NCBI RefSeq assembly: GCF_019429625.1
Contig: NZ_JAHXRW010000010.1
Location: 62,001 to 126,000 of the forward strand
Source: Celeribacter sp. PS-C1
GTDB lineage: Bacteria > Pseudomonadota > Alphaproteobacteria > Rhodobacterales > Rhodobacteraceae
Length of the DNA stretch: 64,000 nucleotides
Reading direction: 5' to 3'
Shown: positions 1 to 64,000 of the stretch, piece by piece
Layout: the number at the start of each line of letters is the position of its first letter
How positions within the stretch are numbered: the first letter of the stretch is position 1
The notes under the pieces: generated by a model
Told to the model about the DNA's origin: nothing
Database searches by the model: none
What the model saw: the letters and a program-made list of their open reading frames with translations, nothing else
Translations under genes and position numbers: made by a program

Positions 1-416
1 CGACGAGTCAGCATTAGCACACGCTGTTGTTCTTCGGTCAGTTCAAGGGCGTCGCGCCCCTGCCATAGCGTCTCGATCCGATTGAACAGCGCCTCATTGG
101 CTGTGATTTCGGAACTATAAGCAGACAAAAGCGGCGACAGATCACGCATCAACCCATCGCGCACATCGTTGGTGTCAGCCCCAGCCATGCCGTAAAATGC
201 ACCCAGCACTTTCGACAGCGTGGCATCCGCCTTTTCCAGCGCCTCAATGGTGTTGGCAAAGGTCGGCGCCTCGGGGTTCTCCGCGATGGACTTGATCGCC
301 GCGCGCCCCTCTGCAAGCGCGGCATCGACCGCAGGTTTGACATCCGCGTCCGTCAAATCGGCGAAAGGCGGCAGGTGAAAGGGCGTATTCCACTCGGACA
401 GGTAAGCGTTGGTCAT
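1..416 (-). CDS. M3-family zinc oligopeptidase, N-terminal fragment (Dcp/OpdA-like)
   Basis: Reading the minus strand from the ATG at 416 gives about 138 codons without a stop, running off the window. The product begins MTNAYLSEWNTPFHLPPF and continues with helical text containing EAPTFANTIEALEKA and a later FYGM segment. This is the usual opening of M3 peptidases of the peptidyl-dipeptidase Dcp/oligopeptidase A group, which cleave small peptides in the cytoplasm or periplasm. An AAAGGAG Shine-Dalgarno lies 6 nt before the ATG. The catalytic HExxH region would lie far downstream, outside the window, so activity cannot be judged. No signal peptide is visible. Confidence 0.75.
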   Translation of the reverse strand, partial: MTNAYLSEWNTPFHLPPFADLTDADVKPAVDAALAEGRAAIKSIAENPEAPTFANTIEALEKADATLSKVLGAFYGMAGADTNDVRDGLMRDLSPLLSAYSSEITANEALFNRIETLWQGRDALELTEEQQRVLMLTR

Positions 417-468
417 GCATGTCTCCTTTGGCGCTCAAGCTAAGCCTCGAAAGCGGCAAGGAAAAGGG

Positions 469-1506
469 TCAGCCACCGCAAATCGGGCAGTCGGGCCGCT
501 TTTTCACGGTAATGTTCCGCGTCTCGGCATAAAGCGCATCGTGAATGACCAAGCGGCCCATCAGCCCCTGCCCTGCACCGGTGATTTCTTTCACCGCTTC
601 CATCGCCATCATGGTCCCCAAAACGCCTGGCAAAGGGGCCGCGACCCCGGCCTCGGCACAACTCGGCACCATGCCGTCAGCAGGGCTCTCAGGGAACACA
701 CATTGATAACAAGGGCCATTTTCATGGGGTTTATAGGTGCTAATTTGACCTTCCCATTGGGTGATCGCCGCTGCGATCAGCGGCTTACGATGGATCACAC
801 AGGCGCGGTTGACCAGATAACGCGTTTCAAAATTATCAGTCCCGTCGAGCACCAGATCGTACTCGGCCACCAACTCCATGGAGCCTTCGTCAAACGCCCG
901 ATGATAGGGCCGCACTTCGATAAACGGGTTCTGCGCCCGCATGGCCTCTGCGGCGGAAAACACTTTCGGTACGCCCAATTGCGCATCCGTGTGAATCACC
1001 TGCCGTTGCAGGTTCGAGGCCTCGACCACATCCGGATCAATCACACCGATGACACCGACGCCCGAGGCCGCGAGATATTCCAGAACCGGCGCGCCAAGCC
1101 CCCCTGCGCCGATTACCAGAACCTTTGCCTCTTTCAGCTTTTTCTGCCCCGGCCCGCCGATTTCCCGCAGCAGGATATGGCGCATGTAGCGGTCCAGTTC
1201 GGCGGGGCGGAAGGTGCCTTCGCTTTGCTGCTCTGCTGTATGAGGCTCCGGCTGCGCCTTGTTGCGCAGCGCGGCAAGGCCCGCGCGGTAGGCGATGATG
1301 ATCACCGCCCCGAAACCGATCAAGAGCCATTCTCCCAAGGAGCCACCAAGGCCCACACGCAAAGCATGCCCTTCGGGCAGCATCAAAAGTACTATCGAAA
1401 CAGCGAGATACAGCACCCCGATCATCGCCCAGCGCGCCCGTGTCGGCGCGCCGGTCAACCAGCCGATGCCCCAAAGCACGGCGGCGATGATCAGGAAAAA
1501 TGTCAT
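469..1506 (-). CDS. moeB: HesA/MoeB/ThiF family adenylyltransferase with N-terminal membrane domain
   Basis: A 345-residue E1-like enzyme that would adenylate the C-terminal Gly-Gly of a sulfur carrier (MoaD or ThiS type). From about residue 95 it matches Moe[14 protein letters not shown], the nucleotide loop [14 protein letters not shown], the DxDxVExSNLQRQ segment, and two Zn-binding pairs, CYQC and CPIC, the second at the very end. The first 85 residues are different: three hydrophobic stretches (about 2-18, 26-43 and 58-76) that should anchor the enzyme in the inner membrane. Its start overlaps the end of dut by 4 nt (ATGA), suggesting coupled translation in a coaBC-dut-moeB order. Whether it serves molybdopterin or thiamine synthesis is not shown by the sequence. 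Confidence 0.85.
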
Positions 1507-1970
1507 GTGCGCCCGGTCGACCCAAACCCGCCCGCGCCACGCGCGGTGTCACTGAGACTATCGACCACACGGTAGGCAGCCTGCACCACAGGCGCGACGA
1601 TCATCTGACCGATGCGCTCGCCATGGGGGACGTGAAACGGTTCCTGCCCAAGGTTGATCAGAATGATGCCAACCGGGCCACGGTAATCCGCGTCAATTGT
1701 GCCCGGCGTATTGACCAGAGAAATTCCGTGCTTGAGCGCAAGACCCGAGCGCGGTCGGACCTGCACCTCATAGCCCGGCTCGATCTCCATCGCGAAGCCC
1801 GTGGGGATCAACGCCCGCGCGCCCGGTTCCAGAACGACACCTTGCTCGCGCATTTCCGGCGGAAAATTCGCGCGCACATCGCCCCCCGCCGCGTGCGCAG
1901 TTTCGTAAGACGGCAGTTTGATGTCGGTATCAGCTCCGTCGAGCCATTGGATTTTGATCTCTACGCTCAT
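1503..1970 (-). CDS. dut: dUTP diphosphatase (dUTPase)
   Basis: A 155-residue trimeric dUTPase that hydrolyses dUTP to dUMP and diphosphate, keeping uracil out of DNA and feeding thymidylate synthesis. All five motifs are in order: AGGDVRA near residue 28, PRSGLA near 72, [12 protein letters not shown] near 86-97 with the catalytic Asp, RIGQMIV near 119, and a C-terminal glycine-rich [10 protein letters not shown] arm. Length is normal for the family. Motif 1 reads AGGDV where AG(Y/L)DL is more usual. It lies 22 nt downstream of coaBC on the same strand and overlaps the MoeB-like gene by 4 nt. Confidence 0.95.
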
Positions 1971-1992
1971 GTCTTTTCCGTGAATTAGATAT

Positions 1993-3192
1993 TCAGTTTG
2001 CCGTCAGGTGATCCGCGATGCGATAGGCCAGCTGACGCGCCACCTCATCTTTGCTCATCCGCGGCCACTCATCGGCACCACGCTCCGTGATCAGAGTCAC
2101 GGCATTCTCGGCGCCGCCCATGATCCCGGTGGCGGGCGAGACGTCATTGGCGACAATCCAATCGCAGCCCTTGCGTTTGCGTTTCGCAGTGGCATGCGCA
2201 ATCACGTCATCGGTCTCGGCGGCAAAGCCCACGACCAAACGCGGGCGCCCTTCTGCCATCTGGCTCACACCCGCCAAAATGTCCGGATTTTCGGAAAACT
2301 CCAAAACGGGCAGATTTCCCTGTGTTTTCTTGATTTTAGATCCACTCTCGGAGGCCACACGCCAATCCGCCACGGCGGCAGCGAAGACGGCGGCCTCGGC
2401 GGGCAAAGCGGCTTCGACCGCCTCTTTCATCTCGCGCGCCGTTTCCACCCGGATCACCCGCACCCCGCGCGGAGGGGCCACGTCTGCGGGGCCAGTTACA
2501 AAGCTCACATCGGCGCCGAGATCGCGCAACGCCTTGGCAATCGCGGTGCCCTGCGCGCCCGACGAGCGGTTGGCGATGTAGCGCACCGGGTCAATCGGCT
2601 CATGGGTCGGGCCGGAGGTCACGAGGATATGCTTGCCCTTCAGCGGGCCTTCGGTGAGCGCAGCGCGAATGGCAGCGATAATGTCAGGGGTTTCAGACAG
2701 GCGCCCGGGACCGAATTCACCGCAGGCCATGGTGCCCTCTTCGGGACCGACGAAAAGCACGCCATCCTGTTTCAACTGCGCCACATTGCGCTGACACGCG
2801 GGGTGCTCCCACATCCGCACATTCATCGCAGGCGCGACCAAAACCGGTGTGTCAGTCGCCATCAACAGCGTCGAGGCCAGATCATTCGCCAGCCCTCCGG
2901 CCATCTTGCCCAAAAGATCGGCAGTGGCGGGGGAGACGACCACGAGATCGGCGGCGCGAGACAGTTCAATATGCCCCATCTCCGCTTCGTCCGTGAGATC
3001 GAAAAGGTCACGATAGACTTTTTCGGCGGCCAGCCCGGACACAGACAGAGGCGTCACAAATTCCTCGGCCGCTTTGGTCAGCACCGGAACAACGCGCGCG
3101 CCTTGTTCACGCAGGCGCCGGATCAGGTCGAGCGATTTGAACGCAGCGATCCCGCCGCCAATGATCAGCAAAATGGTCTTTTCGTTCAGCAT
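1993..3192 (-). CDS. coaBC: Bifunctional phosphopantothenoylcysteine decarboxylase / phosphopantothenate-cysteine ligase
   Basis: A 399-residue CoaBC that carries out two steps of coenzyme A synthesis. The N-terminal flavoprotein half has the FMN-binding [19 protein letters not shown], and [12 protein letters not shown] with the catalytic-region Asn. The C-terminal ligase half has [20 protein letters not shown]. An in-frame extension upstream to 3360 exists, but it is arginine-rich and unlike the family. The ATG at 3192 has GGAG 8 nt before it and gives the standard N-terminus [10 protein letters not shown], so I chose that start. It is the first gene of a likely coaBC-dut-moeB operon. CoA supply is a fitting background for the CoA-ester pathways later in the window, but no direct link is implied. 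Confidence 0.95.
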
Positions 3193-3302
3193 TTTCGATC
3201 TCCTGCCACGGCCAGCGCCTCCACCGTGCATCCACATGGATCGGTTTAAGCCAAGGCCGCTCTCGAGACAATGCTCAGAGACAAATGTCAGATGCGGGGG
3301 CC

Positions 3303-4106
3303 CTATTGCACGAGTGCTGCACAAGGATCGTCGCGTTCGACGGGGGCGGTCACCAGCCAAAGATTATAGGGCGGAGCTTCTTCGGGAGCGGCCTCTAACT
3401 GACCTATGGAGAGCGTTTCAAGATCGGGCGCAGCCTCGGCCAGCACCGCAGGCATTCCCCAATCCATGCGCGCATGGCCGTTGCCGGTGATCACCGCAAC
3501 CGGCCCGCCCGTCGTCTGGTACGCCTCAATCACAGCCCGCGAAAACGCAGCATCGCGCAGCCTCTGCGCCTCCACCATGCCCGACATCATCTCAAGCGGC
3601 ATGGCCTCGCAATGAGCCTCGAATTGCATCTGCTGGCGGTCGGCTTGCATTTTTTCGGGCAGAGGATCGGTGAGACCATAGCGCTCAGCCTCCGTACCAA
3701 ACACAGCGGCGGCCCCGTCAAAGAAAGCCCGCCGGACCTCTTCGCGAGGCAAAGCAGCGCCAAAGATGGGCGCATCTGATGCAGCAAAAATCGGATGATA
3801 CATGGAGAAATCAGGCCAGCCGGAGGTGTCCCACTCCAAGGCTTCGGCCAATGCAGCCTCATCCCCCCGAAGCTCCCGCGTCACGCGCGCCGCCTGTTCA
3901 GGCGTCAGCATTTCGAACACGACAGCCGTCGGCGAAATCTCCGAAAGCGCCGCCGCCTGATGTGCGTGGTGCAACGGATTGTCATGGACTTCGCCCAACA
4001 AAACGACATCCGCCCGAGGCAAAATCGACAGAGCCTCAGGCGTGATCTGGTCTGAAAAAACAGGGCCCGCGCTCAAAGTGAGCGCGACGGCGAAAGGAAA
4101 TCTCAT
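3303..4106 (-). CDS. ChaN-family (Tiki/EreA-like fold) periplasmic protein
   Basis: A 267-residue protein with a short Sec-type signal (MRFPFAVALTLSAGPVFS) and no lipobox Cys. The mature part has LPRADVVLLGEVHDNPLHH, then VVFEMLTPEQ, and a late VAVITGNGHARMDWG; these are the paired GEXHDxxxH and GxxH signatures of the ChaN haem-binding/Tiki-like family. Known ChaN proteins bind haem and are thought to help iron uptake, but the catalytic or transport role of this group is poorly defined. Its ATG overlaps the stop of the upstream rpoH gene (ATGA), so it is probably expressed with this stress sigma factor. Confidence 0.8.
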   Translation of the reverse strand: MRFPFAVALTLSAGPVFSDQITPEALSILPRADVVLLGEVHDNPLHHAHQAAALSEISPTAVVFEMLTPEQAARVTRELRGDEAALAEALEWDTSGWPDFSMYHPIFAASDAPIFGAALPREEVRRAFFDGAAAVFGTEAERYGLTDPLPEKMQADRQQMQFEAHCEAMPLEMMSGMVEAQRLRDAAFSRAVIEAYQTTGGPVAVITGNGHARMDWGMPAVLAEAAPDLETLSIGQLEAAPEEAPPYNLWLVTAPVERDDPCAALVQ

Positions 4107-4984
4107 GAAAAGAAATGTTGCACGTCCTGATGGTTGGTCTCAAGGCTGACTCGCATTTTCTGAAGCGCGCCCGCTTCGAGTTGACGCACGCGCTCTTTCG
4201 ACAAAGACAGTTCCTCGCCAAGACTCTCCAGCGTGCGCGGTTCCTCGGACAGTTTGCGCGCTTTGAGGATAAATCGCTCACGTTCGCTCAGATTGTCCAT
4301 CGCTTCGCCAAGCCAGCTTTTGAGCTGCGCCTGATCATGCGCTTCGCCAACCATTTCCGCCGTGGTTTCACCCTCATCGGCAAGCGTGTCGATCCATTCG
4401 CGGCCCTCTTCCTCGCCCGATTGCTGAGCATTGAGCGAAAAATCAGAGCCAGACAGCCGTCCATCCATGATTTCCACATCGCGCAGCGGCACGTTCAAAT
4501 CCATCGCGATCATCTGCAACAGCTGATCGTGATCGAGCACTTCACCCTGCGCCGAGGCCTCGCGTTCGAGACGCGCCTGAACCCGGCGCATATTAAAGAA
4601 CAGCGATTTTTGCGCAGAGGTCGACCCGGTTCGCACCAGCGACCAATTGCGCATGACGTAATCTTGGATCGATGCCTTGATCCACCACACGGCGTAAGTC
4701 GAAAACCGCACGCCGCGATCCGGGTCGAATTTTTCCGCCGCTTTCATCAGGCCAAGCCCGGCCTCCTGGATGAGGTCGCTCATCGGCGCGCCGTAGCGTT
4801 TGAACTTTGCGGCCATGGAAATCGCCAGACGCATGTAAGCCGTCACAAGCCGATGTAACGCCGCCTCGTCACGATGATCGCGCCAAGCGCGGGCCAAGGC
4901 CTGTTCCGTCTCAACGTCGAGCATTTCCGCCTTCATCGCCCGGCGCGGCAGGGCGTTGTCGGATGCAGTCATATCGAGTGCCAT
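4103..4984 (-). CDS. rpoH2: RpoH-family alternative sigma factor (RpoHII type)
   Basis: A 293-residue group 3 sigma factor. Region 2 contains LIQEAGLGLMKAAEKFDP followed by GVRFSTYAVWWIKASIQDY, and the RpoH box reads QKSLFFNMRR. Region 4 ends with LGEELSLSKERVRQLEAGAL, the -35-binding helix-turn-helix. The opening MALDMTASDNALPRRAMKAEML resembles RpoHII of Rhodobacter, which in that genus acts below RpoE in the singlet-oxygen and heat response. A strong AGGAGG lies 6 nt before the ATG. I looked for the RpoE-type TGATCC-N18-TAAGA promoter in the 151 nt upstream and did not find a convincing one. The gene is translationally coupled to the ChaN-like gene. Confidence 0.9.
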   Translation of the reverse strand: MALDMTASDNALPRRAMKAEMLDVETEQALARAWRDHRDEAALHRLVTAYMRLAISMAAKFKRYGAPMSDLIQEAGLGLMKAAEKFDPDRGVRFSTYAVWWIKASIQDYVMRNWSLVRTGSTSAQKSLFFNMRRVQARLEREASAQGEVLDHDQLLQMIAMDLNVPLRDVEIMDGRLSGSDFSLNAQQSGEEEGREWIDTLADEGETTAEMVGEAHDQAQLKSWLGEAMDNLSERERFILKARKLSEEPRTLESLGEELSLSKERVRQLEAGALQKMRVSLETNHQDVQHFFS

Positions 4985-5135
4985 GTTTAACCTCCTGAGA
5001 GTTTGCGCTCTGGCTTGATCTCACGTTCAACCTTCTGAGAAACCTTATCCGGTCATCGTGACGGTCATTTGCGAGCTGTGGCTACTCCTGTTACGAAAAG
5101 CCTAACGCATTGGACCAAGAATAGGTTTCACGATC

Positions 5136-5669
5136 ATGTGCACAAATATGACAGTCGTGCTCGGCGGCGCCTCTTCCGGGAAGTCCAAAATTTCAGAAAA
5201 ATTGTGCTTTATCAGTAAATTAGATAGAATCTATCTGGCCAGTGCAGAATGTCACGATCAGGAAATGCGCACAAAAGCTGCGCAACATCGCACAAGCAGA
5301 GGCGAGGATTGGTGCACAATAGAGGAGCCATTGGCCGCGGATCGCGTGATTTCTGACCTCAAAGCCGGTCAGATTCTCCTGTTCGATTGCGCGACCATGT
5401 GGCTGAGCAATCATATGTTTGCAGAAAGTGATCTAATGGCAGAGACCGAAAGACTTCTTGCCGCGATCCGCGACTGCCCTGCAGAGATCGTGATCGTCTC
5501 GAACGAAGTCGGGCTTGGCATCGTGCCGGAAAATGCCCTCGCGCGTCGGTTTCGCATCGCACAAGGTGAGCTCAATCAACGGTTAGCGGCCGAGGCCGGC
5601 ACCGTGATCGGCGTCATGGCCGGGTTGCCCTTCGCGCTCAAAGGCCAACTGCCGGAGGGTCTCGCATGA
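5136..5669 (+). CDS. cobU: Adenosylcobinamide kinase / adenosylcobinamide-phosphate guanylyltransferase
   Basis: A 177-residue CobU/CobP enzyme that phosphorylates adenosylcobinamide and transfers GMP to it late in cobalamin assembly. Visible are the P-loop GGASSGKS near residue 10, the H(R)TSRGEDWCTIEEPL segment (active-site His region), LLFDCATMWLSN, and VSNEVGLGIVPENALARRFRIAQG. An in-frame ATG at 5148 would start at MTVVLGGASS, closer to most homologues, and neither site has a clear Shine-Dalgarno. The first 200 nt are clearly AT-richer than the neighbours. It overlaps the next gene by 4 nt, making a two-gene cob unit. The cofactor is needed by Ecm, encoded at 34.4 kb. Confidence 0.88.
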   Translation: MCTNMTVVLGGASSGKSKISEKLCFISKLDRIYLASAECHDQEMRTKAAQHRTSRGEDWCTIEEPLAADRVISDLKAGQILLFDCATMWLSNHMFAESDLMAETERLLAAIRDCPAEIVIVSNEVGLGIVPENALARRFRIAQGELNQRLAAEAGTVIGVMAGLPFALKGQLPEGLA

Positions 5670-6235
5670 GCCGCCTTTGGTTGATCCGGCATGGCCCGAC
5701 TCATGCGAAGACCTTCGTCGGCTGGACAGACCTGCCCGCAGACCTGTCGGACCACGCGGGGATTGCCCGACTGCAAGCGGCGCTGCCCGATGTGCCGGTG
5801 ATTTCCTCGGACCTCACGCGCGCCGTCGAGACCGCCAGCGCCGTGCAGGGGCACCGACCCCGCCTACCTCACGACGCACGCTTTCGGGAAACCCATTTTG
5901 GCGACTGGGAGATGCTGAGTTGGTCCGAAATTGAAGCGAGCGATGGCACTCTGGCTCGCGAAGTCTTTGAAACACCGGGAGAAAGCGCCCCACCCGGCGG
6001 CGAAAACTGGAACCGGTTTTCCGCACGCGTCCATGAAGGCGTCGCCGCGCTTTCCGGCGAAACCGTTATCGTGGCACATATGGGCGTGATCATGGCGCTT
6101 TTGCAAAAGGCGCTATCTTGCACGGCTTTTGAAGCCCTCGGGTACCGGATTGATCCACTGTCCTGCACCGTGATTGACTGTCCCGAAGGCCTCTCCGGGC
6201 CATGGTCGTGCAACCTCATAAATCACAAATATTGA
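5666..6235 (+). CDS. Histidine phosphatase family protein, probable alpha-ribazole phosphatase (CobC-like)
   Basis: A 189-residue phosphoglycerate-mutase-fold phosphatase. The phospho-histidine motif is LIRHGPTHAK near residue 6. The rest of the pocket is visible as SSDLTRAVETA, FRETHFGDWE and VIVAHMGVI with the second His. Because it overlaps cobU by 4 nt, the likely substrate is alpha-ribazole phosphate or adenosylcobalamin phosphate, giving the last dephosphorylation in B12 assembly. Family members act on many phosphoesters, so the assignment rests on context. The gene ends in an AT-rich stretch, and the next gene begins 76 nt later. Confidence 0.78.
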   Translation: MSRLWLIRHGPTHAKTFVGWTDLPADLSDHAGIARLQAALPDVPVISSDLTRAVETASAVQGHRPRLPHDARFRETHFGDWEMLSWSEIEASDGTLAREVFETPGESAPPGGENWNRFSARVHEGVAALSGETVIVAHMGVIMALLQKALSCTAFEALGYRIDPLSCTVIDCPEGLSGPWSCNLINHKY

Positions 6236-6311
6236 TATAATATCAATCAAATATGAATTTTCATGATGGGTGGTTTCCTCATAGACTGTCGCAAACAGTT
6301 GGAGGTTGCTC

Positions 6312-6998
6312 ATGTCTTACGATCTTTTCATCGGCGATAAAAGCTTTTCAAGCTGGTCGCTACGCGGATGGCTTTTATTCGAAAAATTCGGCATCCCGGT
6401 CAACGAAATCATGGTCGGGCTCTATTCCGGTACCATGAAAGAGGACCTCGCCCCCTTGGCGCCAGCCCGCTTTGTGCCCACCGCCCGTACGCCCGAAGGC
6501 TGGGTGATCGGCGAAAGCATCGCGCTGGCCGAGACGCTGGCCGAACGTCACCCGGAGGCCGGTCTTTGGCCCAAAGACGCCGAGGCGCGCATCTACGCGC
6601 GCTGGCTCGTGGCCGAAATGCACGCCGGGTTCACGGCCCTGCGTGGGGCCTGCCCGATGCAGCTTTTGCATCAATATCAGGGATTTGAAGTTACGGATAC
6701 GGTCAAATCCGATCTGGCGCGTCTCGAAACGGTTCTGTCGCATGCCTTCGAAAATTTCGCTGATGACGGCCCTTGGCTCTTCGGCGTCTATTCTGCGGCC
6801 GACGCGTTCTACGCGCCGGTCGCGGCACGGATCGCGGGCTATGACCTGCCTGTGTCCGACCGCCTCAAGGCCTATGTGCGCGCGCATCTCTCCGATCCGG
6901 CGTTCAAAAAATGGCGCAAAGAGGGGCTTGAGATCAGCTACGATCCGGTACCCTACGCGATGGACCTGCCTGTGACGGAGTGGCCCGAACCGGTCTAA
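6312..6998 (+). CDS. Glutathione S-transferase-fold protein
   Basis: A 228-residue two-domain GST-like protein. The N-terminal thioredoxin fold opens YDLFIGDKSFSSWSLRGWLL, with Ser-Ser-Trp-Ser where zeta/beta GSTs place the catalytic Ser or Cys, and continues with PTARTPEGWVIGESIALAETLAE, which includes the ES pair that binds glutathione. The C-terminal helical domain follows from about residue 95. GGAGG 6 nt before the ATG at 6312 fixes the start; an in-frame TTG 6 nt earlier sits directly on the Shine-Dalgarno and is unlikely. Substrate unknown. It stands alone between the cob pair and yifB. Confidence 0.82.
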   Translation: MSYDLFIGDKSFSSWSLRGWLLFEKFGIPVNEIMVGLYSGTMKEDLAPLAPARFVPTARTPEGWVIGESIALAETLAERHPEAGLWPKDAEARIYARWLVAEMHAGFTALRGACPMQLLHQYQGFEVTDTVKSDLARLETVLSHAFENFADDGPWLFGVYSAADAFYAPVAARIAGYDLPVSDRLKAYVRAHLSDPAFKKWRKEGLEISYDPVPYAMDLPVTEWPEPV

Positions 6999-7088
6999 CT
7001 TCAACACGCTCTGGAGCGCGTTAACCATTTGCTAACCACGTCTGCGCTAGACGGGTTAAGATTGGTTAACGCATTCCGGGAGCACACC

Positions 7089-8600
7089 ATGGTCGCACGG
7101 ACATTCTCCGTCGCTTTCGAAGGCATCGAGGCCCGCCCCGTCGAGGTGCAATGCGCCATCGCCCCCGGACTGCCCAGTTTCACCATCGTCGGCCTGCCGG
7201 ACAAAGCTGTCAGCGAGGCCCGCGAACGGGTCCGCGCGGCCTTGGCAGCGATGCAAATCGCGCTGCCGTCGAAGAAACTCGTCATCAACCTCTCGCCCGC
7301 CGATCTGCCAAAAATCGGCTCGCATTTTGACCTCCCCATCGCGCTGGCCATCCTCGCCGCGACCGGATTGATCCCCGCCGAGAAAGCCGAAGAAACGCTG
7401 TCTTTGGGCGAATTGGCGCTGGACGGATCGCTCGTGGCCGTCAACGGCGCGCTGCCCGCGGCCTTGAAAGCCGCCGAGTTGGACTGTGTCCTCGCGTGTC
7501 CCGAGGCCTGCGGATCAGAGGCCGCTTGGGTCGGAGCAACGCCCGTCTATGGGGCGAAAAACCTCGCACAATTGCTCCGGCATTTCACCGGCGACCGTCC
7601 GCTTCATGAAGCCACCCCCGGCGAGATCACCCTGCCCACTCACCACCGCGATCTTCGCGATGTGAAGGGGCAGGAAAAGGCCAAACGCGCCATGGAGATC
7701 GCCGCAGCCGGCGGCCATCACATGTTCATGGTCGGCACGCCCGGTTCCGGCAAATCCATGTTGGCCGCGCGTTTACCGACGATCCTGCCGCCGCTTTCGC
7801 CGCAGGAAGCCTTGGAAACTTCGATCATCCATTCCCTCGCCGGGCTTTTGGACGAAGGCGGCATTTCCCGTGCACGGCCCTTTCGCGAACCGCATCACAC
7901 CGCCTCCATGGCCGCCATCGTTGGCGGCGGGCGTGGCGCGCAGCCGGGGGAGATTTCTCTCGCGCATAATGGCGTGCTCTTCCTCGATGAATTCCCTGAA
8001 TTCCCGCGCGCCGTCTTGGAAACCCTGCGCCAGCCCATCGAAACCGGTGAGGTCATGGTCGCCCGCGCCAACGCCCACATGCGATACCCCGCGCGGTTCA
8101 TGTTGGTCGCTGCGGCGAATCCCTGCAAATGCGGTTACCTGCCCGACCCGGCGCGGGCCTGTGCGAAGGTGCCGCTCTGTGGAGAGGAATATCTGGGGCG
8201 CATTTCCGGCCCCTTGATGGATCGCTTTGATCTACGTCTCGAGATGCCGCCCGTGCAATTTCAGGACCTCGACCTGCCGCCCTCCGGCGACAGTTCCGCC
8301 ACCGTCGCGGCCCGCGTCGCCCAAGCCCGCGCGGTCCAAACCGAGCGCTATGACGGCACCGGGTTTCGCACCAATGCACAGATCGAAGGACAGATGCTGG
8401 ATGATGTCGCCAGTCCCGATGCCGAGGGGCGGGAGATTTTGACCAAAGCCGCCGAAAAGCTTGGGCTATCGGCGCGCGGCTATCACCGTGTCTTGCGGGT
8501 CGCACGCACGATTGCCGATCTGGCGGGCGAGGACGATGTGCGCCGTCCACACCTGGCCGAGGCTCTAAGCTATCGCGTGGTGTCAGGCGTGCTCAATTGA
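7089..8600 (+). CDS. YifB/ComM-family Mg-chelatase-like AAA+ ATPase
   Basis: A 503-residue protein with the three parts of the YifB/ComM family. The N-terminal Lon-like fold holds LPSFTIVGLPDKAVSEARERVRAA and LPSKKLVINLSPADLPK. The central Mg-chelatase AAA+ module has Walker A VGTPGSGKSMLAARLP and Walker B GVLFLDEFPEF. The C-terminal lid has FRTNAQI and LSARGYHRVLRVARTIADL. ComM in Vibrio is a hexameric helicase that promotes branch migration during natural transformation; the role here is untested. The ATG at 7089 follows CGGGAG at 5 nt, and an upstream in-frame ATG adds 20 atypical residues. It converges with, and overlaps by 8 nt, the esterase gene. Confidence 0.9.
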   Translation: MVARTFSVAFEGIEARPVEVQCAIAPGLPSFTIVGLPDKAVSEARERVRAALAAMQIALPSKKLVINLSPADLPKIGSHFDLPIALAILAATGLIPAEKAEETLSLGELALDGSLVAVNGALPAALKAAELDCVLACPEACGSEAAWVGATPVYGAKNLAQLLRHFTGDRPLHEATPGEITLPTHHRDLRDVKGQEKAKRAMEIAAAGGHHMFMVGTPGSGKSMLAARLPTILPPLSPQEALETSIIHSLAGLLDEGGISRARPFREPHHTASMAAIVGGGRGAQPGEISLAHNGVLFLDEFPEFPRAVLETLRQPIETGEVMVARANAHMRYPARFMLVAAANPCKCGYLPDPARACAKVPLCGEEYLGRISGPLMDRFDLRLEMPPVQFQDLDLPPSGDSSATVAARVAQARAVQTERYDGTGFRTNAQIEGQMLDDVASPDAEGREILTKAAEKLGLSARGYHRVLRVARTIADLAGEDDVRRPHLAEALSYRVVSGVLN

Positions 8601-9483
8601 GCGCTTTCAGGAATTCCGCCGTCTCAGCAATCGCATGGCGCGCCTCGGGGAAAAAACCGTCGAACATTTGCCAGACATGTGGCGCGCCTTTGGTCAGGCT
8701 CAAAATAACCTCTGCCCCTTCTTCGCGCAGATGTGCGGCCATCCGCACGGAATCGTCGCGCAGAATTTCACAATCCGAGGCCTGCAACAGCACAGGCGGA
8801 CAGTTGGGAAAGCGCGCAAAAATCGGCGAAACTTGCGGATCCTCCGGCGCAGAATTGCCAAGGATCATCGCGGTCAAATCCCGCGCGCGCTCTGGCGGAA
8901 AGAAGTGATCGCGCTCCGCGTTGGTCTCGAACGAGGGGCTCGACAGCGTCAAATCAGTGAAAGGCGACCAGGCAAAGGCCCCGGCGGGCGGTGCGCCACG
9001 CAGGCACAGCTCCGCCAAAAGCGTCAATGCCAGCCCGCCCCCCGCACTGTCTCCGCCAATCGAAATTTCCAACGGGCTATAGCCGGAGGCCACCAAAGCC
9101 TCCCAAACGACCAAGGCATCCTCAAACGCCGCGGGCAGCGGATGTTCGGGAGCAAGCCGATAGGCCGGCAAAAAGACCGGCCGATTGGCCAGCTGCGCCA
9201 AACGTGAGGCAAGGCGTTTGTGGGTATGCGGGCTCCCGGCGATATACCCGCCGCCGTGAAAAAACAGGATGACGCGTTCGTCATCGCACTCGGGCGGCCT
9301 GATCCACATGCCCGGAAGGCCCAAAGCGTCGTGGGTCACTTCGGCGGAGAGTTGAACCGGCAGGCTCAGTTTGGCCGCCAAATCGACCCCGTCTCGCAAA
9401 GGCACAGGGTTTTGCGCATGGGTGAACGCGGCCCGCACGACGGGGCTCAAGGCCCCGGAGACAAGCCGCATCCGAAGGCTCAT
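8593..9483 (-). CDS. Alpha/beta hydrolase, hormone-sensitive-lipase (family IV) esterase
   Basis: A 296-residue serine hydrolase. The HSL oxyanion motif [11 protein letters not shown] is near residue 75, the nucleophile elbow [10 protein letters not shown] near 145, the acid [10 protein letters not shown] near 240 and the catalytic His in GAPHVWQMF near 270. The usual substrates are short acyl esters; the real one cannot be deduced. No signal peptide is seen, so it should be cytoplasmic. Its start overlaps the end of gshB by 4 nt (ATGA), so it follows gshB in one transcript, and its end overlaps the convergent yifB gene. Confidence 0.88.
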
Positions 9484-10421
9484 GCGCGTTTGGCCTCGAT
9501 CGCTTTCCAGATCAGCTCTGCCGTGTTGGTGCCATCGAAGCGCTCAAGCTCCTGAATACCCGTGGGCGAGGTCACATTGATCTCCGTCAGGTAGTCGCCA
9601 ATCACATCAATCCCGACAAAGACTTGGCCCTTCTCTTTCAAAAGCGGACCGATGCGCGCACAGATTTCCAAATCGCGCGCGGTCAAGCCGACTTTCTCGG
9701 CGCGTCCGCCGACGTGCATGTTCGACCGCGTTTCACCAGCTTGCGGCACTCGGTTGATCGCACCCACGGGTTCGCCATCGACGAGGATAACACGTTTGTC
9801 GCCATTCGACACGTCGGGCAGGAATTTCTGCACGATCATCGGTTCACGCGAAATGCCCGTGAACAGCTCATGCAAGGACGAGAGGTTGCGATCATTCGGA
9901 TCAAGACGGAACACGCCTGCGCCACCGTTGCCATAAAGGGGCTTCAGAATGATGTCGCCGTGCTTGTCCTTGAACGCCTTGATCGTCGCAAGGTCTCGGG
10001 CAATCGCAGTGGGTGGCGTCAGGTCCGGGAAGGTCAGGACCAGAAGTTTCTCAGGATAGTTACGCACCCAGAACGGATCGTTGACCACCAAAGTGCCCGG
10101 CGTGATCAGTTCAAGCAAGTGGGTTGTGGTGATATACCCCATGTCGAACGGCGGATCTTGGCGCAGCCACACCACGTCATAGTCGGACAAATCAACCTCA
10201 GTCATCTCGCCCAGCGTGTAGTGATCGCCCTCAATGCGGCGCACTTCAACCGGCCAGCCGCGCGCGGTAACACGGCCTTCCTGAAAGGCCAGATGATCCG
10301 GCGTGTAATAGAACAGCTCATGGCCGCGCTTTTGCGCCTCTTCCATGATGCGAAACGTGCTATCGGCATTGATGTTGATCGGACCGATCGGGTCCATTTG
10401 GATCGCGACTTTCAAGGGCAA
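9480..10421 (-). CDS. gshB: Glutathione synthase
   Basis: A 313-residue ATP-grasp ligase joining gamma-glutamylcysteine and glycine. It has the N-terminal [45 protein letters not shown], the ATP-binding [16 protein letters not shown], and the C-terminal [25 protein letters not shown] chose the TTG at 10421 because AGGAGG lies 5 nt upstream of it and the resulting length matches the family (E. coli GshB is 316 residues). In-frame ATGs at 10448 and 10472 have no good ribosome site. It heads a gshB-esterase unit on the minus strand. Confidence 0.93.
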
Positions 10422-10533
10422 GGTGGCCTCCTGGACTTGTTTCTCCATAGATGGACCAGCGTCCCGACGCATTCAATGAGAATATCCTGTGCACGAATTC
10501 ACAACAGGCCCCGCGATGTGCGGCCAAAGATCA

Positions 10534-10971
10534 TTACATTAGCGCATTCTCTAGGATTTCGACCTGCCCGATGCCATCGACCAAAGCCAGATCAATCCGC
10601 ATGGGAGTCAGCAATCCTGTGGGCAGCGCCCCGATGTAGGCCTCAGCCCCGGCGCAAAGACGCCCGATCTGTTTTGGCCCCAGATGACTGGCTGCGGCCG
10701 CAAAAGATTTGGAGGCTTTGACCTCCACAAATACGACCTCGGCTCCTTTGCGAAAGATCAGGTCAATCTCCCCCGCCGAACTGCGCCAGCGCTCTTCGAG
10801 CAGGTCATATCCGCGATTTTGGTAAAGGCGCGCGACGGAAGCCTCGGCACTCAGACCGAAGTCATAGGCCTTGCGCCCACGTTCCCGACGCCGAATTTCT
10901 GGCGCTTTCTGAAGATAATCAAAAGGAATCACGCCACCTTTTCCAAAACCACCTCTTACGTTAACGCCCAT
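10534..10971 (-). CDS. yraN: YraN/UPF0102 family endonuclease-fold protein
   Basis: A 145-residue protein with the UPF0102 core: GLSAEASVARLYQNRGYDLLEERWRSSAGEIDLIFRK, then VVFVEVKASKS. The spaced E, D, and E-x-K residues form a restriction-endonuclease-like active site. Its cellular role is not established; it co-occurs with rsmI and lpoA in many proteobacteria, as it does here. The ATG at 10971 lies inside the last codons of rsmI, an 11-nt overlap, suggesting coupled translation. The 112 nt between this gene and gshB hold only gshB leader sequence. Confidence 0.88.
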   Translation of the reverse strand: MGVNVRGGFGKGGVIPFDYLQKAPEIRRRERGRKAYDFGLSAEASVARLYQNRGYDLLEERWRSSAGEIDLIFRKGAEVVFVEVKASKSFAAAASHLGPKQIGRLCAGAEAYIGALPTGLLTPMRIDLALVDGIGQVEILENALM

Positions 10972-11821
10972 CCGTCATGGCCAGCGCCATCTGATAAACG
11001 TCTCGCTTTTTCAAACCATGGCGCTTTGCAACCTCTGCCGCGGCATCTTTCACCGTCATACTCTGCAAAGCCGCCTCAAGATCCGCCTCAAGATCCGCCT
11101 CGGACACCTCCACTTGATCCGCACGCCCGACCAAAAGCACGATCTCCCCTTTCACTGGCGCATCGCGAAGACTTTCCTCAAGCTCACGCAGTGTGCCTTT
11201 TCGGACCTCTTCGAACCGTTTCGTCAGCTCGCGGCACAGAGCCGCCGGACGCGTTTCCCCCAAGGTGTCGCACAATTCTCCTAACGTTCGGTGAATGCGC
11301 TTCGGGCTTTCGTAAAATCCGAGAGTGGCGGGCACGGGGGCAAAGGAGGAAAAAAATTTCAGGCGCGCGCCTGTCGAAGACGGCGGGAAGCCAGCGAAGA
11401 GAAAGCGATCCGACGGCAGGCCCGAGATGGTCAGCGCCGCAATCATCGCCGAGGGCCCCGGCGCGGAGGTGACCGTAATATTGCGCTCAAGCGCTTCGCG
11501 GCACAAAACAAAACCCGGATCGGCCACCAGAGGCGTGCCTGCCTCCGAGGCATAGGCCACGGATTTGCCCTCTTCCATCAGAGCAATGAGGCGCGGGCGC
11601 ATCTGTGCACCGTTGTGATCGTGGTAGGGATAGATGTGGCGTCCCTCCAGAGGCACACCATGAATTTCCATCAACTTACGCAGGGATCGTGTGTCCTCGG
11701 CAGCCAAGACATCGGCAGAGGCCAGAATGTCGAGCGCCCGAAGCGTGATGTCCCGCGCGTTTCCAATGGGCGTGGCGAGAAAATGGAGACCGGCAGAAAG
11801 CGGCTTGGTTTGATATATCAA
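10961..11821 (-). CDS. rsmI: 16S rRNA (cytidine-1402-2'-O)-methyltransferase
   Basis: A 286-residue tetrapyrrole-methylase-fold enzyme that methylates C1402 of 16S rRNA in the ribosomal P site, using S-adenosylmethionine. Key segments are LHFLATPIGNARDITLRAL, AEDTRSLRKLM, SVAYASEAGTPLVADPGF, APGPSAMIAALTISGLPSDRF and FYESPKRIHRTLGEL. The start codon is TTG, with AAAGGG about 13 nt upstream. It is divergent from the LpoA-like gene across 116 nt and followed by yraN. This rsmI-lpoA-yraN neighbourhood is the same set known from E. coli (yraL-yraM-yraN). Confidence 0.92.
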   Translation of the reverse strand: MIYQTKPLSAGLHFLATPIGNARDITLRALDILASADVLAAEDTRSLRKLMEIHGVPLEGRHIYPYHDHNGAQMRPRLIALMEEGKSVAYASEAGTPLVADPGFVLCREALERNITVTSAPGPSAMIAALTISGLPSDRFLFAGFPPSSTGARLKFFSSFAPVPATLGFYESPKRIHRTLGELCDTLGETRPAALCRELTKRFEEVRKGTLRELEESLRDAPVKGEIVLLVGRADQVEVSEADLEADLEAALQSMTVKDAAAEVAKRHGLKKRDVYQMALAMTDGR

Positions 11822-11937
11822 TGTGATCTCTGCCCTTTGCAGCGTTTACTCTTTGTAGACTGTCGCATAGTCTGCCCGCAAATTTGCGTGACCGGTCCCC
11901 CGTGTTGCGCCTTTGCCGTCAGGAGTGAGGTTTCCCT

Positions 11938-13116
11938 ATGTTCGCTGTTCTTCGCGCCGCCCGCAAGTCGCTCACCAAAGTTGCGCTTGGCCTGTCTGTT
12001 ATTGCTCTCGCGGCCTGTGATCCGGGCGCTCTTCCTGTCTCGGGGGGACCTACGATCAACACATCAAGGCCGGTGCCCGTGGCCCTTCTCGTGCCTTACG
12101 AATCACAACAGGGCGGCGACGTTGCGATGGCACGCTCGATCGAGAACGCGGCGCGTCTCGCCATGGCCGATCTTGACGGTGTCGCGATTGACTTGCGTGT
12201 CTACCCGACCGGAGGACAGGCCGAACGCGCCTCTGCCGCCGCGTCGCAGGCCGTCAGTGACGGCGCCAAGATCATCCTCGGGCCGGTTTATGGTGGCTCT
12301 GCCAAACTGGCTGGCATTCCGGCGGCCAATGCGGGCATCAACGTGCTGTCCTTCTCCAACAACCCAGATGTCGCGGGCGGCAACGTCTTTATCCTTGGGC
12401 CGACCTTTGACAATACCGCCAACCGGCTGGTGTCCTATGCCCGCGCCAACGGCAAAGGCCGCATCATGGTCGTCAATGGCAACAGCCCGGCCGAAAACGC
12501 CGGTGCCGATGCGATCAAAACTGCAATCAGCCGCCAAGGCGCAACACTCGCGGGCAGCCAGAGCTTTGAGTTGAGCCAGCAAGGTGTGGTGCAAGCCATC
12601 CGCCCGATCGCCACCGCCGCGCGCAACTCGAATGCCGATGCGATCTTTTTCACGTCCGGCAATGACGGCGCAATGCCGCTTTTGGCGCAGATGCTGCCGG
12701 AGAACGGCATCAAATCGCCGAACCCGCAATATATCGGCCTGCAACGCTGGAACGTGCCCGCGTCGGCGCTGAGCCTGCCGGGTCTGCAGGACAGTTGGTT
12801 CGCCATTCCCGACCAACAGCTGACCAGCAACTTCTCGGCGCATTATTCCGCCACCTATGGTCAGGCGCCGCATGCTTTGGCCGGTCTGGCCTATGACGGC
12901 ATCGCCGCCATCGGCGCGCTGGTAAAGGACGGCAACCAAAACGCCCTGACCGCTCAAGGCCTGACCCGTGGGTCTGGTTTTGTTGGCGTGAACGGGATTT
13001 TCCGACTGATGTCCGACGGCACCAATCAACGCGGCCTCTCCATCGCGACCATTCAAAATAATCAGGTAATCGAGATTGACCCTGCCCCAAGAGCCTTCCG
13101 TGGCGCCGGATACTGA
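11938..13116 (+). CDS. LpoA-like penicillin-binding-protein activator lipoprotein
   Basis: A 392-residue predicted outer-membrane lipoprotein. The signal ends in the lipobox LAAC, with lipidated Cys at about residue 27. The remainder is a periplasmic leucine-binding (type 1) fold: PVALLVPYESQQGG, AMADLDGVAIDLRVY, ILGPVYGGSAKLAG, and VLSFSNNPDVAGGNVFILG. This matches the C-terminal half of E. coli LpoA, which stimulates PBP1A; the N-terminal TPR half of E. coli LpoA is absent, as is usual in alphaproteobacteria. An AGGAG lies about 12 nt before the ATG. Its last 41 nt overlap glnD, and rsmI and yraN lie on the other side. Confidence 0.85.
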   Translation: MFAVLRAARKSLTKVALGLSVIALAACDPGALPVSGGPTINTSRPVPVALLVPYESQQGGDVAMARSIENAARLAMADLDGVAIDLRVYPTGGQAERASAAASQAVSDGAKIILGPVYGGSAKLAGIPAANAGINVLSFSNNPDVAGGNVFILGPTFDNTANRLVSYARANGKGRIMVVNGNSPAENAGADAIKTAISRQGATLAGSQSFELSQQGVVQAIRPIATAARNSNADAIFFTSGNDGAMPLLAQMLPENGIKSPNPQYIGLQRWNVPASALSLPGLQDSWFAIPDQQLTSNFSAHYSATYGQAPHALAGLAYDGIAAIGALVKDGNQNALTAQGLTRGSGFVGVNGIFRLMSDGTNQRGLSIATIQNNQVIEIDPAPRAFRGAGY

Positions 13117-15898
13117 TCGTCCGGCTCTGACCACATTTCTACCAACGCCCTCGGGCACGTTCATCTGCGCGCAAGACGCGATTTTCGACAGCGCCGCCGT
13201 CGCGAAAGAGCTTGAAGCCGGATGGGCCGAGGCCACCAGTGACGCCGAGATTCGCAAGGCCACGGTGTCGGTTCTGAACGCGGCCCAGAAACGGGGCCGC
13301 GCCGCCATTGCCACCGCCATGTCCGAGGCGCCGCGCAATGCGCGACCGGCGCTTCGGGCCTATGCCTGGCTGACCGATTGTCTCGTGACCACGGTGCTAT
13401 TCACTGCGACCATAAAGCTGCACCCGAACCCCAATCCCACAGAAGGCGAACGCATCGCCGTTCTGGCTGTGGGCGGGTATGGGCGCGGGGAGATGTCTCC
13501 CTATTCCGACGTCGATCTGTTGTTCCTTGCCCCCCACAAGATCACCGGCTGGATCGAAAGCGTGGTCGAGAGCATGCTTTACATGTTCTGGGACCTGCAC
13601 CTCAAAGTCGGGCATTCGACCCGCACGGTCCGCGATTGTATCCGGCTCGGCAAAGAGGATTTCACCATCCGCACCGCCATGCTTGAGCTGCGGTTCCTGT
13701 CCGGCAATCGCGATCTGGCGACGGAATTGCACGTCAGACTGCGTGACGAGCTGTTCCGCAACACAGCGCGCGAGTTCATCGAAGCCAAGCTCGAAGAACG
13801 CGCCGAACGCCACCGCAAACAAGGCGGCCAGCGATATGTCGTGGAGCCGAATATCAAAGAGGGCAAAGGCGGGCTGCGCGATCTGCACACGCTTTTTTGG
13901 ATCGCGAAATATGTGCACGGCGTGCGCAACACCGCCGATTTGGTGAAGGCGGGCGTCTTTACCCAAGATGAATATCGTCAGTTCGAAGAGGCCGAGACCT
14001 TCCTTCACGCCACCCGCAACGCGCTGCACCTGATTGCCGGGCGTCCGATGGATCAGCTGACCTTCGATATGCAGGTCGAGGTGGCCGAACGTCTTGGCTA
14101 TATCGACCACACGGGGCGCCGCGCCGTCGAGCATTTCATGCAGAACTACTTTCTGCACGCCACGCGCGTCGGCGAATTGACGCGGATTTTCCTGACCTCA
14201 CTCGAAGCACAACACGTCAAACAAGAACCGGCGCTGCAACGCCTGCTCAAACGCCGCCGCAAGGTGGGCGATCAATATGAGATGGTGCACAACAGGCTGA
14301 ACCTGCGCGACCGCACGGCATTTTTAACTGACAAACTCAATCTATTGCGGGTCTTCGAAGAAGGGCTCCGCACAGGTTATCTGTTGCACCCAGATGTGAT
14401 GCGCCTGATCTCCGCCAATCTCGACAAGATCGACAATGAGATGCGCAATGATCCTGAGGCACAGCGCATTTTCCTCGATCTTCTCTTGAAACACGGCAAC
14501 CCGGAACGCGCGCTCCGGCGGATGAACGAACTGGGCGTTCTGGGTGCTTTCATCCCGGAATTCCAACACATCGTCGCGATGATGCAGTTCAACATGTATC
14601 ACAGCTACACGGTGGACGAGCACACGATTCAGGTGATCTCCAATCTGGCAGAAATCGAACGTGGCGAATTGGAAGATGCCCTGCCGGTCTCGACCAATAT
14701 CCTGAAGAACGGCGTGAACCGGCGGGTGTTGTATGTCGCCCTGCTGCTGCACGACATCGGCAAGGGGCGTGTCGAAGACCATTCCGTGATCGGCGCGCAA
14801 ATCGCCCGCAAGGTGGCGCCGAGACTGGGCCTCAAACCTGCCGAATGCGAGACCGTCGAATGGCTGGTGCGCTATCACCTTTTGATGTCGGACATCGCCC
14901 AGAAACGCGACATCGCCGATCCGCGCACGGTACGCGATTTCGCCAAGGCGGTGAAAACCCGCGAGCGGCTCGATCTTTTGACGGTGCTTACCGTCTGTGA
15001 CATTCGCGGCGTCGGCCCGGATGTGTGGAACAACTGGAAAGCCACGCTGATCCGCAACCTACATTCGCAGACAGCTTATGCGCTCGAACACGGGCTTGAA
15101 GAGATCAACCGTGACGCCCGCGAAGGCGAGGCGAAAAAAGAGCTGCGCAGCCGGCTTCAGGATTGGGATGCCGCCGAAAAGCGCACCGAGTTGCAGCGGC
15201 ACTACAGCACCTATTGGCAAGGTCTACCCTTTGCCGCGCATGAGATTTTCGCGCATCTGCTCAAAGATATCCAAACCGACGAAATCCGCATCGACCTGCA
15301 TCAGGACGAGGACCGCGACGCCACGCGCGCCTGTTTTGCACTGGCCGATCACCACGGGATTTTCTCGCGTCTCGCGGGCGCACTTGCGCTTGTCGGCGCT
15401 AATGTCGTGGACGCGCGCACCTATACCTCGAAGGATGGCTACGCGACCGCCGTCTTCTGGATTCAGGACAATGACGGCAACCCGTTTGAGAGCGCCCGCC
15501 TGCCGCGTCTGCGTCAAATGATCGACAAGATCCTGCGCGGTCAGGTCATGGCCCGAGAGGCGCTCGACACCCGCGACAAGATCAAAAAGCGCGAAAGCCG
15601 GTTTAACGTTCCGACCTCGATCATCTTCGACAACGAAGGCTCGGAGATTTTCACCATCATCGAGGTCGACACCCGCGACCGCCCCGGTCTTTTGTATGAC
15701 CTAACGCGGGTTCTGGCCGAAAACAGCATCTCCATCGTCACCGCCCAGATCGCCACTTACGGCGCGCAGGTGGTCGATGTGTTCTATGTGAAGGATATGT
15801 TCGGGATGAAACTCCATGCCGAATCCAAGCGCAAATCGCTTGAGAAGAAACTGCGGGAGGCCATCGTGACCGGCGCGAAACGGGCGCAAGTGCAATGA
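13076..15898 (+). CDS. glnD: [Protein-PII] uridylyltransferase / uridylyl-removing enzyme
   Basis: A 940-residue nitrogen sensor that uridylylates PII (GlnB/GlnK) when glutamine is low and removes UMP when it is high. The nucleotidyltransferase site is GGYGRGEMSPYSDVD at residues 133-147. The GlnE-like helical domain follows, then an HD hydrolase domain (NMYHSYTVDEHTIQ, LLLHDIGKGR) and two C-terminal ACT domains that bind glutamine (starting near AHEIFAHLL and FTIIEVDTRDRPGLLYDLT). The only family-like start is a TTG at 13076 within the 3' end of the LpoA-like gene; a GTG at 13100 is possible. It overlaps murJ by 4 nt. Confidence 0.95.
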   Translation: MTLPQEPSVAPDTDRPALTTFLPTPSGTFICAQDAIFDSAAVAKELEAGWAEATSDAEIRKATVSVLNAAQKRGRAAIATAMSEAPRNARPALRAYAWLTDCLVTTVLFTATIKLHPNPNPTEGERIAVLAVGGYGRGEMSPYSDVDLLFLAPHKITGWIESVVESMLYMFWDLHLKVGHSTRTVRDCIRLGKEDFTIRTAMLELRFLSGNRDLATELHVRLRDELFRNTAREFIEAKLEERAERHRKQGGQRYVVEPNIKEGKGGLRDLHTLFWIAKYVHGVRNTADLVKAGVFTQDEYRQFEEAETFLHATRNALHLIAGRPMDQLTFDMQVEVAERLGYIDHTGRRAVEHFMQNYFLHATRVGELTRIFLTSLEAQHVKQEPALQRLLKRRRKVGDQYEMVHNRLNLRDRTAFLTDKLNLLRVFEEGLRTGYLLHPDVMRLISANLDKIDNEMRNDPEAQRIFLDLLLKHGNPERALRRMNELGVLGAFIPEFQHIVAMMQFNMYHSYTVDEHTIQVISNLAEIERGELEDALPVSTNILKNGVNRRVLYVALLLHDIGKGRVEDHSVIGAQIARKVAPRLGLKPAECETVEWLVRYHLLMSDIAQKRDIADPRTVRDFAKAVKTRERLDLLTVLTVCDIRGVGPDVWNNWKATLIRNLHSQTAYALEHGLEEINRDAREGEAKKELRSRLQDWDAAEKRTELQRHYSTYWQGLPFAAHEIFAHLLKDIQTDEIRIDLHQDEDRDATRACFALADHHGIFSRLAGALALVGANVVDARTYTSKDGYATAVFWIQDNDGNPFESARLPRLRQMIDKILRGQVMAREALDTRDKIKKRESRFNVPTSIIFDNEGSEIFTIIEVDTRDRPGLLYDLTRVLAENSISIVTAQIATYGAQVVDVFYVKDMFGMKLHAESKRKSLEKKLREAIVTGAKRAQVQ

Positions 15899-17436
15899 AG
15901 CCCATCCGCCTTGTCCGCGGCTTTGTCACGGTGGGCGGCTGGACCCTGATGAGCCGCATCCTGGGCTTTGTCCGGGACGCGCTGATCGCGGCCTTTTTCG
16001 GCGCGGGACCCGTAGCCGAAGCCTTCGCCGTCGCCTTTTCGCTGCCCAACATGTTCCGCAGGTTCTTTGCCGAGGGCACGCTCAACGTTGCCTTCGTGCC
16101 GATGTTCTCGAAAAAGGTTGAAGCCGAGGATCACGCCAAACGTTTTGCCGAGGAAACGCTGGCGGTTCTCGCAACTGCTCTGATCGCGCTCACGCTTTTG
16201 GCAACCCTTTTCATGCCCGCTTTGGTCACGCTGATGGCGGCGGGTCTTATTGGCGACCAAAGGTTCGATCTGGCCGTCGATTTTGGCCGCATCGCCTTTC
16301 CCTATGTGCTGTTCATCTCGGTGGGCGCGCTGTTTTCCGGCATTTTGAACGCCACCGGTCGTTTCGCCGCCGCCGCCGCCGCGCCTGTCATGCTCAATGT
16401 TGTGCTCTCGGTGGCCATGATTGCAGCCTCGAAAATGGGCCTATCCGTCGAGCGCGCGCTGATCTGGGCCGTGCCGGTCGCAGGGGCCGCGCAATTGGCC
16501 GTGGTCTGGATCGCCGCCGCCAAGGCCGGATTTAATCTGCGCCCGCGCCTGCCCCGCCTCACGCCGGAAATCAAATCTCTACTGGTTCTGGCCGGTCCTG
16601 CCGCACTGGCGGGTGGTGTGGTTCAAATCAACCTTCTGGTCGGGCGTCAGGTCGCGTCTTTCTCGCAGGAAGGCGCGATCCAATATCTGAACCTCGCGGA
16701 TCGTCTTTATCAGTTGCCGTTGGGCGTGGTCGCGATCGCCATCGGTATCGTGCTGTTGCCCGATCTGTCTCGGCGCCTTCAGGCAGGAGATCACAAGGGC
16801 GCCCGCGATGCCTACAACAGAGCTTTTGAGTTCGCGCTTTTGCTCACCGTTCCTGCAGCCGTCGCCCTGATCGTGATCCCGGATGTGTTGATTTCCTTCC
16901 TGTTCCAGCGTGGCGCCTTCACGGCGGAGGACACGCAAAAGACGGCGCTTGCGGTGATGATCTACGGGTTGGGCTTGCCTGCTTTTGTGATGCAAAAGGT
17001 GCTGCAACCGCTCTATTTCGCCCGCGAAGACACCAAAACGCCATTCCGCTTCGCGGTCTACGCCATGGTGATCAACGCAGTTGTCGCCGTCGGACTGTCC
17101 TTTGTCATCGGCTATCTCGCCGCCGCTGTCGCGACAACGCTGGCCGCTTGGGGCATGGTGGCGCTGTTGTGGTTTGGCAAGAAAGGCATGGGCGAAGACG
17201 TCCACGCCGACACCCGCCTGATCCGCCGCGCGCCGCGCATCCTGATCGCTGCTCTTTTGATGGGCGCTGTGCTTTGGGGCGGTGAGATGGCGCTTTCACC
17301 GGTGTTCGAGCTGTCGCGCGGGATGGGGACGCTTCTGTTGGTGGCGCTTGGGATCGTTGGCTATTTCACCTTCGCGCATCTGATCGGCGCGGTGCGCATG
17401 GCGGAGTTGAGAGGCTCGGTGCGTCGCGGCGGGTGA
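15895..17436 (+). CDS. murJ: Lipid II flippase
   Basis: A 513-residue polytopic membrane protein of the MurJ/MviN family that moves lipid II to the periplasmic face for peptidoglycan synthesis. It opens with RGFVTVGGWTLMSRILGFVRDALIAAFFGAGPVAEAFAVAF and continues through about 14 hydrophobic segments, including the family PNMFRRFFAEG and LFQRGAFTAEDT. The start overlaps the glnD stop (ATGA), so LpoA-like protein, GlnD and MurJ are likely made from one mRNA. Two of the three act on cell-wall synthesis. The gene ends 111 nt before the convergent rhomboid-fold gene. Confidence 0.95.
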   Translation: MKPIRLVRGFVTVGGWTLMSRILGFVRDALIAAFFGAGPVAEAFAVAFSLPNMFRRFFAEGTLNVAFVPMFSKKVEAEDHAKRFAEETLAVLATALIALTLLATLFMPALVTLMAAGLIGDQRFDLAVDFGRIAFPYVLFISVGALFSGILNATGRFAAAAAAPVMLNVVLSVAMIAASKMGLSVERALIWAVPVAGAAQLAVVWIAAAKAGFNLRPRLPRLTPEIKSLLVLAGPAALAGGVVQINLLVGRQVASFSQEGAIQYLNLADRLYQLPLGVVAIAIGIVLLPDLSRRLQAGDHKGARDAYNRAFEFALLLTVPAAVALIVIPDVLISFLFQRGAFTAEDTQKTALAVMIYGLGLPAFVMQKVLQPLYFAREDTKTPFRFAVYAMVINAVVAVGLSFVIGYLAAAVATTLAAWGMVALLWFGKKGMGEDVHADTRLIRRAPRILIAALLMGAVLWGGEMALSPVFELSRGMGTLLLVALGIVGYFTFAHLIGAVRMAELRGSVRRGG

Positions 17437-17484
17437 GGTCTTTCTCGCAGCCCGACACAGGCCCACTACGATCTCATTTACCCC

Positions 17485-17515
17485 GCATTAAGGTTAATCT
17501 GATTAACCTTAATGC
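17485..17515. repeat. Perfect 14-bp inverted repeat with 3-nt loop
   Basis: The arms are GCATTAAGGTTAAT (17485-17498) and ATTAACCTTAATGC (17502-17515), separated by CTG. The arms are AT-rich in a GC-rich region. The element sits between the convergent murJ and rhomboid-fold genes, where a bidirectional terminator is expected, but neither side has the usual T tract. It could be a terminator, an mRNA 3'-end stabiliser or a protein-binding palindrome. Confidence 0.7.
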
Positions 17516-17547
17516 CTGTTAGGATTTGGGTCGGGAGGGAAACACCT

Positions 17548-18246
17548 CTACCGCTGACGCAGCCGCATCAAAATCCGACCGAACGCCCCCGGCACCAGCA
17601 AAGCCGCCGTGCCGAACCCGGCCACAAAGCCCGCCAGATCGGCCACCCAATCGGGAGAGCCGCCAAACAGCAGGCCGTAGACCAGCTGCAAGCCCATCAA
17701 AAAGCCGATGAGCGTAAAGGCCCGCATGCGGTTTTCCTGCATCTGACCAAGACCCAGCCACAAAATGAACGTATAGGCGCCGATAAAACCATAGGCGGCT
17801 GGATAGGCGCCCAGTAGTGGCGTTGCGGCATTCAAGATCAATCCGAACGCCAAAGAGCCGGCCAGCGTCGAGACGATGAAAATCACCAGAACCGCCAGAT
17901 TGCCAAAGGTCTCGCCTACCATCTTGCCCAGCGCCAAAACGAAGACGATGACCATCAGCGCATGGGTGATCGAATAGTGCACGAAGGCATAGGTGAAGAA
18001 CCGGCGAAGATGTTCGAACGGCCAGGTGCTTTGCGCCCGCATCGCCTCGAACACCGTATCGAAAAAGCCGTAAGTCTCCATCGCGCCAATCCGCCAACCG
18101 ACGGCGTCCGGCCCCCCGACCAATCCAAGCGTTCCGATCTGGAACACCAATTCAATGCCCCCCAGTACCAAAGCAATGGCAATCACCATCGGTGGCAGCG
18201 CATTAAATGGCGCTTCCGGGCGGGAATACTCGGGATCATCGGACAT
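17548..18246 (-). CDS. Rhomboid-fold membrane protein lacking catalytic residues (likely pseudoprotease)
   Basis: A 232-residue protein with about six or seven membrane segments and the rhomboid layout. The expected GxSG nucleophile motif reads GAYPA at residues 146-150, so the Ser position holds Tyr148 and the following Gly is Pro. The expected AHxxG histidine motif reads ADLAGF at 202-207, with Asp203 in place of His. The loop-2 His (H95 in THALMV) remains, but the Asn four residues later is Val99. The fold is kept while the catalytic dyad is gone, as in iRhoms and derlins, which bind or deliver membrane clients. It is divergent from trpS. Function unknown. Confidence 0.8.
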
Positions 18247-18324
18247 TACTGGGGCCTTTCCTTGACGCTCTCGTCCCGCATAGGTAAGCCACGATCACCT
18301 ATTATTCCAGTGACGGAGTTCCAG

Positions 18325-19341
18325 ATGGACAAGCCTGCCTTTACCCCCCGCGTCTTTTCGGGGATCAAGCCTTCGGGCGGGCTCACTCTCGGCAACTACC
18401 TCGGGGCGATCAAACGCTTCGTGGGGATGCAGGGCGGTGAGTTCGAAACCATCTATTGCGTGGTGGATATGCACGCGATCACCGTCTGGCAAAGCCCTGA
18501 GGACCTGCGCCACGCGACCCGCGAAGTCGCCGCCGGCTACCTCGCCGCGGGCATTGATCCCGACAAGTCGATCCTGTTCAACCAATCCCGCGTTTCGGCC
18601 CATGCCGAGCTGGGCTGGTTGTTCAACTGTGTCGCCCGCGTCGGCTGGATGAACCGCATGACGCAGTTCAAGGACAAGGCGGGCAAGAACGCCGAAAATG
18701 TGTCTTTGGGCCTCTACGCCTACCCGTCTCTTATGGCAGCCGATATTCTGCTGTACCACGCAACGCACGTTCCCGTGGGCGAGGACCAGAAACAGCACGT
18801 CGAACTGACCCGCGACATCGCCAATAAATTCAACCACGATTACAAGGTCGATTTTTTCCCCGAGACCATCCCTGTGATCGAAGGCCCCGCGATGCGGGTG
18901 ATGAACCTGCGCGATGGCACGAAGAAGATGTCAAAGTCGGGTGAGAGCGACATGGAACGTGTCAACATGACCGATGACGCGGACACCATCGCCAAGAAGT
19001 TCAAAAAGTCCAAAACCGACCCGGAAGTCCTTCCCGAAGAGATGGAAGGCCTCGCCAACCGTCCCGAGGCGCGCAACCTCGTCAACATTTACGCAGGTCT
19101 CGCCAATATGACCGGCGAAGAGGTTCTGGCCGAATATGGCGGTCAGGGTTGGGGCAAGTTCAAACCGGCTCTGGCGGAATTGGCGGTCGAACATCTCGCG
19201 CCGATTTCCTCGGAGATGAAGCGCCTGATGGACGACCCGGCAGAGATCGACCGGATCATGGCGAAAGGGGCCGAGAAGGCCAATGAGATCGCGCAGCCGA
19301 TTCTCGCCAAGACCTTCGACATTATGGGGTTCGTGCGCTGA
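18325..19341 (+). CDS. trpS: Tryptophanyl-tRNA synthetase
   Basis: A 338-residue class I synthetase charging tRNA-Trp. It has the HIGH-like [15 protein letters not shown] near residue 14 and the KMSKS loop as [16 protein letters not shown] near 198. Between them are [10 protein letters not shown] and [23 protein letters not shown]. The ATG at 18325 follows ACGGAG at 8 nt; the reading frame is open upstream but the N-terminus [18 protein letters not shown] fits the family. A partial copy of its last 24 nt recurs 56 nt downstream. Confidence 0.96.
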
Positions 19342-19394
19342 ATGCGCACGAGATGCCCGCGCCCCTCGGGGTCGACATGGGCTTCGTGCGCTGA
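19315..19394 (+). repeat. Imperfect direct duplication of the trpS 3' end
   Basis: The last 27 nt of trpS (19315-19341) contain TCGACAT, then GGG and TTCGTGCGCTGA. The same pieces recur at 19371-19394 (TCGACAT, GGGC, TTCGTGCGCTGA), with 3 nt deleted and one substitution. The second copy lies between the trpS stop and its terminator and is not in the trpS frame. Confidence 0.75.
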
Positions 19395-19414
19395 GCACAC
19401 CTTCCGAACAACAC

Positions 19415-19442
19415 AAAGGGCGCCAATTGCGGCGCCCTTTTT
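19415..19442 (+). terminator. Rho-independent terminator of trpS
   Basis: Stem AAAGGGCGCC (19415-19424), loop AATTGC, stem GGCGCCCTTT (19431-19440), followed by TTCG. Its A-rich 5' side also gives T residues on the other strand, so it may also stop transcription from the convergent L,D-transpeptidase gene. Confidence 0.85.
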
Positions 19443-19465
19443 CGTTTTCATTGTGCCTCAAATAC

Positions 19466-20065
19466 TCAGATCAGCTTGACCTGCGTCCCCACGGCCACCC
19501 GGTCGTAGAGATCCACGATCTGTTCATTGTAAAGCCCGATACAGCCATCCGACGACCGGCGCCCGATCTTGCGCGTGTCATGCGTGCCGTGGATGCGATA
19601 ATATTGCCAGCTCAGATACAGCGCGCGCACCCCCAAAGGGTTCTGCGGCCCTGCAGGCACCGTCACCGGCAGGCTTGGATCGCGTTCGCGCATCGAGGGT
19701 GTCGGCGTCCAGGTCGGGTTCTTCACCTTGCGAATGACTTCCGTATAACCGCGTCGGGTCAACTCTTCCGAGATCGGCACAGAGGTCGGGTAGAGTTTAT
19801 AAGTGCCATCCGCCCCCCAGAAATGCAGAGCGCGGCTTACAGTATCGGCCACGATGCGCCCCTGCCCCAGCTCATCGAAATGTTCGCGCCAGTCGATGCG
19901 ACGAAAACTCGAAATGTTTTGACGCGCTGGCCCCTTGGACTGCAACTCGTCCGGCAGGGTCAGGCCGACTTCTTGGGCATGCGCGCCACGCGCCAGAAAA
20001 GGCGTGGCCAAGAAAGGTGTGGTCAGGCTCAGCGCCAAAAAGCGGCGGCGTTTCATGTCGGACAT
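19466..20065 (-). CDS. L,D-transpeptidase (YkuD domain), exported
   Basis: About 199 residues. The N-terminus MSDMKRRRFLALSLTTPFLATPFLARGAHAQ has twin or triple arginines before a hydrophobic stretch and an A-x-A site, so Sec or Tat export is likely. The YkuD catalytic region shows HGTHD and SDGCIGL with the nucleophilic Cys. Such enzymes form 3-3 cross-links or attach proteins to peptidoglycan. I start at the ATG at 20065, preceded by GAGAG; an in-frame ATG 36 nt upstream lacks a ribosome site. Confidence 0.87.
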   Translation of the reverse strand: MSDMKRRRFLALSLTTPFLATPFLARGAHAQEVGLTLPDELQSKGPARQNISSFRRIDWREHFDELGQGRIVADTVSRALHFWGADGTYKLYPTSVPISEELTRRGYTEVIRKVKNPTWTPTPSMRERDPSLPVTVPAGPQNPLGVRALYLSWQYYRIHGTHDTRKIGRRSSDGCIGLYNEQIVDLYDRVAVGTQVKLI

Positions 20066-20463
20066 CGATATCTCTCGTGCGGTTTCATTGGGCGATTTCA
20101 TCAGCGATTTGCGGCAAGAGACGCCAAATCACCCCTCACCTTCAAATCACGAAGCGGTGACGCGTGAGACAGGCGGGAAACCGCAGCAGGGATGTCACAT
20201 AAGGGTTTCAAACCGGCCCTATCAATGGAACCAAGCGATTCAGAATCAGTCCTGTCCCCGCCTGATCCCGTGTCGCACGCGCCTGTGTCGGGCGCATGAG
20301 CTGATCACTTCCCCAAAGGATCAGCCCCTCATTGAACCCTCGGCTTCCCGGAGCCGGGGGTTTTCTGTCGCGCTTTCACATCTGCCAACTGTTGCGTCCG
20401 ACGCGTGGCTCGGTCATCATCGCGTTGAAGCTCTTTGAGAAGAGCACGAGCAAAGAGGCCCGA
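20066..20463. other. Divergent intergenic region (398 nt), possible small RNA
   Basis: No convincing coding frame lies between the L,D-transpeptidase and the universal stress gene. The region should hold both promoters, but I could not pick clear -35/-10 pairs. Its notable content is a terminator-like hairpin at 20335-20364 on the plus strand, which no annotated gene needs. It could end a small RNA transcribed from within the 20.1-20.3 kb stretch. Confidence 0.5.
20335..20364 (+). terminator. Orphan terminator-like hairpin upstream of the universal stress gene
   Basis: Stem AACCCTCGGCT (20335-20345), loop TCCCGG, stem AGCCGGGGGTT (20352-20362), then TTCTG. One T-G pair interrupts a nearly perfect 11-bp stem. 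It lies about 100 nt before the uspA-like start and points toward that gene, so it would stop a short upstream transcript or act as an attenuator. Confidence 0.6.
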
Positions 20464-20919
20464 ATGCGCAAGTTTCTTGTGATCCTCGATGACAGCCGCG
20501 AATGTCTCAACGCCATGCGCTTTGCCGCCATGCGCGCTTCGAAGTCCGGCGGCGGGGTCACCATCCTGTCGATCATCCCCCCCGAAGAGTTCAACCACTG
20601 GATCGGGGTGGCCGATCTGATGCGCGAGGAAACCCGAGACCGCATCGTGGCGCACTACGAAGTTTTCGCCAAATGGATGCGCGATCGTCAGGGCATCGAC
20701 CCCGAGCTTGTCATCCGAGAAGGCGAGGCGGTGCATGAGATCCTCGCCCAGATCAAGGAAGATCCGGAAATCGGCGTGCTGGTTCTGGGCGCGGGCACGG
20801 AGAAATCCGGCCCAGGCCCGCTCGTGGCCGCGATGACCAAACAGGCGGGCTTCCTGCCCATTCCCATGACACTCGTGCCTGGCGAGATGTCGAAAGAACG
20901 TCTCGAAGCGGTGACCTGA
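20464..20919 (+). CDS. Universal stress protein (UspA family)
   Basis: A 151-residue single Usp domain. It begins MRKFLVILDDSRECLNAMRFAAMRASKSGG and ends near VLVLGAGTEKSGPGPLVAAM and FLPIPMTLVPG, where the usual ATP-binding G-2x-G-9x-G(S/T) pattern is only loosely kept. AAGAGG 5 nt before the ATG at 20464 fixes the start. Its stop overlaps the start of the DUF2267-like gene (TGATG), so the two are coupled. Usp proteins help survival in stationary phase; the specific role here is unknown. Confidence 0.85.
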   Translation: MRKFLVILDDSRECLNAMRFAAMRASKSGGGVTILSIIPPEEFNHWIGVADLMREETRDRIVAHYEVFAKWMRDRQGIDPELVIREGEAVHEILAQIKEDPEIGVLVLGAGTEKSGPGPLVAAMTKQAGFLPIPMTLVPGEMSKERLEAVT

Positions 20920-21383
20920 TGCCGATGCCATGGAGCTATCGCCACTCAGAAAAGGAGTTTCAATCCTTTCTGAAGGACGCCAAAGAGCGGATGGGTCATG
21001 TGATGGAAAGCGACAACATGACCTATACGGCGGTCGATGGCGTGTTACAGACCTTTCGCCGCCGCCTTACTCCGCCACAGGTGATCGCCTTTGGCGATGT
21101 GCTGCCCTCAAGCCTGCGCGCGATGCTGGTGTTCAATTGGCGCGTCGATGCGGTGCCCCTGCCCTTTGGCACGCGTTCCGAACTGATCCGCGAGGCTCAG
21201 ACGGTGCGCAAAGAGCATAACATCACGCCACTCAATGTGATCGACGCGACCGCCTACGCGCTTTGGCGGCATTGCAATCACCGCGACCTGAAGCGCGTCC
21301 TAGAGATGATCGGCCCCGATGCGGTGGCGTTCTGGGCGGTTCGGGGCGTTCCCGAGACAGAGCTTGAACAACAGATCATCTGA
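20919..21383 (+). CDS. DUF2267-like protein
   Basis: A 154-residue helical protein coupled to the universal stress gene. Segments such as MTYTAVDGVLQTFRRRLTPPQVIAFGDVLPSSLRAMLVFNW resemble DUF2267, a domain often found next to stress proteins. It has no signal peptide, membrane segment or catalytic motif that I recognise. The start is fixed by the TGATG overlap with the preceding stop. Function unknown. Confidence 0.7.
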   Translation: MPMPWSYRHSEKEFQSFLKDAKERMGHVMESDNMTYTAVDGVLQTFRRRLTPPQVIAFGDVLPSSLRAMLVFNWRVDAVPLPFGTRSELIREAQTVRKEHNITPLNVIDATAYALWRHCNHRDLKRVLEMIGPDAVAFWAVRGVPETELEQQII

Positions 21384-21466
21384 CGCTACCCTTTAGAACC
21401 GTTCTAAATCTTGACTTCCGGCGCCATAAGGCGCATATCCGACATATCTCCTAAGGAATACGCGCC

Positions 21467-22033
21467 ATGTTCATCCAGACCGAATCCACGCCGAACCCCG
21501 CCACTTTGAAGTTCCTGCCCGGCCAGACCGTTCTGGACGCCGGCACCGCCGATTTCACCACAGAGGAGGCCGCAAGCGCCTCTCCGCTCGCCAGCCGCAT
21601 CTTCAAGGTTGGCCATGTCGCGGGGGTGTTCTTTGGCTCCGATTTCGTCACCGTGACGAAAGACGAAGATACCGATTGGGACCACGTGAAACCTGCCATT
21701 CTGGGCGCGATCATGGAGCATTTCCAATCCGGCGAGCCTGTGATGGCCGGTCAAGCCGCGGAGACCGCAGGTGGCCACGCCGAGCATGACGGCCCGGACA
21801 GCGAGATCGTCACCCAGATCAAGGAACTGCTGGACACCCGCGTGCGCCCCGCTGTGGCGCAAGACGGTGGCGACATCACATTCCACGGCTTTGATCGCGG
21901 CATCGTCTACCTGCACATGCAAGGCGCCTGCGCCGGTTGCCCGTCTTCGACGCTGACTCTGAAAATGGGCATCGAGAACCTGCTGCGTCACTACATCCCC
22001 GAGGTACTCGAAGTGCGCCCGGTCGCGGCATAA
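21467..22033 (+). CDS. nfuA: NfuA-type Fe-S cluster carrier (Nfu N domain plus NifU domain)
   Basis: A 188-residue protein. The N-terminal Nfu domain (FIQTESTPNPATLKFLPGQ) is followed by a NifU C-terminal domain with QDGGDITFHGFDRGIVYLHM and the cluster-binding CAGC at Cys155 and Cys158. It carries 4Fe-4S clusters to apoproteins; SdhB and aconitase are typical clients of such carriers. CTAAGGA lies 9 nt before the ATG. The acetyltransferase gene begins directly after its stop codon. Confidence 0.93.
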   Translation: MFIQTESTPNPATLKFLPGQTVLDAGTADFTTEEAASASPLASRIFKVGHVAGVFFGSDFVTVTKDEDTDWDHVKPAILGAIMEHFQSGEPVMAGQAAETAGGHAEHDGPDSEIVTQIKELLDTRVRPAVAQDGGDITFHGFDRGIVYLHMQGACAGCPSSTLTLKMGIENLLRHYIPEVLEVRPVAA

Positions 22034-22465
22034 GTGACCCAATTCACGCCTGAAAGGCTCGCCGCGATACATGCGGCGAGTTTTGAAACGCCCCGCCCTT
22101 GGTCCGAGACCGAGTTTGCGGGGCTTTTATCTATGAGGGGCGTGTTTCTTGTGACGGGCGATGGCCCGTCCTTTGCGCTCGGGCGCTATGTCGCGGAAGA
22201 AGCAGAGCTTTTGACCATTGCGGTCTCGCCCGAGGCGCGCGGTCGTGGGCTTGGGCGCGACATGCTTCAGGCTTATGAGGAGGACGCCCGCCAACAAGGT
22301 GCGCTCACATCCTTTCTCGAGGTGGCCGCCGACAACGTGACGGCAATTTCCCTCTATCTCTCAGAAGGCTATAGCGAATCCGGCCGCCGCAAGGCCTATT
22401 ACACGGCCCCCGACGGCTCGAAGATCGACGCGCTGATCTTTGAAAAGCGTATAAATCATTCGTAA
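22034..22465 (+). CDS. GNAT N-acetyltransferase, RimI-like
   Basis: A 143-residue GNAT. The acetyl-CoA loop is VSPEARGRGLGRDMLQAYEEDARQ, followed by FLEVAADNVTAISLYLSEGYSESGRRKAYY, the RimI pattern. RimI acetylates the N-terminus of ribosomal protein S18 in E. coli. The start is a GTG that begins at the base after the nfuA stop, so translation is probably coupled. In many alphaproteobacteria tsaB sits between nfuA and rimI; here it does not. Confidence 0.82.
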   Translation: MTQFTPERLAAIHAASFETPRPWSETEFAGLLSMRGVFLVTGDGPSFALGRYVAEEAELLTIAVSPEARGRGLGRDMLQAYEEDARQQGALTSFLEVAADNVTAISLYLSEGYSESGRRKAYYTAPDGSKIDALIFEKRINHS

Positions 22466-22516
22466 CCCAACGTCATTTCGCCGCGCCTGAGGGAAACTCC
22501 CCCCGATAGGCAACCA

Positions 22517-22548
22517 TTTGGTCAAATTTGGCAAAATGTGTATTGACC
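22517..22548 (+). promoter_or_regulatory. Tandem palindromic repeat and -35-like box upstream of the BMP transporter
   Basis: Two adjoining near-palindromes, TTTGGTCAAA (22517-22526) and TTTGGCAAAA (22527-22536), lie just before a TTGACC hexamer (22543-22548). A possible -10, CTAATC, follows at 18 nt. The layout is consistent with a repressor site over a promoter for the transporter operon that starts at 22690. No direct evidence for this beyond position. Confidence 0.35.
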
Positions 22549-22689
22549 CTCCGGCAGGGACACGCCCTAATCCTTCTCAAGGCGAGATTGTGCTCGCTTA
22601 CACGGGCTGCATCATGAGACGTGCTTTGATCGAGTTTGCGCATCTCATCCGGGGCGGCCCCAAGACCAGTATCCAACGGGAGACCATTC

Positions 22690-23679
22690 ATGACCCTGAA
22701 AACCACGTTCCTCGGCGCAGCAGCTGCACTCGCGCTGACCTCCGGTGCCGCTCTGGCCGATCCGGCGATCATTTTCGACCTCGGTGGCAAGTTCGACAAA
22801 TCCTTCAACGAAAGCTCCTACAACGGTGCCGAGCGTTGGAAAGCCGAAACCGGCGGGTCTTATCGTGACGTCGAACTGCAATCCGACGCCCAGCGTGAAC
22901 AGGCGCTGCGTCGCTTTGCCGAGAACGGGTTCAACCCGATCATCATGGCAGGCTTCTCCTTTGCGACCGCGCTTGAAACCGTGGCCGCCGACTTCCCGGA
23001 CACCAAATTCGCCATCATCGACATGGTTGTAGATGCGCCGAACGTGCGCTCCGTGGTGTTCAACGAACATGAAGGCTCCTATCTCGTGGGCATCGCCGCA
23101 GCCTACGCAGCAGAGGGCGACACCGTCTCCTTCGTCGGCGGCATGGACATCCCGCTGATCTCCAAATTTGCTTGTGGCTACGCGCAGGGCTTTAAGTCCG
23201 TGAAACCCGAGGGCGAAGTGATCGTGAACATGACCGGCACCACGCCTGCGGCCTGGAACGATCCGGTGAAGGGCGGCGAGTTGACCCGCGCGCAAAAAGC
23301 GGCTGGCTCCGAAGTGGTGTTTGCAGCGGCTGGCGGCACGGGCCTCGGCGTTCTGCAAACCGCAGCCGACGAAGATATGCTCGCCATCGGTGTGGACAGC
23401 AACCAGAACTACCTGCAGCCGGGTCACGTCCTGACCTCCATGGTCAAGCGCGTCGACAACGCCGTTTATGACGCCTTCATGCAGGGCGAAGACCTCGAGA
23501 CCGGCATCTTTGTGATGGGTCTGGCGAATGAGGGCGTGGGGGCTGCCATCGACGAATACAACGAAGCCCTGATCACGCCCGAGATGAAAGCCGCCATGGA
23601 TGACGCCACCGCGAAAATCATCTCCGGCGAGGTTGTGGTCCACGACTACATGTCCGACGAAACCTGCCCGGCTTACTAA
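22690..23679 (+). CDS. BMP-family ABC transporter substrate-binding protein
   Basis: A 329-residue periplasmic protein with a Sec signal (LGAAAALALTSGAALA) and no lipobox. The mature protein starts DPAIIFDLGGKFDKSFNESSYNGAERW, the BMP/PnrA hallmark, and has NGFNPIIMAGFSFATALE and FVGGMDIPLISKFACGYAQG. BMP proteins bind purine nucleosides in studied cases. CGGGAG lies 8 nt before the ATG at 22690. It is the first of four genes of a complete importer with short gaps or overlaps between them. Confidence 0.92.
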   Translation: MTLKTTFLGAAAALALTSGAALADPAIIFDLGGKFDKSFNESSYNGAERWKAETGGSYRDVELQSDAQREQALRRFAENGFNPIIMAGFSFATALETVAADFPDTKFAIIDMVVDAPNVRSVVFNEHEGSYLVGIAAAYAAEGDTVSFVGGMDIPLISKFACGYAQGFKSVKPEGEVIVNMTGTTPAAWNDPVKGGELTRAQKAAGSEVVFAAAGGTGLGVLQTAADEDMLAIGVDSNQNYLQPGHVLTSMVKRVDNAVYDAFMQGEDLETGIFVMGLANEGVGAAIDEYNEALITPEMKAAMDDATAKIISGEVVVHDYMSDETCPAY

Positions 23680-23691
23680 GGCAGGCGTCGC

Positions 23692-25302
23692 ATGAGCGTT
23701 CAGAACGAGGCGGGGCGGCAGGAGACTGTCGCCCCCACCGCTTCCGCCCCCGCCATCGAACTGCGCGGGATTTCAAAGGCTTTCGGCCCGGTTCAGGCGA
23801 ATAAGGACATTTCCATCTCGGTCGCCAAGGGCTCGATCCATGGCATCATTGGCGAGAATGGCGCGGGCAAATCCACGCTGATGTCGATCCTTTACGGGTT
23901 CTACAAGGCGGACGCGGGCCAGATCCTCATCAACGGCCAAGAGGTAAACATCACCGACAGCCAGGAGGCCATTGCCGCCGGCATCGGCATGGTGTTCCAG
24001 CATTTCAAACTGGTGGAAAACTTCACCGTTCTGGAAAACGTCATTTTGGGCGCCGAAGACGGCGGGCTATTGAAGCCCTCGCTCGCCAAGGCGCGCAAGC
24101 TTTTGAAACAGCTCTCTGACGAATATGAATTGTCCGTCGATCCGGACGCCTTGATCGAAGACCTCTCCGTGGGCCACCAGCAGCGGGTCGAGATTCTCAA
24201 GGCGCTCTATCGTCAAGCGGACATCCTGATCCTCGACGAGCCCACCGGCGTGTTGACGCCGGCCGAGGCCGATCACCTCTTCCGCATCCTCGAAGGGCTG
24301 AAGGAACAGGGCAAAACCATCATCATGATCACGCATAAATTGCGTGAAATCATGGAGATCACAGACACGGTGTCCGTCATGCGGCGCGGTGAGATGACCG
24401 CGACCGTGAAGACCGCAGACACCTCCCCCGAGGAACTTGCCGAGTTGATGGTCGGGCGCAAGGTCTTGCTGCGTGTCGATAAGAAACCCGCCAGCCCAGG
24501 CGCGCCGGTGATCGAGATTGAGAACCTTGAAGTCGTCGACGAACAAGGTGTCCGGCGTGTCAAAGGCATCGATCTGACGGTGCATCAGGGTGAAATCCTC
24601 GGCATTTGCGGCGTTGCGGGCAATGGCCAGACCGAACTCTTGGAAGTCTTGGGTGGCTATATGAACGGCACCGGCAATATCCTGATGAACGGTCAGGAAA
24701 TTGATCTCTCAGGCAAGCATTCGAACGGCCAGACACGGCGCGCACGCGGCATTTCCCATGTGCCCGAAGACCGCCATGACGAAGGGCTGATCCTAGAGTT
24801 TCAGGCTTGGGAGAACATGGTTTTCGGCTATCACCACGCGCCGGAATATCAGAAGAACGCGCTGTTGATGGACAATGCGGGCATCAAGGAGATGACCCAA
24901 AAAAGCATGGACAAATTCGACGTCCGCCCGCCGAACCCGAAACTGGAGGCCAAGTCCTTCTCCGGCGGCAACCAGCAGAAAATCGTGCTGGCCCGCGAGA
25001 TCGAGCGCAACCCTGACCTCTTGCTCATCGGCCAGCCGACGCGCGGTGTGGACATCGGCGCGATCGAGTTCATCCACCAGCAAATCGTCGCGCTCCGCGA
25101 TGAGGGCAAGGCGATCCTTTTGGTCTCCGTGGAGCTTGACGAAATCATGTCTCTGTCGGACCGCATCGTCGTCATGTTCGACGGTCAGATCATGGGCGAA
25201 CGCCTGCCCTCTGAGACCAACGAGGGCGAATTGGGCCTGTTGATGGCCGGGATTACGGACACGGGTGGCGCCGCCGACAAACCTGCGGAGAAGGCACAAT
25301 GA
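23692..25302 (+). CDS. ABC transporter ATPase, two nucleotide-binding domains (nucleoside type)
   Basis: A 536-residue double ATPase in the RbsA/NupB style. The first domain has Walker A GENGAGKSTL, the LSVGHQQRVEILKAL signature and Walker B LILDEPTGVLTPAEA. The second has the degenerate Walker A CGVAGNGQTELL, SFSGGNQQKIVLAREI and LLIGQPTRGVDIGAIEFI. This asymmetry is normal for sugar/nucleoside importers. It follows the binding protein by 12 nt and overlaps the first permease by 4 nt. Confidence 0.93.
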   Translation: MSVQNEAGRQETVAPTASAPAIELRGISKAFGPVQANKDISISVAKGSIHGIIGENGAGKSTLMSILYGFYKADAGQILINGQEVNITDSQEAIAAGIGMVFQHFKLVENFTVLENVILGAEDGGLLKPSLAKARKLLKQLSDEYELSVDPDALIEDLSVGHQQRVEILKALYRQADILILDEPTGVLTPAEADHLFRILEGLKEQGKTIIMITHKLREIMEITDTVSVMRRGEMTATVKTADTSPEELAELMVGRKVLLRVDKKPASPGAPVIEIENLEVVDEQGVRRVKGIDLTVHQGEILGICGVAGNGQTELLEVLGGYMNGTGNILMNGQEIDLSGKHSNGQTRRARGISHVPEDRHDEGLILEFQAWENMVFGYHHAPEYQKNALLMDNAGIKEMTQKSMDKFDVRPPNPKLEAKSFSGGNQQKIVLAREIERNPDLLLIGQPTRGVDIGAIEFIHQQIVALRDEGKAILLVSVELDEIMSLSDRIVVMFDGQIMGERLPSETNEGELGLLMAGITDTGGAADKPAEKAQ

Positions 25303-26402
25303 ACAAGATGCCGAAATGGGCGGACGCCGTCCTCATTCCCCTGATTTCCATTCTTCTGGCGTTTTTCTTTTCCGGTCTTGTGATCTGGGCCATCGGCAAA
25401 GACCCGGTGGTGGCGATCAAGACCATGGTGCAGGGCGCGTTCGGCTCGACCTCCGGGATCAGCTACACGCTCTATTACGCAACCAACTTTATCTTCACAG
25501 GCCTCGCCGTCGCGGTCGCCTATCACGCGCGGCTTTTCAACATCGGTGGCGAAGGTCAGGCGATGCTGGGCGGGCTGGGTGTGACGCTCGTCTGTCTTGC
25601 TGTGCCGTGGCCGCATTGGACGCTGGCTTTGCCTGCAGCGATGATCGGGGGCGCTTTGTTTGGCGCGGCTTGGGCCTTTATCCCCGCATGGCTTCAGGCC
25701 AAACGCGGCAGCCACATCGTGATCACCACGATCATGTTCAACTACATCGGCGCGGCTTTGCTGGGCTATCTCTTGACCAAGGTACTCAAGGTGCCCGGCT
25801 CGATGCTCACTGAGAGTGCACGCTTCCCCGAGGGGGCGCATCTGCCGAATTTCTCTGAAATTCTCGCGCCTTTCGGCATCAATTTCTCGCCCAACGCGCC
25901 TGCCAACATGGCGTTTTTCGTGGCGCTTCTCTGCACCTTCCTGTTCTGGATTCTGATCTGGAAAACGCGTCTGGGCTATGAAATCCGAGCCTATGGTCAG
26001 TCGGAAACGGCGGCAAAATACGCCGGTATCAACCCCTCGCGCATCGTCATCATTGCAATGCTGATCTCTGGCGGTCTGGCCGGTCTGATGGCGATCAACA
26101 ACGTCATGGGCGAGGCCGAGCGCCTGATCGACAACGCCGTCGAAGGCGCCGGTTTCATCGGCATCGCGGTCGCGCTCATGGGGCGCAACCACCCCATCGG
26201 TATCCTTCTGGCGGCGCTGTTGTTCGGCTTTCTCTACCAAGGCGGCGCCGAGCTGTCGTTCTGGGAATCGATCCCGCGCGAGTTGGTTGTCGTCATTCAG
26301 GCGCTTGTGATCATGTTCACCGGCGCGCTCGACAATATGGTACGCATGCCGCTTGAAAAACTCTTTGTCGCGCTTGGCAAAAACAAAAAGAAGGAGGCGT
26401 AA
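25299..26402 (+). CDS. ABC transporter permease (BPD2/RbsC-like), first subunit
   Basis: A 367-residue inner-membrane protein with about ten hydrophobic segments and the family EAA-like stretch GYEIRAYGQSETAAKYAGINPSR. The ending NKKKEA is basic and cytoplasmic. It overlaps the ATPase stop (ATGA) and pairs with the next permease to form the channel of the nucleoside-type importer. Confidence 0.92.
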   Translation: MNKMPKWADAVLIPLISILLAFFFSGLVIWAIGKDPVVAIKTMVQGAFGSTSGISYTLYYATNFIFTGLAVAVAYHARLFNIGGEGQAMLGGLGVTLVCLAVPWPHWTLALPAAMIGGALFGAAWAFIPAWLQAKRGSHIVITTIMFNYIGAALLGYLLTKVLKVPGSMLTESARFPEGAHLPNFSEILAPFGINFSPNAPANMAFFVALLCTFLFWILIWKTRLGYEIRAYGQSETAAKYAGINPSRIVIIAMLISGGLAGLMAINNVMGEAERLIDNAVEGAGFIGIAVALMGRNHPIGILLAALLFGFLYQGGAELSFWESIPRELVVVIQALVIMFTGALDNMVRMPLEKLFVALGKNKKKEA

Positions 26403-26405
26403 GAC

Positions 26406-27368
26406 ATGGACTATCTCACGATCATCCAGATCCTAGACAGCTCCCTGCGGCTCGCCACACCTCTTTTGCTGACCTGTCTCGCGGGGCTGTTTTCCGAACG
26501 CGCAGGCGTTGTGGACATCGGGCTTGAGGGCAAACTTCTGGCCGCGGCCTTCCTCTCGGGGGCGGCGGCTGCCGTCACCGGCTCGATCTGGATCGGGCTA
26601 TTGGCGGGCGTCGCAGGATCTTTGGCGTTTTCCATGCTGCACGGTCTCGCGTCGATCACCTTCAAAGGCGATCAGCTAATCTCCGGCGTCGCGCTGAACT
26701 TTTTAGCCGCAGGCCTCACCGTTGTGATCGGCCAAAGCTGGTTCCAGCTCGGCGGGCGCACCCCGTCGCTCTCCGGTGACGGCCGATTTGAAGCATGGAA
26801 CCTGCCCTTTGCTGACGCCATGTCGAAAATCCCAGTGATCGGCCCGGCCTATGACGAGCTGATTTCCGGCCACACGACACTAACCTATTTGGCGCTTCTG
26901 GCCGTGCCGCTGTCTTGGTGGGTACTCTACCGCTCCCGCTTTGGGCTGCGCCTGCGCGCCGTGGGCGAAAACCCCAGCGCCGTAGACACCGCCGGGATTT
27001 CGGTGGTCAAACTGCGCTACGCGGCCCTCGTGATCGCCGGCGTGCTCTGTGGTCTTGCGGGCACCTATCTGGCTTCTCTCGCCGCCGGTTTCGTCAAGGA
27101 CATGTCGGCAGGGCGGGGCTATATCGCGTTGGCTGCGCTGATCTTTGCGAAATGGCGGCCTTGGTATGCACTTTGGGCGACACTGTTGTTCGGTCTTCTG
27201 GAGGCCATCGGCAACCGTTATCAGTCGATCGCTTTGGGCGATTTCGTCATCCCGGTGCAGTTCATGCAGGCCCTGCCCTACATCCTGACCGTAATCATCC
27301 TCGCAGGCTTTGTAGGCAAAGCCATCCCGCCGCGCGCCAGCGGGCAATCCTACGTCAAGGAACGCTAA
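26406..27368 (+). CDS. ABC transporter permease (BPD2/RbsC-like), second subunit
   Basis: A 320-residue inner-membrane protein. Visible are TCLAGLFSERAGVVDIGLEGK at the N-terminus, typical of the second permease of BMP systems, and the coupling segment FGLRLRAVGENPSAVDTAGISV. It starts 3 nt after the first permease and is followed by a strong terminator, which closes the four-gene operon. Confidence 0.92.
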   Translation: MDYLTIIQILDSSLRLATPLLLTCLAGLFSERAGVVDIGLEGKLLAAAFLSGAAAAVTGSIWIGLLAGVAGSLAFSMLHGLASITFKGDQLISGVALNFLAAGLTVVIGQSWFQLGGRTPSLSGDGRFEAWNLPFADAMSKIPVIGPAYDELISGHTTLTYLALLAVPLSWWVLYRSRFGLRLRAVGENPSAVDTAGISVVKLRYAALVIAGVLCGLAGTYLASLAAGFVKDMSAGRGYIALAALIFAKWRPWYALWATLLFGLLEAIGNRYQSIALGDFVIPVQFMQALPYILTVIILAGFVGKAIPPRASGQSYVKER

Positions 27369-27388
27369 GGCGATCTTACGCGATGTTG

Positions 27389-27415
27389 AAAGCGGGCCTC
27401 AGCGCCCGCTTTTTT
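27389..27415 (+). terminator. Rho-independent terminator of the BMP transporter operon
   Basis: Stem AAAGCGGGC (27389-27397), loop CTCAGC, stem GCCCGCTTT (27404-27412), continuing as TTT and then C. It lies 20 nt after the last permease stop. Confidence 0.9.
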
Positions 27416-27496
27416 CATACCGCCTCCGGCAGAACATTTGACGACACTGGCAAATCATTGCATTCCTGAAAGAAACGCACGCGAAAGCTACAGCCC

Positions 27497-28405
27497 ATGC
27501 AAATCTTCCTCCCCATTGCAGAAGTCTCCGTGAACGCCTTCACGCTTCTGGGAATTGGCGGCATGGTCGGCGTGCTCTCAGGCATGTTTGGCGTGGGCGG
27601 CGGCTTTCTCATCACGCCATTGCTGTTCTTCGTTGGCATCCCCCCCGCCGTGGCCGTCGCGACCTCTGCCAATCAGATCGTCGCCTCTTCGGTGTCGGGC
27701 GTGCTGGCGCATCTCAAACGCAAAACTGTGGACCTGAAAATGGGGATGGTTTTGCTGGGTGGCGGCCTTGTCGGCTCGGCCATCGGCATCCAGATTTTCA
27801 ACATGCTCAAGGCGATGGGCCAGGTCGATCTGTTGGTCACGCTTTGCTACGTCGTCTTCCTCGGCATCATCGGCTTTCTCATGCTGATCGAGTCGATCCG
27901 CGCCATCAAACGCGCCCGCGGACGCCCCGCCGGACGGCCCGAACGTAAAAAGCACCTCTGGGTTCATACCCTGCCTTTCAAGATGAAATTCCGTGCCTCC
28001 GGCCTGTATATCTCCGCCATTCCGCCCATCGCAGTTGGCGTGTTCGTCGGCATGTTGGGTGCCGTGATGGGTGTTGGCGGTGGCTTCATCATGGTGCCCG
28101 CGATGATCTACATCCTCGGCATGCCCACCAAGGTGGTGATCGGCACCTCGCTGTTCCAGATCATTTTCACCGCCGGGTTCACCACGATGTTGCACGCCTA
28201 TACGAACCACACGGTGGATGTGCTTTTGGCCTTCCTTCTGCTCTTCGGCGGCGTCATCGGGGCCCAGATCGGCACACAGATCGGGTTGCGGCTCAAAGCC
28301 GAACAGCTCCGCATTATGTTGGCGCTTCTGGTCCTTCTGGTCTGTCTGAAACTAGGGGTCGATCTCTTGATCACACCCAAAGAACTCTATTCGCTGGGGG
28401 TCTGA
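27497..28405 (+). CDS. TauE/SafE (TSUP) family anion exporter
   Basis: A 302-residue membrane protein with two repeats, each bearing the TSUP glycine motif (MFGVGGGFLITPLLF and AVMGVGGGFIMVPAM). About eight membrane segments flank a basic cytoplasmic loop near residues 135-160. TSUP proteins move sulfite, sulfoacetate or similar small organosulfur or carboxylate anions; the substrate here is unknown. The stop overlaps the start of the TIGR02186 gene (TGATG), a pairing seen repeatedly in alphaproteobacteria. Confidence 0.88.
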   Translation: MQIFLPIAEVSVNAFTLLGIGGMVGVLSGMFGVGGGFLITPLLFFVGIPPAVAVATSANQIVASSVSGVLAHLKRKTVDLKMGMVLLGGGLVGSAIGIQIFNMLKAMGQVDLLVTLCYVVFLGIIGFLMLIESIRAIKRARGRPAGRPERKKHLWVHTLPFKMKFRASGLYISAIPPIAVGVFVGMLGAVMGVGGGFIMVPAMIYILGMPTKVVIGTSLFQIIFTAGFTTMLHAYTNHTVDVLLAFLLLFGGVIGAQIGTQIGLRLKAEQLRIMLALLVLLVCLKLGVDLLITPKELYSLGV

Positions 28406-29151
28406 TGATGCATCGCCTGATCGCCCTCCTCGCGCTTTTTCTCCTGCCTCTGACCGCACAGGCCGAACAGGTCGTGGCTGCCTTGAGCCAGACTCGTGTC
28501 TCCGTGAATGCCAATTTCGACGGGTCCGAAATTCTGGTCTTTGGCGCAATCAAACGCGAAGCCGCGATCCCCGAAAACAGTCCGCTTGACGTGGTCATCA
28601 CAGTCGCCGGTCCGGAACAGGTGGAAACCATTCGCCGCAAGGATCGCCGGTTTGGCATCTGGATCAACGTCGAGGCGCAGGTCATCGGCCACACGCCCAC
28701 CTTCTACTCCGTCGCCACGACGCGGCCGCTGCAAGACATCCTGCCGCCGCTCACTGACAGCCTGTGGAAAATCACCGCTGACAAACGCATCCTGCCCGGG
28801 ATGCGCGGCTTGCCCGCGCGCGAGGCGCTGATCCGTTTGCGCCAGAACGATGACCTCTATCGCACCCGCGAGGGCGAAGTCTCTCTCATCGAAGACACAC
28901 TGTTTGACACCTCCATCGCGCTGCCGTCGAACATCGTCGAAGGCACTTATACGACCCGGATTTTTCTGATCCGTGACGGCGATGTGATCGACAGCTATGG
29001 CACCTCGATCAATGTGCAAAAGGTCGGGATTGAGCGCTGGCTCTACAATCTGGCCTATCAGAATGCACTGATCTACGGGATTATGGCGCTGGCGATTGCC
29101 GGGATTTTCGGCTGGGGTGCGTCACAGGTGTTCCGCCTGATCCGGCGCTAA
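28405..29151 (+). CDS. TIGR02186 family membrane-anchored periplasmic protein
   Basis: A 248-residue protein with a cleavable-looking signal (LIALLALFLLPLTAQA), a roughly 190-residue periplasmic domain opening EQVVAALSQTRVSVNANFDGSEILVFGAIKRE, and one C-terminal membrane segment near residues 221-240 followed by RLIRR. This is the TIGR02186 pattern. It is translationally coupled to the TSUP gene and likely works with it, perhaps as an accessory subunit. No biochemical function is established for the family as far as I know. Confidence 0.8.
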   Translation: MMHRLIALLALFLLPLTAQAEQVVAALSQTRVSVNANFDGSEILVFGAIKREAAIPENSPLDVVITVAGPEQVETIRRKDRRFGIWINVEAQVIGHTPTFYSVATTRPLQDILPPLTDSLWKITADKRILPGMRGLPAREALIRLRQNDDLYRTREGEVSLIEDTLFDTSIALPSNIVEGTYTTRIFLIRDGDVIDSYGTSINVQKVGIERWLYNLAYQNALIYGIMALAIAGIFGWGASQVFRLIRR

Positions 29152-29152
29152 C

Positions 29153-30709
29153 TTAAAGCCCGTTTTCGATCTGCTCTGGTTCCAGTGTCAACGGCGCCGC
29201 AACGCGCGATGTCAGATCGGCCACCGATAGAGGCCCGGAAGGTTTCGCCAAACGCGCCCGTGTCACCCACAACAGTCGCGTTTGCGCCCGGGTGATGGCC
29301 ACGTAAGCCAACCGTTTCCACAGGGGAATCCCCGCCTCCATCCGGCCCGCGCGCGCTGCGGCGTAGAGGTCGGGCGCGAAGACCTGAACATCATCCCATT
29401 GCGAGCCCTGCGCCTTGTGAATCGTCACCGCCGCACCGTGCAGAAAGGCCGCGCCCATCCGCGCCGCATAGGGGATAAAGGGTTCTTCCTCATCGGGAAA
29501 TTCGATTTTAACGATGGAGGCCGCCGAAATATTCGGATCCTCAGCACCCATAACATGCAGGCGCGAAAACCCCGGCTTACGCCCCGGCCCGAGGTAGACA
29601 ACCTGCGCGCCCTTGATCAGTCCGCGTGCCTCCAGATCAAGGCGCTTTTTGCGGTGTTTCATCGGCAATTCGATACCATCACAGATCAGCGGCTCACCTG
29701 GCAAAAGCGCATCGGTGGGGGCATCGAACACCTGCCGAAACGCCTGGATCAGGCGAATGCGCGTCGCGTTGCGCCAGACCAGCACAGGCGAGCGCGCCAT
29801 CAGGTCGCTTTCGACGCGCTGCGCATAAACCACACGCTCGTCGCGCGCAGCGGCCTCTTCGATCATGCGCTCGAATTGGTCGAACCCAAGCTGTGGGTCG
29901 GCCAGCGCGTGCGCCAGATCGAGGATCGGGCTGTCGGCTTCCTGACGATGAATGCGGTGAAGGATATGCTGTTTTGCCTTGGGCAGCGTCTCGAAAACCA
30001 TCTCGCCGGATTGGTTCACGGGCGCCAGCTGCGCCGGGTCGCCAAACAGCACGAGAGTGGGAAAAATTTCCTGCAAATCCTCGAATTGGCGTTTGTCGAG
30101 CATCGAGCTTTCGTCAACGAATCCGATATCGAGCGGGTCTTCGCGCCTCTTCCAGCCCGTGATGAAATCAGACCCCCGCAACCCCGCCGCCGCCAGCGCG
30201 CCGGGAATGGATTTGTTGTTCTGGTAAAACGCATAGGCCTTGTCGAGCGCCTCTTCAGTCAGCCCCTCGATCTTGAGCCCCTCGAGATCGGGCCGCTCGC
30301 CATTGCCCGCCAGCCACTCGGCGATTTTCTCGTATTCCGGATCGTAAACCGGCGTATAGAGAATGCGGTGAATGGTGGTTGCAGGCACACCACGGTTGCG
30401 CAACACCGACGCCGCCTTGTTCGTCGGCGCTAGAATCGCAAGAGTGCGCCGTTCTTTGCGTCGCTTGTTCTCGTAGTCGCCAGAGACGACCTCGACGCCC
30501 GCCTCATCCAACGCCTTATAAAGCTGCGCCAGCAAAAGGGTTTTCCCCGAACCAGCCTTACCGATCACCGCGCAAAGCTGGTTGGTCGCACTGGCCTGCG
30601 GCGTGATGATGCCATCTTCGAGATCGACACCCACACGCGCCAACATTTCGCTGATGGCGTCAAAGGCTTCAGCCTGATCTTCGGAAAATGTAAGCGCGGT
30701 CTGGGTCAT
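29153..30709 (-). CDS. RecD-like SF1 DNA helicase
   Basis: A 518-residue superfamily 1 helicase. Motif I is VIGKAGSGKTLLLAQL near residue 48, motif Ia LAILAPTNKAASVLR, motif II FVDESSMLDKRQF, motif III LVLFGDPAQLAPV, a late GAAVTIHKAQGSQWDDV and motif VI YVAITRAQTRLLWV. It resembles the short RecD2-like helicases common in Rhodobacteraceae and lacks the RecBC partners. It ends 1 nt after the convergent TIGR02186 gene. Likely role: DNA repair or recombination, by family only. Confidence 0.85.
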   Translation of the reverse strand: MTQTALTFSEDQAEAFDAISEMLARVGVDLEDGIITPQASATNQLCAVIGKAGSGKTLLLAQLYKALDEAGVEVVSGDYENKRRKERRTLAILAPTNKAASVLRNRGVPATTIHRILYTPVYDPEYEKIAEWLAGNGERPDLEGLKIEGLTEEALDKAYAFYQNNKSIPGALAAAGLRGSDFITGWKRREDPLDIGFVDESSMLDKRQFEDLQEIFPTLVLFGDPAQLAPVNQSGEMVFETLPKAKQHILHRIHRQEADSPILDLAHALADPQLGFDQFERMIEEAAARDERVVYAQRVESDLMARSPVLVWRNATRIRLIQAFRQVFDAPTDALLPGEPLICDGIELPMKHRKKRLDLEARGLIKGAQVVYLGPGRKPGFSRLHVMGAEDPNISAASIVKIEFPDEEEPFIPYAARMGAAFLHGAAVTIHKAQGSQWDDVQVFAPDLYAAARAGRMEAGIPLWKRLAYVAITRAQTRLLWVTRARLAKPSGPLSVADLTSRVAAPLTLEPEQIENGL

Positions 30710-30766
30710 GCGGCGACCCTACAGGGACGCCGCACCATGTGCCAGAGTCATCGCATCAGTCGCGTC

Positions 30767-31405
30767 TCAGGCGATAGCCCGCAGCTCTTCCTCATAGCTT
30801 TGATTGAACGCGTCATGGAACCAGCGCTTGGAGGTTTCTCGGTCTATTCCAGCGCGTTCAAGCGTCGGGGCAAACACATCCTCATGCATCTCCCAAAGAC
30901 CGACACCGATGGTCTCACGTCCTTCGCCGACACGGCCAAGGACATCCGGCACAAGCCCCATGAGCGAGTAAATCCGTTCCATCCGCGGATCAAAGACACC
31001 AACAAAATGTTTCAGGTGAAATTCTTCCATGATCTCACCTGCAGCGAGCGTCAGGGCCGCCGTCACGCGGCGATCCGCACCGGGGGCAAGGCAAAAGCGG
31101 GTGCATTCCCAAATGAAAGGGCTTTCGATCCGTACCCCGTCCGTGAGGTGGGAAAAGTGATCGTTCACCATCGTGTCGCCCGTGGTCGGCAAGAACCGCA
31201 TCGAGCCCCCGTGGGTGCCGTCCGGTTTTTCCCAAATCACATAAAGCGGGTTGATCGCATCGTATTCGTCGCGTTCCTCGCCTGCCTCGTTCACATGCAC
31301 ATCCCATCCGAGACGGCGTTTGAATTGATCGGCTCGATCACGAAACATCGTGTCGCGCAGGCGGGGGAAGTGGCAAAGGTCGTTTCCGTAAATATAGCGC
31401 AGCAT
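30767..31405 (-). CDS. luxI: Acyl-homoserine-lactone synthase (LuxI family)
   Basis: A 212-residue autoinducer synthase that makes an acyl-homoserine lactone from S-adenosylmethionine and an acyl carrier. The conserved residues are in place: the RDTMFRDRADQFKRRLGW segment (Arg, Phe, Trp), DEYDAINPLYVI (two Asp), GSMRFLP, and ESPFIWECTRFCL (Glu and Arg). AGGAG lies 7 nt before the ATG. It is transcribed in the same direction as luxR and 170 nt downstream of it, with a candidate lux box between. The acyl chain cannot be predicted from the sequence. Confidence 0.93.
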   Translation of the reverse strand: MLRYIYGNDLCHFPRLRDTMFRDRADQFKRRLGWDVHVNEAGEERDEYDAINPLYVIWEKPDGTHGGSMRFLPTTGDTMVNDHFSHLTDGVRIESPFIWECTRFCLAPGADRRVTAALTLAAGEIMEEFHLKHFVGVFDPRMERIYSLMGLVPDVLGRVGEGRETIGVGLWEMHEDVFAPTLERAGIDRETSKRWFHDAFNQSYEEELRAIA

Positions 31406-31509
31406 ATTGAGCTCCTGTCTCCATCATCTGAGAAGAACGCTATCGGTGAAGTGTTAACCATCATCTACTAGCTGCGTCCGTTGCACTGTGCGAATGTTCT
31501 CTATCCGTT

Positions 31510-31530
31510 CTGCGCACTTAAATTAGGCAG
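31510..31530 (-). promoter_or_regulatory. Candidate lux box between luxR and luxI
   Basis: A 21-bp imperfect palindrome with outer arms CTGC and GCAG and an AT-rich core CTTAAATTA; seven of ten symmetric pairs match. It lies 105 nt upstream of luxI and 46 nt past the luxR stop, where a LuxR-AHL complex would act on luxI. Odd length is unusual, since most lux boxes are 18 or 20 bp. Confidence 0.4.
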
Positions 31531-31575
31531 ATTCCGCAAGTGGACGTGGCGTCAACAGGCAAACCGTAGTCGATC

Positions 31576-32289
31576 TCAGACGATGATGAGCCCCATCGAC
31601 AGCGCCCGCGCCACAGCGTGAGTCGTATTCATAGCCCCAAGTTTGTGACGCGCAGATTCTATATACACCCTGAGCGTGTGTTCGGATATTCCCATTTCCA
31701 CCGCAGCCTGACTTCGGCTCAGACCTTTTGCCAGGTGCGTGATCGCACTCGCCTCTCGCGGAGACAACGAGGGCCCCACTTGCACCTCATTCTGTGCGTC
31801 AAAAGACAGGGCTTTTTTGTTGAACTCGTGGGCCACAACCACGAGATCCCGTTCATTGCGCGCAATCAGTTGATCCCAGGCGTCGTCTGTCGTGTTGTCA
31901 TTGAGGGTAAAAAGCGCGAATTGGCCGTTCGGACCACGGATCGGGATCGTGTAGCCTTGGTTCCCGACACCATAGTCCATCGCATCGCGATAAAAGGCCT
32001 TTGCCGCCTTGGAGGACCAGTCCAACTGCTTCCACGACACAGGGGTAAATCTTTGAAAGCAGCCAAAAATAACGGGGTCCATGCGCAGGTAATCTTTTTC
32101 AAGATATCGATCGACCCATTCCGACGAATAGGTCCCTGCGCCAAATCGTTCGCCGACACTGTTCACCCAATGGTAAACAACATGTGCAATACCTAAGAGG
32201 TCACGCAGCTTTACAGTTGCGTCTTGAAACTCTTCGAAATTCTCAACTCGCTGGATATCCTCCAGAAAGTCTTGCAACCCTGTCGTCAT
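31576..32289 (-). CDS. luxR: LuxR-family quorum-sensing transcription factor
   Basis: A 237-residue regulator. The N-terminal autoinducer-binding domain shows the expected aromatic and acidic residues (VVYHWVNSVGERF, EWVDRYLEKDYLRMDPV, VSWKQLDW). The C-terminal helix-turn-helix has LSPREASAITHLAKGLSRSQAA and ISEHTLRVYIESARHKLGAMN. The ATG at 32289 follows GGGAGTGC; the frame is open further upstream, but that stretch belongs to the small ORF in another frame. It precedes luxI, and the same signal molecule is the likely ligand. Confidence 0.93.
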   Translation of the reverse strand: MTTGLQDFLEDIQRVENFEEFQDATVKLRDLLGIAHVVYHWVNSVGERFGAGTYSSEWVDRYLEKDYLRMDPVIFGCFQRFTPVSWKQLDWSSKAAKAFYRDAMDYGVGNQGYTIPIRGPNGQFALFTLNDNTTDDAWDQLIARNERDLVVVAHEFNKKALSFDAQNEVQVGPSLSPREASAITHLAKGLSRSQAAVEMGISEHTLRVYIESARHKLGAMNTTHAVARALSMGLIIV

Positions 32290-32452
32290 GCACTCCCGCC
32301 TGTTCCGGCAACGTCTCTGAGGGTCGGTTCGACAATTCGGCCGCAACCACCAGACAGGTGTCAGCCAAATGTTCGGCGCTTGCCTTCAAGCCGTTCTGAT
32401 CCGCGAATGTCCGCAAATCCGTGAGTACATCAAGAATCCAATCGTTGCGCAT
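32243..32452 (-). CDS. Small ORF of 69 residues upstream of and overlapping luxR
   Basis: A short frame starting at an ATG preceded by a good GAGGG at 7 nt. The first 43 residues read like a real amphipathic helical protein (NDWILDVLTDLRTFADQNGL, then SAEHLADTCLVVAAEL). The last 26 look less ordered and overlap the first 47 nt of luxR in another frame. I recall similar WILDVLxDLRTFA-type small proteins beside luxR genes in Rhodobacterales, but could not check this. It may be a small partner or modulator of LuxR, or a leader whose translation sets luxR expression. Confidence 0.65.
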   Translation of the reverse strand: MRNDWILDVLTDLRTFADQNGLKASAEHLADTCLVVAAELSNRPSETLPEQAGVHDDRVARLSGGYPAS

Positions 32453-32774
32453 GTAAACCCTCTTTTCGGTTGATGCTTTGGTACAATTTCAACTTTAGAC
32501 AGCTCATTCGCACTCTGAAATTCGCGGTTTTACCCTCCCCAGAAATAGCGAGGCAGGGTATCGTAATATACTGAAATAAAATATTCCGTTAATTTTCACG
32601 GACTTGGCACACCTCGGCGGGAAAGCCTCGTCAGTTTTTTGAAGTTTGCATCACGCAACAGACGCTGCAAACCTCAGATCAACCTATAGTTGCACAATTT
32701 CAACAGGGCAGAAAAAACCCGCCCCTTGGTTGAGGGCGGGTTCAAAATCGCGCGACACTCGCCGTAAAGGCGGA
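32453..32774. other. Intergenic region between the luxR unit and ccr (322 nt) with repeats
   Basis: This stretch holds the leader of the small ORF-luxR unit and the ccr terminator. A 13-bp direct repeat, G(T/C)ACAATTTCAAC, occurs at 32481-32493 and 32692-32704. An inverted repeat with arms GTTTGCA (32644-32650) and TGCAAAC (32666-32672) lies between them. No further coding frame is convincing. The AT-rich patch near 32560-32590 is a candidate promoter zone for luxR. Confidence 0.5.
32711..32741 (-). terminator. Rho-independent terminator of ccr
   Basis: On the minus strand the stem ACCCGCCC/GGGCGGGT (32717-32724 with 32734-32741 as plus coordinates) is followed by TTTTTTC. It lies 34 nt beyond the ccr stop. 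Confidence 0.9.
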
Positions 32775-34055
32775 TTATTTTCCGGCTTCCAGAACGTCCT
32801 CGAGCGTATGAAGCCCGGTTTTGGGAGCCTGCACCAGCACAGCCATGTTCCCCGGCTTATGCTGATTCTTCCACATCTTCGTATGCGCGGCCGGGATTTC
32901 CTCCCAAGGGAAGACTTCCGACATGCACGGATCGATACGACGTTCGATCATAAGCTTGTTCGCCGCTGCCGCCTGTTTCAAATGCGCGAAGTGCGAGCCC
33001 TGCAAACGCTTTTGGTGCATCCACATGTAGCGCACGTCAAAAGTACAGTTAAAGCCGGAGGTGCCGGCGCAGATCACGACCATACCGCCTTTTTTACAGA
33101 CCAGCGTCGACACCGGGAAGGTCGCCTCGCCGGGATGTTCGAACACGACGTCGACGTTGTTGCCCTTGCCGGTGATCGCCCAGATCGCAGCACCGAACTT
33201 GCGCGCTTCTTTGAACCATGCGGCGTATTCCGGCGTGTTCACGGTGGGCAGTTGGCCCCAGCAGTTAAAATCCTTGCGGTTGATCACGCCTTTGGCACCC
33301 AGCCCCATGACGAAATCGCGTTTGTCCTCGTCGGAGATCACCCCGATCGCATTCGCACCCGCCGCATTGGCCAGTTGGATCGCGAAAGAGCCAAGACCGC
33401 CAGACGCGCCCCAGACCAGAACATTCTGACCCGGTTTCAACTCATGCGGATGGTGGCCGAAGAGCATGCGGTATGCGGTCGCCAGCGTCAGGGTATAGCA
33501 CGCACTTTCTTCCCAGCTCAGATGTTTGGGACGCGGCAAAAGCTGTTGTGCCTGCACGCGGGTGAACTGCGCAAAGGACCCATCCGGCGTCTCGTAACCC
33601 CAGATCCGCTGCGAAGGCGAATACATCGGGTCGCCGCCGTTGCATTCCTCATCGTCGCCGTCGTCCTGATTACAGTGGATCACGACCTCGTCGCCCACTT
33701 TCCAATTCTTGACCCGGTCGCCAACGGCCCAAACGATGCCAGAGGCGTCGGAGCCCGCGATGTGATAGTCGGCGCCATGGCCGTCGAAGGGCGAAATAGG
33801 TACACCGAGACCGGCCCAGATGCCATTATAGTTCACGCCTGCCGCCATCACGAGGACCAAGACCTCGTGGCTGTCGAGCTTCGGCGTGTCGACCACTTCA
33901 CATTGGAACGAGCTCTCCGGTTCACCGTGACGCTCGCGACGGATCGCCCAAGCGTACATTTTTTCAGGCACATAACCCATCGGCGGAATTTCCCCGACTT
34001 CGTAGAGGTCCTTCTCTTCGGCCTCGTAGGCCGGCTGGTTCGTGTCGAGCGCCAT
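32775..34055 (-). CDS. ccr: Crotonyl-CoA carboxylase/reductase
   Basis: A 426-residue medium-chain-reductase enzyme that reductively carboxylates crotonyl-CoA to (2S)-ethylmalonyl-CoA with NADPH and CO2, the key step of the ethylmalonyl-CoA pathway. It begins MALDTNQPAYEAEEKDLYEVGEIPP and has GVNYNGIWAGLGVPISPF, HIAGSDASGIVWAVG, the Rossmann motif VWGASGGLGSFAIQLA and FEHPGEATFPVSTLV. GGAGG 6 nt before the ATG at 34055 fixes the start; the 44-residue upstream extension is not family-like. It is divergent from ecm, as in Rhodobacter, where the two genes are also adjacent. Confidence 0.96.
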   Translation of the reverse strand: MALDTNQPAYEAEEKDLYEVGEIPPMGYVPEKMYAWAIRRERHGEPESSFQCEVVDTPKLDSHEVLVLVMAAGVNYNGIWAGLGVPISPFDGHGADYHIAGSDASGIVWAVGDRVKNWKVGDEVVIHCNQDDGDDEECNGGDPMYSPSQRIWGYETPDGSFAQFTRVQAQQLLPRPKHLSWEESACYTLTLATAYRMLFGHHPHELKPGQNVLVWGASGGLGSFAIQLANAAGANAIGVISDEDKRDFVMGLGAKGVINRKDFNCWGQLPTVNTPEYAAWFKEARKFGAAIWAITGKGNNVDVVFEHPGEATFPVSTLVCKKGGMVVICAGTSGFNCTFDVRYMWMHQKRLQGSHFAHLKQAAAANKLMIERRIDPCMSEVFPWEEIPAAHTKMWKNQHKPGNMAVLVQAPKTGLHTLEDVLEAGK

Positions 34056-34410
34056 GTTTTTCCTCCATATCTTTGCCGGCTCTTTGCCGTCTCGTGCTGT
34101 CACAGAGCCTGCAGTGAGCCTTGTCGTGCCGCGTTGCAGAATCGCGGGGTATGCCATGGTGATACGCCCCACAAAGTAATTATGCAATCCTGATAAGTAT
34201 AATTTTGAAATTTTATAACCGAGCGGATGCAGAATTTTTTAGAAGATCCCTATAAAACAAAGGGATTTACCCTTTTCGCGACAGAAAATTTCCTGACGTC
34301 ACGGATTTTTACCCCTCTGCCGCATTGCGGCGAATTGACAATAGCACAATATTTCAAGCATAACGCACTTTGAGAAATATTGTTGCATGGCGACATTAGG
34401 GAGGTTCGCA
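34056..34410. promoter_or_regulatory. Divergent ccr/ecm control region (355 nt)
   Basis: The middle of this region is markedly AT-rich compared with the genome. It carries a perfect 6-bp-arm palindrome, AAAGGG-ATTTA-CCCTTT (34259-34275), and the ecm promoter with its inverted repeat (see the separate entry). For ccr, a CATAAT hexamer at 34179-34184 on the minus strand is a possible -10 without a good -35, which would fit activator-dependent transcription. I see no TGTGATCACA site here. Confidence 0.55.
34335..34383 (+). promoter_or_regulatory. Putative ecm promoter bracketed by a 10-bp inverted repeat
   Basis: TTGACA at 34335-34340 and CATAAC at 34359-34364 (18-nt spacer) form a reasonable sigma-70 promoter. 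Two perfect arms, ACAATATTTC (34346-34355) and GAAATATTGT (34374-34383), flank the -10 with an 18-nt centre. A dimeric regulator bound there would cover the spacer and the start site. The ATG of ecm follows at 34411. Confidence 0.55.
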
Positions 34411-36405
34411 ATGACCGAGACGGCACAAGAGGTGAAAACCAATCGCCCCACAAAGGATCGCCCCTGGCTGTTCCGCACCTATGCGGGGCATTCGACCGCC
34501 AAGGCCTCAAACGCGCTTTATCGCACCAACCTGTCAAAGGGGCAGACAGGCCTATCGGTGGCTTTCGACTTGCCCACGCAAACGGGCTATGACAGCGATC
34601 ATGAACTGTCGAAAGGCGAAGTCGGCAAGGTCGGCGTGCCGGTCGCGCATCTGGGCGACATGCGGATGCTGTTCGATGAGATCCCCCTCGAGCAGATGAA
34701 CACCTCGATGACGATCAACGCCACGGCGCCTTGGTTGCTGGCACTCTATATTGCGGTCGCCGAGGAACAAGGCGCGGATATTTCCAAACTGCAAGGCACG
34801 GTACAAAACGACATCATCAAGGAATACCTGTCGCGCGGCACTTACGTGTGCCCGCCGCGTCCATCCTTACGGATGATCACGGATGTCGCGGCCTATACCC
34901 GCGAGCATCTCCCAAAATGGAACCCGATGAACGTCTGTTCCTACCATCTACAGGAAGCTGGCGCGACGCCGGAGCAGGAATTGGCCTTTGCGCTGGCCAC
35001 CGCCATCGCCGTCTTGGACGATCTAAAAGAGAAAGTGCCCGCCGAGGCCTTCCCAACAATGGTGGGGCGGATTTCCTTCTTCGTGAACGCGGGCATCCGG
35101 TTCGTGACAGAGATGTGCAAAATGCGCGCCTTTGTGGAGCTTTGGGACGAGATCACCCGCGAGCGCTACGGCGTCGAGGATCCGAAATTCCGTCGTTTCC
35201 GCTATGGGGTTCAGGTCAACTCTCTGGGCCTCACGGAGCAGCAACCGGAAAACAACGTCTACCGTATTCTCATCGAGATGCTGGCCGTCACCCTATCGAA
35301 AAACGCCCGCGCCCGCGCGGTGCAGCTGCCGGCCTGGAACGAGGCGCTTGGCCTGCCGCGCCCCTTCGATCAGCAATGGTCGCTCCGCATGCAACAGATC
35401 TTCGCCTATGAAACGGACCTCTTGGAATATGAGGACCTCTTCGACAACAACCCCGCCGTGGAGCGCAAAGTGGCCGCTCTGAAAGAGGGTGCGCGCGCCG
35501 AGCTAGAGACGCTCGACGGCATGGGCGGCGCGATCGAGGCGATTGAGTATATGAAATCGCGCCTCGTGGAAGCCAATGCCGAACGCATCGCCAAGATCGA
35601 AGCGGGCGAAACCGTGGTCGTGGGCGTCAACAAATGGACCACCGGCGAGCCCTCGCCGCTGACCGCAGGCGATGGTGGCATCATGAAGGCCGACCCGGAA
35701 GCCGAGGCCGATCAGATCGCGCGTCTTGAGGCGTGGCGCGACGCCCGCGACGAACAGGCCGTTCAGGCCGCACTGAAAGAGTTGCGCGAGGCGGCGGCCA
35801 GTGGCGTCAACGTCATGCCCGCCTCGATCAAGGCGGCGAAAGCCGGGGCGACGACCGGCGAATGGGGCGATGTGGTACGTGCGGCTTTCGGTCAGTATCG
35901 CGGGCCGACAGGCGTGTCTGCGAACCCGTCTAACCGCACAGAGGGCTTGGACGAAATCCGCGAAGAGGTCGCCCGCGTGTCGGCCTCCTTAGGGCGCAAG
36001 CTCAAGTTCCTCGTCGGCAAGCCTGGCCTTGATGGTCACTCCAACGGCGCCGAACAAATCGCCGCCCGCGCCCGTGATTGCGGCATGGACATCGCCTATG
36101 AGGGCATCCGCCTGACGCCCGCGGAAATCGTCGCCGCGGCCAAGGCCGATGACGCCCATGTTGTGGGGCTGTCGATCCTCTCCGGCTCGCACATCCCTCT
36201 GATCGAAGATCTGATGCGGCAAATGAAAGAGGCCGGTCTAAGTCACATCCCCGTAGTCGCCGGCGGCATCATCCCTGAGGAAGACGCAGAGCATCTTCGC
36301 TCCATCGGAGTCGCACGGGTTTACACGCCGAAAGACTTCGAACTGAATCGCATCATGTTCGACATCGTGGCGCTGGTGGACCCGAGCAAAGAGGCTGCGG
36401 AGTAA
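34411..36405 (+). CDS. ecm: Ethylmalonyl-CoA mutase
   Basis: A 664-residue adenosylcobalamin-dependent mutase converting (2R)-ethylmalonyl-CoA to methylsuccinyl-CoA in the ethylmalonyl-CoA pathway. The N-terminal TIM barrel shows RPWLFRTYAGHSTAKASNALYR, GLSVAFDLPTQTGYDSDHE and GRISFFVNAGIRFVTEMCKMRAFVELWDE. The C-terminal B12 domain has KPGLDGHSNGAEQIA (DxHxxG), LSILSGSHIPLIEDL and VVAGGIIPEEDAEHL. A single chain with both domains and its position divergent from ccr separate Ecm from methylmalonyl-CoA mutase. AGGGAGG lies 7 nt before the ATG at 34411. A terminator follows. Confidence 0.94.
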   Translation: MTETAQEVKTNRPTKDRPWLFRTYAGHSTAKASNALYRTNLSKGQTGLSVAFDLPTQTGYDSDHELSKGEVGKVGVPVAHLGDMRMLFDEIPLEQMNTSMTINATAPWLLALYIAVAEEQGADISKLQGTVQNDIIKEYLSRGTYVCPPRPSLRMITDVAAYTREHLPKWNPMNVCSYHLQEAGATPEQELAFALATAIAVLDDLKEKVPAEAFPTMVGRISFFVNAGIRFVTEMCKMRAFVELWDEITRERYGVEDPKFRRFRYGVQVNSLGLTEQQPENNVYRILIEMLAVTLSKNARARAVQLPAWNEALGLPRPFDQQWSLRMQQIFAYETDLLEYEDLFDNNPAVERKVAALKEGARAELETLDGMGGAIEAIEYMKSRLVEANAERIAKIEAGETVVVGVNKWTTGEPSPLTAGDGGIMKADPEAEADQIARLEAWRDARDEQAVQAALKELREAAASGVNVMPASIKAAKAGATTGEWGDVVRAAFGQYRGPTGVSANPSNRTEGLDEIREEVARVSASLGRKLKFLVGKPGLDGHSNGAEQIAARARDCGMDIAYEGIRLTPAEIVAAAKADDAHVVGLSILSGSHIPLIEDLMRQMKEAGLSHIPVVAGGIIPEEDAEHLRSIGVARVYTPKDFELNRIMFDIVALVDPSKEAAE

Positions 36406-36437
36406 ACGCGCATCACGCGCGACACATGCGGATCACC

Positions 36438-36471
36438 GCCCGGCTGCGTCGATGCGGCCGGGCATTTTTTT
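36438..36471 (+). terminator. Rho-independent terminator of ecm
   Basis: Stem GCCCGGC (36438-36444), a 12-nt loop, stem GCCGGGC (36457-36463), then A and seven T residues. Confidence 0.88.
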
Positions 36472-36570
36472 GCCTAGGAGGAATTCAGCCGCCATCCGGC
36501 CCTCCACTTTACCCACGTCACTTTCTGAGTTAGTGGACAATCCACCGGGAAGTTGAAGAGAGCCAGCTCC

Positions 36571-37260
36571 ATGGGCCATCTGCAAAAAGCGATCCGCCGG
36601 ATCAAAACACGCTATCGCAACCGACAAGCAACCAAGGCGATTGTCTCGACTGGCTTTTGGTTCATCGACATTCCTCGGACCTCCTCGACCTCGATCCGCG
36701 CGGAACTTGGTAAGAAATTTGGCCCCATTCACGGCAAGCGAAACGTGATCGAGTCAGAACATGCGACGGAGCAGGTCCTGCCCGAACATCTGAGTGCGCA
36801 CGAGATGCAGGCGATCACTGGTGCAGACGCGTGGGACGAGCTCTACAGCTTCAGCATCGTGCGCAATCCGTTCGAGCGGCTATTGTCGTTTTACAACTAT
36901 ATGCAGAAATGCGGCGACCTTCCGTCCGACTGGAGCTACACTGAATTCGTCGCCCGCCTTGTCGAGGCCACGCCAAAGACGCCGTATCTGGGCTATTTCG
37001 GTTTGCGGCGAACCGCTTGTGATTTCGTGCTCGACGCCGAAGGTAAACAGCTCGTCACCGAAATTTTCCACTTTGAGAACCGCGCGGAGGCGATCACCCG
37101 CATCGGGCAAAAGATCGGCTTTCCGGACCTCGGCAAACTCCATGTGCAAACGGCCTCGCCCAAAGGGCAGGATTATCGCCTCGCGCATGACGACAAGACC
37201 CGCGCTCTGCTTGAGGACTTCTATGCCCGGGACCTTGCATATTTCGGCTACCGCTTCTGA
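36571..37260 (+). CDS. Sulfotransferase family protein
   Basis: About 229 residues. The 5'-phosphosulfate loop analogue is [19 protein letters not shown] near residue 35, and the 3'-phosphate motif is [20 protein letters not shown] near 95. Both are typical of the PAPS-dependent sulfotransferase family that includes carbohydrate sulfotransferases. The acceptor is unknown. The ATG at 36571 is preceded by GAAGAGAG at 8 nt; a TTG 18 nt earlier is possible. It sits alone between the ecm terminator and deoD, with no visible link to either. Confidence 0.78.
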
Positions 37261-37351
37261 GCCTGCGCAGCACAAAAACCACGGTTGCAATCTATACAAT
37301 CCGTGCCGAGGCTGGCTTTATAGCGTCAAAGAGATTTATCGCGAGGATAGC

Positions 37352-38062
37352 ATGCCGACCCCCCATATTTCAGCCGCCGTTGGCGACATTGCCGAAACCG
37401 TCCTGATGCCGGGCGATCCCTACCGCGCCAAATGGGCCGCCGAGACCTATCTCGACGACATCAAACTGGTGAACGAAGTGCGCGGCATGTTGGGCTTTAC
37501 CGGCACCTACAAAGGCAACCCGGTGACCATCCACGGCTCCGGCATGGGGATGCCGTCGATCTCGATCTATGCCAATGAGTTGATCACTGAATATGGCGCC
37601 AAGACACTTATTCGAATTGGCTCCTGTGGCGCGATGCAGCATCATATCAAGGTGCGCGACGTGGTGATCGCCATGACCGCCACAACGATGGGAACGACCC
37701 CGTCCGCTGGCTTTTTCAAAGAAATCAACTACGCGCCTTGCGCCGACTACGGCCTCTTGGAAGCCGCCGTTGCCGCCGCGCGTCAGAAAGACACAGGCGT
37801 TCATGTCGGCAACATCTATTCCTCGGACATCTTCTATGCCGAACGCCCCGATCTGGACGAGATGATGATCCGCCACGGCATTCTGGGCGTCGAAATGGAA
37901 GCTGCCGAGCTTTACTCCGTCGCCGCCCGGCATGGAGTGCGTGCTTTGGGCGTCATGACCGTCTCCGATCACCTGCTGACGCATGAGGCTCTTCCCTCCG
38001 ATCAGCGTGAAAAGAGCTTCGGCGACATGGTCGAAATCGCATTGGAGGCCGCATTCGCATGA
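37352..38062 (+). CDS. deoD: Purine-nucleoside phosphorylase (DeoD type)
   Basis: A 236-residue hexameric phosphorylase that releases purine bases from (deoxy)ribonucleosides. The sequence starts [29 protein letters not shown] with the phosphate loop, then [27 protein letters not shown] and [30 protein letters not shown] with the catalytic Asp. GCGAGGA lies 6 nt before the ATG at 37352. It overlaps the aldo/keto reductase by 4 nt. It could process nucleosides brought in by the BMP-type importer at 22.7-27.4 kb. Confidence 0.94.
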
Positions 38063-39048
38063 GCATGCCCAAACGCCAGCTTGGCGCAAACGGCCCGATG
38101 GTGGGCGCAATTGGTTTCGGCTGCATGAGTTTCGCCGGGTTCTTCGGCGCTGCCGATGATGACACCTCCCTCGAAACTCTCGCCGCCGTCGAAGCTGCGG
38201 GCATCGATTTCTGGGATACCGCTAATATCTACGGGATGGGGCGGTCTGAGAAGATCGTCGGCCAATACCTTAAAGAGAGCGGCGCGCAAGTGACGCTGGC
38301 CACAAAGGTAGGCATCGTACCTGGGCCGGAGCGCAGTTTTAACAACGAAGAAGACTACATCCGCTCTGAGCTGGAAGGCTCTTTGAAAAAGCTGAACCGC
38401 GACAAGGTCGAGCTCTATTACATCCACCGTCGGCAAAAAGAATTGCCTGTGGAAGTGGTGGCCGAAACCATGGGGAAGCTGATCGAAGAGGGGCTGATCG
38501 ACGCCTGGGGTCTGTCCGAAGTGGCACCCTCGACGATCCGCCGCGCGCATAAAGTCGTGCCGGTCACGGCGGTGCAGAACGAGTATTCGCTCTGGACCCG
38601 TCAGCCGGAATTGGGTGTGATCCAGACCTGCGAAGAACTGGGCATCGCGTTCATCCCCTTCTCTCCCGTTGCACGCGGCGCACTTGGCGTTGCCGATCTC
38701 GACCCCGCGCAGTTTTCCGACAACGATTTCCGCAAAGTAAACCCGCGCTTTATGGGGCAGAACTGGTTGGAAAATCTGGAATATATCCACGCGTTCCAAG
38801 CCTATGCCGAGAAAAAAGGCGTCTCGACCCCGGCGCTTGCGTTGGCTTGGGTCCTGCACCAAGGCGATCACCTGATCCCGATTCCGGGCACGCGCACCAA
38901 AGAGCACCTCGCCGATTGGGCCCATGCGGGAGAGATCGGCCTGTCTGAGGACGATCTCTGGGAGATCGAGCAGATCTTGCCAGTAGGGTGGGCGGCGGGG
39001 CACCGCTATGCCGATCAGCAAATCTTCGGCGTCGAACGCTACTGCTAA
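38059..39048 (+). CDS. Aldo/keto reductase
   Basis: A 329-residue NADPH-dependent oxidoreductase. The catalytic tetrad is visible: Asp in [12 protein letters not shown], Tyr in NIYG, Lys in LATKVGIV and His in [10 protein letters not shown]-terminal cofactor residues lie in [11 protein letters not shown]. It is translationally coupled to deoD (ATGA), which could mean a role in handling released sugars, but the substrate is not deducible. A terminator follows. Confidence 0.9.
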
Positions 39049-39064
39049 GCGACAAAAAATAGAA

Positions 39065-39086
39065 AAGCCCCGCTTTGGCGGGGCTT
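39065..39086. terminator. Bidirectional terminator hairpin after the aldo/keto reductase
   Basis: Stem AAGCCCCGC (39065-39073), loop TTTG, stem GCGGGGCTT (39078-39086). The minus-strand side is followed by TTCTATTTTTTG, so it best ends the small gene at 39113-39280, while also lying 17 nt after the plus-strand gene. Confidence 0.85.
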
Positions 39087-39112
39087 CTTCATCTTACGAG
39101 AGGCGAAAAGCC

Positions 39113-39280
39113 TTACTCGTAGTAGGCGTACATTTGATCGAGCACATCGAGTTTGCCCGGAACAACCTGTTCGCTGGTTTTCACCGCCGGGGTGGCCGGG
39201 GCGTAGTATTCGAGCCATTCGGACACTTTCATTGCGGCGTCTTTGGCTTTGTCGTTCAGTGCAACATCGTGCAGGGTCAT
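39113..39280 (-). CDS. Small conserved-looking protein of 55 residues
   Basis: Read on the minus strand, the ATG at 39280 opens MTLHDVALNDKAKDAAMKVS and the frame ends LDVLDQMYAYYE. GGAG lies 10 nt before the ATG, and a T-rich terminator follows the stop at 27 nt. The codon use is strongly that of a real gene (third positions mostly G/C). The acidic Tyr-rich C-terminus DQMYAYYE recalls short hypothetical proteins of Rhodobacterales. No domain, membrane segment or metal site is visible; function unknown. Confidence 0.7.
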   Translation of the reverse strand: MTLHDVALNDKAKDAAMKVSEWLEYYAPATPAVKTSEQVVPGKLDVLDQMYAYYE

Positions 39281-39413
39281 GTCGTAAACTCCGTGGAGGT
39301 GTAGTGGTCTCCCTTGTGCACACAGGTATGCCGCAGTGCCGCGAATGACAGCCCCCTAATGTCGCATAGTCGCCATGCACATGCTGCAATGCGGCGCAAC
39401 CGTGGAGCGGCCT

Positions 39414-39614
39414 TCAATCGCCCGGTTTCGCCCCGCAGTGTTTCGGCTCTCCCTTATCCGTCTGCGCCACCGCCCCGCAAACCTGACAGCGCCAGGCGAT
39501 GCTTTGCGCCTCTTTTCCGGTCTGACGCCAACGACAATCGGAGGTCCTATCCGTGCGCAAGACATACATGCCAACGTAGAGCGAAATGACGATGATCGGG
39601 ATAAGGAACAGCAT
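39414..39614 (-). CDS. Small membrane protein with zinc-ribbon-like Cys pairs
   Basis: A 66-residue frame with one N-terminal membrane segment (FLIPIIVISLYVGMYVL) followed by a soluble part containing WRCQVCGA and HCG, like half of a zinc ribbon. It starts 9 nt after the end of the DUF1989 gene on the same strand, but no Shine-Dalgarno is visible, so expression would rely on coupling. It could be a spurious frame; the TM-plus-Cys layout makes that less likely. Confidence 0.5.
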   Translation of the reverse strand: MLFLIPIIVISLYVGMYVLRTDRTSDCRWRQTGKEAQSIAWRCQVCGAVAQTDKGEPKHCGAKPGD

Positions 39615-39623
39615 ATTATCGCG

Positions 39624-40511
39624 CTAAGTATGGCAACCGTGGCTTTTATCGTAGGCGTTCTGTGGCGGCGACGTCCACGTCCCGAGCGCACCGGGTTTGG
39701 GGGCGAAAATTTCGACCAACAGCGGGTGGCATTGTGCTGCATCTGAGGAATGCACCGTTGAGCAATCCCCACCCGGACACGCCGAAAGAGCGCCAAGGAG
39801 GTCGATCTCCGCGAAAAATTCCAAATAATCCCCGGGGCGCACCGGGCTCGCCTTCATGAAATACTGGCCTGTGTCTTTCGTGAAGCCGGTACACATGAAC
39901 ACGTTCAGAACGTCATGCACATGAGGCTCGGCTTCCGCTGGCGTCACGCCAAGCTCTTTGGCCAAGGCCCGCGTCAGGTTTGAATGGCAACAGTGATGAT
40001 ACTGCCCGCCAGACAAAAGCTGATGCGTGTAGGGATCACAGCGCGTGCCGATCACATCATGCACGGACCCACCGTATTCATCCTTGCCGTACCATGCCAG
40101 ACTGTCGCCGACGATCGTCGCCATAGGACGCAAGGACGGAAAACTGCTCCACATCCGATGCCCCGTGCTCAGATGCGTGCCATGCAGGGCGCGGGTTTTC
40201 CCGGAATAGAAACGCTCCGACAGATCCGCCGCATTCCAGAGATTAAAATCCCCGACCTGCGGACCTTCAATGCTTTTGATACGGAAAAACTGACCAGCGT
40301 TAACCCGGAACGTCGCCGCCTCACGGGGCGGAACGATCACTTCGTTAATTTTTTCCGCCCCGTCTCTTGCCTGTTGATACAAAGTGAGATCGGGCTGAGG
40401 AAGTGTCTCATTCGGATAACAGATCACGGGCGAAATGGCACGACGCGCCTGAGCATCCTCAGGCGCGTCGCAAATGTCTTTTCCAGAAGAGGAATGCAGC
40501 TCTTTACACAT
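39624..40511 (-). CDS. DUF1989 / urea carboxylase-associated family protein
   Basis: A 295-residue cytoplasmic protein. Recognisable parts are EVIVPPREAATFRVNAGQFFRIKSIEGPQVGDFNLWNA, TRALHGTHLSTGHRMWSSFPSLRP, the Cys/His-rich GGQYHHCCHSNLTRAL, and FMCTGFTKDTGQYFMKASPVRPGDYLEFFAEIDLL. This matches the DUF1989 family, often linked to urea or amine breakdown and likely metal-binding. The assigned ATG overlaps the sdhB stop (TGATG), so it may be co-transcribed with the sdh operon; a later internal start is possible because no Shine-Dalgarno is seen. Confidence 0.75.
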   Translation of the reverse strand: MCKELHSSSGKDICDAPEDAQARRAISPVICYPNETLPQPDLTLYQQARDGAEKINEVIVPPREAATFRVNAGQFFRIKSIEGPQVGDFNLWNAADLSERFYSGKTRALHGTHLSTGHRMWSSFPSLRPMATIVGDSLAWYGKDEYGGSVHDVIGTRCDPYTHQLLSGGQYHHCCHSNLTRALAKELGVTPAEAEPHVHDVLNVFMCTGFTKDTGQYFMKASPVRPGDYLEFFAEIDLLGALSACPGGDCSTVHSSDAAQCHPLLVEIFAPKPGALGTWTSPPQNAYDKSHGCHT

Positions 40512-41290
40512 CAGTGCGTGCGTTCGAGCATCATCTTCTTGATATGCGCGATAGCGGCCGCCGGGTTCAGACCTTTGGGGCAGGTTTTCGCACAGTTCAT
40601 AATGGTGTGGCAGCGGTAGAGCTTGAAGCTGTCCTCGAGGTAATCGAGACGCTCGCCGGTGGCCTCATCGCGCGAGTCGATGATCCAGCGGTAGGCGTGC
40701 AACAGAGCTGCCGGTCCAAGATATTCGTCGCCGTTCCACCAGTAGCTCGGGCAAGAGGTCGAGCAAGAGGCGCACATCACACATTCATAGAGACCGTCGA
40801 GTTTCTTGCGGTCTTCGATGGACTGACGCCATTCCTTCTCGGGACGGTTGGTCTTGGTCTCAAGCCACGGCATGATCGAGGCGTGCTGAGCGTAGAAGTG
40901 GGTCAGATCGGGAATGAGGTCTTTCACCACCGGCATGTGCGGCAGCGGGAAGATGCGCACATCGCCTTTGATCTCGTCGAGACCATAGATACAGGCCAGC
41001 GTGTTGATCCCATCGATGTTCATCGCACAGGAACCACAGATGCCCTCACGGCAAGAGCGACGGAAGGTCAGCGTCGGGTCAATCTCGTTCTTGATCTTGA
41101 TCAGCGCGTCGAGAACCATCGGACCGCATTTGTCCATGTCGATGAAATACGTGTCCACCGACGGGTTTTTCTCGTCATCGGGGCTCCAGCGGTAAATCTG
41201 GAACTTGCGAACATTGGTCGCGCCTTCAGGCTTCGGCCAAGTCTTGCCCGTCACGATCTTGGAGTTCTTGGGCAGATTGAATTGTACCAT
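40511..41290 (-). CDS. sdhB: Succinate dehydrogenase iron-sulfur subunit
   Basis: A 259-residue subunit carrying electrons from FAD to quinone. The 2Fe-2S ligands are in [16 protein letters not shown] with a later Cys, and the 4Fe-4S and 3Fe-4S ligands in [16 protein letters not shown] and [29 protein letters not shown] precedes the ATG. It is the last sdh gene in the order C-D-A-B, 12 nt after sdhA, and its stop touches the DUF1989 start. Confidence 0.97.
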
Positions 41291-41302
41291 TGGGTAATCT
41301 CC

Positions 41303-43111
41303 TTAGAACGTCCGCGCTTTCGGCGCGATCTTGGCGAGGCTGATGCCGCCTTCGGCTTCGGTCGTCAGCGGGTCCTCGATGATCGGACGGTAGCTGAGCT
41401 CGACCTCATTGCCTTCGACGCGCGAAATCGTGTGGATGCGCCAGTTCGCATCGTCACGCTCCGGGTAATCCTCATGGGCGTGCGCACCGCGGGATTCCTT
41501 ACGCGCCTCGGCGCCGTGGATCGTCGCCAGCGCGTTCGGCATCAGGTTGGTGAGTTCCAGCGTTTCCATCAGATCCGAGTTCCACACGAGGCTGCGATCG
41601 GTGACGGAGACGTCGCCCATCTTGCCGGCCACGGCGGTCATCTTCTCGACGCCTTCTTTCAGCGTCTTGTCGGTGCGGAACACGGCGGCATCGGCCTGCA
41701 TCGTGCGCTGCATTTCGAGACGCAGTTCGGCGGTCGGGATCGGGCCTTTGGCGTAACGGATACCGTCGAAACGATCGAACGCCTTTTGCACGGAGGCCAT
41801 GTTCAGTTCCGGGTTCGGCGACTTGGGGTCGACAACCTGACCGGCGCGGATTGCGGCGGCGCGGCCAAAGACCACAAGGTCGATCAAGGAGTTGGAGCCC
41901 AGACGGTTCGCCCCGTGCACGGAGGCACAGCCCGCTTCGCCCACGGCCATAAGGCCCGGCACGACAGCGGTCGGATTGTCTTTGGTCGGGTTCAACACCT
42001 CACCGTGATAGTTCGTCGGGATACCGCCCATGTTATAGTGCACGGTCGGCAGAACCGGGATCGGCTCTTTGGTCACGTCCACACCGGCGAAGATTTTCGC
42101 GGATTCGGAAATGCCCGGAAGACGTTCCGCCAGAGCCTCGGCCGGAAGGTGGCTGAGGTTGAGGAAGATGTGGTCCTTGTGCTCGCCCACACCGCGACCT
42201 TCACGGATTTCCATCGTCATCGAACGGGACACGTAGTCACGCGGTGCGAGGTCTTTGTAGGTCGGCGCGTAACGCTCCATGAAGCGCTCGCCTTCGGAGT
42301 TGGTCAGGTAACCACCCTCGCCGCGCGCCCCCTCGGTGATCAGACAGCCGGAGCCGTAAATGCCGGTCGGGTGGAACTGAACGAATTCCATGTCCTGAAG
42401 CGCCAGACCTGCCCGCGCCACCATGCCACCACCGTCGCCGGTGCAGGTATGGGCAGAGGTTGCGGAGAAATAAGCGCGGCCATAGCCACCCGTCGCCAGC
42501 ACAACCATCTTCGCGGAGAAGAGGTGGAACGTGCCGTCATCAAGTTTCCAGCAGAGCACACCCTGACACTGACCGTCGTCGGACATGATCAGGTCGATGG
42601 CGAAATATTCGATGTAGAATTCTGCGTTGTTCTTCACGGACTGGCCGTAAAGCGTGTGCAGGATCGCGTGGCCGGTCCGGTCAGCGGCGGCACAGGTGCG
42701 CTGCACCGGTGGGCCTTCACCGAATTCGGTGGTGTGACCACCAAAGGGACGCTGGTAAATCTTGCCTTCTTCGGTCCGCGAGAAAGGCACACCGTAATGC
42801 TCAAGCTCGTAAACAGCCTTGGGTGCTTCACGGGCGAGGTATTCCATCGCGTCGGTATCGCCGAGCCAGTCGGAGCCCTTGACGGTGTCATACATGTGCC
42901 ACTGCCAGTTGTCCGGACCCATGTTGGACAGGGACGCCGCGATCCCGCCCTGAGCCGCCACGGTGTGCGAGCGGGTCGGGAAGACCTTGGTCACACAAGC
43001 CGTGCGCAGACCTTGCTCAGCCATACCGAGCGTCGCACGCAGACCAGAACCACCGGCGCCAACGACGACCACGTCGTATTCGTGGGTTTCATATTCATAT
43101 GCTGCTGTCAT
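41303..43111 (-). CDS. sdhA: Succinate dehydrogenase flavoprotein subunit
   Basis: A 602-residue catalytic subunit oxidising succinate to fumarate. The FAD fold is [20 protein letters not shown], the covalent flavin His lies in [18 protein letters not shown], and active-site residues in [21 protein letters not shown] and [23 protein letters not shown]. It lies 22 nt after sdhD. The long open frame on the opposite strand of sdhA/sdhB is a shadow of strong codon bias. Confidence 0.97.
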
Positions 43112-43133
43112 TGTCTTTATTCCTTGCCGCGCA

Positions 43134-43508
43134 TCACTGAATGGCGAGTTTCAAAAGGGCGAAGAGGCCGGCTGCCATCAACGTGTAGCAAAAGCCAGCC
43201 ACGGCGATCAGCGTCAGCTTGCGCTTGATGCCGCCCACATAATCTTCGACCGCTTCGTCCACTTCGGTCTTGAGGTGGATGATGCCACCGACGAGGCAGA
43301 GCGCCGTGATGATCGCGATGCAGGGGCTGCTGTAGAACGCGAGCACCTCTTCGAGAGAATGGCCCACGGCATAGCCGAAGGTGAACACGAAGAGCGGCAC
43401 GAGCACGACGAGCGACAAGGAGGTCGCGATGGTCAGCCAGTGATGTTGCGCACCGGTCCCGCCAGAGCCCAGACCCGTCGCACGTTTGCGGTCAGTGAGA
43501 AAGTTCAT
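43134..43508 (-). CDS. sdhD: Succinate dehydrogenase membrane anchor subunit
   Basis: A 124-residue protein with three membrane segments. It starts [24 protein letters not shown], the usual SdhD opening, and has SCIAII-like and [14 protein letters not shown] segments that place the haem-side His and quinone-site residues. GAGGGGA lies 5 nt upstream of the ATG. It forms the cytochrome b anchor with SdhC. Confidence 0.93.
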
Positions 43509-43518
43509 GGCGATCCCC

Positions 43519-43917
43519 TCAGAAAATCAGAAACACAAGAGCGGTCAGCACGGTCAGGACGGTCGCCCCGATGAACATGCCCCAACCCATTTTCTCGGAG
43601 GTCTCGACATCCAGGCAGTAGCCGAAGTCCCAGATCACGTGACGCACCCGGCCCAGCATGTGGTACCAGATCGCCCAAGCGGCGGCGAGCATCACGATGT
43701 TGCCGATCCAGCTGCCGTAGAGACCGTTGAAGAAATTGAATGCCGTCTCGGAGCTTGCGGCTGCGAGGAACCAGCAGATCGCGAGGAAGACGGAGCCCAG
43801 CGATGCAATGCCGGTGATACGGACCATGATCGAGGAAATCGACGTCATCTGCGGTCGATAATAGGGTCCGATCATGAAGGGAGAGAGCGGTCGGTTGCCG
43901 CGATTCACATCAGCCAT
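43519..43917 (-). CDS. sdhC: Succinate dehydrogenase cytochrome b556 subunit
   Basis: A 132-residue anchor with three membrane segments. RPLSPFMIGPYYRPQMTSISSIMVRITG matches the SdhC quinone-site opening, and the haem ligand is the His in WYHMLGRVRHVIWDFG. It is the first gene of sdhCDAB; AAAGGACG lies 7 nt before the ATG. The paired TGTGATCACA element lies about 130-160 nt upstream, so control of this operon is probably exerted there. Confidence 0.95.
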   Translation of the reverse strand: MADVNRGNRPLSPFMIGPYYRPQMTSISSIMVRITGIASLGSVFLAICWFLAAASSETAFNFFNGLYGSWIGNIVMLAAAWAIWYHMLGRVRHVIWDFGYCLDVETSEKMGWGMFIGATVLTVLTALVFLIF

Positions 43918-44044
43918 GGTGGCGTCCTTTCACGATTGATGCGTTGAAGTTGCCTTTCGTAATAAACTTTTTTGTCCCCGAGTCACCACCTGTGAGCGCT
44001 AACAGGGGCGGTTTATCCAATCCGAAACACAGGAAAAAGCAATC

Positions 44045-44074
44045 TGTGATCACAAGAAACATTCAGTGATCACA
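44045..44074 (-). promoter_or_regulatory. Composite palindromic operator upstream of sdhCDAB
   Basis: TGTGATCACA (44045-44054) and AGTGATCACA (44065-44074) are separated by AGAAACATTC; the centre-to-centre distance is 20 bp, about two helical turns. Both are followed or preceded by AAAA/TTTT. The same arrangement, including the GAAAC(A/T)TTC core, stands upstream of sucC. It lies about 130 nt before the sdhC start. The likely binder is the GntR/FCD regulator at 61950-62603, whose own start carries the same palindrome. Confidence 0.75.
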
Positions 44075-44145
44075 AAAGTGGGCAAAATGCGCTCTCCTAG
44101 GGTTTCTCTAAGGAATTTAGGCGCTTTGGATTGGGCGCTTAGAAG

Positions 44146-44180
44146 AAACGGGGCCACGCATCACTGCGCAGCCCCGTTTT
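44146..44180 (-). terminator. Terminator hairpin after the mesaconyl-CoA hydratase gene
   Basis: Stem AAACGGGGC (44146-44154) pairs with GCCCCGTTT (44171-44179) around a 16-nt loop. On the minus strand it is followed by CTTCTAAG, a weak T tail; on the plus strand by TTTTGCG. It lies about 40 nt after the stop of the minus-strand gene and separates it from the sdh control region. Confidence 0.7.
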
Positions 44181-44218
44181 GCGATCACAAATTCAGCCTC
44201 TAAAGACTCACAGCAGAC

Positions 44219-45250
44219 TCACTGTGGCACGACAGCCCAGTAATCCAGATCCAACAAAACATCGGGGTGATACTTGCCCTCTTCGGTCTTATAGGCGAAC
44301 TCCGGCGCGCCGTGTTTGTAGGCCACAAGTCTGAGCCGCAGCGCACCAACACCTGGCGCATCCGTTTCCGCCTTATCGAGCACCTCGGTATAGGCCCGCA
44401 CGGTATCGCCGGTGAAACAGGGGTTGGCATGCGCGCCGCCGTTCAGACCCACGATCATCTGCGCATTGGCCAGACCGTTGAAAGACAGCGCCCGCGCCAT
44501 CGAAATCACATGGCCGCCATAGATCAGCCGCTTGCCATCCTCGCGATTGGTCGCATCGAAATGCACCTTCGCGGTATTCTGCCAAAGCCGCGTGGCCATC
44601 ATGTGCTCAGCTTCCTCGATGGTCACCCCGTCCACATGGTCGATCTTTTCGCCGATCTCATAGTCGCCAAACCGATGCGGCTCGCCCGCCAGCGTGAAAT
44701 TGTATTTCAGGAAGTCCAGCCCCTCGGGGATCACAAGGTCCTCGGGTGCCACCACCTTGGTCAGTTCCGGGATCACCGTCTCGGGCGCGGGCGCATCCAG
44801 ATCGCCTTTGCGCACCATCACCCAGCGGACATATTCCAGCACCGGCTCGTCGAACTGATTGAGACCCGTCGTGCGCACATAGACCACGCCGGATTTACCA
44901 TTCGAGTTCTGTTTAAGACCGATCACCTCTGAGACCGAGCGCAGCGTATCGCCGGGGTAGACCGGCTTAAGCCACCGCCCCTCGGCATAGCCAAGGTTGG
45001 CGACCGCATTGAGAGAAATATCCGGGACGGTTTTGCCAAAGACCACATGGAAGGCGATCAGATCGTCCACAGGGCTTTTCTCAAGCCCGCAGTTCTCGGC
45101 AAACTCGTCAGAGGAATAAAGCGCATGCCGCGCCGGATAGAGCGCATGATAAAGCGCGCGTTCGCCGCCCGACACGGTGCGCGGCACGGCGTGCTCGATC
45201 ACCTGCCCTACGTGGTAATCCTCAAAAAAACGTCCCGGATTGGTTTTCAC
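44219..45250 (-). CDS. mch: Mesaconyl-CoA hydratase (MaoC-like double hotdog)
   Basis: A 343-residue (R)-specific hydratase converting mesaconyl-C1-CoA to beta-methylmalyl-CoA in the ethylmalonyl-CoA pathway. It opens RFFEDYHVGQVIEHAVPRTVSGGERALYHALYPARHALYSSDEFA and has a second hotdog with RFGDYEIGEKIDHVDGVTIEEAEHMMATRLWQNTAKVHFD and YGGHVISMARALSFNGL. The start is a GTG with GGGAGGA 8 nt upstream. It closes the four-gene unit thioesterase-NnrU-DUF1737-hydratase, an order I also associate with Rhodobacter sphaeroides. Confidence 0.92.
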   Translation of the reverse strand: MKTNPGRFFEDYHVGQVIEHAVPRTVSGGERALYHALYPARHALYSSDEFAENCGLEKSPVDDLIAFHVVFGKTVPDISLNAVANLGYAEGRWLKPVYPGDTLRSVSEVIGLKQNSNGKSGVVYVRTTGLNQFDEPVLEYVRWVMVRKGDLDAPAPETVIPELTKVVAPEDLVIPEGLDFLKYNFTLAGEPHRFGDYEIGEKIDHVDGVTIEEAEHMMATRLWQNTAKVHFDATNREDGKRLIYGGHVISMARALSFNGLANAQMIVGLNGGAHANPCFTGDTVRAYTEVLDKAETDAPGVGALRLRLVAYKHGAPEFAYKTEEGKYHPDVLLDLDYWAVVPQ

Positions 45251-45266
45251 CTCAATGGTCCTCCCA

Positions 45267-45470
45267 CTATAGCTGTCCCAGCTTCACCTCGGGCGAATAT
45301 TCCCCCTCGGCCTCCTTTGTGACCGCCTGCGCGCACCGCATCTTTCCCGATGCGGCGTCGAAGGCGTAGCTGGGGTCGCCATAGAGCGCCCAGCCCTTGT
45401 TCAAAGCCTCTGTCACCTTATGACAAAAGGCCGATGTGTCTTCTTCGGTCAGCAACCTGTAGGCTTTCAT
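45267..45470 (-). CDS. DUF1737 small protein
   Basis: A 67-residue soluble protein: MKAYRLLTEEDTSAFCHKVTEALNKGWALYG, followed by a short strand-rich tail with YSPEVKLGQL. This fits the DUF1737 pattern. GGGAGTGAGAG lies directly before the ATG. It sits between the NnrU-like gene and mesaconyl-CoA hydratase with gaps of 11 and 16 nt, so it is part of the same transcript. Its position in an ethylmalonyl-CoA operon is the only hint of role. Confidence 0.8.
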   Translation of the reverse strand: MKAYRLLTEEDTSAFCHKVTEALNKGWALYGDPSYAFDAASGKMRCAQAVTKEAEGEYSPEVKLGQL

Positions 45471-45481
45471 CTCTCACTCCC

Positions 45482-46033
45482 TCACATCGGAAACGGGTTA
45501 TATCCAAGCCAGATATGTATCCCCGCAATCGCGCCGAAGACCACGAGAGAAATCACCACCAGACGAATATCGCCCGCAAGACTGCCGCCTTGATACCGCT
45601 CTGGCGCAGACTCCGAACGGTTGATCAACGTCATCTCGGCGAGCGCCCAAAGGATCATGCCGCCAAAGAGCACGAGAGACGCCGCATCAGAATTCACCAA
45701 GAGATGCGCCACAGCCCAAACCACCACACCGGTCAGCATCGGGTGCCGCATCTTGGCCCGCAGACGGCTTTTCGATTGGCCGACCCCAAACAGAAGCACT
45801 GCGATTATCATCAGCGTGTTGTTCACATGGCGCAGATAGGGTGGCAGGGCGTAGAGATCGTAAGTCTCGCTCATCCGGAACCCCACCACCATCAACACGA
45901 GGCCGATGAGGTTGCCCGTTGCAACAAGCGCTGGTCCCTTCTTATCGCCGAGTGCCGCGCGAGCCTCCGGCATCAGTCGTTTGAAAAGATGGGAGCCGCA
46001 CCAGATCAGCAGGCCCAGGATGAGAAGAGGCAT
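45482..46033 (-). CDS. NnrU family membrane protein
   Basis: A 183-residue protein with five or so membrane segments. It has the family features LIWCGSHLFKRLMPEARAALGDKKG, the middle MRHPMLTGVVVWAVAHLLVNSDAASLVLFGG and a final HIWLGYNPF. NnrU is known near denitrification genes and is related to a fatty-acid or isoprenoid methyltransferase-like membrane fold; its reaction is not known. It starts 3 nt after the malyl-CoA thioesterase stop, with GGAG 6 nt upstream. Confidence 0.85.
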   Translation of the reverse strand: MPLLILGLLIWCGSHLFKRLMPEARAALGDKKGPALVATGNLIGLVLMVVGFRMSETYDLYALPPYLRHVNNTLMIIAVLLFGVGQSKSRLRAKMRHPMLTGVVVWAVAHLLVNSDAASLVLFGGMILWALAEMTLINRSESAPERYQGGSLAGDIRLVVISLVVFGAIAGIHIWLGYNPFPM

Positions 46034-46036
46034 AAT

Positions 46037-46891
46037 TTACTCCATGGCTAAAATCGCTTCGTGTTTCGCAAGCATCGCTCGCGCCGTCACAATATGCAGA
46101 TTTTCCACGATTTTCCCATCAACAACCGCAACGCCTTCGCCTTTTGCCTCAGCGTCCTCAAAAGCCGCAATCTGACGCTGGGCCAGAGCGATCTCTGCCT
46201 CGCTTGGTGCGAAGGCCGCGTTGGCAATCTCCAGCTGCGCCGGGTGAATGAGCGTCTTGCCATCAAAGCCCATGTCGCGCCCCTGCTCGCATTCGGCCTT
46301 GAGACCTTCGTCGTCTTTGAAGGCATTATAGACGCCGTCGAGGCAAATCACCCCATAGGCGCGCGCCGCGATCAGGCACATATGGAGCCCGCCCATCATC
46401 GGAAGGCGGTCGGCCCGGAACCGCGTGTTCAACTCTTTCGCCAGATCGTTCGTCCCCATGACGAACCCTGCCATGCGCGGATGCGCGGCGATCTCGGCGG
46501 CGTTCAGCATCCCCTTCGGCGTTTCCATCATCGCCCAGAGCGGCACATCGGGAATGGCCTGCGCCAGTTCTTCGACCATTTCGGCGCTCTCGACCTTCGG
46601 CAGGAGAATCCCGTCAATGTCGGCGCCAACGAAGGCCGCCACATCATCGCGTCCCCACTGGGTATCAAAGCCGTTCACCCGCACGATTTTGGCACGATTG
46701 CCGTAACCACCCTGAGCGAGGGCCTCTTTCAAGAGTGCGCGCGCGTTTACCTTTTCATCCGGCGACACAGCATCTTCGAGATCAAAAAGGATCGCGTCAC
46801 AGGCCAACCCCTTGGCCTTTTCCAGCGCACGTTCTTTCGAACCGGGGATGTAGAGAGCCGAACGATAGGGACGGTTGGCGACTTGGGTCAT
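46037..46891 (-). CDS. mcl2: L-malyl-CoA thioesterase / CoA-ester lyase family (Mcl2-like)
   Basis: A 284-residue CitE-like TIM-barrel enzyme. It opens RPYRSALYIPGSKERALEKAKGLACDAILFDLEDAVSPDEK and has GILLPKVESAEMVEEL, WAMMETPKGMLNAAEIA, MGTNDLAKELN and GFDGKTLIHPAQLEIANAAF. Its length and company (first gene of the operon with mesaconyl-CoA hydratase) point to the (3S)-malyl-CoA thioesterase Mcl2, which turns malyl-CoA into malate and CoA, rather than the longer Mcl1 lyase. Lyase activity is not excluded. The ATG at 46891 has GGAGG 11 nt upstream; the frame is open for 18 more codons. Confidence 0.85.
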   Translation of the reverse strand: MTQVANRPYRSALYIPGSKERALEKAKGLACDAILFDLEDAVSPDEKVNARALLKEALAQGGYGNRAKIVRVNGFDTQWGRDDVAAFVGADIDGILLPKVESAEMVEELAQAIPDVPLWAMMETPKGMLNAAEIAAHPRMAGFVMGTNDLAKELNTRFRADRLPMMGGLHMCLIAARAYGVICLDGVYNAFKDDEGLKAECEQGRDMGFDGKTLIHPAQLEIANAAFAPSEAEIALAQRQIAAFEDAEAKGEGVAVVDGKIVENLHIVTARAMLAKHEAILAME

Positions 46892-46907
46892 TTGATTCTT
46901 TTCCTCC

Positions 46908-46924
46908 GCAATATTATTGCGCAA
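46908..46924 (-). promoter_or_regulatory. Palindromes just upstream of the malyl-CoA thioesterase ribosome site
   Basis: GCAATA-T-TATTGC (46908-46920) overlaps a second palindrome, TTGCGCAA (46917-46924). Both sit directly upstream of the Shine-Dalgarno (46903-46907) of the first gene of the ethylmalonyl-CoA operon. A bound repressor there would block transcript elongation or initiation. Confidence 0.4.
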
Positions 46925-47158
46925 GAGGCCACACAAACGCACCAATCTGCAAGGGTAAATTTTCCGCAGCGCAGAATTTCTCCACGTTGCGCCCTATGAA
47001 AACCTCCCTGAGCGCGGTCGGGCAACCGCTTTCTTAACCCTTTTTCGGCAGGCTCATGTTCACACCGGGACGTCAAAACGAGGGATACCCCAGCACCGGA
47101 CGCCGCGCGTCATTTCTTTTGCAAAGCATGACGCGCCAAAACGGAAAAGGACAAGACG

Positions 47159-47476
47159 ATGATGACACGGATTGCCACTCTGACCGGAGCCGCTCTGCTC
47201 GTGGCTACGACGATTATTGCCACCCCAGCTATGGCGCAACAAAACTGCGCCCAGCGCGCTCAAATCTTGGACAGGCTCGCAAGCAAATATGGCGAAAGCC
47301 GCCAATCCATCGGTCTCGCGCCCAATAATGGCGTGGTCGAGGTCTTCGCCTCCACCGAGACCGGCACCTGGACGATCCTGATGACCACGCCCAACGGCGT
47401 CAGCTGCCTGATCGCCTCCGGTCAGGCCTATGAGACCCTCGCCGAAGTGGCCGTCACGAAAGGCGATGACGCTTAA
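47159..47476 (+). CDS. Conserved hypothetical exported protein
   Basis: A 105-residue protein with a clear Sec signal ending ATPAMA. The 80-residue mature part starts QQNCAQRAQILDRLASKYGESRQSIGLAPNNGVVEVFAS and includes WTILMTTPNGVSCLIASG, with two Cys that could form a disulfide. I recall similar short periplasmic proteins across Rhodobacterales but know no function. AAAAGGA lies 7 nt before the first of two adjoining ATGs. Its last bases overlap the convergent TSUP gene by 4 nt. Confidence 0.8.
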   Translation: MMTRIATLTGAALLVATTIIATPAMAQQNCAQRAQILDRLASKYGESRQSIGLAPNNGVVEVFASTETGTWTILMTTPNGVSCLIASGQAYETLAEVAVTKGDDA

Positions 47477-48228
47477 GCCGCCAGAACCTCCCAGATCAGT
47501 TTGCTCCCGGTGATCAGAAGAAACACATAGGCCAACCCGAAAAACAGCTTTTCCGGCACTTTGTGATGCATCCAGACCCCAGCCAACACACCGACGACAG
47601 CCGCCGGGATAAGGGTCAGATCAGCGATCGAAGTCTCTTTCGAGAAAATACCGACAAAGGCGTAGGGCACGACTTTCATCAGGTTCACCGCCCAGAAGGT
47701 CAGCACACTCGACGCTTGATAGGTCGTCTTATCCATCCGCTTTGACAGCATATAGACAGCGGCAGGTGGGCCTCCGGCATGGGAAATGAAACTGGTGAGC
47801 CCCGTGACCGCGCCCCAAAACAGCCCCGCACCCGTGCCAAGCTCACGTTTCGGCGGGGTGATCCAGCGCCGCGCTTTTGCCAGCTGCCAGACCACAAATC
47901 CAATTGCGACAATCCCGATCAAAAGCTTGAACACCGCAGGATCGGCCACGCCATAAAGCAACGTTCCGATCACAATTCCGGGAATGGCCCCCAGGATGAG
48001 AACACCCGCCACGCGCATATCCCATTTGCGCCAAAACAGTTTAACGGCGGTCACATCCATGACCATCAGCAATGGCAACATCAGTCCCACCGCCTGCCCC
48101 GGCGTGAGAATCAAGGCCAGAAAAGGCGTGGCCGCAAAGGCGGCAGCAGAACCGAAACCTCCCTTGGACATGCCCGCAAAAATCACCGCCGGCACGGCAA
48201 AAAGGTAGAAATTGAGATCAAGCGTCAT
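47473..48228 (-). CDS. TauE/SafE (TSUP) family membrane transporter
   Basis: A 251-residue membrane protein with about eight segments and the motifs IFAGMSKGGFGSAAAF and GLTSFISHAGGPPAAVYML, typical of the subgroup annotated as sulfite exporter or permease. It is distinct from the longer TSUP protein at 27.5 kb. I start at the ATG at 48228; 20 upstream in-frame residues are charged and unlike a membrane start. Substrate unknown. Confidence 0.87.
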   Translation of the reverse strand: MTLDLNFYLFAVPAVIFAGMSKGGFGSAAAFAATPFLALILTPGQAVGLMLPLLMVMDVTAVKLFWRKWDMRVAGVLILGAIPGIVIGTLLYGVADPAVFKLLIGIVAIGFVVWQLAKARRWITPPKRELGTGAGLFWGAVTGLTSFISHAGGPPAAVYMLSKRMDKTTYQASSVLTFWAVNLMKVVPYAFVGIFSKETSIADLTLIPAAVVGVLAGVWMHHKVPEKLFFGLAYVFLLITGSKLIWEVLAA

Positions 48229-48282
48229 CAGCACAGCCTTTGGGCAACGAGAGGTTTTTCCCTGAAAATATCGAGGGGTTAG

Positions 48283-49353
<1,071 letters not shown>

Positions 49354-49376
49354 TCTCGAAAGAGAGTGAGACATTC

Positions 49377-49407
49377 AAAGCCCGCGGACATGCTCCGCGG
49401 GCTTTTT
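49377..49407 (+). terminator. Rho-independent terminator of mdh
   Basis: A 12-bp perfect stem, AAAGCCCGCGGA (49377-49388) and TCCGCGGGCTTT (49394-49405), with loop CATGC, followed by TT and C. Confidence 0.92.
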
Positions 49408-49575
49408 CGTATTTCGCGAGACCTGCACCCCTGCTAACCTGATGCAAATGCTTCAAAAGCTTGCCAGAAACCGAGAGCAGAGCGACGTTATCTTGACCTC
49501 TTACGCATCCCGAAACCCGACCCAACCCCGCGTTTTGCTTTCTGCGAGAAAGATCGAGGGGTCGTTTCTTTTGGA

Positions 49576-50586
49576 ATGGGTCGCCTGATGACGGGGACGC
49601 CTCCCACTTGGGCCGTCGCAGCTCTGGGCGACGAACCCGCGCCTCTGATTGCCGCCTTCGCCCGACATCACCTAGCCATCGGCGCCGCTGAGGTTCACGT
49701 GTTTTTGGATCGACCGAACCCGGAAGTCGAAAAGTTGATCGGGGACCGTGACGGGGTTTCCATCACGACCTGCGATCAATCCTATTGGGCGCGTGTGAAC
49801 AACGGCAAGCGGCCGGAACGCCACACAGGTCGGCAGAAATTCGTCTCCACGAGCGTTTACAATACCTCCTCTTGCGATTGGCTCCTGCATTGCGATGTCG
49901 ATGAATTCATCGCCGATGGTACAGCGCTCTCGAAGGCGCTTGGCAAGGCAGATCGCACCAAGGGGCTCGTCATCCGCAATGCAGAACGCGTCTACCTGCC
50001 CGGCGCTCCGGGTGAGATGTTATTCGAGGGCGGGTTCCGGCAGCCTGTTGCCCTTGAGGAGGACGAGATGCAATCGCTTTACGGGCGGTTCAGCAAGTTC
50101 CTTTCCCAAGGCTTCACCGGCCATCGCACTGGTAAGACCATCGTACCTACCGGGCAGGCCTGGGAAATGGGCGTGCATTATCCGAAAATTCTGGCGGATG
50201 GCTCCAGACCGCCTGTGGTCTCGACCGAAAGACGTCTTTTGCTGCATTTCGACGGGCTGACACCGCTGCATTACGCGATAAAGCTGCTCAAGAAATCATT
50301 CGAGAATTACTCCGGCCCGAAACGCAAACTCGGCGCGGCGCGCGAGGCGCAATACCGCTTTGCTCGCAACCACGCCGATCGCCCGCGCGAGATCCTGCGG
50401 CTGGTGGAGGGGGTACAATCGCTTGATACCCGCCAGGCGGAAAGCCTCTTGGCACTCGACCGGTTGCGCCTCGATCCCTTTATGCCCAAAGACTGTGACG
50501 ATCTTGATCTGACACGCGCCACATTCGATGCGCTGTTGCGGGAGAGGGACGGCGAGATTTTGGCCAAGGCCGGACTTGATATGTAA
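49576..50586 (+). CDS. Glycosyltransferase family 2-like protein
   Basis: A 336-residue cytoplasmic protein. Early WAVAALGDEPAPLIAAFARHHLAIGAAEVHVFLD and the metal-binding SCDWLLHCDVDEFI (DxD) match the bacterial Glyco_tranf_2_4/DUF-type glycosyltransferases found in exopolysaccharide or capsule loci. Here no such locus is nearby, and the gene stands between mdh and an outer-membrane protein gene. The start could also be the ATG at 49588. Donor and acceptor unknown. Confidence 0.78.
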   Translation: MGRLMTGTPPTWAVAALGDEPAPLIAAFARHHLAIGAAEVHVFLDRPNPEVEKLIGDRDGVSITTCDQSYWARVNNGKRPERHTGRQKFVSTSVYNTSSCDWLLHCDVDEFIADGTALSKALGKADRTKGLVIRNAERVYLPGAPGEMLFEGGFRQPVALEEDEMQSLYGRFSKFLSQGFTGHRTGKTIVPTGQAWEMGVHYPKILADGSRPPVVSTERRLLLHFDGLTPLHYAIKLLKKSFENYSGPKRKLGAAREAQYRFARNHADRPREILRLVEGVQSLDTRQAESLLALDRLRLDPFMPKDCDDLDLTRATFDALLRERDGEILAKAGLDM

Positions 50587-50600
50587 AAAAACGGACACGA

Positions 50601-50627
50601 AAAAGCCGGACACATGGCCCGGCTTTT
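50601..50627. terminator. Bidirectional terminator between glycosyltransferase and outer-membrane protein genes
   Basis: Stem AAAAGCCGG (50601-50609) and CCGGCTTTT (50619-50627) around a 9-nt loop. The arms give T tracts on both strands, serving the convergent genes ending at 50586 and 50649. Confidence 0.85.
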
Positions 50628-50648
50628 CTATCGCGTTCCGACGATGGA

Positions 50649-51308
50649 TCAGAAGTTGTAGGTCACACCAAAGTTCAGCGCATTGGTGATGATGTCGCTC
50701 TTAAGGTTGCCGCCGCCATCAAGGTCGACGTCAAGCTGGCTATAGGTGCCTTTGTATTCCGTGAAAACATCCCAGCGGTCGTTCAGCTCATAGCTGGCGC
50801 CCATCACCAAAGCGACGGTCGGACCGGCGATCTGATATTCGATCGTGTCGGTGTTGGCCGTAACCACCTCGACATGCGGGATCACCATCCCGGCGGAGAC
50901 GCTCACATAGGGCGTGAAGCTGTTCCACAGGCCCGGCCAGCGCCAGATCGGACCGACGGTCAGGTTGTTCAACCCGTCGGTGAACTCGAGCGTCGAGAAC
51001 CCGTTTGCCGCCATGTCATCCTCGTCGGCGTAGACCTTGGTGTGGTTGAAATCGGCGATCCAGCCAAAGTTGTCCCGCACCCAGTAGGTGCCGCGAATGC
51101 CGTAATAGGGCGGCATGTCAAAGCTCTTGCCGTCCCAGCCCGTGGTGAAGTCGAAATCATCCACGCCATCGTTGCCCTTCACAGAGCTGTGCGGCGCAGT
51201 TTGGTAGCCGCCGTAGAGAGAGAGGCTGAAATCGCCTGCGTTTGCTGCCAGCGGCGTGGCCAGAAGCGCGACAAGCGCCAATGAGGCTTTCGATCCAGAA
51301 ATATGCAT
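50649..51308 (-). CDS. Outer-membrane beta-barrel protein, LpxQ/lipid A oxidase-like
   Basis: A 219-residue protein with a Sec signal (ASLALVALLATPLAANA) and alternating beta strands ending in Phe (GVTYNF), the outer-membrane signal. The text GDFSLSLYGGYQTAPHSSV, GKSFDMPPYYGIRGTYWV and GLNNLTVGPIWRWPGLWNSFTPYVSVSAG resembles Rhodobacteraceae proteins annotated as lipid A oxidase (LpxQ-like). Oxidase activity is not shown for these and OmpW-like porin function is an alternative. The ATG at 51308 follows CGGGA. It is divergent from sucC across a 371-nt control region. Confidence 0.8.
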   Translation of the reverse strand: MHISGSKASLALVALLATPLAANAGDFSLSLYGGYQTAPHSSVKGNDGVDDFDFTTGWDGKSFDMPPYYGIRGTYWVRDNFGWIADFNHTKVYADEDDMAANGFSTLEFTDGLNNLTVGPIWRWPGLWNSFTPYVSVSAGMVIPHVEVVTANTDTIEYQIAGPTVALVMGASYELNDRWDVFTEYKGTYSQLDVDLDGGGNLKSDIITNALNFGVTYNF

Positions 51309-51539
51309 GATTTTTCCCGAGGTATCCGTGGGTGAGTCTTGCCCTTTGAATACGAAATTCACGTCAAACAGGCAAGGAAAGCGGCCTGTGCAAAGCCGCG
51401 CGAAAGCGTCGCGCCCCGTGATAGAGTGAAGCATGTTAGCGTTAGACACCTCCGTCCCACTCGGACGCACCTCTCTAAAAGCCTCAAATCCGGCTAAAAT
51501 TCCATGGTCGATTCGAAAAACGGATTGGAATATGAATTT

Positions 51540-51570
51540 TGTGATCACACGAAACTTTCCTGTGATCACA
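51540..51570 (+). promoter_or_regulatory. Composite palindromic operator upstream of sucCD
   Basis: Two perfect TGTGATCACA sites (51540-51549 and 51561-51570) flank CGAAACTTTCC; centre-to-centre distance is 21 bp. Runs of T before and A after extend each palindrome. This matches the element upstream of sdhCDAB almost base for base, including a GAAAC(A/T)TTC core. It lies about 110-140 nt before sucC, in the divergent region shared with the outer-membrane protein gene. Confidence 0.78.
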
Positions 51571-51593
51571 AAACGCCAAAACACGGGCGTTTT
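51570..51593 (+). promoter_or_regulatory. Second inverted repeat in the sucC leader
   Basis: AAAACGCC (51570-51577) and GGCGTTTT (51586-51593) form a perfect 8-bp inverted repeat with an 8-nt centre, abutting the downstream TGTGATCACA. It could be another protein site or an RNA hairpin in the leader; no T tract follows. Confidence 0.5.
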
Positions 51594-51679
51594 ACCGCCA
51601 ACAAGCCAAAAAACCATTTCTTATGCCCCGCAGCCAATGGCATACACGGGTCAATCGAACCAGGGAGAGGACATCTCTA

Positions 51680-52873
51680 ATGAATATCCACGAGTATCAG
51701 GCGAAAGCCCTTCTCAAGGAATACGGCGCGCCGGTTTCGGACGGTCGTGTCGTTCTCAATGCAGCCGATGCGAAAACCGCAGCCGGTGAACTTGACGGCC
51801 CACTGTGGGTCGTGAAAGCCCAGATCCACGCAGGTGGTCGCGGCAAAGGTTCCTTCAAGGAAGCTGGCGCTGGCGAAAAAGGCGGCGTGCGCCTCGCGAA
51901 ATCCGTCGAGGAAGCCGCAGAGGAAGCCAACCGCATGCTCGGCCACACGCTGGTCACGCATCAGACCGGCCCGGCAGGCAAGCAAGTGAACCGCATCTAC
52001 ATCGAAGACGGTTCCGACATCGAAAAAGAGCTTTACCTCGCTCTGCTCGTCGATCGTCAATCCTCCCGCGTCTCCATCGTGGCCTCCACCGAAGGCGGCA
52101 TGGACATCGAGGAAGTGGCTGACAAGACGCCCGAGAAAATCCTTTCCTTCTCCATCGACCCGGCCACCGGCCTTCAAGGCTTCCACGGCCGCCGCGTCGC
52201 ATTCGCTCTCGGTCTCGAAGGCAAGCAGGTCAAACAGTGCGCCGCGCTGATTTCCAACCTCTATCGTCTGTTCATCGACAAAGACATGGAGATGCTCGAG
52301 ATCAACCCGCTGATCGTGACCGACACGGGCGATCTGAAATGTCTCGACTGTAAAGCCGGCTTCGACGGCAACGCGCTCTACCGCCACGCCGACATCGTTG
52401 GCCTGCGCGACGAGACCGAAGAAGACCCGAAAGAACTGGCCGCTTCCCAGCACGACCTGAACTACATCGCGCTTGACGGTGAGATCGGCTGCATGGTGAA
52501 CGGTGCGGGTCTGGCGATGGCCACCATGGACATCATCAAACTCTACGGCGCTGAGCCTGCCAACTTCCTCGACGTGGGCGGCGGTGCGACCAAAGAGAAA
52601 GTGACCGAAGCCTTCAAAATCATCACCTCCGATGAGAACGTCAAAGGCATCCTCGTGAACATCTTCGGCGGCATCATGCGTTGCGACATCATCGCCGAAG
52701 GCGTGATCGCGGCTGTGAAAGAAGTCGGCCTGCAGGTTCCGCTCGTTGTGCGCCTCGAAGGCACCAACGTGGAGCTTGGCAAAGAGATCATCAACAACTC
52801 CGGCCTCGACGTGATTGCGGCGGACGATCTCAAAGACGGCGCCCAGAAAATCGTGAAAGCGGTCAAAGGGTAA
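51680..52873 (+). CDS. sucC: Succinyl-CoA synthetase beta subunit
   Basis: A 397-residue ATP-grasp subunit of the enzyme that makes ATP or GTP from succinyl-CoA. It starts [19 protein letters not shown] and has [44 protein letters not shown], and [27 protein letters not shown] lies about 9 nt before the ATG at 51680. It is the first gene of sucC-lipoprotein-sucD under the composite operator. Confidence 0.97.
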
Positions 52874-52877
52874 CCTG

Positions 52878-53387
52878 ATGCGCCAGTGGGTATCATTCAT
52901 CGCAGTTTCTGCTTTTGCCTTTTCGTTGACGGCTTGCGTCGATGGGACGACATCCCCGACAACTTCGGGACCTGTCGCACCTAGTAGCAAATCCGTCGAC
53001 TTGACGGGCGCAGTGACCCTGTTCCAAAGCGTCTGCTTGGATGGTGCTGCCTCGCCTGCAAAAGCGAAGGCTGCGATCGATGGCCTGCCCATGCGGCAGC
53101 ACCCCGAGACTGGGACCTACTACCACAACAGCCTGAACCTGTCCTTTAAGCTTATCCAAGACGATGGCGTTAGCACGTGTTCGATGGTGTTCGCATCTCG
53201 CGACCCCGCCGGACAACTCGCAATCGCATTCTCAGCAGCCGCCCAATCCGATTCCTCTATCAAAGTGGATGTGGCATCTGGTTACGCTGAAGCTAATGGA
53301 CCCAAAGGCACCAAATTCACTTTCAGACCGGTTCCGATTTCGGGCGACGTTCCCCTCTACAACGCACGTCTGACATCCGGCAAATAA
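52878..53387 (+). CDS. Hypothetical lipoprotein inserted between sucC and sucD
   Basis: A 169-residue protein with a lipoprotein signal ([14 protein letters not shown]; lipobox LTAC, lipidated Cys20), a Ser/Thr/Pro-rich linker, then a compact domain with [27 protein letters not shown] and [18 protein letters not shown]. It starts 4 nt after the sucC stop and ends 13 nt before sucD, so it is translated from the same mRNA. Codon use is somewhat less GC-biased than its neighbours, suggesting later insertion. I recognise no domain. A periplasmic lipoprotein has no evident job with the cytoplasmic synthetase. Confidence 0.8.
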
Positions 53388-53400
53388 GAGAGATCTGATA

Positions 53401-54288
53401 ATGGCAATTCTCGTAGACGAAAACACCAAGGTGATCTGTCAGGGCTTCACCGGCTCGCAAGGCACCTTCCACTCTGAACAAGCCATCGCGTATGGCACTA
53501 AAATGGTTGGCGGCGTGACCCCGGGCAAAGGTGGTTCGACCCACCTCGACCTGCCGGTCTTCAACTCCGTGCACGAAGCCAAGCACGTCACCGAAGCCAA
53601 TGCTTCCGTGATCTACGTGCCGCCGCCGTTTGCTGCGGACTCCATCCTTGAGGCAATCGACGCCGAGATGGAACTCATCATCTGCATCACCGAGGGCATT
53701 CCGGTGCTCGACATGATGAAGGTGAAGCGCGCGCTGATGGACTCCAAGTCCCGCCTGATCGGTCCGAACTGCCCGGGTGTCATCACGCCGGACGCCTGCA
53801 AAATCGGCATCATGCCGGGTCACATCCACAAGCGTGGCTCCGTGGGCGTCGTAAGCCGCTCTGGCACGCTGACCTATGAGGCTGTGAAACAGACCTCTGA
53901 CTTGGGCCTCGGCCAGTCCACCGCAGTGGGCATCGGCGGCGACCCGATCAAAGGCACCGAGCACATCGACGTACTCGACATGTTCCTCGACGATCCGGAA
54001 ACCACCTCGATCATCATGATCGGTGAAATCGGGGGCTCCGCAGAAGAAGAAGCCGCCGAATTCCTCGCCGAGCAGAAGAAAAAAGGCCGTTGGAAACCGA
54101 CCGCTGGCTTCATCGCAGGCCGCACCGCCCCTCCGGGCCGCCGCATGGGCCACGCAGGCGCCATCGTCGCCGGTGGTAAAGGCGACGCGGAATCCAAGAT
54201 CGAAGCAATGAAATCTGCTGGCATCATCGTGGCCGACAGCCCGGCCACGCTGGGCGAAGCCGTGCAGGAAGCCATTGCCAAAGGCTAA
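53401..54288 (+). CDS. sucD: Succinyl-CoA synthetase alpha subunit
   Basis: A 295-residue subunit with the CoA-binding fold ([31 protein letters not shown]) and the phospho-histidine loop [29 protein letters not shown] lies 9 nt before the ATG. It is separated from sucA by 151 nt that contain two hairpins. Confidence 0.97.
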
Positions 54289-54301
54289 GGCGTAAAGCGC
54301 C

Positions 54302-54373
54302 ATGCAGCCTTGCGAAGAGAGGCCTGCATTTGACAAAATTCGCCTGCGCCCTTTGTAAAGAAAGGCGCAGGCG
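54302..54373 (+). repeat. Two hairpins in the sucD-sucA spacer
   Basis: The first pairs ATGCAG (54302-54307) with CTGCAT (54324-54329). The second is stronger: CGCCTGCGCC (54341-54350) with GGCGCAGGCG (54364-54373), extendable by TTT/AAA with one bulged C. No T tract follows either. They may be partial terminators or RNA-stability elements that set the ratio of SucCD to SucAB. Confidence 0.65.
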
Positions 54374-54439
54374 CACCCACAAAAGGCAATGCGATCCTGC
54401 CCTCGAAACGGAAACGCACCCCAGATCAAGGTCAAACCG

Positions 54440-57412
<2,973 letters not shown>

Positions 57413-57416
57413 TCCT

Positions 57417-58916
57417 ATGTCCGTTGAAGTCCGCGTCCCGACCCTGGGTGAATCCGTGACCGAAGCCACCGTCGCCACCTGGTTCAAAAAGCCCGGCGAC
57501 ACCGTGGCGGTCGATGAAATGCTCTGCGAGCTGGAAACCGACAAGGTGACCGTCGAAGTGCCCTCCCCCGCTGCTGGCGTGCTGGGTGAAATCGTCGCCG
57601 CCGAGGGCGAGACCGTGGGTGTCGACGCACTCTTGGCCACGCTGTCTGAGGAAGGCAACGCAGGCCCCGAAGAGGTCGCCCCGCGTCACCACTCCGAAAT
57701 GGTCGAAGACAAACCCGCCGCCTCCGGTGGCTCCGTCGACATCATGGTGCCGACCTTGGGCGAGTCTGTGACCGAAGCCACTGTGGCGACCTGGTTCAAA
57801 GCCGTGGGTGACAGCTTTGAGGCCGACGAGATGCTCTGTGAGCTGGAAACCGACAAGGTCTCCGTCGAAGTTCCGGCCCCGGCTGCGGGTGTGCTGACCT
57901 CCATCATCGCGAACGAAGGCGACACGGTCGCCGCGGGTGGCAAACTGGCCGAGATGTCCTCGGGTGCAGGTGCCGCCGCTGCGAAACCTGCCGCCGCCGC
58001 TCCGGCTGCGGCCCCTGCCGCCTCAGGCAAAGACGTCGAGAATGCGCCGTCGGCCAACAAACTTATGGCCGAAAAAGGTGTCGATCCCTCGACCGTCTCC
58101 GGTTCCGGCAAAGATGGCCGCATCATGAAAGAAGACGTGCTGAACGCGCTGAACAAACCGGCGGCTGCCCCGGCCCCGGCTGCGGCTCCTGCCGCTCCGC
58201 GCGCTGCCGAAGACGTGGCCCGCGAAGAGCGCGTGAAAATGACCAAGCTGCGTCAGACCATCGCGCGTCGCCTGAAAGAGTCGCAAAACACCGCCGCCAT
58301 GCTCACCACCTACAACGAGGTGGACATGACCGAGGTGATGGCGCTGCGCAACCAGTACAAAGACCTCTTCGAGAAGAAACACGGCGTGCGCCTCGGCTTC
58401 ATGTCCTTCTTCACCAAGGCCTGTGTCCACGCGCTGAAAGAAGTGCCGGAAGTGAACGCCGAGATCGACGGCACCGATGTGGTTTACAAGAACTACGTCA
58501 ACATGGGCGTCGCTGCGGGCACCCCGCAGGGCCTCGTCGTTCCTGTCATCCGCGATGCCGACAGCATGTCCTTCGCCGAGATCGAAAAAGCCATCTCGGA
58601 AAAAGGCAAACGTGCGCGTGACGGCAAACTGTCCATGGCGGAAATGCAGGGCGGCACCTTCACCATCTCCAACGGTGGTGTCTATGGCTCCTTGATGTCC
58701 TCCCCGATCCTGAACCCCCCGCAGTCCGGCATCCTCGGCATGCATAAAATTCAGGACCGTCCGATGGCCATCAACGGTCAGGTCGTCATCCGCCCGATGA
58801 TGTATCTCGCCCTGTCCTACGATCACCGCATCGTCGACGGCAAAGGCGCCGTGACCTTCCTCGTGCGCGTCAAAGAAGCGCTGGAAGATCCGCGTCGTCT
58901 GTTGATGGATCTGTAA
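57417..58916 (+). CDS. sucB: 2-oxoglutarate dehydrogenase E2 (dihydrolipoyl succinyltransferase) with two lipoyl domains
   Basis: A 499-residue E2 core. Two lipoyl domains are visible with lipoylated lysines in ETDKV at Lys43 and Lys147, spaced 104 residues apart and nearly identical in the surrounding [18 protein letters not shown]. An Ala/Pro-rich linker leads to the E1/E3-binding domain ([19 protein letters not shown]) and the catalytic core with [14 protein letters not shown] containing the active His. E. coli SucB has one lipoyl domain. AAGGG lies 8 nt before the ATG at 57417. A terminator follows. Confidence 0.96.
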
Positions 58917-58924
58917 AACCATAT

Positions 58925-58954
58925 GGGCGGGCCGAATGGCCCGCCCTCCTTTTC
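58925..58954 (+). terminator. Terminator after sucB
   Basis: Stem GGGCGGGCC (58925-58933), loop GAAT, stem GGCCCGCCC (58938-58946), then TCCTTTTC. It probably reduces read-through toward lpd. Confidence 0.85.
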
Positions 58955-59026
58955 TCAAGACGCGCGTGACCCTTCTTCTATATCGCATCGCGACCCTGAC
59001 CCGCACAGTAGAGCGCTGAACCGCAA

Positions 59027-59293
59027 ATGACCCGAGAGACAGATAGCAAGACTTCTGCCCTGACATCCCGCCTCGCCCGTCTCGACGCGGCGCAGGTTCA
59101 GGCGGCTCAGGTCGTTCTGGCGGTTCTCGTGCTCAGCGTCTCAAGCGCGGTGGGTCACTCTGGTCTGTTCAACGCGCATTTCGCCATGATCGGCCAAATC
59201 TTTGGCGGGCTGTGGCTGGCGCTTGCGGCGATGCAACTCGTTCAAGCCGTGCAAAAAGACGCGACCAAAGAGACTGAGGCAGAGGACGCATGA
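59027..59293 (+). CDS. Small two-helix membrane protein
   Basis: An 88-residue protein with two membrane segments (VQAAQVVLAVLVLSVSSAV and MIGQIFGGLWLALAAMQLV) and an acidic tail ending ETEAEDA. It overlaps the MAPEG gene by 4 nt (ATGA). No Shine-Dalgarno is obvious. I recognise no family. Location between sucB and lpd suggests shared transcription with lpd but not shared function. Confidence 0.7.
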   Translation: MTRETDSKTSALTSRLARLDAAQVQAAQVVLAVLVLSVSSAVGHSGLFNAHFAMIGQIFGGLWLALAAMQLVQAVQKDATKETEAEDA

Positions 59294-59685
59294 CCCCCCT
59301 CCTCACCCTCCTCGCCCTCGCTGGCCTCTTGCACATCGCGCAATTCGTGGTGGCCTCTTATATGGCGAACGTCGATCTGGGGCCGGGATACACCACCTCG
59401 CCCCGCGACCGGGCACCCAGCCGCGAGATGCGCAAGACCACGGCGCGGATGCTGCGCGCCTATGACAATCACATTCAGATGTTCCCCTTCTTCGCGGCGG
59501 GCGTGTTCCTGATCCACCTGACGGATCAGTCGAGCGCCGTGACCCTCAGCGCGGGCGTGGGCTATCTGATCGCAAGGGTGCTTTACGTGCCCGCCTATGC
59601 TTTCGGCTGGCAGCCGTGGCGATCCTATATCTGGATGATCGCCATGACCTGCTGCGCCATTCTGTTCATCGCCGCGCTGATCTGA
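59290..59685 (+). CDS. MAPEG family membrane protein
   Basis: A 131-residue protein with four membrane segments. The MAPEG features are [21 protein letters not shown] after the first helix and the later [21 protein letters not shown]. Eukaryotic members handle eicosanoids and glutathione; bacterial ones are poorly known. It lies 31 nt upstream of lpd. Confidence 0.87.
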
Positions 59686-59716
59686 GCGGCTCGAAATACT
59701 GACCAAGGAGAAGACC

Positions 59717-61111
59717 ATGGCATCCTACGACGTGATCATCATCGGCGCTGGCCCCGGCGGCTACGTGTCCGCCATTCGCTGCGCCCAACTGGGCCTCAAG
59801 ACCGCCGTGGTCGAGGGCCGCGAGACGCTGGGCGGCACCTGCCTCAACGTCGGCTGTATCCCGTCGAAAGCGCTGTTGAATGCGACGCACCACCTGCATG
59901 AGGCGGAGCACAATTTCGCCGCCATGGGTCTCAAGGGCAAAAGCCCCTCCGTCGATTGGGCACAGATGAAATCCTATAAGGACGACGTCGTGGGCCAGAA
60001 CACCGGCGGCATCGAATTCCTGTTCAAAAAGAACAAGATCGACTGGCTCAAAGGCTATGGCTCCATCCCGGAAAAGGGCAAAGTCAAAGTTGGCGATGAG
60101 GTCCATGAGGCCAAGAACATCGTGATCGCGTCTGGTTCCGTGCCGACCTCCCTGCCGGGTGTCGAGGTGAACAACGAAGGCGGCATCGTGGTCGACAGCA
60201 CCGGCGCGCTGGAATTGCCAAAAGTGCCGAAGAAAATGGTCGTGATCGGCGCGGGTGTCATCGGTCTGGAACTTGGCTCCGTCTATGCCCGTCTGGGTGC
60301 CGAAGTGACCGTGGTGGAATTCATGGATTTCATCACCCCCGGCATGGACGCCGACGTTCAGCGCACCTTCAAAAAACTGCTGGAAAAACAAGGCCTCAAC
60401 TTCGTTCTGGGCGCTGCCGTACAGAATGTCGAAGCCTCGAAAACCAAAGCAAAGGTCAACTACAAGCTCAAGAAAGACGACAGTGAGCACACGCTCGACG
60501 CCGACGTCGTTCTGGTCGCCACGGGCCGCAAACCCTACACCGACGGGCTTGGCCTTGACGCTCTGGGCGTGGAATTCACCCCGCGCGGCCAGATCAAAAC
60601 CGACGCGCATTGGGCGACCAATGTACCGGGCATCTACGCCATCGGCGACGCCATCGTCGGCCCGATGCTGGCCCACAAAGCCGAGGACGAAGGCATGGCT
60701 GTCGCCGAGGTTCTGGCCGGCAAACATGGTCATGTGAACTATGACGTGATCCCCGGCGTGATCTACACCTCGCCGGAGGTTGCCACCGTTGGCAAGACCG
60801 AAGCCCAGCTGAAAGAAGAAGGCCGCAAGGTCAAAGTGGGCAAGTTCTCCTTCATGGGCAACGCGCGCGCCAAGGCCGTGTTCCAGGGCGACGGCTTCGT
60901 GAAACTGATCGCGGACGCGGAAACCGACCGCCTCTTGGGTGCGGCGATCATCGGCCCGGCTGCGGGCGACATGATCCACGAAATCTGTGTGGCGATGGAA
61001 TACGGCGGCTCTGCGCAAGACATCGCGCTCACCTGCCACGCCCACCCGACCTACTCGGAAGCCGTGCGCGAGGCCGCTCTGGCCTGTGGCGACGGTCCGA
61101 TCCACGCATAA
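59717..61111 (+). CDS. lpd: Dihydrolipoyl dehydrogenase (E3)
   Basis: A 464-residue flavoprotein that reoxidises lipoyl groups of the 2-oxoglutarate complex. FAD site [20 protein letters not shown], redox disulfide [13 protein letters not shown] with Cys42 and Cys47, NAD site [21 protein letters not shown], and the C-terminal catalytic [11 protein letters not shown] are all present. CCAAGGAG lies 6 nt before the ATG. It is preceded by two small membrane-protein genes and followed by a terminator, ending the TCA cluster. Confidence 0.97.
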
Positions 61112-61136
61112 GGTTTTTGGGTCATTCAGACACAGA

Positions 61137-61163
61137 AAAGGCGCTCTCCGGAGCGCCTTTTTT
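61137..61163 (+). terminator. Rho-independent terminator of lpd
   Basis: Stem AAAGGCGCTC (61137-61146), loop TCCG, stem GAGCGCCTTT (61151-61160), then TTT. It overlaps the very end of the convergent thioesterase gene region. Confidence 0.9.
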
Positions 61164-61166
61164 CGT

Positions 61167-61637
61167 TTACCCTTTTGCGGCCTCTTCCAGCCGCTTGGCG
61201 TGCTCGATGCGCAGCTCCTTGCGCAGTTCGGCCGCCCGCCAACGTTTCTTGTCCGTCTCCGTCTCAGGGGTGAACTGTGGAACGGCGACGGATTTGCCCT
61301 CTTCATCGACGGCAACCATGGTGAAATAGCACGAATTGGTGTGGCGCACGGTTTGGGTGCGGATGTTTTCCGCCTCGACACGGATGCCGATCTCCATCGA
61401 GGTGCGTCCAACATAATTCACCGTCGCCCGGCAATGCAGCAACTCGCCCACATGGATCGGCTGTTTGAACATCACCTGATCAACCGAGAGCGTCACCGCG
61501 TATTGTCCCGAATAGCGCGAGGCACAGGAGAAGGCCACGAGATCGAGCAGCCGCAAAAGCGCGCCGCCATGCACCTTGCCCGAAAAATTCGCCAAATCCG
61601 GCGTCATCATTTCGGTCATTTCCAGATAACGTGCCAT
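61167..61637 (-). CDS. Acyl-CoA thioesterase (hotdog, YciA/BFIT type)
   Basis: A 156-residue single hotdog protein. It starts MARYLEMTEMMTPDLANFSGKVHGGALLRLLDLVAF, with the Asn and Asp-region active-site helix, and has VDQVMFKQPIHVGELL and TNSCYFTMVAVDEEGK. Such enzymes hydrolyse medium- or long-chain acyl-CoA. The ATG at 61637 is preceded by AAAGGG at 9 nt; the upstream in-frame extension is Arg-rich and unlike the family. A lysine/glutamate-rich tail, KKRWRAAELRKELRIEHAKR, ends the protein. Confidence 0.88.
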   Translation of the reverse strand: MARYLEMTEMMTPDLANFSGKVHGGALLRLLDLVAFSCASRYSGQYAVTLSVDQVMFKQPIHVGELLHCRATVNYVGRTSMEIGIRVEAENIRTQTVRHTNSCYFTMVAVDEEGKSVAVPQFTPETETDKKRWRAAELRKELRIEHAKRLEEAAKG

Positions 61638-61949
61638 GCTCACTGCCCTTTGCGCCACTCCGTCTTCACACAGAAGACTCCGCGGCGCAGAAAAGGTCAA
61701 GCCACAGACAGGTCCGTGACGGACCCGAGACAGGCGTCGGTGCGGCCTCTTAGAACGTGAGATTAAGGTGAGAAGGGATCGCCACAACGCGATCCCTTCT
61801 CGTCCGACCCGTCATCGGGGGGGGGTGATAAGGGCCGGAAACTGTCAGGGGTCAATAACGCCTCAAGACAATGAAATGCCAACAGAAAAATGACGTGTCG
61901 GCGGAAAGCCTCTCATTGAGGCGCCACGCCGTCAAAGCTGCAAGCCGTC
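61638..61949. other. Intergenic region downstream of the GntR gene (312 nt)
   Basis: No coding frame is convincing. It carries a perfect 12-bp hairpin, AGAAGGGATCGC (61771-61782) with GCGATCCCTTCT (61789-61800), and a run of nine G residues at 61817-61825. The hairpin lacks a T tract on either side. Both may be part of the 3' end of the regulator transcript or of the thioesterase leader. Confidence 0.5.
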
Positions 61950-62603
61950 TTAGACGGCCAGCATCCGCAGCCCCTGCGTTACATCGGAGCGCACCGCAAG
62001 CCGCAGTCCCGGCTCATCCCCCGCCCGCAAAGCCGCGACGATCAAGCGGTGATTGTGCGGCACCTCTGTGCGGTTAAGACGGGCATATAGCGCGCGCATC
62101 GTTGGCCCAAGTTGAAGCCAGACGGTTTCGGTCAGGGCCAGCATCGCCGGCGCCTGCGCACGCAAATAGAGCGTGCGGTGGAATTCAAGATTGGCGCGGA
62201 TGTAGCCCACGTCGTCATGTTTCGCGACCATCTCGGCAATCGTGCCATTGATCGTCTGAAGCCGGTCGATCAGCGCCATATGCGCCCGTGGAAGAGCGCG
62301 AGAGGCCAGCTCCGGCTCAATGAGCGCTCGGATCGAGGCCAGTTCTTCCAAACGCTCGTTCGACAGCTCCGGCGTGCTCACCCGACCCGAGGCCGACAGG
62401 TTCAGCCCGCCATCGGCCACCAGCCTCCGCACCGCCTCGCGCGAGGGTGTCATAGAGACATCGAACATCTTGCCAATGCCACGCAGGGTCAGCGCCTGAC
62501 CTGGAACGAATTCGCCGTGCATAATGCGCGTGCGCAAGGCGCGGTAGACCCTGTCATGGGCAGCCGTTGGGGTCTCTGTCGGGCGGATCGTGGGCGTAAT
62601 CAT
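61950..62603 (-). CDS. GntR family regulator, FadR/FCD subgroup (candidate TCA-cycle regulator)
   Basis: A 217-residue regulator. The N-terminal winged helix reads AHDRVYRALRTRIMHGEFVPGQALTLRGIG with the recognition region SMTPSREAVRRLVADGGLN. An all-helical FCD domain follows (RLEELASIRALIEPELASRAL, LEFHRTLYLRAQAPAML, PHNHRLIVAALRAGD), the class that binds organic acids or acyl-CoA through a metal site. I start at the ATG at 62603. There is no Shine-Dalgarno; TGTGATCACA ends 10 nt before the ATG and a TTGACA sits at 62638-62633, so the mRNA may be leaderless. The same palindrome controls sdh and suc regions, making this the likely binder. Confidence 0.85.
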   Translation of the reverse strand: MITPTIRPTETPTAAHDRVYRALRTRIMHGEFVPGQALTLRGIGKMFDVSMTPSREAVRRLVADGGLNLSASGRVSTPELSNERLEELASIRALIEPELASRALPRAHMALIDRLQTINGTIAEMVAKHDDVGYIRANLEFHRTLYLRAQAPAMLALTETVWLQLGPTMRALYARLNRTEVPHNHRLIVAALRAGDEPGLRLAVRSDVTQGLRMLAV

Positions 62604-62609
62604 GCGGGC

Positions 62610-62638
62610 AAATGTGATCACAAAGACGGGAATGTCAA
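62610..62638 (-). promoter_or_regulatory. Promoter and TGTGATCACA operator of the GntR gene
   Basis: On the minus strand, TTGACA (62638-62633) is followed after 17 nt by ACATTT (62615-62610), a weak -10. TGTGATCACA (62613-62622) lies in the spacer and overlaps the -10. A start site seven bases on would fall at or next to the ATG at 62603, consistent with a leaderless transcript repressed by its own product. Confidence 0.6.
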
Positions 62639-63330
62639 TCCGTCTCGAACCGCCACGCATGAAGCTTTTCACCCTCTGTATGCAGCCAGCGCCGATGCGC
62701 AGCATGGTCCGGGCAGACGCGCGCGACATGGGCCCAGAACCGATCAGAGTGATTCATCTCCAACCGATGCGCCACCTCATGCGCGGCGACGTAGTCGAGC
62801 ACCTCCACGGGCGCCATCACCAAACGCCAAGAATACATGAGATTGCCCGCCGAAGTGCAGGAGCCCCAACGCGATCGTGGATCGCGCAGGGTGATCCGTC
62901 CGTAATCTGTGCCCAAGAGCGCCGCATAGCGATCAGAGGCCTCGCGCAGACGCATTTGGGCCTCGAGTTTAAGAAACGCCTTCACCGGTGCCGCAACGCG
63001 GGCCGCTTCGCCGGGCACCTCAAGCCGCCCATCGTTCAACCGCGCGCGACGTCCCTGCCCCGGCACGATCTCCACCTCGCGGCCCAAAAACGGCACACGA
63101 GCGCCAAACGCCGCGCTTTGCTCCGGCGCGCGCGTCCCGAGATGTTTACGTATCCAATCTTCCTTTTCGCGCAGGAACGCCAAGGCTTCGCGTTCTGGCA
63201 AGCGCGTCGGCATCGACAAAGTTACCCGCCCGTCAAGACGTGACACCCGCAAGGACAGCCGCTTTGCCCGGCTCGACCGTCGCAAAGTCACCCCGACCGG
63301 CGGGTTTCCATCCAGAATAATGTCGCCCAT
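62635..63330 (-). CDS. YgjP-type metal-dependent hydrolase (SprT/UPF0150-like zincin)
   Basis: A 231-residue protein of the YgjP/COG1451 family. The N-terminal half has LRRSSRAKRLSLRVSRLDGRVTLSMP and the C-terminal half RSRWGSCTSAGNLMYSWRLVMAPVEVLDYVAAHEVAHRLEMNHSDRFW, with HEVAH as Zn ligands and catalytic Glu. Substrate unknown. GAGAGG lies 5 nt before the ATG at 63330. Its stop codon overlaps the -35 box of the GntR promoter, 31 nt before the regulator gene. Confidence 0.88.
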   Translation of the reverse strand: MGDIILDGNPPVGVTLRRSSRAKRLSLRVSRLDGRVTLSMPTRLPEREALAFLREKEDWIRKHLGTRAPEQSAAFGARVPFLGREVEIVPGQGRRARLNDGRLEVPGEAARVAAPVKAFLKLEAQMRLREASDRYAALLGTDYGRITLRDPRSRWGSCTSAGNLMYSWRLVMAPVEVLDYVAAHEVAHRLEMNHSDRFWAHVARVCPDHAAHRRWLHTEGEKLHAWRFETD

Positions 63331-63490
63331 ACTTGCCTCTCTCGTCCGCTCTCCCCACATATCGTGGCAATGGACCCGAGGCCACGCTCTTTACCGTTTT
63401 TTGAGGGAAAAGCCTTTGACAGCCCCCTTGCGATATGGCATGGCGCGCAGGTCTCCACATATGGATCAGATTTAACGAAAGGGATTCATC

Positions 63491-63805
63491 ATGCCCAAAG
63501 AGGAATGGGGCGTAAAACGCGTCTGCCCCACCACCGGCAAACGGTTCTATGATTTGAACCGCGATCCGATCGTGTCTCCCTACACCGGTGAGATCGTAAC
63601 GTTTGACGTGAACAACAAGTCCCGCGTTGCCATCGCCGAGAAAGAAAGCACCAAGCCGGCTGAAGATCTCGAGAATGACGACGATCTGCTCGTTGATGAC
63701 GACGCAGACATCGATCTCGATGACGATCTGCTGGATGATGACGAGGATGACGATAACGTCTCCCTAGACGAGATTGCCGACGTCGCATCGGACGACGACG
63801 ACTGA
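63491..63805 (+). CDS. TIGR02300 (FYDLN acid domain) protein
   Basis: A 104-residue protein. The conserved N-terminus KEEWGVKRVCPTTGKRFYDLNRDPIVSPYTGE contains a Cys near a likely half zinc site and the FYDLN signature. The last 45 residues are nearly all Asp, Glu, Leu and Val, giving a strongly acidic tail. The family is widespread in alphaproteobacteria, with no known function. AAAGGGA lies about 6 nt before the ATG. A terminator follows. Confidence 0.9.
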   Translation: MPKEEWGVKRVCPTTGKRFYDLNRDPIVSPYTGEIVTFDVNNKSRVAIAEKESTKPAEDLENDDDLLVDDDADIDLDDDLLDDDEDDDNVSLDEIADVASDDDD

Positions 63806-63819
63806 TCTAAGGATCAATC

Positions 63820-63859
63820 GACAGGGCAGATGGGAAATTTCATCTGCCTGTCATTTTTT
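63820..63859 (+). terminator. Rho-independent terminator of the FYDLN gene
   Basis: Stem GACAGGGCAGATG (63820-63832) pairs with CATCTGCCTGTC (63841-63852), one bulged G, followed by ATTTTTT. Confidence 0.88.
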
Positions 63860-63953
63860 CGCTTGCAACGTCTGGCGAGACAAAATAGGAAGCGCGGGCG
63901 GACGGGAAACGCCCACCCGCACCATCGCCTGACCGACGACAAACCGGTCATTT

Positions 63954-64000
63954 GGGGCCTTAGCTCAGCTGGGAGAGCGCCTGCATGGCATGCAGGAGGT
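63954..64000 (+). tRNA. tRNA-Ala (anticodon GGC), truncated by the window end
   Basis: The 5' acceptor strand GGGGCCT is followed by TA, the D arm AGCTCAGCTGGGAGAGC and the anticodon arm CCTGC-ATGGCAT-GCAGG, which places GGC at positions 34-36. This decodes GCC alanine codons. The TpsiC arm and 3' end lie outside the window. Confidence 0.92.

Follow-up and report, generated by a model that had tools for sequence, protein, structure and literature searches.

The locus and its paired palindromes

The window, by which we mean the whole 64,000-nucleotide stretch of Celeribacter sp. PS-C1 DNA analysed here, carries two groups of TCA-cycle genes on opposite strands, a regulatory gene further downstream, and a pair of short palindromes before each of the two groups:

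40511-43917, minus strand: sdhCDAB operon (sdhC and sdhB by NCBIfam, sdhD and sdhA from their translations)
43519-43917, minus strand: sdhC (NCBIfam)
44045-44054, no strand: candidate AkgR-type site TGTGATCACA, downstream member of the sdh pair, from sequence
44055-44064, no strand: spacer of the sdh pair, its sequence not conserved in relatives
44065-44074, no strand: candidate AkgR-type site AGTGATCACA, upstream member of the sdh pair, from sequence
51540-51549, no strand: candidate AkgR-type site TGTGATCACA, upstream member of the suc pair, from sequence
51550-51560, no strand: spacer of the suc pair, its sequence not conserved in relatives
51561-51570, no strand: candidate AkgR-type site TGTGATCACA, downstream member of the suc pair, from sequence
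51680-52873, plus strand: sucC (NCBIfam)
51680-61111, plus strand: sucCD, sucAB and lpd with small ORFs between them (sucC by NCBIfam, the others from ORF translations)
61950-62603, minus strand: akgR orthologue encoding a GntR + FCD regulator (start codon as assumed in the sequence-only reading)

We treat sucCD-sucAB-lpd, the genes for succinyl-CoA synthetase and 2-oxoglutarate dehydrogenase, as a single operon, which is an assumption. A reading of this DNA from its sequence alone had described palindrome pairs at 44045-44074 and 51540-51570 in front of two TCA-cycle operons on opposite strands. The NCBIfam assignments of sdhC (minus) and sucC (plus) bear out this placement, and the positions of the pairs stand, with the octamer GTGATCAC exact in all four paired sites; it is doubled at 44046/44066 before sdhC and at 51541/51562 before sucC, with centre-to-centre distances of 20 and 21 bp, respectively. 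The longer palindrome TGTGATCACA is perfect at 51540-51549, 51561-51570 and 44045-44054 but not at 44065-44074, where AGTGATCACA begins with A and differs from it by one mismatch.

The pairs were rightly judged improbable by chance: only two octamer pairs 16 to 24 bp apart exist in the 3,866,278-base genome, both of them in the window, against about 0.009 expected from base composition, and widening the allowed spacing to 14 to 26 bp adds no further pair in this genome. When one mismatch is tolerated, the window holds six copies of TGTGATCACA, compared with an average of 1.75 in shuffled sequence (none of 100 shuffles reached six). Perfect copies of TGTGATCACA number nine across the genome, at 44045, 51540, 51561 and 62613 of the window and at five places outside it, two of which lie 127 bp apart on contig 1. 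We note that at least three of these five outside single sites appear to lie inside coding frames.

Conservation, target genes and spacing

The sequence-only reading had proposed a search for such pairs before sdhC and sucC orthologues in close relatives, and this search revealed strong conservation, with a pair (two octamers separated by 6 to 18 bases) in 267 of 295 genomes of the window's GTDB family, drawn as one genome per genus except for one genus with two, while a reversed-pattern control matched none of the 295. Counted by hand and over every allowed spacing, 200 of these genomes carry two pairs, 48 carry one, 14 three, four four, one six, and 28 none. A second draw labelled as order gave a pair in 147 of 149 genomes, all belonging to the same family and partly the same genomes. 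At class level, all four family members matched along with eight of 285 other genomes, and the reversed control matched two of 289. Within about 1.5 kb on each side of these eight loci outside the family, tblastn found no match to sdh or suc proteins, and the sdh/suc arrangement is thus seen only in this family among the genomes searched; two of the eight loci contain a distant AkgR-like gene.

The pairs sit almost exclusively before the same genes. In a first set of 40 stretches from 37 of 39 genomes with listed pair places, plus the window, all 71 pairs (38 genomes) precede sdhC (34), sucC (36) or sucA (1). A second set of 38 stretches came from 31 new genomes, which partly share genera with one another, and from additional places in two genomes already used; with two earlier loci added, it yielded 64 pairs, of which 60 precede sdhC (29) or sucC (31). 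These genomes were chosen for having pairs, so that such counts inform on position and not on frequency. The four other pairs are three with spacings of 16 or 18 bp, none beside a tested gene, and one of 21 bp that precedes a class II fumarase-like (fumC-like) gene (L040). Of the 131 pairs before sdhC, sucC or sucA, 120 have a spacing of 21 bp and 11 one of 20 bp, although 14 to 26 bp were allowed, and pairs at 14-18 or 22-26 bp, most of them without an adjoining tested gene where inspected, look like background. Six single-pair genomes (G286, G120, G154, G151, G390 and G150) all have their pair before sucC. Among 16 genomes with three or more pairs that were looked at again, three from as many genera (G285, G135 and G191) carry a third octamer at a distance of 21 bp from the sucC pair, on its upstream side (21 + 21 bp). 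Both the two-turn pitch and the third site are facts of the sequence.

As a general third target we considered fumC, a name that rests on our reading of the translation, and rejected it since an exact pair precedes this gene in only two of 25 genomes (G042 and G265), 19 of which had been chosen for having three or more pairs; in the window's own genome, no pair lies before fumC. Two more extra pairs were seen, one near a potF-like gene (L262; spacing 21 bp) and one before a gene for a VUT-type transporter (L264; spacing 20 bp), both genes named from their translations.

The regulator

The protein encoded at 61950-62603 combines an N-terminal GntR domain (PF00392, 45.4 bits) with a C-terminal FCD domain (PF07729, 69 bits), each of which exceeds its gathering threshold, and finds a match at 1e-20 in 277 of the 295 family genomes. 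Using E <= 1e-70, a cut-off of our own, we counted by hand 265 genomes with an orthologue. The pair and the orthologue occur together in 260 genomes, with five genomes having only the orthologue, seven only the pair and 23 neither (Fisher p 1.7e-23, not corrected for relatedness). Among the five, a pair of 21 bp that deviates by one mismatch precedes sucC in G040 and G291, and the assemblies of G147, G155 and G166 are 71-92% complete; among the seven, four assemblies are 73-77% and two 91-93% complete, while G114 is rated at 100%.

We take the GntR protein RSP_0981 of Rhodobacter (Cereibacter) sphaeroides to be AkgR, as reportedly identified by Imam et al. 2015. PMC4344238 predicts control of sucCD, sdh and the 2-oxoglutarate dehydrogenase genes by RSP_0981 and numbers sucCD as RSP_0967-6 and sdh as RSP_0974-6. 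Using a 24-base R. sphaeroides motif printed there, we found Cereibacter johrii and Luteovulum azotoformans, in which the window's regulator has an orthologue of 74 and 73% identity, respectively (no other match exceeds 34%), that adjoins sdhB and is accompanied by pairs before sdhC and sucC; its position beside sdhB fits the published numbering. In PMC6365646, GTGATCAC is among the sites of AkgR, which is called an activator in R. sphaeroides. Considering the co-occurrence and the neighbourhood in relatives, the GntR/FCD protein at 61950-62603 is almost certainly the regulator of the pairs, and the earlier suggestion that one regulator, this very protein, acts on both operons is very probably right.

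Single site at akgR and CceR-like sites

Further candidate sites lie before akgR itself and near both pairs:

62613-62622, no strand: single perfect AkgR-type site, by sequence, 9 bp before the assumed akgR start codon
43991-44004, no strand: CceR-like palindrome TGTGAGCGCTAACA between the sdh pair and the inferred -35
51434-51447, no strand: CceR-like site upstream of the suc pair

The site at 62613-62622 had gone unused in the sequence-only reading. A single GTGATCAC precedes the assumed akgR start in 17 of 24 parsed orthologues (32 tried), most of these being the closest relatives by score; the 17 include that of the window (62614), and an exact own site is missing in the other seven. None was seen near akgR in the two Cereibacter-type loci. 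Autoregulation of akgR through this site appears likely, and a site so close to the gene's start would suggest autorepression.

Matches to the CceR consensus at 11 or more of 14 positions occur in 13 of 63 sdhC and 8 of 67 sucC promoter regions, compared with 0 and 1 in shuffled sequence.

Phased A/T tracts and inferred promoters

Downstream of both pairs, the DNA contains A/T tracts at regular distances, a feature absent from the sequence-only reading:

43981-43986, minus strand: inferred -35 of sdhC (GTGACT), from its family-wide position
44012-44038, minus strand: A/T tracts at 44034-44038, 44025-44027 and 44012-44016, following the sdh pair at roughly one per helical turn (family profile; tracts read from the sequence)
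51570-51619, plus strand: phased A/T tracts downstream of the suc pair (family profile; tracts read from the sequence)

The suc tracts lie at 51570-51573, 51578-51581, 51590-51594, 51600-51604 (with one C inside), 51608-51613 and 51616-51619, the last of them overlapping the inferred -35. If positions x are counted starting with the base that follows the downstream octamer, A/T content in both genome sets peaks at x of about 2, 12, 22, 32, 42 and 49 in sucC promoters and at about 2, 12, 22, 32 and 43 in sdhC promoters, and across x = 1-60 the profiles of the two sets correlate at 0.88 (sucC) and 0.82 (sdhC). At a period of about 10 bp, the aligned power amounts to 1.11 and 1.25 for sucC and 0.62 and 0.86 for sdhC, values reached by none of 2000 rotations in any of the four sets, though this test, like the Fisher test, uses sequences of shared ancestry without correction. 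The upstream side of the pair, taken as control, has a power of 0.06-0.13 that is reached by 0 to 2 of its own 500 rotations, and a weak periodic signal thus exists there too. The tracts before sdhC and sucC keep the same register, with r 0.75 at zero shift in the pooled sets. Aligning the sdhC promoter profile to that of sucC gave at best a weak match, at a shift of 11 bp (r 0.32).

Periodicity before sucC is far stronger where the pair is present, with a median z of 4.11 in 63 pair-bearing promoters (67 minus four that were too short) versus 0.03 in 17 comparison genomes taken from the 23 with neither pair nor strong orthologue (p 2e-5). However, two of these 17 genomes have strong periodicity (L180, z 7.7; L183, z 7.8) and another a moderate one (L182, 3.6), and because of these the link between tracts and AkgR is not a strict one. 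A wedge model gave a modest excess of bending downstream of the pairs (mean z 1.3 and 1.9) compared with upstream (-0.01 and 0.4).

In 44 of 63 sdhC promoters the best-matching -35 begins at x = 58-61, and in 40 of 63 the best-matching -10 at 81-83, while the sucC scan is scattered, its commonest starts (49 and 73) holding 7 of 67 each, so that the sucC start site was placed by column composition. We infer -35 elements at about +49 (sucC) and +60 (sdhC) after the pair. If the promoter matches are right, the start sites would lie near x = 94 (sdh) and 85 (suc), with AkgR dimers then near -98/-118 (sdh) and -90/-110 (suc) and the sucC tracts near -43, -53, -63, -73 and -83. In E. coli, the C-terminal domain of the RNA polymerase alpha subunit (alpha-CTD) can bind minor grooves at such positions.

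Discussion

We consider it highly probable that the two elements are tandem AkgR operators through which sdhCDAB and sucCD-AB-lpd are activated together. Each GTGATCAC palindrome would bind one AkgR dimer, placing two dimers two helical turns apart on the same face of the DNA, where they probably bind cooperatively, far upstream of the start sites, and from where bound AkgR would activate both operons jointly. Cooperative dimers had been suggested before, and the conserved two-turn spacing would fit them. As for the A/T tracts that follow the pair at one-turn intervals in the stretch leading to the -35, we hypothesize that they could offer a minor-groove track for the alpha-CTD of RNA polymerase or, alternatively, a bend. 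More tentatively, and with somewhat more doubt than belief, we propose an array in helical register in which two and sometimes three AkgR dimers, stacked with a constant pitch of 21 bp, connect to RNA polymerase through this A/T track, so that the distance between operator and promoter changes by whole turns only; this would be a family-wide architecture not previously described.

GntR regulators are mostly repressors, and a single site near the akgR start codon would suit repression, which raises the alternative that the pairs are repressor operators from which upstream AkgR holds sdh and suc down until an effector releases it. We regard this as improbable given that some 48-60 bp separate the end of the pair from the inferred -35 downstream of it, a long distance for repression by simple steric hindrance, and that AkgR is called an activator in PMC6365646. 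Even less weight falls on a composite operator in which AkgR-type dimers flank a site for a specific second factor at GAAAC(A/T)TTC, as the sequence-only reading had raised as a possibility from what it took for a conserved spacer core. This core is indeed common to both window copies, but it occurs in only two of 71 spacers, both of them the window's own, and the spacers are A/T-rich (mean 0.61; a run of at least four A/T in 57 of 71) with A/T-enriched columns but little shared sequence. The claim of a conserved core thus falls, and since the spacer sequence is not conserved, a second factor acting there is unsupported and extremely unlikely.

That another GntR paralogue binds the pairs is likewise a very small possibility: each genome holds numerous GntR-like candidates, and PMC6365646 also proposes GTGATCAC as a site in Pseudomonas simiae, for a GntR-like regulator sharing 32% identity with AkgR, yet the co-occurrence of pair and orthologue, the Cereibacter-type neighbourhood and the presence of an own site before akgR in 17 of 24 cases all point to the gene at 61950-62603. 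A more serious alternative, if still an unlikely one in our view, is that the phased tracts are basal UP-element or nucleoid-protein (H-NS-like) sites outside the action of AkgR. It draws on the two of 17 genomes that are strongly periodic without a strong orthologue and on the third that is moderately so. What speaks for a connection to the AkgR operators is that the tracts of both promoters, unrelated as these are, keep in step with the pair (r 0.75 at zero shift) and that they are weak in most genomes lacking a strong orthologue.

Activation by tandem AkgR dimers would resemble tandem CRP-dependent (class III) promoters, at which several activator dimers sit in helical register upstream of RNA polymerase. 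The likeness lies in these multiple dimers, their register and their upstream position; the protein family is different, and unlike at class III promoters, the AkgR-type sites keep to a constant spacing of close to two turns, with phased A/T tracts occupying the stretch between them and the -35. CceR (PMC5507952) and GapR (PMC4052901), described as LacI-family regulators of central carbon metabolism in Rhodobacteraceae and which we infer to be one regulator, share metabolic field and host bacteria with AkgR, and a CceR-like site lies in both promoter regions of the window. They differ from AkgR in family and motif, and CceR-like sites are found in a minority of relatives.

The closest known system is the AkgR regulon of R. 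sphaeroides, for which PMC4344238 names the same target operons, sucCD, sdh and 2-oxoglutarate dehydrogenase. The window's regulator would be orthologous by neighbourhood and by the identity of 73-74% measured via C. johrii and L. azotoformans, and the GTGATCAC motif is common to the window's sites and the AkgR sites given in PMC6365646. With an orthologue of RSP_0981 found through relatives and GTGATCAC found before the sdh and suc operons, the pairs are very probably AkgR operators of this known regulon. Regulator and targets are already known in R. sphaeroides, and what may be new in detail are the kept geometry and the helically phased A/T track. Our search of a literature available in part turned up no account of a family-wide two-turn pitch, of such a third site or of phased A/T tracts at these promoters, which does not establish their absence from print.

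The finding gives a name to the operator and the regulator through which, in a large bacterial family, succinate dehydrogenase would be controlled together with succinyl-CoA synthetase and 2-oxoglutarate dehydrogenase. Should the phased track prove functional, this family would also offer hundreds of natural promoters for studying helical phasing between distant activators and RNA polymerase.

Between the sdh operator and a mesaconyl-CoA hydratase-like gene, window positions 44146-44180 hold an inverted repeat rich in G and C with a stretch of T residues after it; from a by-eye reading of the sequence, this is probably a terminator. The sequence TGCGATCACA is found at window position 44180, adjoining this repeat.

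Beyond the simple pair, sucC is preceded in three genera by three tandem GTGATCAC octamers spaced by 21 + 21 bp, and isolated pairs occur near a VUT-type transporter gene and a potF-like gene, both named from translations only, where they are possibly lineage-specific targets or else chance occurrences (coordinates local to each locus):

L258:1908-1957, triple GTGATCAC array before sucC
L259:1519-1568, triple GTGATCAC array before sucC
L260:11410-11459, triple GTGATCAC array before sucC
L264:1544-1571, isolated 20-bp pair near a VUT-type transporter gene (genome G230)
L262:1558-1586, isolated 21-bp pair near a potF-like gene (genome G276)

The sucC upstream regions of genomes G109 (L180) and G195 (L183) show strong 10-bp A/T periodicity; both lack a strong AkgR orthologue and the exact pair, and L180 carries a single degenerate site, TGTGATCAAA. 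Outside the family, a GTGATCAC pair spaced by 21 bp (L164:992-1020) stands ~148 bp ahead of the gene for a distant GntR regulator with 25% identity to the window's GntR protein.

AkgR-type pairs also precede fumC-like genes in two genera, which suggests that the AkgR regulon has grown there to include fumarase:

L040:1501-1529, 21-bp pair before a fumC-like gene (genome G042)
L241:2985-3014, 22-bp pair before a fumC-like gene (genome G265)
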